From: Ignavibacteria bacterium
GTDB lineage: Bacteria; Bacteroidota; Ignavibacteria; Ignavibacteriales; Melioribacteraceae
Length of the DNA stretch: 36,512 nucleotides
Reading direction: 5' to 3'
NCBI GenBank assembly: GCA_012719345.1
Contig: JAAYAN010000176.1
Span: forward strand, 1 to 36,512
Shown here: in pieces, positions 1 to 36,512 of the stretch
Layout: each line of letters starts with the position of its first letter
How positions within the stretch are numbered: the first letter of the stretch is position 1
Made by a program: the position numbers and the translations under genes
The notes under the pieces: model-generated
The model's database searches: none
Told to the model about the DNA's origin: nothing
What the model saw: only the letters and a program-made list of their open reading frames with translations

Positions 1-124
1 AATAAACAATTATCAACAACTTAATTTGCTTAGATGCGCTTTGAAAACAGAATTAAAAATTGAACATACTATGGTTGCTTAAAACTATGGGGAGTCTGAA
101 TTTCAACTAAATTTGATTTTATGC

Positions 125-445
125 CTACATTTCAATTTCGTTTGGTTTAATATCCTTAAGCGGTTTATTGTTGATGAATTCAATCACCTTCTTAAACGTG
201 GACTTACAGCATTTATAATAGTGTTGTGAATGCATCAATCTGATATGTTCAAGATATGTTTCTGAAAACTTCTTCAGCGTGATGAATTCGGTTTTCGGTT
301 CTTTCTCTAAATTCTCTTTATAGGTAAGTAAATATTTTAAAGCATCCGTTTTTGTTTTGGCTCCGGTGCTTCTAACTTTCTTAATGCCGTCTTCAAAATA
401 TGCTAATTGATAGAAAGGTGAATTGCTTCTTTTTGTGATATACAT
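125..445 (-). pseudogene. Truncated tyrosine recombinase (phage/ICE-type integrase), N-terminal part only
   Basis: The 106-residue product starts MYITKRSNSPFYQLAYF, then GIKKVRSTGAKTKTDA. This is the strand-strand-helix layout of the arm-type DNA-binding domain of tyrosine integrases. A SAM-like core-binding segment follows at about residues 50-105 (FSETYLEHIR...STFKKVIEFINNKPLKDI). The catalytic domain with the R...H-x-x-R...Y residues is missing: a TAG stop at 125-127 is followed by more stops, and I found no catalytic remnant in any minus frame down to position 1. Integrases of this family usually have 300-400 residues, so about the first third remains. It lies about 85 bases from a broken tRNA-Gln and points away from it, the usual integrase/att arrangement. 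It is most likely a dead remnant of an integrated element. Family assignment rests on pattern recognition of a weakly conserved N-terminus. Confidence 0.6.
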
Positions 446-531
446 TGTAGCATCTCCCGAAAACTTAGCAACACTAATGGAAACACTATCAATAAAAAGT
501 GGGTTTTTGAAGTAAATTAAAAGAAAAGCGG

Positions 532-571
532 GTTATCCAGAGTCAGACGTGTTGCCAATTACACCACAGGA
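532..571 (-). pseudogene. 5' half of tRNA-Gln(CTG), cut at the anticodon loop
   Basis: Read on the minus strand from 571, the sequence gives an acceptor 5' strand (TCCTGTG), a D-arm with stem GTGT/ACAC around AATTGGCA, and an anticodon arm TCTGA-CTCTGGA with anticodon CTG (Gln). After the loop and one more base the expected 3' stem strand (TCAGA) is replaced by unrelated sequence, so the 3' half, T-arm and acceptor are absent. An integrase fragment begins about 85 bases further on. Tyrosine recombinases are known to cross over in tRNA anticodon loops, so this looks like an attachment-site scar. An intact tRNA-Gln should exist elsewhere in the genome. Confidence 0.65.
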
Positions 572-704
572 CAATTTTTAAGAATGGAAATATATGTTCT
601 GACTGGTTAAAAGTCAACTTATGGCTTTAATTTTGTTATCATTTAATCAGCCTTGTAAAATATACTTCTTTTATATGTGTATTCATCTTGCTATTTTAGG
701 ATAT

Positions 705-1547
705 ATGAAAAATGTGATTTTTATATTATTTTTATCCAGTCTGATAAACGGACAGACTTATTTTTTCTTCGGTGAAATCGGTGATTTTATTTCACCCGTC
801 TCAGTTGCGGCAGACCAATCCGGGAACCTTGTTGTTTCTGATCTTCACACCAATAAAATTACAAAAATTGATACCCTCGGCAATGTTCAAAAATCGTGGG
901 GCGGATACGGCTGGGATGACAGCGGTTTCGATTTTCCTGCTGACATATGCATAAGTGCCCTTAAAATTTTTGTAACCGATAAGAATAATCACTCTGTGAA
1001 AATATTTGATAAGGACTTAAACTTTTTAACAAGTCTTTCGGGTAATAAACAAATTGATAATATGGCTGTTTTTAATTATCCGGCAAGTTGCTGTGTTTCG
1101 GACTTAGGAGATTTATTTGTTATCGATTCCGAAGAAAACAGAATACTTAAATTCAATTTTATGCACGTTTATCAATCCTCTATCGGCGGTTACGATGCAG
1201 GTATTTACCAGCTTTCCAAACCGGCTTCTGTTGCCCTTAACAGCCGCTCGGAATTGTTTGCTGCCGACGGGAATAATATCGTCTGCTTCGATAATTTCGG
1301 GAACGGGATTAATATCATTGAGATGGATAAGCCCGTTAAAAAAATCCGAAATTACCGAAATTTTATTTTTTTCATTTCAGATAACAATGTTTATTTTTTC
1401 AACTCTGCTGAACATTCTTATTCAATAAAAAAAATTAGTTTTAAAGGATTTGATAAAATTGATGATTTAACAGACCTGGCTGTAATAAAAAATAAAATAT
1501 ACATTTTAACACAAGAACAAATCTTAATTTTCGAACGCGTAAATTGA
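705..1547 (+). CDS. Secreted NHL-repeat beta-propeller protein
   Basis: I chose the ATG at 705 because a TAGGA stretch lies just upstream and because it gives a clean signal peptide (MKNVIFILFLSSLING, cleavage before QTYF). The upstream in-frame start at 621 would add 28 residues with no reason. The 280-residue protein contains about five blade-like repeats of NHL type: a P-x-x-[IV]-x-x followed by a turn and a V-x-D-x-x-N-x-[IV]-x-[KI]-[IF]-D element (for example LVVSDLHTNKITKID, IFVTDKNNHSVKIFD, LFVIDSEENRILKF). NHL propellers are non-enzymatic binding scaffolds in most characterised proteins; the ligand here is unknown. It heads a four-gene unit: its TGA overlaps the proposed TTG start of the DUF2085 gene (TTGA), so the two should be translationally coupled. 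Confidence 0.75.
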   Translation: MKNVIFILFLSSLINGQTYFFFGEIGDFISPVSVAADQSGNLVVSDLHTNKITKIDTLGNVQKSWGGYGWDDSGFDFPADICISALKIFVTDKNNHSVKIFDKDLNFLTSLSGNKQIDNMAVFNYPASCCVSDLGDLFVIDSEENRILKFNFMHVYQSSIGGYDAGIYQLSKPASVALNSRSELFAADGNNIVCFDNFGNGINIIEMDKPVKKIRNYRNFIFFISDNNVYFFNSAEHSYSIKKISFKGFDKIDDLTDLAVIKNKIYILTQEQILIFERVN

Positions 1548-1991
1548 AACCTGCAGTAAAAATCATTTTATTTTTCCCATTAATACTTTTAACCTTTTTA
1601 ATATTTCATCAATTTTTTTTTTTGTAATTCACCCGGATTATATCTGCTTTTATTAAAGAGCTGTTCCACTATTTGCCACCAAGAGCAGGCAAAATCTTTT
1701 TTTGTTGACGGCATAAAAATGCCTGTATGCTGCCGTTGCACCGGGATTTACCTGGGAGCATTCAGCGCTTTTCTTATTTCTTTTTTTACTGCCAAAATCT
1801 TCTTTAAAAATCTAAACGCATTATTTTTTGTAATGATTTTGCTTGCGGTTGATGTTTTATCAGTTACTGCAGGATTTTATTCGTACAACAAAGTTTTCTC
1901 TTTTTTAACCGGATTTCTGTTCGGATACTCAACATTTTATTATATTTGCATCGGTTTCAATAAATTATTATCTGAATTAAGTCCGAGGTAA
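1544..1991 (+). CDS. DUF2085 membrane protein, reading frame interrupted at an 11-T run
   Basis: The stretch 1719-1991 encodes CCRCTGIYLGAF plus several membrane segments, the signature of the DUF2085 family. Reading back in the same frame gives CHQEQAKSFFVDGIK from 1674 on, so the conserved CHQ half lies upstream of the first in-frame ATG. That frame has no good start before a stop at 1599. The neighbouring frame has one: a TTG at 1544 that overlaps the previous stop and encodes a hydrophobic N-terminus (KPAVKIILFFPLILLTFLIF). The two frames join at the T run 1613-1623: with 10 Ts in place of 11 the gene would be one open frame of about 148 codons. Either the homopolymer is miscounted, the gene is broken, or slippage restores the frame. 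DUF2085 proteins are small membrane proteins of unknown function with conserved Cys/His. Confidence 0.7.
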
Positions 1992-2006
1992 TTTCTGAAT
2001 AAATTT

Positions 2007-2513
2007 ATGCCTTCTCTGATTTGCGGTTTTTCGGCGGGAGTGCTTCTTGTAGTACCTTTTTTAAATAACAGTATGTGCTGTCTTATTGTACCTGCAGCAG
2101 CAATTTTTTCTCTTTTTCTTTTTAAGAAAGGAAACAGACTTGAAAGAAAAATTACAGCTAAAGAAGGAATGCTTTTAGGTCTTTTTACCGGATTATTTGC
2201 TGCTTTGTTTGCCAGTATGTTTGATATTTTTATTACATTTATTTCGCATACAAATCAGCTTGTGCAGACTTTACCGGAAATTGAAGAAGCTTTCAGCGAT
2301 TTTTCGGAAAGTCATTTATTCAAACAAGCTCTTACAATGATGGGAGAAATGGCGGTGGATATTCAAAATACAGGATTCTCCCCTTTTTATGCTCTTACTG
2401 TGATTGTAAATAATTTTACTTTTTATGTAATACTTGGCTTTTTTGCCGGTCTTGCAGGAATTAATTTAGTTAACAGAAATAATTCATCTAAAATAAGCGA
2501 TAATCAGTTATGA
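2007..2513 (+). CDS. Unrecognised membrane protein (DUF4199-like in style)
   Basis: The product has four predicted membrane segments: about residues 3-20, 24-40, 52-75 and 128-152. Between the third and fourth lies an acidic loop (LPEIEEAFSDFSESH) that could be extracytoplasmic. I do not recognise a firm family; the overall shape resembles small Bacteroidota membrane proteins such as DUF4199, which is a guess. The start is uncertain. ATG 2007 has no nearby ribosome site, whereas a CTG at 1995 in the same frame sits six bases after GAGG (1985-1988) and would add LNKF, read as MNKF. The gene follows the DUF2085 stop by 15 bases and overlaps the next gene by four (ATGA), so it belongs to the same transcript. 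Confidence 0.6.
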   Translation: MPSLICGFSAGVLLVVPFLNNSMCCLIVPAAAIFSLFLFKKGNRLERKITAKEGMLLGLFTGLFAALFASMFDIFITFISHTNQLVQTLPEIEEAFSDFSESHLFKQALTMMGEMAVDIQNTGFSPFYALTVIVNNFTFYVILGFFAGLAGINLVNRNNSSKISDNQL

Positions 2514-2803
2514 TCTCTTTTATATTTTTCATTATCAATCTTATTTTTCTGCTTTTTATCTTTTTTGTTAAATTGCGCAAATCAATGTCGGAAGCTTTTC
2601 TTAATGCCGGTTTGATAATACTTGTTTTCGTTATCGGCTGGACAATATCAACTTCTTTTTCGCGTATTATTCTGCCGGCTGAAGGATTCGGTGAAAATTT
2701 TACTACAGACGATTTTTCGTTAGTGCTTCTTACTGTAGCAGAATTATTCTTTTACATTATTTACTACAAAAATCTGTTTAGCGAAGACGATAAGGAAAAG
2801 TAA
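2510..2803 (+). CDS. Small membrane protein of unknown function
   Basis: This 97-residue protein has three hydrophobic stretches (about 2-22, 32-52 and 70-86) and a charged C-terminal tail (SEDDKEK). No family is recognised. The ATG overlaps the previous stop as ATGA, indicating translational coupling, and the gene closes the NHL-DUF2085-membrane-membrane unit. Its last 26 bases overlap the 3' end of the converging tonB-like gene, so the two operons collide without an obvious terminator between them. Function can only be guessed from company: the three consecutive membrane proteins and the secreted propeller probably form one envelope complex or pathway. Confidence 0.6.
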   Translation: MISFIFFIINLIFLLFIFFVKLRKSMSEAFLNAGLIILVFVIGWTISTSFSRIILPAEGFGENFTTDDFSLVLLTVAELFFYIIYYKNLFSEDDKEK

Positions 2804-3485
2804 TAACTACAGATTGCTCGTTTTTTTTCTGTCCGGTCCTGAGAGGCTCGAAACGCCAGTTTCTCAATGAGTTTATTGCTGCCATTTCCAACCGTGTATC
2901 AGCTTTCATCAGCGGAATGATTTTGCCAACTGAACCGTCTGGTAAAATCGAAAACTTAAGTTTTATATCTATTTCCTTCGAAACACCATTGGGATATGCC
3001 GGAAGTTCATAGCTGTAAATCTTACGCTTTCCGCCTCCGCCCCAGGCAATTTCAAAACCGGAAGAACCTGCTCCGTCACCTGATTCTCCATCTCCCGAAG
3101 CAAAATTATCGGTAGTTTCATTCTGCTTTTCCTCCGATTTTTTCTTGTCTGAACTTGTTTCGGATTTTTTATTATCTTCATTCTTCTTATTCACCGATTG
3201 TTGGTCGTTATTTTTAACTACAGGAAGATTTACATCTTTGGTTTCTTCAATAGTTTTTTCTTTTTCCTCCGGTAAAACAGATTCTTTTTGCGAAACAGCA
3301 TCTTCAGGCAGCATTTTACCGTATTTCCCTGAATTACCTCCAGCAAAGTTGCCAAACCCGATTGTTACAAACTCTTCGGGTTTCTGTTCAGGTTCAAATG
3401 TAAAAAACATAAACGTTAAAAATATTGATGCATGGATTATCAGAGAAATTAAATGCGAAAATCTGTTTTGCGTTTTTCCGTTCAT
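2778..3485 (-). CDS. tonB: TonB-type energy transducer
   Basis: The 235-residue protein has a short cytoplasmic start, one membrane anchor at about residues 11-30 (HLISLIIHASIFLTFMFF), a long charged K/E/S-rich periplasmic linker at about 60-140, and a C-terminal TonB domain at about 155-235 with the typical PAYPNG, LKFSILPDGSVGKI and AAINSLRNWRFEP elements. The linker is charged instead of Pro-rich, unlike classical TonB, but this is common outside Proteobacteria. TonB proteins carry proton-motive energy from ExbB-ExbD to outer-membrane transporters. The start codon overlaps the exbD stop (TAATG), and exbB, exbD and an outer-membrane barrel are in the same operon, which supports the call. 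Its 3' end overlaps the converging gene by 26 bases. Confidence 0.85.
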   Translation of the reverse strand: MNGKTQNRFSHLISLIIHASIFLTFMFFTFEPEQKPEEFVTIGFGNFAGGNSGKYGKMLPEDAVSQKESVLPEEKEKTIEETKDVNLPVVKNNDQQSVNKKNEDNKKSETSSDKKKSEEKQNETTDNFASGDGESGDGAGSSGFEIAWGGGGKRKIYSYELPAYPNGVSKEIDIKLKFSILPDGSVGKIIPLMKADTRLEMAAINSLRNWRFEPLRTGQKKNEQSVVITFPYRLR

Positions 3486-3889
3486 TAATAGCTCAATTTT
3501 TCAGTTTCAATAGTAAATTTTTCCAATCCAACACCTTTGGCAGCATCAATAACATTTATAACAAAATCCAATGCAACGGTCTTATCTGCTCTTATTATTA
3601 ACATCGATTCGTTTGACACAGCTTTTATTTCCTCAAGTTTCCCGGGAAGCTTGTCAATTGATACTCCTTCGCTGCCAACAAAAATATTTCCATCTAAATC
3701 TATTGTTACAACTAATTTTGAAGGGACTGTCTGTTCATTCTGCTTAGCTCCCGGAAGCTGTACTTTTACGCCTGTATTTATAACAAACTGCGAAGTTAGC
3801 AGGAAAAATATTAAAAGCAGCATAACAATATCTGTTAATGATGAATAACTGAAAAGCTGCAGTTTTTGATTTGTCATTTGAAATTTCAT
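3485..3889 (-). CDS. exbD: ExbD/TolR-family protein
   Basis: This 134-residue protein has a single N-terminal membrane helix (about 17-37: SLTDIVMLLLIFFLLTSQF) with the family's conserved aspartate (D20) at its start, the residue involved in proton use in ExbD/TolR. A periplasmic domain follows with the VQLPGAKQ and LIIRADKTVALDFVINVIDAAKG elements typical of the family. It works with ExbB in the inner membrane to energise TonB. It lies seven bases after exbB and overlaps tonB by one base. The choice of ExbD over TolR rests on the adjacent TonB-domain gene and the absence of Pal or TolB in view. Confidence 0.85.
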   Translation of the reverse strand: MKFQMTNQKLQLFSYSSLTDIVMLLLIFFLLTSQFVINTGVKVQLPGAKQNEQTVPSKLVVTIDLDGNIFVGSEGVSIDKLPGKLEEIKAVSNESMLIIRADKTVALDFVINVIDAAKGVGLEKFTIETEKLSY

Positions 3890-3896
3890 TGTTTAC

Positions 3897-4553
3897 CTAC
3901 ATTTCTATTTCTTCAGGTTCCTGAACATCGCGTCCTGCGCCTGTAGCTTCTTCAATTATATCAACAACGTCATTTGATATTACTTCCATATCAATAACAA
4001 CTTTACTAATCTTTGAAACAAGATAATTATAAAATGTGTATGCAATTATTCCTACAGCCAATCCGAAAGCGGTTGTAATTAAAGCTTCCCATATACCGGC
4101 TGCAAGGTCGCTCGGACTAGCAGAGCCCTGCAAATCCTCTATCTGCACAAAAGCCTGAATCATTCCTGTTACCGTACCTAAAAATCCTATTAGCGGAGCA
4201 ACTCCCGAAATTGTTGCAAGCATCGAAAGTCCTTTTTCAAGTTTCCCGATTTCAAGTTTTCCGGCATTTTCAATTGCTTCTTTTACGCGTTCATGTCCTA
4301 ATCTATATTTTTTTAATCCCTTGCGGATTATATTTGAGGCAGAAGATTTATCCTCAAGACAATACCCTATTGCACCTTGAACATCGCCTCGTTTAAGATA
4401 TCCTCGTATTTTAACCATAAATGCAGGAACATTTAATTTAGCTTTTCTAACTGCAATCAGCCTGTCTATTATTATCCCTATTCCAATAATTGAACATAGC
4501 AGAATAGGCCACATCATATAGCCGCCTTTTAAAAACATTTCTAAATAACTCAT
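3897..4553 (-). CDS. exbB: ExbB/TolQ/MotA-family proton channel protein
   Basis: The 218-residue protein shows the three-helix layout of the family: helix 1 at about 12-30 (GYMMWPILLCSIIGIGIIID), a long cytoplasmic part, then two helices at about 108-135 and 155-180. The second holds the signature LATISGVAPLIGFLGTVTGM, followed by FVQIEDLQ and GIWEALITTAFGLAVGI. These residues match the conserved TolQ/ExbB channel motif. With ExbD it forms the proton-driven motor that powers TonB. The acidic tail (EEATGAGRDVQEPEEIEM) is typical of FCB-group ExbB. It lies between the HU/SPOR gene (12-base gap) and exbD. Confidence 0.88.
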   Translation of the reverse strand: MSYLEMFLKGGYMMWPILLCSIIGIGIIIDRLIAVRKAKLNVPAFMVKIRGYLKRGDVQGAIGYCLEDKSSASNIIRKGLKKYRLGHERVKEAIENAGKLEIGKLEKGLSMLATISGVAPLIGFLGTVTGMIQAFVQIEDLQGSASPSDLAAGIWEALITTAFGLAVGIIAYTFYNYLVSKISKVVIDMEVISNDVVDIIEEATGAGRDVQEPEEIEM

Positions 4554-4565
4554 AATAATCCTTAT

Positions 4566-6203
4566 TTATTTCAAATTTTTCTCGTATTCGCTAGCTTCTT
4601 TTTCTGAATTGAAAAATCCTATTTTAACACGGTACCAAGTTCCTCCGAATTTTTCGAGATAAGCCTTTGTGATAAAGGCATTATATCCTTTTTCCCTGAG
4701 TTTTCTTACTTCTGTCTCAGCTATTGCCATTTTCTTCCACGAAGAAATCTGCAAATTGTATCGTTTCCCGTCGTAAAATATATTTGTATTCGGAATTCTT
4801 GTCTCTTCAGGTAAATCCTGGTATATATCTTTAAGATTAACTGTTTTTTCAGAATTTTCTGCCGGAGCATTTAAATTTCTTAAATTATCGTCAGGGTTTA
4901 GGGAAGAATCTTGTTTAATCTTTTCATCAGCACTCTTCTGTGGATTAAGAGATAAACTGTATTTCCCAAGATCTTCGCTTGGTTTACCATCAGAAGCTTC
5001 TTTATCGCTTTCGGAAATCTGTTCTTTTTTTATTCTCTCATTTTCATCTTCGCTTTCAGAACTATTCCCCGAAAAGAAAATAAAATAAACCAATGCTGCA
5101 TTCACTATTACAGCTCCGGCGATAATAAACCAAAGCATCTTGCCAAAAGTAAATTTTCTCTTTTTTATAACCGGTATTTTGCCGAATTCTTCTTCAGCAG
5201 GCGGAACAGGAACAGTTTGTTTTACCAGCTCACCGGCTGAAGATGAATCTTCCTCGGGTAATTCGATTTTCTTTTTTTCGGGTTTTTCCTCAATATCATT
5301 AAAAGATATATCATCAAGCAAATCAACTTCAGGAGTAACAGTATCATTTAATCCTTCACTTTCAGGCTCTTCGGTAATCAAAGATTTAATGTCTTCCTGT
5401 GTTAATTTTTCTTCATCAACAAGATTGTTATTTTCATCCGGTTCATCTTCATCAATATCTTCCAGAATAGAATCCAAATCATCCGATAAAATTTCATTAA
5501 GCATATCAACGTGATTTTCCTGTTCACGCAAATCTGCAATTTCGTCCTGTTCTTCTTCTATTGCTTCCAGATTTTTAATTTCTTCTTTCAGATATTCAGT
5601 AGAGGATGTTTCGCTGCTTTCGAATTCACTTTCATCTTCTTCATTTACAGATTCATTTTCTTCTAAAAGTCCGCTTTCTTCGGTATCGGGTTCTTTTACG
5701 TTTATGTAATCTTCCCATAAGTCAAAGTTTTCAAGTTTTTCAGTTTCTCCGAGTATTTTTTTAACTTTTCCTTCTATCGATTTTCGTAAAAGCAGATAAG
5801 AAGTTTCTGTATCCAAATTGCCGCTCATATTTTCGGTAAAAGGAATCATCGGTTTATTAATCCCGATGCTGAAAACGGAATCGTCAAAATCGGAAGAAAT
5901 ACGAAGTTTGGGTAAATCAATTTTCAGGAAAAGCGTATTCGAATCTTGGGCAAATTCTTCAGTCATAGGCGAATAAATCAGCGAGAATTTCCTTTCGAAT
6001 ATTTTATTACCAGTATTGCTGTCGGTTTTGGGAATTGAAAATTGTTTTAATTGAAATACCCCTGTCCCTTTAATCCTGACAGCTTCGTTTTTATTAAGCA
6101 TTTCACTTAACTTATCAACAAAAATGCTGAAAGCCAATTGCTCTTCGGGGCCTTTTATTGATAATTTATCCGAAATAAGATTTATTAATTCTTCTTTATT
6201 CAT
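4566..6203 (-). CDS. Membrane protein with N-terminal HU-like domain and C-terminal SPOR domain
   Basis: The 545-residue protein combines three parts. Residues 1-65 (MNKEELINLISDKLSIKG... VDKLSEMLNKNEAVRIKGTG) match the HU/IHF-like fold found in the bacterial CCDC81-type HU family. Residues about 150-340 are a very acidic low-complexity linker. A single membrane helix at about 355-378 (LWFIIAGAVIVNAALVYFIF) is followed by a charged segment and a SPOR domain at about 468-545 (YNLQISSWKK ... TWYRVKIGFF). SPOR domains bind denuded glycan strands at division septa. The topology puts the HU-like part in the cytoplasm and SPOR in the periplasm, so the protein could link DNA or another cytoplasmic partner to the cell wall. 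Similar fusions occur in Bacteroidota; their role is unclear. DNA binding is not demonstrated by the sequence. Confidence 0.75.
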   Translation of the reverse strand: MNKEELINLISDKLSIKGPEEQLAFSIFVDKLSEMLNKNEAVRIKGTGVFQLKQFSIPKTDSNTGNKIFERKFSLIYSPMTEEFAQDSNTLFLKIDLPKLRISSDFDDSVFSIGINKPMIPFTENMSGNLDTETSYLLLRKSIEGKVKKILGETEKLENFDLWEDYINVKEPDTEESGLLEENESVNEEDESEFESSETSSTEYLKEEIKNLEAIEEEQDEIADLREQENHVDMLNEILSDDLDSILEDIDEDEPDENNNLVDEEKLTQEDIKSLITEEPESEGLNDTVTPEVDLLDDISFNDIEEKPEKKKIELPEEDSSSAGELVKQTVPVPPAEEEFGKIPVIKKRKFTFGKMLWFIIAGAVIVNAALVYFIFFSGNSSESEDENERIKKEQISESDKEASDGKPSEDLGKYSLSLNPQKSADEKIKQDSSLNPDDNLRNLNAPAENSEKTVNLKDIYQDLPEETRIPNTNIFYDGKRYNLQISSWKKMAIAETEVRKLREKGYNAFITKAYLEKFGGTWYRVKIGFFNSEKEASEYEKNLK

Positions 6204-6259
6204 AGAACCGGCAATTATTTAATTTCAAATTATAATCATATTTTTTCTAAAAATATATA

Positions 6260-7840
6260 TTACCAGTGATATTCAACACCCGCAATTATGTCAACGGGTT
6301 TTTGTTCATAAATTCCCCAAATATAATTTTTACGGTTCAGCAGATTTTCAAATCGCAGGAGCGCGTCAATTTCCGGACTGATTTTATATAATAAGCTTAT
6401 ATCAACTTTTGCAAATGCAGGATTTTCAATTGTGTTTAATATATCAGAATATGAACTTCCCGTATATTTCAAATTAATTCCGGCATCAAGATCAAACAAG
6501 AAAGAATACGTATAATCTAAATTCAAAAAGAATGAAGGCGAATACGGCAGTTTATTTCCGCCGGGGAATGTTGTACTGTTAATTTTCGCACCTGCGTAAA
6601 ATTTACCGTAAGGTCCGTTATGAAAAAGACAATTTGCAAATAAATAATTCTCCTTAACCGAATTCATTAATCCAAGCCGGAATATTCCTTTATCATTCAG
6701 ATAAAAAGGTTTAGATGAAAAAGTTTTCAGCCCATATCCGGCATTTATTTCAACATAAGTTGCTAATTGATATTTTGCTGAAAATTCCAGACTGTTTTTT
6801 TCGTTGACAACAGGAACAAGCGGAACATCGGGTAAGAAGTATCTGTTCTCGGATAAAAGCATTCTGTTTGTATGTAAATATGCTTTCGGGTTAAACCTTC
6901 CGTAAATCGTAATTCCGTTTCCAATATAAAATTCGGCAGACAGATTTAGCTTAATTCTCGAAGCATCGTTTGCCCAGAAATAATTTATTCCTCCTTCAAG
7001 TATAAGGCGCGGAATTAAATCGGATACAATTGCTGCATAAACTTTATTGAAATTTACTGAATTACTGATTGTATCGTTCGAATATTTCACTTTAGAAAAC
7101 GAGACATCTCCTTTTACTGTGAACTCGCTGATACCTCCGCTTACAAATATTTTAAAATTATCCTGGTCTTCCTTTAATCCTATTTCTTTAATACGTGAAA
7201 TCAATTTTTGATAATCGGCCGAATAATTTATGTTTTCATCCAGAAAGTTTGATACTCCGAAAGATACATCACCAGTTTCTTTTAATCTTTTAAAAGAAAC
7301 CGTATCGGAGGCAAAAAAGCCTGCGCTTTCACGTTCTAAATTACCGGAGAATTTTAATTTTAATCCCGGCAAAAAAGTACTGTTGTTACCTAAATTATAC
7401 TCGGATAAAAGTCCTGCCCCCGATGATGTGACTCCTGCCCTGTCAACATAATCGGTTACATTTTGCCCGTAAATTTTTCCGCTGACTATAAAATTTTCGG
7501 TATTCCCGGATAGTTGAAAAATTCCTTCGGGTAAGGTATAAATTCCCGCACCCAGTTTTATTCTTCCGTTTATAAAATCCTTTGGCTTAAAAACAGGAGG
7601 CAGTAATTCGGGAGCATCTGAATTTATAACATCAGGTATCGAAGGATCTTTATCTTCTGCCTGCTGCAATTCAATATTATCAACCTTTACTGAAATTTCT
7701 GGTTTAATTTTATCTTTTGCAGGAAAATCTATTTCTTTTATGCCGGTAATAACAAAATCAGGAAGTTCAATTTTCTGATCGTCGTTTGTCTGCGCAAATA
7801 CAGATAAAGCAAATAATAATGCGATTAAATATTTTTTCAT
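6260..7840 (-). CDS. Outer-membrane beta-barrel with TonB-box-like N-terminus
   Basis: A signal peptide (MKKYLIALLFALSVFA, cleavage before QTND) precedes the segment IELPDFVITGIKEIDFP at about residues 23-39, which resembles a TonB box (the -VxVTG- type). From about residue 85 on the sequence alternates in amphipathic strands (GRIKLGAGIY, NFIVSGKIYG, LKLKFSGNLE and so on) and ends in a terminal aromatic (VEYHW), the usual outer-membrane insertion signal. A complete plug domain of about 120 residues is not obvious, so it is shorter than classical TonB-dependent receptors (526 versus 650-1000 residues). It overlaps the preceding TPR gene by four bases and is followed by HU/SPOR, exbB, exbD and tonB, so it is the likely client of that TonB system. 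The substrate is unknown. Confidence 0.7.
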   Translation of the reverse strand: MKKYLIALLFALSVFAQTNDDQKIELPDFVITGIKEIDFPAKDKIKPEISVKVDNIELQQAEDKDPSIPDVINSDAPELLPPVFKPKDFINGRIKLGAGIYTLPEGIFQLSGNTENFIVSGKIYGQNVTDYVDRAGVTSSGAGLLSEYNLGNNSTFLPGLKLKFSGNLERESAGFFASDTVSFKRLKETGDVSFGVSNFLDENINYSADYQKLISRIKEIGLKEDQDNFKIFVSGGISEFTVKGDVSFSKVKYSNDTISNSVNFNKVYAAIVSDLIPRLILEGGINYFWANDASRIKLNLSAEFYIGNGITIYGRFNPKAYLHTNRMLLSENRYFLPDVPLVPVVNEKNSLEFSAKYQLATYVEINAGYGLKTFSSKPFYLNDKGIFRLGLMNSVKENYLFANCLFHNGPYGKFYAGAKINSTTFPGGNKLPYSPSFFLNLDYTYSFLFDLDAGINLKYTGSSYSDILNTIENPAFAKVDISLLYKISPEIDALLRFENLLNRKNYIWGIYEQKPVDIIAGVEYHW

Positions 7841-10806
7841 TTTTTAAGCTCTTTTATTTTTTCGGTAGCTTGTTTTCCATAATCATCGTTTTTATGCCTG
7901 CTGATAACAGCAGAATACATTTCGCGGGCTTTTGCATTATCGCCAAGTTTTTGATAGCACTCACCCAATTTTAAAAGCGAATTTGTGTACCACTCATCGT
8001 AAATTGAAAAAACCGAACGAACCCTTACAAATGCCGAAACGGCTTCGTTTATTTTATCCTGTTCCATTAATGTGATTCCATAATAATACTGAGCTTCGGC
8101 TCCTACATCATCCAGTTTTTTTTCGCCCAGTTCCCTGAAAAGATCTTCAGCTGACTCGTATTTCCCTCGCGCCAATTCAAGAACTCCCATTTCTATTCTT
8201 GCCTTATCCGAAAACACATTTCCGTCGTAATACATTATCAGTTTATTTAGATTATCATATGCGGATGCAACATTATTCTGCTCAATATTAATTAAAGCTT
8301 TCAAATAATAAATTTCGGCCGATTTTTCGGACAGCGGCATTTTTTCTGTTACTTTATTGTAAATATTTAATGCCGACTGTAAATCCGAATCAGTTGTATA
8401 AATCTTTCCGGCTTCTACTGCCGATGAAACCATTAATTCTGTTCCGGGAAAATTATTAATTACGAAATTAAAATTATCGAGCGCTTCTTTTTTTACTCCT
8501 GTTTCAAGATAACATTTCCCTTTCCAGAAATATGCGTCGGGAACCAGCTTGCTTTTTGAGTACTGGGTTATCAGCATATTGAAATTATTTATTGCATCGG
8601 CATACTTGTTTGAGTTGAAAAGGATTTCGCCTTTCTTGAAAATAATCTGATCGGTAAATTCGAAATTTCTGTTATCATTTAAAAAATCATCCAGCAGTTT
8701 TACAGCTTGTTCAGGTTGATTTTTTGCTAGATATGAATATTGAATTCCGTTAATTGCATCAAATAAAAATCCTGCCGAAGGATATTTTTCCAGAATTTTC
8801 TTATAATAAACAATTGCCGAATCGTACTGGCTTAAATTAAAATACGAATCGCCAATTGAATAATAAGCTAAAGGAGTGATAGCTGAATTTCCGTAATTTG
8901 AAAACAGAAATTTGTAATTTGTAATTGCCTCGTTATATTTTGCAGATTTAAAATAAATCCATCCGATAAAATATTGCGATTCGTCCAGATAACGGGATTG
9001 CGGATAAAGCTGCTGAATAGCGCTGAATTCTTTTATTGCAGCATCATAGTTTCCGCTGTTGAATAATGCCTGCGCATACTGGTAATGAACATTGTCTAAT
9101 TCTTTATATTTCACATTTTCTCTTATAACTTCTTTGTATTGAGCCGAAGCTTCATCAAATTTCTTCAGCGCAAAATAACAGTCTGCCAGCCTTACTTTTG
9201 CATCAATAATTCTCTTATCGCTCTTTCCGTTTTTAACAAATTCACTAAAAAAGTTCATCGCATCGGCATATTTCTTAATATTATAATTGGAATACCCCTT
9301 CCCGTATAAAACATCAAGTTTCTTTTTTAATTCTTTTGAATCTACAAGATTGTAATATTTTAATGCATCGCTGTATTTTTTTTCGGAAAAATTAATTTCG
9401 GCAAGATAGAAAGGGATATTTTCGTTTTTACTTCCCGAAGAAAGTAATCCTTCAAGGATTTTTTTCGAATCGAGCATTTTGTTTAAATAAAAAAGTGATA
9501 TAGCTTTTCCTGCAAGCGCTCTGTTTTTAAACTCATCGGAAAGTTTTTTTATAACCAGAACACTGTCAAAGTATTCAGCCGCCGGAGAAAATTCTTTTCT
9601 TTGCAACGACATTTCCCCAAGAATTATTAAAGCTGCAGCTTTTGTCTGCTTTTTTTCAGTAACATTTGCCTTTGTTAAATATTGCTGCGATTTCTGTATT
9701 TGATTATTCTCAAGGTATATCAAACCGAGTTTTATCCGCGCAACTTCTGCAAGATCTGTTGCGGGATATTTTTCGAGGAATGACTCGTATATTTTAATTG
9801 CAGCTTTACTGTCCCGTGCCATCCTCTTTGATTCTGCCGCCAAATAAAAAGAATTAATCGCAATCGAATCAGAAGCAGATGTTTTTAACTCTTCAAAGAT
9901 TTTATATGCCTCATCATATTTTGCCGTACTGAAATAGACTCTGGCTATCCCGAAGTTTACCATTTCAATTGTAACTGAATCTGGTGCCGATTTTAAGATT
10001 TCCGAATATTTTTCTTTTGCCTCATTATATTCTTTCAGCTGGAAGTATGAATTAGCCATTACAAGATCTGCTTCCGTTTTATTTTTTTTATCCAATTCAT
10101 TAATTCGCGGATCGCTTAATTCGAGAACCGTATTTTCAAAACGTCCCGAGCGGTAATAACAATATCCTATCCGTAGCTGGGCAGTTGGGCATAACTCGCT
10201 TTCAGGATAATATGATAAAAGCTGGTCGTAATATTTAATAGCAGATGAATAATCTTTTTTCTTCTCATTCAATTCAGCAGCCGAAAATATTGCATATTCA
10301 ATCAATTGGTTTTTCTTGCCATATGAAATTGATTTAACAAGCATAGTTTCCGACTTTTCTGTTTCGGACAGGAAATCGTAAGTTTTTCCTGTATAGTAAT
10401 AGACTTCTGGGGCATAGTAACTGTAAGGATATTTGGTTAAAAATTCATTGCTTTTAAGAATTACTTTTTCATTCTCCCCGCTTTCGAAATAACCTTTTAC
10501 CAAATCGTATAAAACAGGTTCACTAAAAGCAGAATGTGGATATTTTCTTGTGAAATTTTCGAATGCTGCAACTCCTGCATCCTTCATTCCCATTTCAAAA
10601 AAGCATTTCGAGTAATAATAGTAGGCAGTCGATTGCAGTTCTTCATTTTCATATTTATTTGATAAAATATTCAGGAATATTTCCTGAGCTTCTGCATATT
10701 TTTTATTTAATAATAACTTTTCACCTTCCGCGAATGAAATAATTTTCTGTTGCGGGAATATCAATTCTGCAAGAAGTAAGAACATCAGGGAATATGGTTT
10801 TATCAT
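7837..10806 (-). CDS. Large periplasmic TPR-repeat protein (YbgF/BamD-like repeats)
   Basis: A signal-like N-terminus (MIKPYSLMFLLLAELIF) leads into nearly 970 residues of tandem TPR-like helical pairs. Many repeats have the form Y..A..Y..[IL]L..YP.S......A...[IL]G..Y, for example AFENFTRKYPHSAFSEPVLY, FLEKYPATDLAEVARIKLGL and AIQQLYPQSRYLDESQYFIG. This is the repeat flavour of YbgF (CpoB) and BamD, which act as protein scaffolds in the periplasm. It is the first gene of the envelope operon and overlaps the outer-membrane barrel gene as ATGA. The pairing suggests that it holds or assembles the barrel or couples it to the peptidoglycan, by analogy with CpoB. No enzymatic domain is visible. Confidence 0.8.
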   Translation of the reverse strand: MIKPYSLMFLLLAELIFPQQKIISFAEGEKLLLNKKYAEAQEIFLNILSNKYENEELQSTAYYYYSKCFFEMGMKDAGVAAFENFTRKYPHSAFSEPVLYDLVKGYFESGENEKVILKSNEFLTKYPYSYYAPEVYYYTGKTYDFLSETEKSETMLVKSISYGKKNQLIEYAIFSAAELNEKKKDYSSAIKYYDQLLSYYPESELCPTAQLRIGYCYYRSGRFENTVLELSDPRINELDKKNKTEADLVMANSYFQLKEYNEAKEKYSEILKSAPDSVTIEMVNFGIARVYFSTAKYDEAYKIFEELKTSASDSIAINSFYLAAESKRMARDSKAAIKIYESFLEKYPATDLAEVARIKLGLIYLENNQIQKSQQYLTKANVTEKKQTKAAALIILGEMSLQRKEFSPAAEYFDSVLVIKKLSDEFKNRALAGKAISLFYLNKMLDSKKILEGLLSSGSKNENIPFYLAEINFSEKKYSDALKYYNLVDSKELKKKLDVLYGKGYSNYNIKKYADAMNFFSEFVKNGKSDKRIIDAKVRLADCYFALKKFDEASAQYKEVIRENVKYKELDNVHYQYAQALFNSGNYDAAIKEFSAIQQLYPQSRYLDESQYFIGWIYFKSAKYNEAITNYKFLFSNYGNSAITPLAYYSIGDSYFNLSQYDSAIVYYKKILEKYPSAGFLFDAINGIQYSYLAKNQPEQAVKLLDDFLNDNRNFEFTDQIIFKKGEILFNSNKYADAINNFNMLITQYSKSKLVPDAYFWKGKCYLETGVKKEALDNFNFVINNFPGTELMVSSAVEAGKIYTTDSDLQSALNIYNKVTEKMPLSEKSAEIYYLKALINIEQNNVASAYDNLNKLIMYYDGNVFSDKARIEMGVLELARGKYESAEDLFRELGEKKLDDVGAEAQYYYGITLMEQDKINEAVSAFVRVRSVFSIYDEWYTNSLLKLGECYQKLGDNAKAREMYSAVISRHKNDDYGKQATEKIKELKK

Positions 10807-11028
10807 CTTTTTTTCCGACTTTAAGTTAAACTAAAAGAATCAGTAAAACATTCTTATAAGATTTTTGTTTCAATAATAATCTGCCAATAGGCATATAAGT
10901 AGAATAATTATTATTTTTTTTAATTGATTTTAATATAATAAAAAGTGATATTAAGTTAAAGTTATTTCTAAAGTAATATATTTAACATATTGTTTTATAA
11001 TAATTAACAACAAATATAGGAGGAGGCT

Positions 11029-11607
11029 TTGAAAAAAACATCGTATTTTTTGGCAATCATATTTCTTATTTCTTACACCTCGGCTCAGTCTATCAGAATC
11101 GGACCGACTGTAGGTTACACATTTCCAAATAGTCAGGATTTAGACATTCAAAGTGTAATTGATAAATCTTTGGAATTTGATGGGGATATGCATTTTGGTG
11201 CAAAGTTAAAAATAGGCCTGCCAATGCTGCCTGTTACTATTACAGGAGGATTCCAGTATGCAAAATTGAGCGGAAGCTTTAATAATCTTAGTACCGAGCA
11301 GACTATTTATGTTGTTTCTGCCGGAGGTGAGTTTGCTTTTATTCCAGGTCCGATACAGCCTTACGGTGCGCTTGATTTAATGTATACTTCATTTGGCGAA
11401 TTTAAAACTTCAAACTTATCTTTATCCGAATCAAACGGACGCTTCGGCATCGGTTTTGGAGCTGGAGTAGATATCAAAATATTACCAATGGTTGATCTCG
11501 ATCTTTCTGTAAAATACGCATTACATAATTTGATTGGAAAAGAAGACGGAGAAGAAAGTTTTAATACTGCAAATGTTTCGTTGAGTGTTTTATTTAATGT
11601 CTTATAA
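11029..11607 (+). CDS. Small outer-membrane beta-barrel protein
   Basis: Translation starts at a TTG at 11029, clearly marked by a very strong ribosome site (AGGAGGAGG) about four bases upstream. The 192-residue product has a signal peptide (MKKTSYFLAIIFLISYTSA, cleavage before QS), then glycine- and aromatic-rich alternating strands: IRIGPTVGYTF, GAKLKIGLPMLPVTITGGF, YGALDLMYTSF, FGIGFGAGVDIKI. This is the OmpW/OmpA-N-terminal-like eight-strand barrel pattern; the exact family is not resolved. It is monocistronic, transcribed away from the TPR operon, and ends at a strong terminator 5 bases after its stop. Confidence 0.75.
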   Translation: MKKTSYFLAIIFLISYTSAQSIRIGPTVGYTFPNSQDLDIQSVIDKSLEFDGDMHFGAKLKIGLPMLPVTITGGFQYAKLSGSFNNLSTEQTIYVVSAGGEFAFIPGPIQPYGALDLMYTSFGEFKTSNLSLSESNGRFGIGFGAGVDIKILPMVDLDLSVKYALHNLIGKEDGEESFNTANVSLSVLFNVL

Positions 11608-11612
11608 AAAGA

Positions 11613-11648
11613 AGCCCCGCATCTGCGGGGCTAAACTTTATTTTTTTT
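11613..11648. terminator. Bidirectional intrinsic terminator
   Basis: AGCCCCGC (11613-11620), loop ATCT, and GCGGGGCT (11625-11632) form a perfect 8-bp GC-rich stem. A T run (11641-11648) follows on the plus side and an A run (11606-11610) lies before it, so it can end both the plus-strand barrel gene and the minus-strand TPR gene whose stop is at 11647. Confidence 0.9.
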
Positions 11649-12405
11649 ACATTGTATCTAATTCATACTTACAAAGCTGACCGTAAGCCTTGTCATTCAA
11701 ACCTGCTTTGAAATTTTCTTTTGCCTTTTCATTCTGACCTTTAAATTTGAATGCCAATCCTTTATAGTAAAGCGCTGCTGCTTTAGGCATTTTATCAAGA
11801 TTATTTAAAGCATTATCGGCAGCTTGTATCGCCTCATCATATTTGGCAAGATCAATATACACTTCTGCTAACGAAATATAAGCTTTATCAAATTTTGAAA
11901 CTTCAACTGCTTTACGGAAATATTCAGCAGCTTTTTCATAATTCCCATTTGTTTTGGATTCATGCCCTAAGCTTGTATATGCTTTTGCAATGTTATCTTT
12001 AGCCATATTTTTATGACTTTTATTGTTACTCATTTTTTCAAATTTTTCATAGTTTTCAATTGCCTGAAGAAATTGATTTGATGAAAAATAAACTCCCCCT
12101 AAACCATTATATCCTTCTGGGAAATCAGGATTCTGTTTTACACATTCTTTAAATGCTGCTTCTGCTTCATTTAATTTGTAAAGTTTTTTATATGTAACGC
12201 CCATCTGATAATAAACTCTGTAATTTTTTGAAGTCTTTAATGCTTCACTATACTTACCTAAAGCTCCTTGAAAATTTCCGGCTTTCAACAGGTTGTTGCC
12301 TTCGTTATAAAATTTTTTAGCATCAGGATCCATTTCTTTATCTTGCGCAATCATTGCAATTGTAAAGAAAAATAAAAGCATCACTTTCATTAAAGTTTTT
12401 GTCAT
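11647..12405 (-). CDS. Secreted TPR-repeat protein
   Basis: The 252-residue protein begins with a signal peptide (MTKTLMKVMLLFFFTIAMIA, cleavage before QDKE), followed by about six classical TPR units: AKKFYNEGNNLLKAGNFQGA, YYQMGVTYKKLYKLNEAEAA, GYNGLGGVYFSSNQFLQAIE, AKAYTSLGHESKTNGNYEKA, AYISLAEVYIDLAKYDEAIQ and AALYYKGLAFKFKGQNEKAK. These are canonical 34-residue TPRs, unlike the YbgF-type repeats of the large TPR gene. It is probably a periplasmic scaffold with unknown partner. Transcribed alone, it lies between tRNA-Leu upstream and the shared terminator downstream. Confidence 0.8.
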   Translation of the reverse strand: MTKTLMKVMLLFFFTIAMIAQDKEMDPDAKKFYNEGNNLLKAGNFQGALGKYSEALKTSKNYRVYYQMGVTYKKLYKLNEAEAAFKECVKQNPDFPEGYNGLGGVYFSSNQFLQAIENYEKFEKMSNNKSHKNMAKDNIAKAYTSLGHESKTNGNYEKAAEYFRKAVEVSKFDKAYISLAEVYIDLAKYDEAIQAADNALNNLDKMPKAAALYYKGLAFKFKGQNEKAKENFKAGLNDKAYGQLCKYELDTM

Positions 12406-12437
12406 TTTAGCACCTTTTTTTATTCGTGAAAAGCTTG

Positions 12438-12521
12438 TGCGGAAGACGGGACTTGAACCCGTACGCCCTACCGGGCACTACCCCCTCAAGATAGCGTGTA
12501 TACCAATTTCACCACTTCCGC
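12438..12521 (-). tRNA. tRNA-Leu(GAG)
   Basis: The acceptor strands GCGGAAG and CTTCCGC pair fully with discriminator A. The anticodon stem CTATC/GGTAG encloses the loop TTGAGGG with anticodon GAG. A long variable arm (class II, GCCCGGTAGGGC) and a T-arm CGGG-TTCAAGT-CCCG are present. CCA is not encoded. The 84-base length is normal for tRNA-Leu. Confidence 0.95.
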
Positions 12522-12583
12522 AAAAAAACTGTCGAAAAATAGTCTTCAATAATGTTAAAATCAACATAATAAGTTATTAAATC

Positions 12584-12613
12584 AAAAAAAAATTGCTCGA
12601 AAACTTGTTTTCG
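12584..12613 (-). terminator. Weak intrinsic terminator after the sigma-factor operon
   Basis: On the minus strand a short inverted repeat (CGAAAAC, AA, GTTTTCG at 12613-12598) is followed after five bases by a run of nine T (12592-12584). The stem is AT-rich, so the prediction is modest. It lies 30 bases past the stop at 12644 and before the tRNA-Leu. Confidence 0.4.
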
Positions 12614-12643
12614 TATACAATCTCACTTTTTTTTTTGTTCCAA

Positions 12644-13096
12644 TTACTCTTTACCAGCGCGTTTTTTCATCATCTTTCTTATTTCCATTTTAAAATCTTT
12701 TTCAAACAACAGGTACTTAAGTATTTTTTCATTATTCAAAATATCTGATAAAGAATTAAAATAGTTCAACCTTTCTTTTACAATTAAAAGATCGATATTT
12801 AGGATTTGATCATTTATTTTTGCGATATTGGCAGTTTTATTCGACATAAGATTTCTGGCTGCTTCAAGCAGCGAATCTTTCTCGCTTATTAATTTTAATA
12901 TATTCTTGTTATGCTGATTTTTTCTTGCTATCAGTTTAATACTTGCTTCTTCATCAATTTTTAAATATTCAATCAGTTTGATGTTTTTTAATTCTTCAAT
13001 TTTCTCATGACTGATGTTGTTTTTTTGATTTGTTTGAGCAAAATTAATGCTTGATAAAATCAGAACTGTAAATAATAACTTTAATGTTGTTTTCAT
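12644..13096 (-). CDS. Small secreted helical protein, Spy/CpxP-like
   Basis: The 150-residue product has a signal peptide (MKTTLKLLFTVLILSSINFA, cleavage before QTNQ). The mature part is almost wholly helical and charged, with several heptad-like stretches (EKIEELKNIKLIEYLKIDEE, NDQILNIDLLIVKERLNYF) and a very basic C-terminus (MEIRKMMKKRAGKE). Shape, size and location after an ECF sigma factor and a membrane protein resemble periplasmic Spy/CpxP-type chaperones or metal-sensing helical proteins. The LTxxQ signature of that family is not visible, so this is resemblance only. It lies 8 bases after the putative anti-sigma gene. Confidence 0.55.
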   Translation of the reverse strand: MKTTLKLLFTVLILSSINFAQTNQKNNISHEKIEELKNIKLIEYLKIDEEASIKLIARKNQHNKNILKLISEKDSLLEAARNLMSNKTANIAKINDQILNIDLLIVKERLNYFNSLSDILNNEKILKYLLFEKDFKMEIRKMMKKRAGKE

Positions 13097-13104
13097 ATTA
13101 TCAC

Positions 13105-13608
13105 CTATCTTATGTCTAATGTAATTTGAAAATCGTCAGCTATCTGTTCAATTTCTGCAAATGCCGCATTATTTAAATAATAATCGACAGCTGAGGTTAT
13201 TTTTATGTTTTCATATGTTTTTTCAATAATTGAATTTTCCGATATTGCAGCAAAATTGTATTCGTCCTGCTGTACAACTTCATCGTAGTAATTTAAATAT
13301 GCCATATCATAATTTTTTGAATAATCTTTAAAGTCTGATAAACTATAAATAACTGTTAAAGCGGCAATAAAAAGAGATGAAAAACCGGCAATGGCATATT
13401 TATAATGCTTAACTTTAATTCTATTTTTTTCCAGACTTCTTCCAATCAAAGAATCGAAATAGTTTTCCTTTAATTCGATAGAATTGTAATCCTTAAGTAA
13501 ATTCAGTTTATCAAATACTTTTTCATCAGTTTCTGATATTTTCTGTTTATTACCATTGAATTCTTGCTGAATTCCAAGTTTATCTGCTTCTTTTTTAATA
13601 AACTTCAT
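13105..13608 (-). CDS. One-TM membrane protein, probable anti-sigma factor
   Basis: The 167-residue protein has an acidic and basic N-terminal half predicted to be cytoplasmic (about 1-70), one membrane helix at about 70-90 (YAIAGFSSLFIAALTVIYSL), and a periplasmic tail rich in Tyr, Asp and Glu. It has no zinc-binding HxxxCxxC motif, so it is not a classical ZAS-type anti-sigma factor. The call rests on position: its start overlaps the end of the ECF sigma-factor gene by 14 bases, the usual arrangement for a sigma/anti-sigma pair. Confidence 0.6.
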   Translation of the reverse strand: MKFIKKEADKLGIQQEFNGNKQKISETDEKVFDKLNLLKDYNSIELKENYFDSLIGRSLEKNRIKVKHYKYAIAGFSSLFIAALTVIYSLSDFKDYSKNYDMAYLNYYDEVVQQDEYNFAAISENSIIEKTYENIKITSAVDYYLNNAAFAEIEQIADDFQITLDIR

Positions 13609-14173
13609 AATTCATCCGTTTTAATATTTTAGTTATTGCATGATGATAATTTGCCTTTAGAGATCCTTCCGTTTTCCCTGTAACTTTTGATATTTCATTG
13701 TAATTCATTCCTTCAAAATGACGCAGCAGAAAAACCTCGCGCTGTTTTATCGGCAATCCGCCAAGCACTTCATTTAGTTTTTCCAATTTTTGCTTATCCT
13801 CAAGATTTTTAACAATATCATTGCTATCTTTTTTAGTAACATTTTCTATAGAGAAAAATTTTTTAATGTATTCTTTCCTCAAATAATTTATAGTTTTATT
13901 TGCAGTAATCCTATAAATCCAAGTTGATAATTCCGATTCGTATCTGAAAGAACTTATTTTATTATAAATTGTAATAATTACTTCCTGCGCAATTTCGTCG
14001 GCATCAAAATGATTACCTGTCATTCTTCGAGCATGCCAATAAATGTTTTTTTGATATTTCTTAACTAATTGTTCAAATGCGTATCTGTTACCTTTTTTAA
14101 AACTTTCAATTAATTCTGCGTCTTTCACATCAATCCGGATTTTAACTACGCAAATATGACAAATTTTATTCAT
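13595..14173 (-). CDS. ECF (sigma-70 family, RpoE-like) sigma factor
   Basis: Region 2 lies at about residues 20-90: FEQLVKKYQKNIYWHARRMT, then DADEIAQEVIITIY and FRYESELSTWIYRITANKTI. Region 4 lies at about 135-190: LPIKQREVFLLRHFEGMNYN, followed by EISKVTGKTEGSLKANYHHA. Regions 1.2 and 3 are absent, as in ECF sigma factors (192 residues is normal). The start is unsure: the ATG at 14173 lacks a ribosome site and begins with an unusual MNKICHICVVKIRID. A GTG 15 codons later (VKDAELIESF) fits the family length better. It heads a three-gene unit with the putative anti-sigma gene and a Spy-like gene, and probably also controls the divergent Spy-like gene 83 bases away. I could not assign an ECF promoter. 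Confidence 0.88.
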   Translation of the reverse strand: MNKICHICVVKIRIDVKDAELIESFKKGNRYAFEQLVKKYQKNIYWHARRMTGNHFDADEIAQEVIITIYNKISSFRYESELSTWIYRITANKTINYLRKEYIKKFFSIENVTKKDSNDIVKNLEDKQKLEKLNEVLGGLPIKQREVFLLRHFEGMNYNEISKVTGKTEGSLKANYHHAITKILKRMNYEVY

Positions 14174-14256
14174 AAAAGGTTTAAAGATTTAATTTTAAAC
14201 TATTTAAAGGATTTTTATGTCATAATTTGCACAACAACAATTTGGGAGAATATAAA

Positions 14257-14721
14257 ATGAAAGTTAAAACGTGGATTCCTTTTTTTGTGATTTTATTTAC
14301 AGTATCATCATTTAGCCAGAAATTTGGGAAACGTAATGATTGTGAAAACAATTATAGATTTCAGGGGAAATGCATAGTGCCGGACTTGACCGATGAGCAA
14401 CTACAAGCAATTGAGGATATAAAGTTAAATTACCGCGAAAAAGTGATAGATATTAAAACAAAGATCGAAAAGAACAAAATTGAGATTGAGAAAATTCTGA
14501 ATTCAAAGGAAATAGACTTGGAAGAAATAAAAAGATTCATGAAAATAAATGCTGAACTGCTTACAAAAATAAGAGAAACAAGAATCGATATGACGTTTGA
14601 AATTTCTGGGAAATTGAATCCTGAGCAAAAAGAATTATGGATAAAAAAACATTTAGATAAAAGAAAATATTTGCGGGATCTGGGAAAAAGCAGAAAATTC
14701 AGAAACAGACAAATTGATTAA
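14257..14721 (+). CDS. Spy/CpxP-like periplasmic protein (LTxxQ family)
   Basis: I chose the ATG at 14257, eight bases after GGGAG, over an upstream TTG at 14227. This gives a 154-residue protein with a signal peptide (MKVKTWIPFFVILFTVSSFS, cleavage before QKFG). The mature part holds two LTxxQ-like motifs, LTDEQLQAI near the start and LNPEQKELW near the end, flanking long charged helices (EKVIDIKTKIEKNKIEIEKI). That is the signature of the Spy/CpxP/'heavy-metal resistance' periplasmic chaperone family. A Cys pair (CENNYRFQGKC) precedes the first helix and may form a disulfide. It is divergent from the ECF sigma gene and ends at a clear terminator; regulation by that sigma factor is inference. 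Confidence 0.75.
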   Translation: MKVKTWIPFFVILFTVSSFSQKFGKRNDCENNYRFQGKCIVPDLTDEQLQAIEDIKLNYREKVIDIKTKIEKNKIEIEKILNSKEIDLEEIKRFMKINAELLTKIRETRIDMTFEISGKLNPEQKELWIKKHLDKRKYLRDLGKSRKFRNRQID

Positions 14722-14760
14722 CAAAAATAGTCCCCACTTCAAATAATAATAAATCCTAAA

Positions 14761-14790
14761 AATCCGGTTTTATTTACCGGATTTTTTTTA
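14761..14790 (+). terminator. Intrinsic terminator after the Spy-like gene
   Basis: AATCCGG (14761-14767), a nine-base loop, and CCGGATT (14777-14783) followed by a run of eight T. It lies 40 bases after the stop at 14721. Confidence 0.85.
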
Positions 14791-14937
14791 ATCTAATTTT
14801 GTTCTAATAAGTCATATTTCTTACAAACTATTAATATTGTGTTCAATATCATTTTTTTTAATGTTCATTTTACTTAAGATTGCCTTTAATTAATCGATTA
14901 TAATGTATAATTCAATTTATAAATTAGGAGAACCAGA

Positions 14938-16074
14938 ATGAAAAAAATAATTACACTTTTTGGAATCGTGCTTGTTTTATTTTTATCGAGTTGCAGCAAA
15001 GACAGCGGCAACACCCCAGAAGCAGAAGACACATCCAACACAGATATTCCAGCTAACCCCTCAAACATTACTGTTCCGGAACCGACAATTAATAACATAC
15101 AGCCTACGGCAAACATAACTCCGGCTGCAAATAACCCGGGAAGAATTCAAGTTAACTTAACCGGATTAATCAATCCTGCAACACAAAACCCTATTAACCT
15201 TTTTTATAACGCAGCAAATCCAGGTGCATCTAATATTTTTATAACTGAAGACGGAGTTGTTAAAGGACTGAAAGTTACAAAAGTAAGTACCGGAAATGTA
15301 TTGAATGCAGATGTTGTATTTACAGTTGATAATTCCGGAAGTATGGACGAAGAAGCAGATTCTGTTGCTGCAAGTATTACAAAATTTGCAGCTTACTTGC
15401 AGGCAAGCGGGTTAAATGTCCGTTTTGCAGTTGTAGGTTATGATGTTTACGGTGAGGTAGCCGGAGGTGTTAATTTTACATCTGCAGAGCAGATTGACCA
15501 TTACTTAAATAAACGTACAAGTTATTATGGATATACTGTTTCCGGTACAAATAGAACAGTAGGCTTCTTTGGCAGCGACAGTGCAACAATAGAAAACAAA
15601 GCAAACGGTTATGCCAGCGAAGTTTCTGATGAAAATGGTGTTGTAGCTGTTTTATTTGCCGACGCAAATTATAACTGGAGAGCCGGCGCTCAGAGAATTT
15701 TTATAAACTTTACAGATGAACCAACCTTTACAGGAACTAACTATTATTGGAATACAGCAAAACTTATTTCAACAATAGGCGGAAAAGCTACAGTGCATAC
15801 AGTTTTTAGTGAAGACACTACGTATTACAGCAGCTACTGGGATGAATCCGCAGAAAGACCTTGGGAAATGAGCAAAGGTACCGGAGGTACGATTAAGTTT
15901 ATTGATTCTTATGCTACCGGCCTCGATCTAACAAATCTTCCAGTTGCAGGTGCCCTTTCAAACAGTTATTTGATTGAATACACTGCCGGCTCAACAGGCA
16001 AATCGCATACTGTAATAATTACAATTATTGAAAGCAGTGCCGATGGCAAGCGAGAGTATACAATAAGTTATTAA
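14938..16074 (+). CDS. Lipoprotein with von Willebrand factor A (vWA) domain
   Basis: The start at 14938 is fixed by TTAGGAG eight bases upstream. The signal peptide ends in a lipobox (FLSSC, Cys at residue 19), followed by a Ser/Asp/Thr/Pro-rich linker to about residue 65. The vWA domain covers about residues 115-360 and carries a complete MIDAS DxSxS motif (VDNSGSMDEEADS at about 130). A later Asp-rich strand (FINFTDEPTF) may give the further metal ligand. Such vWA lipoproteins bind ligands through a divalent cation and serve in adhesion or surface complexes in Bacteroidota. The C-terminal YTAGSTGKSHTVIITI part looks like a final beta sandwich. It is monocistronic, with a terminator 20 bases downstream. 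No partner is adjacent. Confidence 0.85.
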   Translation: MKKIITLFGIVLVLFLSSCSKDSGNTPEAEDTSNTDIPANPSNITVPEPTINNIQPTANITPAANNPGRIQVNLTGLINPATQNPINLFYNAANPGASNIFITEDGVVKGLKVTKVSTGNVLNADVVFTVDNSGSMDEEADSVAASITKFAAYLQASGLNVRFAVVGYDVYGEVAGGVNFTSAEQIDHYLNKRTSYYGYTVSGTNRTVGFFGSDSATIENKANGYASEVSDENGVVAVLFADANYNWRAGAQRIFINFTDEPTFTGTNYYWNTAKLISTIGGKATVHTVFSEDTTYYSSYWDESAERPWEMSKGTGGTIKFIDSYATGLDLTNLPVAGALSNSYLIEYTAGSTGKSHTVIITIIESSADGKREYTISY

Positions 16075-16095
16075 AGTTTATATTCTTGAAAGTAA

Positions 16096-16132
16096 AAAAA
16101 GGCTGAGTACAAAATTATTCAGCCTTTTTTTT
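16096..16132 (+). terminator. Intrinsic terminator after the vWA lipoprotein
   Basis: GGCTGA (16101-16106) pairs with TCAGCC (16119-16124); flanking A and T runs extend the stem, which ends in eight T. It is placed just after the stop at 16074. Confidence 0.85.
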
Positions 16133-16146
16133 ATTTGAATTTTATA

Positions 16147-16196
16147 TGCCGGATGAACCCCCGTTTCAAATCGGGACGCACTAACAGGATGCTGAA
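16147..16196 (-). repeat. tRNA-Pro-derived fragment at the 3' end of the GIY-YIG ORF
   Basis: On the minus strand GTTAGTGCGTCCCGAT (16185-16170) matches the D-loop/anticodon-arm part of the degenerate tRNA-Pro copy at 16551-16616 (GTTAGCGCGTCCCGAT) at 15 of 16 positions, followed by a related partial palindrome. The flanking CAGC and CCGG also fit the same tRNA register. The stop codon of the GIY-YIG ORF is the TAG inside this fragment, and its last residues (SASC) are encoded by it. Acceptor and T-arms are lost, so it is not a functional tRNA. Confidence 0.6.
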
Positions 16197-16432
16197 ATCA
16201 AATCGTTTATATACTTTTTTGATTTCATTCTCTTGATTTTCATTTCAAAATTTACAGCTTCGGTTGAATTCGGAAATGATTTGACATAAACCAGTTCCCA
16301 CTGACCGCCGTTTCGGGTTGATTTTGTTTGTCCTGAATTATGTTCTTTTAGTCTTCTTTCTAAATTGTTGGTATGCCCGATATAATATTTACCGGTTTTT
16401 TTACTTTGAATTATATAAGTGTAAAATTCCAT
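16181..16432 (-). CDS. Small GIY-YIG endonuclease-family protein
   Basis: The 83-residue protein is one GIY-YIG domain: YTYIIQSKKTGKYYIGHTNN carries the two signature strands (YTY and YIG), followed by the catalytic Arg in LERRLKEHN and a Glu (NSTEAVNFEMKIKR) of the usual C-terminal helix. The family (UPF0213/COG2827 type) is related to UvrC nuclease and homing endonuclease domains, with no proven role for the stand-alone form. Its start codon lies two bases beyond the 3' end of tRNA-Pro(CGG) on the same strand, leaving no room for a usual promoter or ribosome site, so it must be co-transcribed with the tRNA or start elsewhere. Its 3' end lies in a tRNA-derived fragment. The setting suggests a small tRNA-associated mobile or selfish unit. 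Confidence 0.75.
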   Translation of the reverse strand: MEFYTYIIQSKKTGKYYIGHTNNLERRLKEHNSGQTKSTRNGGQWELVYVKSFPNSTEAVNFEMKIKRMKSKKYINDLISASC

Positions 16433-16434
16433 TG

Positions 16435-16509
16435 TCGGGGTGGGGAGATTTGAACTCCCGGCCTCTTCGTCCCGAACGAAGCGCGCTAACCGGGCTGCGC
16501 TACACCCCG
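16435..16509 (-). tRNA. tRNA-Pro(CGG)
   Basis: Acceptor CGGGGTG/CACCCCG pairs fully with discriminator A. The D-arm is GCGC-AGCCCGGTTA-GCGC, the anticodon stem CTTCG/CGAAG holds the loop TTCGGGA with anticodon CGG, and the T-arm is GGGAG-TTCAAAT-CTCCC. Length is 75 bases, without encoded CCA. It appears fully functional. Confidence 0.94.
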
Positions 16510-16550
16510 AATGTTGTAAATTTTTATTCCTTTTCTTTCACTATTTTTAA

Positions 16551-16616
16551 GAGCTTTAAACTCCCGGCCTTCCCGATTCCGATCGGGACGCGCTAACCGG
16601 GCTGCGCTACACCCCG
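16551..16616 (-). pseudogene. Degenerate tRNA-Pro copy with a palindromic anticodon arm
   Basis: The first 26 bases (acceptor 5' strand and D-arm) are identical to the tRNA-Pro(CGG) 42 bases away. The anticodon arm is replaced by the perfect palindrome TCCCGAT-CGGA-ATCGGGA (16588-16571), giving an abnormal loop. The T-arm is mutated (GGGAG-TTTAAAG-CTC) and the acceptor 3' strand is missing. It is a decayed or converted duplicate and cannot fold into a normal tRNA. Confidence 0.75.
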
Positions 16617-16672
16617 AATTTATAGTAAAGAATTGTCCAAATATAATAGAATTTTAAGAATTTCTAAAATAC

Positions 16673-17731
16673 TTACTCTGATTTTTTTAACACTTCTTCT
16701 GCAATTTGCTGAAGAGATAAAACGATATTAACTGCATTTAGTTTTATTGCCTCGCTTGGCATTCCGAATACAACCGATGAAGCTTCATCCTGAGCAATAT
16801 TGTAAGCCCCCGCATTTTTCATATCAAGCATTCCTCTTGCTCCGTCATCTCCGTTTCCGGTAAGTATAACACCAATACTGTTTTTCCCCGCATATCTTGC
16901 TGCAGATCTAAAAAGTATATCAACACTTGGTCTGTGTCTGTTAACAAGGGGTCCTTCCTTAACTTCAACATAATACCGGGCACCGCTTCTTTTCACTAAA
17001 ATATGCTTATTCCCGGGAGCTATTAGAACTTGGCCGCGTAAAATTGAATCGTTATTTTCTGCCTCTTTAATTGAAATTTTACACGTTCTGCTTAGTCTCA
17101 TTACCAAAGGTTTCACAAAATTCTCCGGCATATGCTGGGCAATTACGATACCCGGGGCATCGTGTGAAAACGCTTCAAGAAAAACTCTTAAAGCTTCAAT
17201 CCCTCCGGTAGAAGCCCCAACTACCACTACTTTTTCAGTTGTTTGCAGCATAGCTGTGTCGTTCACAACTTCTTGTTCCGATGAAATTGGCAAAGTAGCT
17301 GCACTTTTTAAATTGTTGTATTTTTTTACATCAACTTTTGAGGCTGCTTTAACAACTTCGCAAATATGAATTTTGGATTCTTCCAAAAATTGTTTTGTAC
17401 CCATTTTGGGTTTAGTGATTATCTCAACAGCTCCATATTCCAACGCTTTCAATGCTGTTTCCGATTCATTTCCTGTTAGACTGGAGCATATAACTACAGG
17501 TACAGGATGATGAGTCATTATTTTTTTCAGAAATGTTATTCCATCCATTTTGGGCATTTCTACATCAAGAGTGATAACATCGGGCACTTGCGTTTTCATT
17601 TTATTCACCGCAATATAGGGGTCAGCGGCTGTGGCAATTACTTCAATTTCCAGATCTGAAGATAATAATTCTGAAAGAGTTTGCCTAACAATGGCTGAAT
17701 CATCAACAATAAGAACTTTAATTTTTTTCAT
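16673..17731 (-). CDS. cheB: CheB, chemotaxis protein-glutamate methylesterase (copy 1)
   Basis: The 352-residue protein has a receiver domain (1-120; acidic pair D10/D11, phospho-acceptor D56 in [12 protein letters not shown]107) and a methylesterase domain (about 165-345) with the triad Ser174 (GASTGG), His200 (AQHMP) and Asp near 296 (GDDGARGM). It removes methyl groups from, and deamidates, receptor glutamates to reset sensitivity. It is the last gene of the cheR-cheD-cheB-cheB run and lies 52 bases after the second CheB, to which it is strongly similar along the whole length (tandem paralogues). The motif LTGNGDDG departs slightly from the more common TGMGxDG. It is likely active. Confidence 0.95.
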
Positions 17732-17783
17732 TCTCTATTCCAATATTTATTTAATTTAAAGAATTTTTAATCAGTATTTTTTG

Positions 17784-18854
17784 TTAAGCCATTTTACATT
17801 CTTTTAAAACTATTGAAGGAATTAAACCAAGAGGAGATATCTTATCAACAGCTCCCCGCTTGATTGCTTCATTAGGCATACCGAATACTACGCAAGTTTT
17901 TTCATCCTGTGCAATATTATAAGCACCTGTAGCTTTCATTTCTTCCATTCCTCTTGCCCCATCATCACCCATACCTGTCATAATAACACCAACAGCATTT
18001 TTCCCTGCATATCTTGCAGCCGATCTGAAAAGTACATCAACCGAAGGACGGTGGCGGCTGACAAGCGGACCGTCTTTAATTTCTAAATAATATCTTGCTC
18101 CGCTTCTTTTAAGCAGTGTATGTTTATTACCGGGCGCAATTAAGGCTCTGCCTCTAATAACAGTATCATTATTTTCGGCTTCTTTTACAGAAAGTTTACA
18201 CAACGAGTCTAATCTTTCTGCAAAAGAACGAGTAAAATTTTCGGGCATATGCTGTACAATAACTATTCCCGGAGAATCCAACGGGAATGATTCGAGGAAA
18301 ACTCGCAATGCTTCAGTACCTCCGGTGGAAGCTCCAACAACTACTACTTTTTCGGTTGTCCGGAGCATAGCTTTATTATTTGCTTTTGCCAAGATTACAT
18401 CTGCCGAAAGTTTAGGAGCTATTTCCGTTTTTTTATTTACAAAATTCTTAAGATTAACCAAAGACGCAGCTTTTATTGTGTCGCAAATATGTATTCGAGA
18501 TTCCTCGAGGAATTTTTTCGTTCCAAGCTGGGGCTTAGTGATAATTTCTACGGCGCCGCTTTCTAAAGCTTTTAGTGCGGTTGTGGAACCTTTATTAGTT
18601 AAGCTTGAACAAATAACTACAGGAATAGGATACTGGCTCATTATTTTTTGGAGAAATGTTATCCCGTCCATTTTTGGCATTTCGATATCAAGAGTTATCA
18701 CATCCGGTATAACTTCTTTTATCTTGTTTGCAGCAATAAAAGGGTCCGAAGCTGAACCAATCACTTCAATTTCATTATCGGACGAAAGAATTTCCGATAA
18801 TGTGTTTCGCACTACTGCCGAATCATCTACTATTAAAACTTTAATTTTTTTCAT
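17784..18854 (-). CDS. cheB: CheB, chemotaxis protein-glutamate methylesterase (copy 2)
   Basis: The 356-residue protein has the same layout as its downstream neighbour: receiver domain with D10/D11 and D56 ([11 protein letters not shown]), then methylesterase domain with GASTGG, VQHMP and [12 protein letters not shown] carrying the catalytic Ser, His and Asp. The inter-domain linker (about 130-168) is the most different part, so each copy could be set to a different activation threshold or receptor. Its start overlaps the cheD 3' end by 14 bases. It deamidates and demethylates MCPs after phosphorylation by CheA. Two complete, apparently intact copies in tandem are uncommon. Confidence 0.95.
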
Positions 18855-19347
18855 TGCCTTTTAATCTTGTTAAGTATACATCGCCGGTATGCGTAACAAA
18901 ATGTAATTTTCTTCCGCGTGTTCCTCCGGTATCGAAAGCTTTAATTTTAATACCTAACTTTTTTAATTCTTTTTCTGCTTCTTCAATATTCTGTTTTCCA
19001 ACTGTATAATCGTTATCGTTTGTTTTTTTTAACACATCCGATCCGCCAAACAGTTTTACTTCCAAATCACTTATTTTAATTTTTCTCGATTCGAATTTTT
19101 CAATCATAGCTTTTATTGTACAATTAACATATTTATATGACGAATTACAATTTTTGCAATTGCATCCGTTTGAGTTGCATTTTGGCAGCTGGCAATGCGA
19201 TATTGCACTGAACTTTGAAACGGGATCATACATTGTTATTGCAATACAGGAACCTAAAACTGTTGTAACTACTAACGGTTTATTGCTGAAATGCAATTCA
19301 CCCGGATGAAGATACAAAACAGTATTATTTTCGAGTATTTTTTTCAT
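18841..19347 (-). CDS. cheD: CheD, receptor glutamine deamidase, with Cys-rich insertion
   Basis: The 168-residue protein carries the CheD catalytic cysteine (C34 in [12 protein letters not shown]), the histidine (H51 in ISHCQLP) and the later [13 protein letters not shown] and [12 protein letters not shown] elements. CheD deamidates receptor glutamines and, in Bacillus, cooperates with CheC. Right after the catalytic His is an unusual cysteine cluster: C52, C57, C62, C64, C67 and C76, where typical CheD has a short loop with a conserved MLP or equivalent. The spacing could bind a metal such as zinc. The start overlaps the cheR stop (TAATG). No cheC gene is seen nearby. Confidence 0.88.
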
Positions 19348-20195
19348 TATATTTTTCTGTAAGTGCTTGCAATTACCTGGGTTACTGGAAAGTTACTTTT
19401 AATTATCGATTCCGAATGCCCGAGAAACAAATAACCACCTGGAACTATGTAGTCTAAAAGACGCCTGATAAGGTTTTCCTGTGTATCTTTGTCGAAATAA
19501 ATAATCACATTCCGGCAGAATATTATATCAAACTTTTGTTCAAGTCCGTAATCTTCCTGCATAAAATTCAGCCATTTGAATCGCACCGAATTTCTTATTA
19601 ATGGAGTTACCCGTACAAGTTTTTTTGAACGGTCTTTGCTTCTTAAAAAATACTTTTTAATTATCTGCGGCGGAATTTCCGATATTTTACTTTCTTCGTA
19701 AACTCCTCTGCAAGCTGCTTCCAAGACTCTTGTAGAAATATCTGTTGCAATTAAATTAAACTTAAATCCAAGTGAATAATTTGCATACTCCTGAAGTTCG
19801 ATAGCCAGAGTATAAGGTTCTTCGCCTGTAGAGCAGCCGGCGCTCCAAATATTTACAGGTCTTATTATTCCGGCCCCGTTAACTATACTTAATTCTTTTA
19901 ACGCTGTTTGTTTTAAGAACTCGAACTGTTTAGGCTCGCGGTAAAAATCTGTTTTATTTGTTGTTATAACATCAACCATCTGGGTTATTTCATTACGGCT
20001 GCCTTCTTCCGAAAAAAGAAATTCGCAGTATTTTTTAAAAGATTGAATATTTAAATCTTTTAGCCTTTTACGCAATCTTGCTTCTACAAGAATTTTTTTT
20101 GACTCGGGCATCTTAATCCCGCTCAGCTGATAAATAAATCTGCTTAGTTTTAAAAAATCTTCTTTAGAAAGCGTTTCCGCTTTAATTTGATTCAT
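19347..20195 (-). CDS. cheR: CheR, chemotaxis receptor methyltransferase
   Basis: The 282-residue protein has the N-terminal helical CheR domain (about 1-75), then the SAM-dependent methyltransferase domain with TTNKTDFYREPKQFEFL, the SAM-binding loop WSAGCSTGEEPYTLAIEL, ATDIS, and FDIIFCRNVIIYFD near the end. It methylates receptor glutamates with S-adenosylmethionine. A strong ribosome site (AAGGA) lies just before the ATG, directly after the intrinsic terminator that follows the MCP gene. The gene overlaps cheD by one base. Length and motifs are those of full-size CheR, unlike the short CheR-like protein encoded at 24072-24683. Confidence 0.94.
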   Translation of the reverse strand: MNQIKAETLSKEDFLKLSRFIYQLSGIKMPESKKILVEARLRKRLKDLNIQSFKKYCEFLFSEEGSRNEITQMVDVITTNKTDFYREPKQFEFLKQTALKELSIVNGAGIIRPVNIWSAGCSTGEEPYTLAIELQEYANYSLGFKFNLIATDISTRVLEAACRGVYEESKISEIPPQIIKKYFLRSKDRSKKLVRVTPLIRNSVRFKWLNFMQEDYGLEQKFDIIFCRNVIIYFDKDTQENLIRRLLDYIVPGGYLFLGHSESIIKSNFPVTQVIASTYRKI

Positions 20196-20202
20196 TTTTT
20201 TC

Positions 20203-20235
20203 CTTAAAAAAAGTGCACCTCATTGGGTGCACTTT
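20203..20235 (-). terminator. Intrinsic terminator between the MCP gene and cheR
   Basis: On the minus strand AAAGTGCACC (20235-20226), a six-base loop and GGTGCACTTT (20219-20210) form a perfect 10-bp stem that runs into seven T. It sits 13 bases after the MCP stop and overlaps the region just upstream of the cheR ribosome site, so it should lower cheR-cheD-cheB-cheB expression from the upstream promoter. Confidence 0.9.
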
Positions 20236-20247
20236 GAATTAATATTA

Positions 20248-23200
20248 TCAGAATTTTTCAAATTCCTGATCCAGTTTATCGGAATCTGTTCCCATATCTA
20301 TTGTGAAGCCATTTTGTTTCAGCGAATTTTGATTTGATTTTGATGCTTTTACCGAAGCAGTTGGCTTCCCCTGTTTATTTTTTCCTGCCGGGTTTAAAGC
20401 CTTTACTTCATTATAGCTGTTTGATTTCTGCATTGCTGGTGCAATCCTTTTAATCTGGTGGTTTGACCTTAATTCATCCAATTTGAAATAAGAAACTGCG
20501 CTTTGAAGCTGCTCTGCCTGGCTGGACAATTCCTCGGCAGTAGAAGCCATCTGTTCTGTTGCCGAAGAGTTCTGCTGAATAACCTGATTAAGCTGCTGAA
20601 TTGCACTGTTGATTTGCTCTGCTCCTGTATTCTGCTCGTTGCTTGCAGCTGTAATTTCCTGAACAAGCTCCGATGTTCTTTGAATATCCGGTACAATCTT
20701 TTTGAGTAATTCTCCTGCTTTTTCGGCAACATCAATGCTCGAAGCTGAAAGTTTATTTATTTCGGCAGCGGCTGTCTGGCTTCTTTCTGCAAGTTTTCTT
20801 ACTTCGCTTGCAACAACTGCAAAACCTTTTCCGTGCTCGCCCGCTCTTGCTGCTTCAATTGCTGCATTAAGGGCAAGAAGATTTGTTTGTCTGGCTATTT
20901 CTTCAATTATCGATATTTTACCGGCTATTTCTTTCATTGCATCAACAGTTTCAGCAACAGCTTTACCGCCCTCAATTGCATCTTCGGCAGATTTAAGTGC
21001 TATCTTTTCTGTCTGCTGTGCATTGTCGGTATTTTGCTTTATATTTGCCGCCATTTCTTCCATCGAGGAAGAAGCTTCTTCGGCAGCGGCTGCTTGTTCA
21101 GTAGAACCCTGCGACATTTCTGAAGCGCTTGCGCTCATTTCCTGACTTCCTGTTGCAACATTTTCAGCAGCGTTTTTAACTTCCATAATTATTTCAGCCG
21201 TTGCTTTTACCATTTCAGTAAGTGATTGCATAAGATAATCATTTTCCGAACGTTTTTTAAGTTCAACAGTTAAATCTCCGTTAGCAACCAAGGAAGCTTT
21301 ATCAATTATTAAATTAAGAGCAGCAATAAGTGAATTTATGTTTTCTTTAATCAAGTTAAAATCGCCGTTATATTTATCCTTAATTGTTTCGGGCATATCA
21401 CCTTTTGCTATACGGTCAACGTATTCTGCTGCCATATTCAAAGGACCTATTACAGCATCTAAAGTATCGTTTACACCTTGAACAATCTTTCTGAAATCGC
21501 CTTGATGTTTTGTTGCATCAGCGCGTGTATCAAGTTTCCCTTCGATTGCTGTTTTGGCTAAATCCGATGTATCTTGTACCATCATTTTTAAGGCTTCAAT
21601 CATTTGAATTACTGATGGCACAAGTTTATCATTATCACTTCTTCTTCCAACCTTTTTTAATTCTTCTAAGTCTTTAAGATCTCCATTGCTTATGTTATTT
21701 ACAATGTTGATAACATAAAGAATTCTCTCTCTTACAAGATTTACAGATAATGCTGTTTGATTAAAGATACCTTGATATTTACCATCAACTTTTTGAGTAT
21801 AATCGTTAATTGCCATTTTCTCAAGAACATTGGAAGCCTCAACTAATCCACCCAATCCGTCAATACAATTATTTAGATTATTTTTTATCTCGTTAAAATC
21901 TCCGTTATAATTATCAGTTATTTTGTTTGGAATATCTCCCTTTGCAATTCTATCAATATATTCTGCAGCAACATTCAAAGGTCCTATCACAGCATCCAAA
22001 GTGTCGTTAAAACCTTGTATAATTGCTCTGTAATCGCCTTGATGTTTCATAGCATCGGCACGGATGGCAAGTTTTCCTTCAACAGTAGCCTGCGATAACA
22101 TTTGAGTATCACTAAACAACATTTTTATATTGTTCCTAATGCTGTTCAATCCTTTTGTAAGTATTATTTGTTTCCCAGGAAGATCTCTCATTTCTTTGGA
22201 CAATTTACCTTCGGCATATTCATTTATTAGTCCAATCCCTTCTAAAACAGGAAGTGTAACAGCATCTAAAGCTTCATTGGTTCCAGTTATTAAAGTTTTA
22301 TATATACCTGATAATCCTTCAGTTTTACAGCGTGCCTCTATATCGCCTTCTTTTTGAGACTTATTCATTTCATCAAGGCTATTGACCATTACATTGAGCT
22401 CATCAATACATACATTAAAATTATTCTTAATTTCGTTAAAATCGCCATTGTAATTATCAGTAATTTTATTAGGAATATCTCCCTTAGCTATACGATCAAT
22501 GTATTCTGCTGCTACATTCAACGGACCTATTACAGAATCCAGCGTATCGTTTACGCCTTGAATAATTGCTCTGTAATCACCCTGATGTTTTAATGCATCG
22601 GCGCGAACTGCAAGCTTTCCTTCAACAGTTGCTTTCGATAAAATATTTGCATCTTTTACAAGTTCTTTAATGTTATTTATCATTTTCTGCATCGCATTAA
22701 GCAGTACGCCGAATTCGTCTTTCCGTTCAGTTGAAAGGTCAATATTCAAATCGCCGTTCGAAATTTTTTCTGAACTTTCTGCTGCAATTTTTAACGGATT
22801 TGTTATATTTTTAATCATATAATATGCTGCAGCAATTAAGGCAAGCATCGATATTATTGATATTATAACAATAAGATTTTTTGAATAAGAGTATGTATCT
22901 TCTGCAGCAAAAGCAGCTTGATCTATTAATTCATTCTGGTATTCAATAATTTTATTTGCAGCGTTTGTATATTCGTTTTGAGCACTTCTTACTTTTTCAA
23001 TCAGATATATACCTGCATCATTATATCTTTTTTCATTTATCATTTCTGTAAACGGAGCTCTGGCATCATAATATTTCTGTCTGGCTTCTTCAAGTTCGGC
23101 AATAAGCCTTTTCCCTTCCTCGGTTTTTACTTTACTTTTAAGCGAATCGATATTATCCCCAACAGTTTTTGCACCTTTTTTAATTCTTTCATTATTTTTT

Positions 23201-23442
23201 TCAACCTCGCTGGCAAACTGTGGTAAATCTCTTAATATAACCAAATTACGCATCGAGCGGCTGACATCGCTTATGGCTATAATTATTTCGTTAGCCCATA
23301 CAGTTTTAGGATATTTATCGGTTGTGATGTTTACAGTTTCTTCATTTAAGTTTGCAAGATTAGAAACCGAAATGACAATAATTATAAGCATTGCAACAGA
23401 TATTATTGCATAACTTAGTATTAGTTTAACTCCTATTTTCAT
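20248..23442 (-). CDS. Methyl-accepting chemotaxis receptor with poly-HAMP array
   Basis: The 1064-residue receptor has TM1 (about 8-28), a helical periplasmic sensor of the four-helix-bundle type (about 30-185), TM2 (about 187-208), then a HAMP domain and a long series of HAMP-like modules (about 210-740), and an MCP signalling domain (about 750-1000). The hairpin tip is [20 protein letters not shown], as in all active receptors. Three modules are near-identical at protein level (around 267-345, 449-521 and 629-701; [30 protein letters not shown]). The C-terminus EFEKF fits the loose x-[FYW]-x-x-[FYW] pattern of CheR/CheB tethers. It is the only transmembrane receptor in the island and lies upstream of cheR, separated by a terminator. 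The sensor ligand is unknown. Confidence 0.93.
21340..22641 (-). repeat. Three imperfect intragenic repeats encoding HAMP-like modules
   Basis: Segments at about 22641-22417, 22095-21880 and 21555-21340, spaced about 540 bases, encode the same module (TVEGKLAxRADAxKHQGDYR ... [21 protein letters not shown] ... [10 protein letters not shown]). DNA identity is lower than protein identity (many silent changes), so the repeats are old and under selection. They are not a CRISPR array or an insertion. Confidence 0.8.
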
Positions 23443-23472
23443 TTTATACTCCTATGTTTAGTATTTTCATTT

Positions 23473-24075
23473 TTAGTAAACTATTATGCTTCTGTGAACA
23501 TTTTTTATTGTGTATTTAATTATATCTTCCGGATTTTCGGTAATGGGTTTTCCATGTCCGGGGTAGATTGTCTTAATTTTCAGTCGTGAAAGTTTGTTTA
23601 AGGTTTCCAGGTAATCCGGTGTGTAAGATCCTAAAATATCCCTGACTTGAATTGTTGTATCTCCTGTAAACAGTATTTGTTCTTCCTCGTTATATATGCA
23701 GATTGAATCGGCAGAATGACCCGGTGTGTGGATTATTGTGAATTCTTTATCCGCAAGTTTAATTATTTCTCCGTCTTGTAAAGTCAAATCCGTTAATCCT
23801 ACAGTTTTAATAAACGAATATATTTTGGAATTATATTTTTTCTTTAACGCCATTGCTCCGCCTATATGGTCGAAATGATTATGTGTTAAAATTACTTTAT
23901 CAACAGGGTTTTTTCCAACACCTGTATATGTTTCTTCGATATCTTTAACAATATAATTATCGCTGCCTGTATCAATTACGGCGTTAACGTCCGAAAGTGT
24001 ATTCCATTCACCCAAAAGCATGTAGCTGTTACCGCTGTATAATTGCGGGTTTGTCTTTAAGCTTATAATCTTCAT
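23473..24075 (-). CDS. MBL-fold metallo-hydrolase
   Basis: The 200-residue protein shows the metallo-beta-lactamase motif LTHNHFDHIGG (about residues 63-73), then HTPGHSADSICI (second metal ligand), FTGDTT and YPGHGKPI (later ligands). All zinc-binding positions are present, so it should be an active hydrolase of the glyoxalase II/MBL superfamily; the substrate cannot be read. Its start overlaps the short CheR-like gene as ATGA, so the two are translationally coupled inside the chemotaxis operon. This position suggests a role in signalling, for example turning over a methylated or small-molecule product, but that is inference. Confidence 0.85.
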   Translation of the reverse strand: MKIISLKTNPQLYSGNSYMLLGEWNTLSDVNAVIDTGSDNYIVKDIEETYTGVGKNPVDKVILTHNHFDHIGGAMALKKKYNSKIYSFIKTVGLTDLTLQDGEIIKLADKEFTIIHTPGHSADSICIYNEEEQILFTGDTTIQVRDILGSYTPDYLETLNKLSRLKIKTIYPGHGKPITENPEDIIKYTIKNVHRSIIVY

Positions 24076-24683
24076 ATTTCAATTTTCCTGTATAGTTGAG
24101 CATCGGAAACTACTTGTTGAAACATATGAGATAATTCTTCGGGCATTTTCTGAGTATGTTCCGAAACAAATAAACCGCCGGGAGAAAGCGATTTATGGAA
24201 CATTTTAATTACTTCAATTCTTTCATTTTGCTGGAAATGTAAAAGCACATTTTTGCATAAAATTAAACTGAACCCGTCACCAATAGAATTGAGCGATAAA
24301 AGATTGTGTTTTTGAAATTGGACTCTGTCCCTGATAAGATTTATAAGCTGAAAAGCTTCCGGCTTTGTTTCAGCCTTTTTGAAATATTTATTAAAAATTT
24401 CTTTAGGAATTCTTTTAGTTTCTTCGTCTGAATAAACAGCATCTTTTATAATATTTCCGAATTGCTCGCTTTCATCAATATCTGTGGCTGTTATATATAA
24501 ATTCTTAAATGAGAAACTGCCCATTTTTTCAGCCAGCAGAATAGCCATGGTAAAAGGTTCGGGACCCATTGCACAGCCGGCATCCCAAATTCTTATTCTG
24601 CTCCGTCCTGTAACTTCGGGAACAAGCACATTTACTGCATGCTCAAGCGTGTATAAATCTCTGAAGAAAAATGTAAAGGCCAT
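24072..24683 (-). CDS. Short CheR-like methyltransferase lacking the N-terminal domain
   Basis: The 203-residue protein begins directly with MAFTFFFRDLYTLEHA, which corresponds to the FYR motif region of CheR, followed by the SAM loop IWDAGCAMGPEPFTMAILLA, ATDIDE and FSLILCKNVLLHFQ. The N-terminal helical domain of CheR is missing, which in CheR helps place the receptor. The GxSTGEEPY motif is changed to GCAMGPEPF. It is a complete-looking short family member, not a truncation: the start is clean and the next gene overlaps it. It may methylate a different substrate from the receptors. It lies between cheW and the MBL gene. Confidence 0.85.
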   Translation of the reverse strand: MAFTFFFRDLYTLEHAVNVLVPEVTGRSRIRIWDAGCAMGPEPFTMAILLAEKMGSFSFKNLYITATDIDESEQFGNIIKDAVYSDEETKRIPKEIFNKYFKKAETKPEAFQLINLIRDRVQFQKHNLLSLNSIGDGFSLILCKNVLLHFQQNERIEVIKMFHKSLSPGGLFVSEHTQKMPEELSHMFQQVVSDAQLYRKIEI

Positions 24684-24714
24684 ATTTACTCAATTTTGAA
24701 TTCTTAATTTTTAA

Positions 24715-25242
24715 TTATGAATTATTTGATTGCGTTTCGGAAGTTCCAGATAATTCGCTGCTTCCAGCTTCCTGAAATACCTCCAGTTCTTCTGAAGAGA
24801 ATATTTTATCGATATCGAGTATCATTATAAAATTTTCATCGCGTTTACCCATTCCCATAATAAAATTTGCTTTATATCTGTTGCCTATGTTCGGAGCCGG
24901 CTCAATTTGATGAGGTTCTATATCAAATACTTCCTGAACTGAATCTGCCAGTGCGCCTATCACTATTTTTTCACCCTCAATCGATATTTCCAGAACAATA
25001 ATGCAGGTATCAATAGTGCGTTCGGTTTTGCTTAAGCCGAATTTCATACGTAAATCTATAACAGGTACCACGCTTCCTCGTAAGTTTATTACTCCGCTCA
25101 TAAAATCGGGCACTCTTGGAATTTTTGTAATTGTTGTGAATTCCAAAACTTCGTGGACTTTAGCAACATCAACTGCAAATATTTCCTCATCCAGGTTGAA
25201 AGACAAATAAGGCTTTGTTTCTGTGATTGCAGGTATACTCAT
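24715..25242 (-). CDS. cheW: CheW, receptor-kinase coupling protein
   Basis: The 175-residue protein carries the CheW fold: YLSFNLDEEIFAVDVAKVHE, then IPRVPDFMSGVINLRGSVVP (the family's RG-containing signature), IDLRMKFGL and IVIGALADSVQEVFDI. It joins CheA to MCP tips in the chemosensory array. A short Ser/Thr/Glu-rich tail (SSEELEVFQEAGSSELSGTS) extends beyond the domain. It follows the second receiver gene by 26 bases. Confidence 0.95.
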   Translation of the reverse strand: MSIPAITETKPYLSFNLDEEIFAVDVAKVHEVLEFTTITKIPRVPDFMSGVINLRGSVVPVIDLRMKFGLSKTERTIDTCIIVLEISIEGEKIVIGALADSVQEVFDIEPHQIEPAPNIGNRYKANFIMGMGKRDENFIMILDIDKIFSSEELEVFQEAGSSELSGTSETQSNNS

Positions 25243-25268
25243 TTGAGTTCTCCTTTTATATTACTTAA

Positions 25269-25682
25269 TCAAATTTCGTTATTCGGTAATTTTAGTCCCA
25301 ATTTTTCAATTGTTTCCCAAAATTTTTGTTTATCAAACGGTTTAACAACGTAGGCATCGGCACCGGATTTATAATATGATTCAACTACATTTTTAGGATC
25401 TCCCAAAGCTGTAATCATCATTATTTTCACTTCTTCCGAGCTCTTTAATCCCATAAGCTTCTCTTGTTCCCTTATGGCTTTTACGGATTCCTTACCATCC
25501 ATTAAAGGCATCATTATATCCATGCAAATAAGGTCGTAAGGTTCTTTTTCAATCCATGCCTGAAGAAATAACCGAATTGCTTCTTCTCCGTTAACAGCCT
25601 GATCTGTTTTTCCGGTTTTCGAAAGCATGTATTTTAGTACTTGTCGTATTGAATACTCATCATCTACTATAAGAGTTTTCAT
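25269..25682 (-). CDS. Single-domain response regulator (CheY-like)
   Basis: The 137-residue protein is one receiver domain with acidic pocket D7/D8, phospho-acceptor D55 (CMDIMMP), switch Thr (MMITALG) and Lys (VVKPFDKQ). No output domain is present. A small insertion (IREQEKLMGLKSSEEV) lies before the fourth strand. It starts inside the cheA stop (ATGA) and precedes cheW, so it is likely a CheA target. It differs from the other CheY in the operon, so one may act as phosphate sink or have a distinct target. Confidence 0.9.
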   Translation of the reverse strand: MKTLIVDDEYSIRQVLKYMLSKTGKTDQAVNGEEAIRLFLQAWIEKEPYDLICMDIMMPLMDGKESVKAIREQEKLMGLKSSEEVKIMMITALGDPKNVVESYYKSGADAYVVKPFDKQKFWETIEKLGLKLPNNEI

Positions 25683-27781
25683 TGTAATCTCCCGTAATTG
25701 TTTACAGAATCATTTTCTTCCCACTCAATCAATTTCAGCAAATCAAGAATAAGCGCAAGAGTTCCGTCGCCTAAAATTGTTGCCCCTGAAATCTCTTTTA
25801 TATTTTTATATACTTTTCCTAAAGATTTAATTACAGTCTGGTGTTCTCCGATTACCTGGTCAACAATAAAACCTATTCTCCTTTCGTTTACCTCTGTAAT
25901 AACAACCTGCTGTATTTCGGGTACTTGCCCGTCAATATTAAATTTTTCTCGGATATTAATATATGGCACTAAACTTCCCCTTACATTTGCCATTTTTCTT
26001 CCGCCCGATTTCTTAATTTCATCTTTTGTAAGCTCAACACATTCTTTAACTGTTGAAAGCGGAAATATGTAATAGCTGCTGGAAATCTTAACTAAAAGTC
26101 CTTCAATTATTGCTAAAGTTAAGGGGATGCGAAGAGTAATTACTGTACCTTTGTCTGCCTCACTTTTAATATCGAGCGATCCGCGAAGATTTTCGATTGC
26201 TTTGATAACTACGTCTGTACCTACTCCTCTTCCGCTGATATTTGTTATATTCTCGGCTGTGGAAAATCCAGGTTTTGTTATCAGTTGGAAAATTTCATTT
26301 TCCGTTAATTCAGCATCTTTGGAAATAATTCCTTTATCAACAGCTTTCTTTTTAATTTTTTCAGGATTTAATCCTGCACCGTCGTCGCTTACTTTTATCA
26401 AAACATCACCGCCCGAGTGTACTGCGCTCAATTTAATAACGCCCCGTGTCGATTTACCTTTTTTTCGTCTTTCTTCAGGCATTTCAATTCCATGATCTAT
26501 ACAGTTCCTAATTAAATGAACAAGCGGTTCATTTAATTTATCTATCACAGTTTTATCAAGTTCAGTTTCTGCTCCTTCCGTCTGAAGTTCTACCATTTTC
26601 CCTAATTCATTCGATAAATCCCTTACTAACCGCGAAAAATTAGCAAAGGTATTTCCTATCGGCATCATTCTTATTCCCATTGCATTATCGCGCAAATCTG
26701 TGGTCAATCTTTCAACTTCTTCGGAAATTAATGTTAAATCGTGCAGATTGTATTTTGCTGAAATCTGTGTAAGCCGAGATTGAACAGTTACAAGTTCGCC
26801 TACTAGATCAACAAGACGGTCAAGTTTTTCGCTGGAAACTTTAAGGTTTGATCCTGCAGCAGAATTTGATTTATTCTTTTCCTTTTTAGATTTATTTACT
26901 TCTGTCTCTTTTTCAGCAGCCGATTGCTGTATTTCATTTTTCTCGGTGATAGCGCAATCGCTTTGTTTTCTAATTTTACTTATGCAGTTTTCAATATCGG
27001 AAATGTTTTTATTGGACAAGCTGAAAACACATTCACATAGTTCTTCAAATTTAACATCCGGCACATTTTCTTCTTTTTCTGCTATTTTCTCAAATCTCAG
27101 TTCACACTGGTCTTCAACAAAAATAAAAACATCTCTAATCTCATTTTCTGTTCGGTCAGTTCTTAAAATAATACTCCATTCAGCATAGCAATATTCGGGA
27201 TTAAACTCATCCGGATTTATCTTACTATTTATTTCGCCAAAAATAATTGCCGCACCCATTCCTTTTAATTCTTCCAAAAGACATAAAGGATTAGTTCCGG
27301 TAAGAAAAATATTTTGTTCCGGTTTAAAGAATATATTTATAAGTTTTTCATTCGAAATCTCCTTAGCAATTTCTTCGTTATTCTTTTCAATCTCAGTTTC
27401 ACAATACTCTTTTACCATTTTGCGAAAACTGTTAACTATCTGGATTGCCTTAATTTCATCTTCAGCAGAAGTCTGTTCAGTATTTTTAAGAAAAATTTTA
27501 ATAATATCGCAAGATTGTAAAGTAAGATTTATAAGTTCTTTTGTTATTTTTATTTTCCCGTCTCTTACAAAATCGAAGACCGTTTCTATTTCGTGCGTAA
27601 AACGGGCAATATCCTCAAACCCGAACATCGCTCCCGAGCCCTTTATAGTATGCAAAGCACGAAATGCTCTGTTAATAAGATCAGTGTCTTCGGGAGATAT
27701 CTCAAGCTCGAGGAGTGAACTTTCCAATTCTGAAAGCAATTCTTCGGCTTCTGCTATATACGCTTCACTGTGAATATCCAT
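25679..27781 (-). CDS. cheA: CheA, chemotaxis histidine kinase
   Basis: The 700-residue protein has an HPt (P1) domain with the phospho-acceptor His44 (ALHTIKGSGAMFGF), a middle region (about 150-240) resembling a CheY-binding P2-type domain, the dimerisation helices (about 315-375, LDRLVDLVGELVTVQSRL), an HATPase (P4, about 380-560) with N box LIRNCIDHGIEMP, D-x-G loop DDGAGLNPEKI and ISGRGVGTDVV, and a C-terminal CheW-like P5 domain (about 560-690). It autophosphorylates and passes phosphate to CheY and CheB. It lies between the two receiver genes, 14 bases after the CheY gene. Confidence 0.96.
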   Translation of the reverse strand: MDIHSEAYIAEAEELLSELESSLLELEISPEDTDLINRAFRALHTIKGSGAMFGFEDIARFTHEIETVFDFVRDGKIKITKELINLTLQSCDIIKIFLKNTEQTSAEDEIKAIQIVNSFRKMVKEYCETEIEKNNEEIAKEISNEKLINIFFKPEQNIFLTGTNPLCLLEELKGMGAAIIFGEINSKINPDEFNPEYCYAEWSIILRTDRTENEIRDVFIFVEDQCELRFEKIAEKEENVPDVKFEELCECVFSLSNKNISDIENCISKIRKQSDCAITEKNEIQQSAAEKETEVNKSKKEKNKSNSAAGSNLKVSSEKLDRLVDLVGELVTVQSRLTQISAKYNLHDLTLISEEVERLTTDLRDNAMGIRMMPIGNTFANFSRLVRDLSNELGKMVELQTEGAETELDKTVIDKLNEPLVHLIRNCIDHGIEMPEERRKKGKSTRGVIKLSAVHSGGDVLIKVSDDGAGLNPEKIKKKAVDKGIISKDAELTENEIFQLITKPGFSTAENITNISGRGVGTDVVIKAIENLRGSLDIKSEADKGTVITLRIPLTLAIIEGLLVKISSSYYIFPLSTVKECVELTKDEIKKSGGRKMANVRGSLVPYINIREKFNIDGQVPEIQQVVITEVNERRIGFIVDQVIGEHQTVIKSLGKVYKNIKEISGATILGDGTLALILDLLKLIEWEENDSVNNYGRLQ

Positions 27782-27795
27782 AAGTACTCTTTATT

Positions 27796-28164
27796 TTAAG
27801 AACCCAATATTTTCTTTGTTACTTCCACCAGCTGTTCGGGACGAAAAGGTTTAACAATCCAGCCGGTTGCTCCGGCTTGTTTGCCTTGCATTTTTTTATC
27901 ATTCTGAGATTCGGTTGTTATCATAATTATTGGCAGAAATTTATTTGCCGTGCTGCTTCTTATATGCTTTATCAGCTGTATTCCGTCAACAAACGGCATA
28001 TTTAAATCGGTAAAAACCAGGTTTACAATATTGCTTTCTAATTTTGTTATAGCGTCTCTTCCGTCGGTTGCTTCAATTACTGAATATCCTGCATCTTCAA
28101 GCGTAAATCTTATCATCTGCCTTACACTTGCCGAATCGTCAACTGTCAAGATTACTTTTTTCAT
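27796..28164 (-). CDS. cheY: CheY, chemotaxis response regulator
   Basis: The 122-residue protein is one receiver domain very close to classical CheY: D9/D10, D53 in VFTDLNMPFVDG, switch Thr in MITTESQ and Lys in IVKPFRPEQ. It lies 8 bases after the STAS gene and 14 before cheA. This makes it the best candidate for the motor- or output-binding regulator of the pathway, though no flagellar or pilus genes are visible. Confidence 0.94.
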   Translation of the reverse strand: MKKVILTVDDSASVRQMIRFTLEDAGYSVIEATDGRDAITKLESNIVNLVFTDLNMPFVDGIQLIKHIRSSTANKFLPIIMITTESQNDKKMQGKQAGATGWIVKPFRPEQLVEVTKKILGS

Positions 28165-28172
28165 AAAAACCT

Positions 28173-28472
28173 TTATAATTTAGTTAATGATTCAAGCTGA
28201 TTTTCAAAACCTGCTTGGGATATTGTTTCGGATAGAACCGGACTATTACCTGCATTGATTATCAATTTTTTATTATTCTTCTTAAAGTATAAATCTGCAT
28301 AATAAACAAGCTGCAAAAAGGATACATCTATCAAGTCGGCATTTTCAATATTTAAATGTATCTCATTTATTTCGGGTAAAACCGTTTGCAGCTGCTTATT
28401 AATTTCTTCTGCTCTGCTTATTGTGAGCTGCCCTTCTAAGTTTATTGTAATCTTTGTTTCTTTGTTTTTCAT
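28173..28472 (-). CDS. STAS-domain protein
   Basis: The 99-residue protein shows the STAS pattern: ITINLEGQLTISRAEEINKQ, LNIENADLIDVSFLQLVYYA (the position of the conserved Ser/Thr in the SpoIIAA fold) and KLIINAGNSPVLSETISQAG. The Ser in DVSFLQ sits where STAS proteins of the anti-anti-sigma type are phosphorylated. Small STAS proteins next to cheA occur in several chemotaxis operons; their role is not established. It lies between the soluble MCP-like gene and cheY. Confidence 0.82.
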   Translation of the reverse strand: MKNKETKITINLEGQLTISRAEEINKQLQTVLPEINEIHLNIENADLIDVSFLQLVYYADLYFKKNNKKLIINAGNSPVLSETISQAGFENQLESLTKL

Positions 28473-28480
28473 TTTATTTC

Positions 28481-30271
28481 CTAAAAAAACTCTATATTGC
28501 TTTCGTTTGATTCTGTATCGTTATCATTTATATGCTCTTTATAATTGACGCTATTTCCGTTTTTAGTATAGAACGATTTATGAATATCTCTCTCGGATTT
28601 CATCGAATAATTTTTTTCGAGAAAATTAAATGCTTTGTTTTCCCCCGTCAATTTCAGGTTGGCATTTTTTCCTGTCTGGCTTATAACTTCCTTCATTATT
28701 TCTTCAACTGCATTTAACGAATAATTAAATAATTCTTCAATTCTCAGGTTTCCAAGCAATTTTGATATTTCAGTACTAAGCTCTTTAACTTCGAAATTAA
28801 GATTTTGATTTATTATTTTTATGCTCGAGTTTACATCTTCGGCTTTACCAGTAAGTCTGTCCAGAACAAGCGTCATCTCATCAAGTTCTTTTGTGTTTTT
28901 TTCTGTTTCATTCGAAATCCCTTTTCTTAAGGATTGAGATATTTCGGTAATTCCTAAGATTGTTTCGTCGATATTTTTTATTTGCTCGGCTGTATCAATT
29001 GAAAGTTCCCTTATCGAACTCGCCAAAACCGATAATGCAGCTCCGCGGCTTCCCAGTTTTGCTGTTTTAACAATTGCGTTTAGTGAAATCAGTTCAATTT
29101 CAAGTCCAGCCATTTTAATATCATTCAGAAGTGAAGAAATTTTTTCAATCGTATCGGCACTGGAACTTACAGCATCCACAAGTTCTTTATTTGTCTGCAA
29201 ATTTTCTTTTAGCGAAAGATTTACCGTTTTTATTTTTTGCTGAATCTCTGTTAAAACTGTAGAATTCTGATTCCCTGTAATTCCGGTAATCGACTGCGAA
29301 AATGAAATAAAATCAGTAACATCTTGCTGGAGACTGCCCAATCCGTTCTTTATTTCCGAAGAAGCTTTCCGGATACTCTCGCGTGTTTGAAAAAGCTGGT
29401 TCAATTGAAGGCGCATCATTTCATTTATTACAGATGCTGATTCAACTATTTTTTCCTGATTTGGTTCTTCCAAATTTTGGTATCTGTCTGCAAGCTCTGT
29501 ATAAGCAGATTGAATATGTTCAATCTGCTGCCTTGTAATGTCGTGGAATTGAATTGCGGTTACAATTTTTCCGGCTTGTTTACTTATGATTTCCGATTTT
29601 CCAGGAATCATTTCAGCAATTTGAGCCGATTCCTGCTTCTTTTCGATAAGCTGTAAAAGTCCTTCTTCAACTTTCTTTATTATTTCATCTTTATTCGAAT
29701 TCCTTTCACAAATAACCTTATTTACTTTTTTTAAAGTATCTTCAATCATTTTATCGAGCTGAAGAGTAAGTTTAAAAGTTATATCCAGCTTACTTCTTAT
29801 AACTTCCGAAAGTTTTGTTACTTCCTCGGCAAGAATGTTAAATTCTTTGTTATCCGAATTAAGGCTTGCATCTTCAATTCGTATCGATATTCCGAGAATA
29901 TTTAAAAGTTTCACGCTTTTTTTGAATCCTTCGAGCGGTGAATAAATATCGCTTATATTTTTACGAATCTGCAAAAGTGTAGAATTGGCATTTGCAGTCA
30001 GTCCGTCAGTTTCGGCAGAATATTTTTCGAGATTTATTAAAAACAGGTTCAAGTTTTTTATTGTTTCTGTTATATCGTTACCGGAAAGTAATTCGGATAA
30101 TTGCAAAGAAATTCCTGGAATATCCTTTGATTTATTATAAAATTTTCTCAGATATTCGCCTGTTTCCAAAAATTCACTTTCAGAAATGCTGTTAAGTTTT
30201 CTTAATTCTTCATTTGCACTTAGAATCAAGCTTATCCAGTTTTCTATATTTTTCTGTTCGGCAGAATTCAA
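28481..30271 (-). CDS. Soluble MCP-like coiled-coil protein with altered signalling tip
   Basis: The 596-residue protein has no membrane segment or signal peptide and is almost all coiled coil. At about residues 385-420 it holds DIKMAGLEIELISLNAIVKT, then AKLGSRGAALSVLASSIREL. This aligns with the hairpin tip of MCP signalling domains ([16 protein letters not shown]...GFAVVA) but with key changes (IVKTAKLG in place of IEAARAGE). An earlier part (about 215-260, IAEMIPGKSEIISKQAGKIV, FHDITRQQIEHIQSAYTEL) resembles CheZ-like or cytoplasmic-receptor helices. It may be a soluble receptor or an adaptor, or possibly a phosphatase-like regulator. It begins the chemotaxis run and is 8 bases before the STAS gene. 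Confidence 0.65.
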   Translation of the reverse strand: MNSAEQKNIENWISLILSANEELRKLNSISESEFLETGEYLRKFYNKSKDIPGISLQLSELLSGNDITETIKNLNLFLINLEKYSAETDGLTANANSTLLQIRKNISDIYSPLEGFKKSVKLLNILGISIRIEDASLNSDNKEFNILAEEVTKLSEVIRSKLDITFKLTLQLDKMIEDTLKKVNKVICERNSNKDEIIKKVEEGLLQLIEKKQESAQIAEMIPGKSEIISKQAGKIVTAIQFHDITRQQIEHIQSAYTELADRYQNLEEPNQEKIVESASVINEMMRLQLNQLFQTRESIRKASSEIKNGLGSLQQDVTDFISFSQSITGITGNQNSTVLTEIQQKIKTVNLSLKENLQTNKELVDAVSSSADTIEKISSLLNDIKMAGLEIELISLNAIVKTAKLGSRGAALSVLASSIRELSIDTAEQIKNIDETILGITEISQSLRKGISNETEKNTKELDEMTLVLDRLTGKAEDVNSSIKIINQNLNFEVKELSTEISKLLGNLRIEELFNYSLNAVEEIMKEVISQTGKNANLKLTGENKAFNFLEKNYSMKSERDIHKSFYTKNGNSVNYKEHINDNDTESNESNIEFF

Positions 30272-30289
30272 ATTTTTACCATCTTTTTA

Positions 30290-31348
30290 TTAAGAAATAA
30301 TTGGAAACGAAAGTACTATTATTACATTTCTCTCGATACTGCATTCTATTTTTATTATTCCGTGGCAAAGACTCATAATTTTTTTCACAATTGCCAAACC
30401 AAGTCCGTTACCCTGCTGCTGAATTTTTTCTCTGCCGTGCTGAACAAACGGGACAATATCATTTCCGTTTTTTACCGGGAAATCTATTTTACTTTTATTT
30501 GTAACAGTCAGATTATAAAAACCATCCGCTATTGCAGCTTCTATATTAATTTTCTCTCCAAATTCCGAAAATTTTAAGGCATTTTCAATTAATTCCGAAA
30601 TGCAAAACTTGAAATATTCTTTGTTAATTTTCAGATAGGTTTCATCAATTTGCAAAGTATTTATATTGGCAGAATCGAATTTCCCAAAAACATTATTGAA
30701 TATTTCGGAAACCGGATATGCTTTATCCTGAAGAATATTATCCTTTTCGGTTTTAACCGTTATTTCGGAAAATATTATGAATTTTTCAATTCGGTTATAA
30801 AGTCTTAACCCCGATTCTTCAACAAGTTTTAACATTTCGATAACTTCATTTTGTTTAAAAGAATCGAATTCGGTTAATAGCATCTGCGTAAAACCTATTA
30901 TAGAAACAAGCGGGGTACGAAGCTCGTGAGGAATATAAAAGGAAATATTTGAAGCAATTTCGTCAATTTTCGCATTTCTTTTTTTGCTTTTTTCAAGCCG
31001 TATTTTAACAGCGCTCAGCAAATCTTTTGCTCTGAATGGTTTGATTATATAATCATCAGCCCCCTTATTCATTCCTATACGGATATCATTATAATCAGCT
31101 TTGGCGGTAAGGTAAATAAAAGGAATATACCCCGAATCGTTTTGACTTATTTTTTCCATTAATTGATAGCCGTCCACTTCCGGCATCATAATATCCGAGA
31201 TAATAAGATCGGGTGTTTTTGTTTTTAGAATATCGATTGCCTGATTGCCGTTTGAAGCGCTTAAAACCGAATAACCGCTGTTCGACAGCAAATCTATTAA
31301 ACCGCTTCTTACCGAAATTTCATCTTCTACAACTAAAATTGTTTCCAT
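30290..31348 (-). CDS. Receiver-histidine kinase protein (REC-HisKA-HATPase)
   Basis: The 352-residue protein starts with a receiver domain (D9, phospho-acceptor D52 in IISDIMMPEVDG, K103), followed by the HisKA phospho-accepting helix with the H box FYIPHELRTPLVSIIGFTQM (His near 141) and an HATPase with N box ELIENALKFSEF and G box GNGLGLAIVKKIM. This REC-first layout lets a partner phosphorylate it and change kinase activity. It has no membrane helix. It follows the LytTR regulator by about 120 bases and precedes the MCP-like gene by 18, so it may belong to the chemotaxis transcript. Confidence 0.9.
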   Translation of the reverse strand: METILVVEDEISVRSGLIDLLSNSGYSVLSASNGNQAIDILKTKTPDLIISDIMMPEVDGYQLMEKISQNDSGYIPFIYLTAKADYNDIRIGMNKGADDYIIKPFRAKDLLSAVKIRLEKSKKRNAKIDEIASNISFYIPHELRTPLVSIIGFTQMLLTEFDSFKQNEVIEMLKLVEESGLRLYNRIEKFIIFSEITVKTEKDNILQDKAYPVSEIFNNVFGKFDSANINTLQIDETYLKINKEYFKFCISELIENALKFSEFGEKINIEAAIADGFYNLTVTNKSKIDFPVKNGNDIVPFVQHGREKIQQQGNGLGLAIVKKIMSLCHGIIKIECSIERNVIIVLSFPIIS

Positions 31349-31469
31349 TTGAACCTGAAATAAAATAATTACAAAAGTATTTTCGAAATTGTATTCAGGT
31401 ATTAAAAAGATATTAAATGAATGGCGTTTTTTAGAACTTGACGGTTTGTTTTTGCAGTAAACGGTTGTT

Positions 31470-32228
31470 TCAAGCTGATAATTTTTCTTTTATTTTTGAA
31501 AGATAGCGGCGGCTGGATATAAGAGTTTCGGGATAATTTTGAATTTTTATAAAAAAATTACCTTTACAGCCTTTTTCAATGCTGCTGATTTTATTGATGT
31601 TAACAAGGTATGATCTGTGAATTCTTAAAAATGCTGAATTGGGAAGTATTTTTTCCCAATCCTTTAACACACGTCTTACAAGCATTGGTTTTTTAGAATC
31701 GGTAAACACATTTGAATATTCGCCTTCGGCTATTATGCAGTTAATGCTGTTGAAAGAAATTATTTGAGTTGTATTATTATATTTCAGAAGAATTTTATCT
31801 TCAATATTTTTTTGCTTATTACCAAGTGTGTTGTTTTTATCTGTTTTATTAAGTTTCCTGTATTTAGAAAGTCGTGTTTCAACTGCATTAATCAATTCCG
31901 AAGCCTTATAAGGTTTTGTTATATAATCGTCAGCACCCAAAGTCATTCCTTTTCTGAAATCTTCGGGATTTGATTTTGAAGTAAGAAAAATAAACGGAAT
32001 TCCAGAAGAATTGGAATTATTAATCTGCTCTATCACATTATAACCGTCAACACCAGGCATCATTATATCGCAAATAATTAAGTCTGGTTTTATTTCTTTA
32101 GAAAGCGTTATGCCTTCCCGCCCGTCTGCAGTAGTAAAAACCAGGTAACCGTAATTTGTAAGCAACTCAAACAAGTTGGTTCGGATGCTGTATTCATCTT
32201 CGATAATAAGTATTTTTTCTTTTTTCAT
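31470..32228 (-). CDS. LytTR-family response regulator
   Basis: The 252-residue protein has a receiver domain (acidic pocket E10/D11, phospho-acceptor D54 in IICDIMMPGVDG, Lys in ITKPYKASELI) and a C-terminal LytTR DNA-binding domain (about 150-250: IISFNSINCIIAEGEYSNVF, SAFLRIHRSYLVNINKISSI). LytTR proteins bind DNA through beta strands. Its receiver is notably similar to that of the neighbouring REC-histidine kinase, so they may be related by duplication. It is probably phosphorylated by the large PAS kinase upstream. Confidence 0.92.
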   Translation of the reverse strand: MKKEKILIIEDEYSIRTNLFELLTNYGYLVFTTADGREGITLSKEIKPDLIICDIMMPGVDGYNVIEQINNSNSSGIPFIFLTSKSNPEDFRKGMTLGADDYITKPYKASELINAVETRLSKYRKLNKTDKNNTLGNKQKNIEDKILLKYNNTTQIISFNSINCIIAEGEYSNVFTDSKKPMLVRRVLKDWEKILPNSAFLRIHRSYLVNINKISSIEKGCKGNFFIKIQNYPETLISSRRYLSKIKEKLSA

Positions 32229-32329
32229 TTACCGCCGGTTTGCAACTATAATAAACAAGGTTAATACTTTTAGTTGTTTTAAATTTACTTACTTTTCAAA
32301 AGTCAGTCCATAATTTTTTATCGGCTTAT

Positions 32330-35300
32330 TTAATCTATTGGAATTAAAATTGTAAATTTCGTTCCAACTCCTTTTTGCGAATTAAAATCGAACAGACCCT
32401 TATGGGCATCCACTGCTTTTTTCACAATTGCTAAACCAAGACCGGTGCCGGGTTTATCCCCAATATTTCCTCCTCGGAAAAAAGGCTCAAATATTCTTTT
32501 CTGATCTTCAGTATCAATTCCATATCCATTATCTTCAACTGTAATTTCTAAATGACCGCTTATAAGTTCTTTAATTCGGAGATAAATTTTTCCGTCTTTT
32601 GGGGTATACTTAATGGCATTTGAAATCAGATTTATTATTAACTGTCTGATTAGTTTTTCATCTATCAAGTATTCTTCTTTCTGCGGATCATAAATATAAG
32701 TAAGTTCATGATCAAACAGCGGATCGTTTTTACAATTTTCAATAATCTCGCTGCAAACTTTCTTTAAGTTAGTAATTCGAGGATGGAAATTATTCTTTTT
32801 AAAATCACCGCTTGATAAAACAAGAACATCATTAATAAGCGAGGTCATTTCCTGTACAGAAAATTGAATTTTATTTATATGTTCAAGGTATTTGTCTTCG
32901 TTCCATTTCCGTCCGAACATTTCAAGCAAATCTGCCGATGAAAGGATTGCAGTTAGCGGCGTACGGAATTCGTGCGATGCCATCGAAATAAAATTTGTTT
33001 TAAGTTCACCCAGTTCTTTTTCTCTTTCAAGTGATTCTTCGAGACTTATTTCAAGTTTTCTTCTTTCTGTTATATCCCGCCCGAAAGCAATAACCGAGGA
33101 AATTTCATCCTCATCTTCAAATTCGGGCATAAATATCCAATCAGTATAAATCCCTGAGGGATATTCAAGTTCTGTGCGGGATATTTTTCTACTGCGAATA
33201 GTACTTTCAATTAAATTGTCAATAAAGTCAATCAGAACATTTGATGTATTTAGATCCCTTAAAGATGAAAAAACAATTCTCTTTACATCTAGTCCAAGCA
33301 TATTGGCAAATTCCGGATTTCCATATAGAATTTTAAAATCTTTATCAATTCTCAGTATATAATCCTTTGAAGTATCGGAAAGTTTTCTGAACCTTTCCTC
33401 AGATTGGAAAAGCTCTTCAGTTCGTTTTTTTACTAGTATTTCAAGTTGCGAGCGGTATTTGTTTAACTCTTTTTCGGCTTCACGCCTGTCCGTAATATCG
33501 TGTACAATGCAATAAATAAAAGGTCTTTTTTCGATAATAATATTTCCGGCAAATATTTCTACGTCGCGTTCTGCATTGTTTGAAGTTTTATGCTTTGCTA
33601 AGAAATATTTTCTTGCAAAATCTCTTTGCTTTATTATTTCATCCATTATTTTTTGTGTTGGATATATGTTCAAATCGAAGTAACTCATTTTAAGTAAAAC
33701 AGATTTTTGGTATCCGTAATATTTGCAAGCCATTTTATTTGCATCGGTAATTATTCCTGTTTCAGGATTAAATAAAAGCATCACTGCCGAACTTCCTTCA
33801 AATATACTTCTATACCTGTCTTCGCTGTATTTAAGTTCTTCTTCAATCTTTTTACGTTGAAGTATTTTCCAAAAATTATCTATCAATAACTCAACTACTT
33901 CCGCATCCTCTTTAAGAAATTCTCCTTTTTTATTAATTAATCCTATTATTGCCTTCATCCTGCGCTTTTCAAAAATAGGAATAACAAGTTCATTGTAAAC
34001 TTCAATATTCTGACCTAAATAACTGGTTCTATTTTCCTTAATATTACTCTTCCAGATACTTTTTCTTTTATTAATGCATTCTTTCCAAATTTCAGGGATA
34101 TCACCTTCTTTTTCAATAAATTTTTCTTTATTTAATTCTGAATTATTTTTATTTGATATCCATATTTTAAAAGTATTGATGTTATTCTTTTTTTCAACAA
34201 ACACAATATAAAAGCTTTCATTCTGAAATGTTTTTTCGAACTGTTTGAAAGTATTCTTTACCATTCCTTCAACAGTAAGTTCATCCTGTATCTGATTAAG
34301 TTCGGCTACATAACTTAAAACCTCGTTAATTTTTTCCTGCTTGGTTATATTTGTAACAATTCCGGCTCTTTGGCATACTTTTCCGCTTTCATCTAATATT
34401 GCAAATGATTTAACCCGGATCCATCTAATATTTCCACTAGGGCTGATTACCCTGAACTTATCATCCAGATATGTTTTATCTAAAAATTTAAGATTCTGAA
34501 AAATATTAATAATTTTGTCTCTATCATCCGGATGAATATTAGGGGCTAAGTCTAATGGGTTCTCATAAAGTCTTTTACGCGATACATTAAATATTTCAGG
34601 ATATGCTTTGTTTATGTAAACAAATTTTAAGGTCGCAATGTCAATTATCCAAAACCCTGCATCAACGTTTTCTGCAAATTGTCTTATCATTTCTTCGCTT
34701 TCTTTAAGTGCAATTTCTGCTTTTTTTCTGTTGGTTATGTCCGAAATAACAACAGCAAATTGACCTGGTTTTGGTGAAAATGAATTCACCTCGAAATATT
34801 TATCAAGCTCAACTGTGTAATTTTCGTAAAACTTGGTTGTCCCTTTTAATGCTACTTCTCCATAGATTTCTATCCAATAGTTCTCAGTTTTGGGTAGAAT
34901 TTCTTTTACTGTTTTTCCTAAAACCTTATTTGATTTTAATCCTGTAATTTTTTCGAAAGCGGGATTGACCACTAAGAATCTGTAATCGACAGGTTTATTT
35001 TCGGAGTTAGTTATTATTTCGTGCAGAGCAAAACCCTGTGTAATGTTTTCGAAAAGCAGCCTGTATTTTTCTTCGCTTTCCTGTAATTGGTATTTCGATT
35101 TGTTGTTTTCTGTTATATCAAGTATAAAATGTAAAAAACATTTTTCATTTGCCAGCTCAATGCTTTCTGCCGAAACTCTAAAATCGCGTATTTCACCGGA
35201 TTTAATTCTGAACTGCGTTTCAAAATCAACTATTTTCCCACCTGAAATCAGTTTTTTGATGTATTTTTCTCTATCCTCCGGCTTTAACCATAAATTAAGT

Positions 35301-36292
35301 TCTAAAGTTGTTTTACCAATTACATCATCCCTTTTGTAACCGGTAATTTTGAGAAATGTATCATTTACTTCCAGCAGTTCGCTAGTAACTGAAGAGGTAA
35401 GAATAATTGATTCGGGAGACTTAATAAAAGCCTTTGCAAATCTTTCCTCAGAAAAACGAAGAGTTTCTTCTGCTATTACTCTCTCGGTAATATCTTGGTT
35501 AACACCGTACGCCCTAATGGGTTTTCCATTTTCATCTTTAGATACAAAAAACCTGACAATTATATAACCGATAGTTCCATCACCAAATCTTGCCTTATGT
35601 ACCAATTCTCGTTCATAGCCATTAAATGCACTTCTTGCTTCTTCAATTTCGTTTAAAATATTATCCCTATCATCTTGTAATAGGAATTTTTTTACATATT
35701 CGTCCGATTTTATAACATAACCGCCCATTTCACTGGCATTTGTGCGCATCATTTTATAGAACTGATCATTAAAATATAATTCGTTATTTATTAAATCGTG
35801 TTCCCAAAAACCTAACTTTGCAATATCAAGAACGCGAAATAATTTCTGCTGATTATCAAAGAATTCCTGCTCTAAAGTCCGCTTTTCAGTAACTTCATTT
35901 AACCTTACAAGAAAAATATTTTTGTTTTTTTCAAATACTTTAGATTTAAGCTCCATCCATTTGCTGTTTTTACATAACGGACAGAAATATATTATTTCAA
36001 TTCCGTTCTTAAATTTCGCTGTAAAATTGGTGACAACTTCTAAACAGGTCATCGTTTTACCGCCGAATTCTACTGACGCCAGTTCCAGCAATCCTGGGAA
36101 TTTCTTCGTTCTCCATTTTCCCGAATATTTTTTAGAGGTTTCTTCTGATAGTTCTTTCCAAGCTTTGTTTGTTTTAAGTAAATTTCCTTTAACATCAATA
36201 ATAGCTATGCATTCGTTAAAACATTCAATTATTTCGTCCGAACAGTCATTTATATATTCTTCCGATGATTTTTCAACGGTAGATTTCCTCAT
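32330..36292 (-). CDS. Multi-PAS sensor histidine kinase
   Basis: The 1320-residue protein has no membrane helix. It contains about seven PAS domains, several with PAC motifs (for example DENGKPIRAYGVNQDITERV, NIRWIRVKSFAILDESGKVC, ITDRREAEKELNKYRSQLE), and a GAF-like segment at about 670-810. The kinase core is HisKA (MASHEFRTPLTAILSSADLL, His near 1107) and HATPase (LIINLISNAIKYTPKDGKIY, DNGYGIDTEDQKRIFEPFFR, GTGLGLAIVKKAVDAH). All kinase motifs are intact. Ligands of the PAS domains (heme, flavin or small molecules) cannot be read. It lies 101 bases upstream of the LytTR regulator on the same strand, so the two probably form a pair. Confidence 0.92.
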   Translation of the reverse strand: MRKSTVEKSSEEYINDCSDEIIECFNECIAIIDVKGNLLKTNKAWKELSEETSKKYSGKWRTKKFPGLLELASVEFGGKTMTCLEVVTNFTAKFKNGIEIIYFCPLCKNSKWMELKSKVFEKNKNIFLVRLNEVTEKRTLEQEFFDNQQKLFRVLDIAKLGFWEHDLINNELYFNDQFYKMMRTNASEMGGYVIKSDEYVKKFLLQDDRDNILNEIEEARSAFNGYERELVHKARFGDGTIGYIIVRFFVSKDENGKPIRAYGVNQDITERVIAEETLRFSEERFAKAFIKSPESIILTSSVTSELLEVNDTFLKITGYKRDDVIGKTTLELNLWLKPEDREKYIKKLISGGKIVDFETQFRIKSGEIRDFRVSAESIELANEKCFLHFILDITENNKSKYQLQESEEKYRLLFENITQGFALHEIITNSENKPVDYRFLVVNPAFEKITGLKSNKVLGKTVKEILPKTENYWIEIYGEVALKGTTKFYENYTVELDKYFEVNSFSPKPGQFAVVISDITNRKKAEIALKESEEMIRQFAENVDAGFWIIDIATLKFVYINKAYPEIFNVSRKRLYENPLDLAPNIHPDDRDKIINIFQNLKFLDKTYLDDKFRVISPSGNIRWIRVKSFAILDESGKVCQRAGIVTNITKQEKINEVLSYVAELNQIQDELTVEGMVKNTFKQFEKTFQNESFYIVFVEKKNNINTFKIWISNKNNSELNKEKFIEKEGDIPEIWKECINKRKSIWKSNIKENRTSYLGQNIEVYNELVIPIFEKRRMKAIIGLINKKGEFLKEDAEVVELLIDNFWKILQRKKIEEELKYSEDRYRSIFEGSSAVMLLFNPETGIITDANKMACKYYGYQKSVLLKMSYFDLNIYPTQKIMDEIIKQRDFARKYFLAKHKTSNNAERDVEIFAGNIIIEKRPFIYCIVHDITDRREAEKELNKYRSQLEILVKKRTEELFQSEERFRKLSDTSKDYILRIDKDFKILYGNPEFANMLGLDVKRIVFSSLRDLNTSNVLIDFIDNLIESTIRSRKISRTELEYPSGIYTDWIFMPEFEDEDEISSVIAFGRDITERRKLEISLEESLEREKELGELKTNFISMASHEFRTPLTAILSSADLLEMFGRKWNEDKYLEHINKIQFSVQEMTSLINDVLVLSSGDFKKNNFHPRITNLKKVCSEIIENCKNDPLFDHELTYIYDPQKEEYLIDEKLIRQLIINLISNAIKYTPKDGKIYLRIKELISGHLEITVEDNGYGIDTEDQKRIFEPFFRGGNIGDKPGTGLGLAIVKKAVDAHKGLFDFNSQKGVGTKFTILIPID

Positions 36293-36400
36293 TATAAATA
36301 TTCCTATTATCTATGGTTAACTTTGAACAAGAGTTATTATCGGCAGATAATTTTTATTTTTTAAAGAATTGGATTATTGTTTTGCCCTTTTTGTATAAGT

Positions 36401-36511
36401 CTATTTTATTTCGAAACTTAAACCGTTCTTTTTTAATTCTTCGTATTTTGCTTCATCGAATTTATATAAACGAGCAACGCGATGAGGAACACCCTTTTGA
36501 AACTCTTCAAG
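36401..36511 (-). CDS. C-terminal end of an unidentified gene (partial, cut by the window edge)
   Basis: On the minus strand 36 codons run open to a TAG at 36403-36401: EEFQKGVPHRVARLYKFDEA, then KYEELKKNGLSFEIK. The codon use and the charged, regular C-terminus look like real coding sequence. The gene continues beyond the window. I do not recognise the family. It is upstream of and co-oriented with the PAS kinase, separated by 108 bases that probably hold the kinase promoter. Confidence 0.55.
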   Translation of the reverse strand, partial: LEEFQKGVPHRVARLYKFDEAKYEELKKNGLSFEIK

Positions 36512-36512
36512 T

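Follow-up and report, generated by a model that had tools for sequence, protein, structure and literature searches.

The tRNA-Pro locus

The window, that is the whole stretch of 36,512 nucleotides analysed here, carries on its minus strand a hairpin-bearing pseudo-tRNA-Pro, then an intact tRNA-Pro(CGG), an ORF of 83 aa encoding a GIY-YIG protein and a degenerate hairpin-bearing fragment. The features, read along the minus strand, are:

16640-16668, minus: promoter-like match (9/12, a consensus match only), upstream of the 5′ pseudo-tRNA
16551-16616, minus: 5′ pseudo-tRNA-Pro, covering tRNA positions 1-65, with a hairpin replacing the anticodon arm
16571-16588, no strand: perfect palindrome TCCCGATCGGAATCGGGA (TCCCGAT and ATCGGGA around CGGA), in place of the anticodon arm of the 5′ pseudo-tRNA
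16510-16550, minus: spacer between pseudo-tRNA and intact tRNA, from the coordinates of the two
16434-16509, minus: intact tRNA-Pro(CGG) (ARAGORN; Rfam RF00005, 66.1 bits)
16181-16432, minus: GIY-YIG ORF, 83 aa, its ATG one base past the tRNA-Pro end
about 16149-16194, minus: degenerate pseudo-tRNA-Pro on the 3′ side, with a decayed hairpin at about 16159-16176
16094-16131, no strand (listed on the plus strand): terminator-like hairpin beyond the element, before a convergent ORF (14938-16074)

An intact tRNA-Pro(CGG), a GIY-YIG ORF directly behind its 3′ end and a degenerate tRNA-Pro on the other side had all been named in a sequence-only reading of this DNA, and each is borne out. The 5′ pseudo-tRNA-Pro is 83% identical to the intact gene (E 1.9e-12), and these two sequences are the only matches to the tRNA-Pro(CGG) DNA in the genome. 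Against the Rfam tRNA model the pseudo-copy scores 18.7 bits, short of the gathering score of 29, which over positions 15900-16900 is reached by the intact tRNA alone. When the pseudo-tRNA is folded as RNA the hairpin forms, though the overall fold is no better than that of shuffled sequences (43/200 as good). We read this copy as the displaced native gene.

The same reading had a tRNA-Pro-like fragment supply the stop codon of the ORF. The stop codon is indeed there: TAG (16181-16183) reads as part of the GTTAG of a tRNA D-arm in the 3′ fragment. However, direct likeness of the fragment to the intact tRNA is not significant (score 17, equalled by 194 of 2000 shuffles). We accept the fragment as tRNA-derived only because it matches the 5′ pseudo-tRNA, hairpin included (score 56-61, against a maximum of 44 elsewhere in the scan of the window), and because its equivalents are well preserved in three relatives (L112, L114 and L115).

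It had further been proposed that the ORF is expressed as the 3′ trailer of the tRNA transcript. The single base between the two in the window fits this, but in L065 and L215 a terminator-like hairpin, identified by eye, stands between tRNA and ORF. Promoter-like matches in the stretch around 16640-16668 number 11, compared with a shuffle mean of 3.0. The one terminator-like hairpin found at 16094-16131 compares with a shuffle mean of 0.6; from its A and T runs, we read it as probably used on the minus strand.

Signalling genes neighbour the element in the window (stretches 16673-18854 and 20248-36292). Two CheB-like response regulators stand side by side at 16673-17731 and 17784-18854. A chemoreceptor of 1064 aa that matches HAMP_2 is encoded at 20248-23442, and a multi-PAS kinase at 32330-36292.

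The GIY-YIG protein

The ORF matches the Pfam GIY-YIG family PF01541 with an E value of 8.1e-19 and 68.1 bits (cut-off 22.6). Residues S10, Y17, R27, H31, A59, E63 and K67 are invariant among 33 family members, and Y6 and G19 are kept in at least 90% of these 33 rows; Y17, R27, E63, Y6 and G19 are what we take to be the catalytic positions of GIY-YIG. On this basis the ORF is assigned to the GIY-YIG nuclease superfamily. Pfam places no DNA-binding domain in the ORF beyond GIY-YIG. TIGR01453, the group I intron endonuclease type, reaches only 24.7 bits against a cut-off of 56.05, over residues 6-40 only, and in NCBIfam and PHROGs the GIY-YIG matches to the ORF are partial or sub-threshold.

The closest solved sequences are PDB 1zg2 (E 1.4e-11) and 1ywl (E 1.8e-5), with SLX1 chains next. 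These nearest relatives of known structure are UPF0213 or single-domain GIY-YIG proteins, related to SLX1, for which we know of no linkage to tRNA; members lacking a tRNA also exist within the unit's own family. The dN/dS of the window ORF against its relative in L115 is 0.25, and lies between 0.07 and 0.40 in those pairs with finite, unsaturated dS, most pairs being saturated at synonymous sites. As judged from these ratios, the ORF is shown to be under purifying selection.

Recurrence beside tRNA genes

Family matches at E ≤ 1e-6 occur in at least 34 of the 38 genomes searched, and family matches are present in 193 of 296 sampled genomes of the window's phylum (the window's own genome being included in both counts). 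Linkage to tRNA was checked in 143 ORF clusters. The first sample comprised 80 loci (the window, L002, 60 fetched regions and 18 genome_contigs loci) and yielded 83 clusters, 64 of which have a called same-strand tRNA within 700 bases. Of the 19 that lack one, six contain a stretch resembling a tRNA with a score of 42-85 (34 random stretches reach 26.8 at most), and the others do not stand out. The second sample comprised 60 regions hand-picked from a match list that showed no tRNAs, 58 of them from other families of the phylum and two from the same family. Here, a same-strand tRNA lies within 700 bases in 55 of 60, and pseudo-copies are found in 53; the clusters without a tRNA are L207, L222, L223, L240 and L243. 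Over both samples, 119 of 143 clusters have a called same-strand tRNA within 700 bases, with 25 ARAGORN isoacceptor labels, although some of the calls behind these labels are pseudo-tRNAs themselves (L090 certainly).

In 50 long loci, tRNA density falls from 1.5/kb at 0-300 bases from the ORFs to 0.29/kb at 300-1000 bases, 0.03/kb at 1-3 kb and 0.008/kb at 3-9 kb; the six genomes counted hold 40-44 tRNA matches each. The expectation that family ORFs would lie beside tRNA genes in relatives is therefore upheld, the density next to the ORFs being far above that of the same regions farther out. The 18 genome_contigs loci are nearly all metagenome-assembled, with titles including Marinimicrobia, Omnitrophota, Patescibacteria, Azambacteria and Firestonebacteria, and in 15 of them a tRNA on the same strand adjoins the ORF. 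The sequence-only reading had missed the hairpin and the tandem arrays, as well as the fact that the layout recurs at other tRNA genes.

Contig C249 of the window's own genome carries a second copy behind a tRNA-Asp; at 47% identity it is the next best relative. By eye, the last codons of this ORF overlap a piece of tRNA-Asp in which TCCCGATTAATCGGGA takes the place of the T-arm, and the stop codon sits in the loop of that hairpin. The genome has three further matches, two of them weaker (E 1.8e-6 and 1.2e-4) and one at chance level, and no tRNA is present in the stretches fetched around these. The tie of the ORF to tRNA loci thus holds for most clusters but not for every family member. Clades without a nearby tRNA are L067/L068/L091/L101/L104/L105, L089/L100 and L222/L223/L243, and possibly represent a separate function or the ancestral state. 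Other ORFs lacking a tRNA label (L088, L095, L122, L207 and L240) are placed among labelled ones in the tree.

As to a phage or viral vehicle, two single-protein scans confirmed no relative in viral contigs. The matches to phage records (11, best E 5e-3) and to plasmid records (7, best E 7e-7) are weak.

Pseudo-tRNAs, hairpins and tandem arrays

Among the tRNA-linked clusters of the first sample, 45 have their tRNA upstream of the ORFs, 18 have it downstream, and in one it is internal to the cluster. Remnants over both samples (119 clusters) are 3′ only in 44, 5′ only in 28, on both sides in 33 and not clear on either in 14. In the arrays read, a remnant keeps its outer end, on the leader or trailer side, and is truncated at the end towards the ORF. 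A pseudo-copy scoring at least 30 is present in 59 of the 64 tRNA-linked clusters of the first sample, and a pseudo-copy with an arm replaced or interrupted by a non-native hairpin in 54 of the 64 (92 of 107 distinct copies). By an automatic hairpin criterion, the second sample gives 40 of 55 tRNA-linked clusters, equivalent to 40 of the 52 with scored copies, and 61 of 92 copies with repeats counted. That tRNA-derived fragments flank the ORFs, as had been noticed in the window, therefore extends to both samples.

Stems of at least 7 pairs are found in 67 of 107 pseudo-copies; the corresponding counts are 88 of 2140 for random segments and 8 of 59 for intact tRNAs. By midpoint, the hairpins of the first sample fall in the anticodon arm (47), the T arm (44), the D arm (28) and the variable region (3). 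Those of 3′ remnants lie in the T or anticodon arm, and those of 5′ remnants mostly in the D or anticodon arm; a few inserts of the second sample border on the acceptor stem (L218, L225). In the replaced arm of tRNA-Pro the pairing is kept while the letters vary, with 86 of 114 standard pairs compared with a maximum of 77 in 1000 re-dealings, a count that includes six unrelated pattern hits. Inserts in the T or anticodon loop are often two adjacent mini-hairpins with stems of 3-4 bp and loops of 3 bases (L061, L080, L082, L210, L228 and others), which would make the tRNA arm a branched structure.

The tandem period is about 305 to 450 bases among the matches listed, and the repeat unit measures about 300-450 bases when the arrays read are included. 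With fragments counted, 92 of 143 clusters hold one ORF match and 51 hold two to six. In a set of seven arrays, each contains one intact tRNA. A number of units are seen at contig ends (L086, L118, L119, L122 and others), which would be the outcome if short-read assemblies broke at tandem arrays; the copies counted there would then be lower bounds.

Palindromes of the form TCCCGAT N2-8 ATCGGGA occur 28 times in the window's own genome, TCCCGATCGGAATCGGGA among them, compared with none for a reversed control pattern. Fifteen dispersed sites were read (L008-L022) and have no tRNA within their 1.5-3 kb stretches. Five of them (L010, L012, L014, L017 and L021) share a longer flank, resembling a short repeat element.

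Empty and occupied sites

Occupied and empty alleles of one syntenic site exist in three genera, the comparison being between species, not strains. In occupied genomes the native leader and/or 3′ flank runs into a displaced, truncated tRNA copy, with an intact tRNA and at least one GIY-YIG ORF between or beside the tRNA remains. At tRNA-Ala in the genus of G268, the flank was matched in 6 of 61 genomes (query included). L250 and L254 are empty, with native leader, tRNA and native 3′ flank. L215 starts with the native leader abutting a 5′ remnant, then a spacer and a complete tRNA identical to that of L250 (75/75 bases); after the tRNA come the terminator-like hairpin, two ORFs each with a 3′ remnant behind it, and the native flank. 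This is the clearest case, with the intact tRNA inside the insert. L251 is also occupied: its ORF match is in two pieces, and its 5′ remnant is an almost whole tRNA in which the anticodon arm has been replaced. The 5′ remnant of L253 is short, and in L252 no tRNA was seen in the stretch. The earlier suggestion that partial tRNA copies are left behind thus stands as regards the flanking fragments, but these are better taken for native remains capped by palindromes.

At tRNA-Arg(TCG) in the genus of G066, 35 of 40 genomes were matched. Twenty loci were read: one is occupied (the query, L255), one has a 5′ fragment only, and in 18 both ORF and pseudo-copy are absent at the tRNA. Three of the latter have another partial GIY-YIG match 0.8-1.2 kb off on the opposite strand. 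At tRNA-Leu(CAA) in the genus of G144 (36 of 40 genomes matched), the 20 loci read divide into 15 without a tRNA in the stretch, one occupied (L275), one with a 5′ fragment and three empty (L276, L277 and L279). For tRNA-Pro in relatives, 29 loci were read: the ORF is present in six (one partial), remnants only in two and neither in 20, with one lacking a called tRNA-Pro. Beside a putative yajQ, tRNA-Pro is empty in L132, L142 and L157, followed by the unit in L112, L114 and L115 and preceded by it in L149. Empty sites, proposed earlier as a check, are thus found in related species at the tRNA-Ala, tRNA-Arg, tRNA-Leu and tRNA-Pro loci. No empty site was found for the window itself, since four of its neighbouring proteins gave no hits when compared with the tRNA-Pro loci of relatives.

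A comparison by eye of tRNA-Pro loci, 13 of them occupied and 22 either empty or with remnants only, showed no recoded intact tRNA. Nor was one found at occupied tRNA-Ala and tRNA-Arg loci, where all 75 bases equal those of the empty L250 or L261.

ORF lineages and isoacceptors

A first tree was built from 78 ORFs (5 of 83 clusters, shorter than 55 residues, being excluded), with 66 isoacceptor-labelled rows. Isoacceptor labels require 24 changes on it, against 44-53 in 500 shuffles. Genome labels are random, requiring 65 changes against a shuffle mean of 64.7 when each genome_contigs locus is counted as its own genome. A second tree took in 138 of 143 clusters with 121 labelled rows, and gave 45 changes for isoacceptor (at least 85 in 500 shuffles) and 30 for amino acid (at least 77 in shuffles). 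The side on which the tRNA lies required 19 changes; the shuffles averaged 25.4, and 1 in 500 was as low. The effect is weak with amino acid held fixed (31 of 500 as low). The trees rest on 74 columns, with many forks open, and the shuffles ignore relatedness. In these trees, ORF lineages tend to follow the tRNA isoacceptor, not the genome. The idea that the unit spreads between tRNA genes accordingly needs narrowing: proximity to tRNAs, flanking fragments and empty sites agree with it, but the unit does not seem to move freely between different tRNAs, its lineages tending to keep to one isoacceptor.

Mechanism and alternative explanations

The anatomy of the unit and its recurrence are well supported. 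On balance we think it probable, though far from certain, that we are dealing with a small mobile element of the homing type, dedicated to a single tRNA gene, for which homing by cleavage would be the most likely mechanism. The GIY-YIG protein would cut an empty tRNA gene in or near the arm that bears the hairpin, and repair from a unit-carrying donor would copy the unit in, with the tRNA pieces as homology arms. The unit would bring a whole tRNA, or the missing half, so that the tRNA is not lost, and the hairpin would break the target that the displaced copy otherwise keeps. Unequal recombination between the repeated tRNA pieces could then produce tandem arrays. Insertion by cut and repair would explain why native copies are displaced and capped by a hairpin, why a replacement tRNA is present, why ORF lineages are coupled to the isoacceptor and how the arrays arise.

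This model gives no account of why the unrecoded intact tRNA is spared. The displaced copies are interrupted by hairpins while the intact tRNA of occupied loci keeps its unrecoded sequence, and therefore a nuclease with its site inside the tRNA should still cut it. SegB of phage T6 is reported to cut inside tRNA genes, with a motif RAWTSGAAC in 23 of 83 sites, and to drive tandem amplification of a tRNA-segB segment through recombination (PMC13096335). The reverse complement of this motif, GTTCSAWTY, would by our reading be the tRNA T-loop. Of 55 3′ remnants, 13 retain a slightly relaxed form of the T-loop motif, which the cognate intact tRNA has for 53 of the 55, so the remnants mostly lose a site of the sort favoured by a SegB-like enzyme. 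When another arm (anticodon or D) bears the hairpin, the T-loop can be intact, so the target would have to differ between lineages.

We also raise, tentatively, the possibility of a natural cleave-and-rescue element. Here, the nuclease would disable the native tRNA gene, leaving a hairpin-marked remnant, and the element would supply the functional tRNA, to which the cell would be addicted; nuclease and tRNA would have co-diversified into an isoacceptor-specific family across the window's phylum and other phyla. Our verdict is that the element would work like a homing gene with a rescue copy.

Long vertical residence could be an alternative origin of the isoacceptor coupling. The GIY-YIG gene would then be a resident, non-mobile gene long fixed beside each tRNA, with local duplication and decay, palindromes entering the dead copies, and isoacceptor clades that are old vertical lineages. 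Clustering by isoacceptor alone is compatible with vertical descent, pseudo-copies resemble the adjoining tRNA, and in L136, L143, L257 and L281 they occur without an ORF. Nevertheless, we consider this unlikely. Neither ORF nor pseudo-copy is present at the tRNA in 18 of 20 loci at one syntenic place, genome labels are random on the tree, and L113, a metagenome-assembled genome titled Marinimicrobia, falls among the tRNA-Pro ORFs. Moreover, the placement of the unit varies, since some genomes have it downstream of tRNA-Pro and another has it upstream, and the outer parts of the pseudo-copies, as read, are near-perfect tRNA sequence, unlike old decay.

The hairpins themselves could be what moves, as in REP/RAYT, if the GIY-YIG enzyme acted on TCCCG..CGGGA-type hairpins and tRNA arms were preferred landing sites. 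We find this rather improbable, since the search of the window's own genome with the ORF matched five contigs and a clear ORF stands beside only the C217 and C249 sites among the 28 palindromes, that on C152 being 0.6 kb from a chance-level ORF match (E 1.8). Arrays beside the same kind of tRNA also carry different types of hairpin, and it is the tRNA that the ORF tree tracks. The idea draws on the TCCCG-type hairpins of most units, on the scattered sites, of which the 15 read have no tRNA in their stretches, and on the tRNA-Pro stems that stay paired as their letters vary. A role in dosage or defence, whereby the nuclease amplifies the tRNA locus and the cell outlasts tRNA-cleaving enzymes, has its precedent in SegB of phage T6 (PMC13096335) and agrees with the clusters holding several ORF matches, fragments counted. 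However, the amplified copies are truncated pseudo-tRNAs, and each of the seven arrays has a single intact tRNA; we regard such a role as very improbable.

Relation to known systems

Returning to the homing-type element, its closest precedent is SegB, a free-standing GIY-YIG homing endonuclease of T-even phages. SegB is a phage protein and the larger of the two, whereas the unit, found in bacterial genomes, encodes a single-domain protein of about 83 aa. In fungal mitochondria, homing genes (such as that of atp6) pair a nuclease gene with a duplicate of part of the invaded gene, but these are protein genes in organelles, with no tRNA and no hairpin marks. Integrative elements and prophages insert at the 3′ ends of tRNA genes, which they restore with a part that they carry; the unit differs in the hairpins of the displaced copy and in sometimes carrying a whole tRNA. 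Its repeat is too short, at about 300-450 bases, for an integrase, and none lies within it: the unit consists of tRNA pieces and one GIY-YIG ORF. In REP/RAYT, a small enzyme gene goes with short palindromes, which occur scattered through the genome as well. Here, by contrast, the enzyme of the unit is a GIY-YIG protein instead of a Y1 transposase, and the flanks are tRNA pieces.

Like the unit, SegB has its nuclease gene beside tRNA genes, but it reportedly has no preference among tRNA isotypes (PMC13096335), whereas the ORF lineages of the unit keep to one isoacceptor. Hairpin-marked pseudo-tRNAs and a replacement tRNA, both features of the unit, go unmentioned for SegB in the sections consulted (PMC13096335). 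We found no description of such a system in the open-access literature, an absence that is weak evidence; the parts available of PMC1564403 do not mention one and those of PMC2864250 have no bearing on one.

If the proposed reading is true, the unit represents a very small, widespread class of bacterial mobile element that lives inside tRNA genes and is tolerable by carrying the tRNA, and a homing gene would thus enter an important gene without an intron or intein. Annotation of tRNAs elsewhere may suffer, as some hairpin-bearing pseudo-tRNAs pass as real in ARAGORN. The program calls the pseudo-tRNA-Pro of L090/L158 (G008) as tRNA-Ser(GGA), and an apparent pseudo-tRNA-Val (L224:3351-3431) as tRNA-Lys(TTT).
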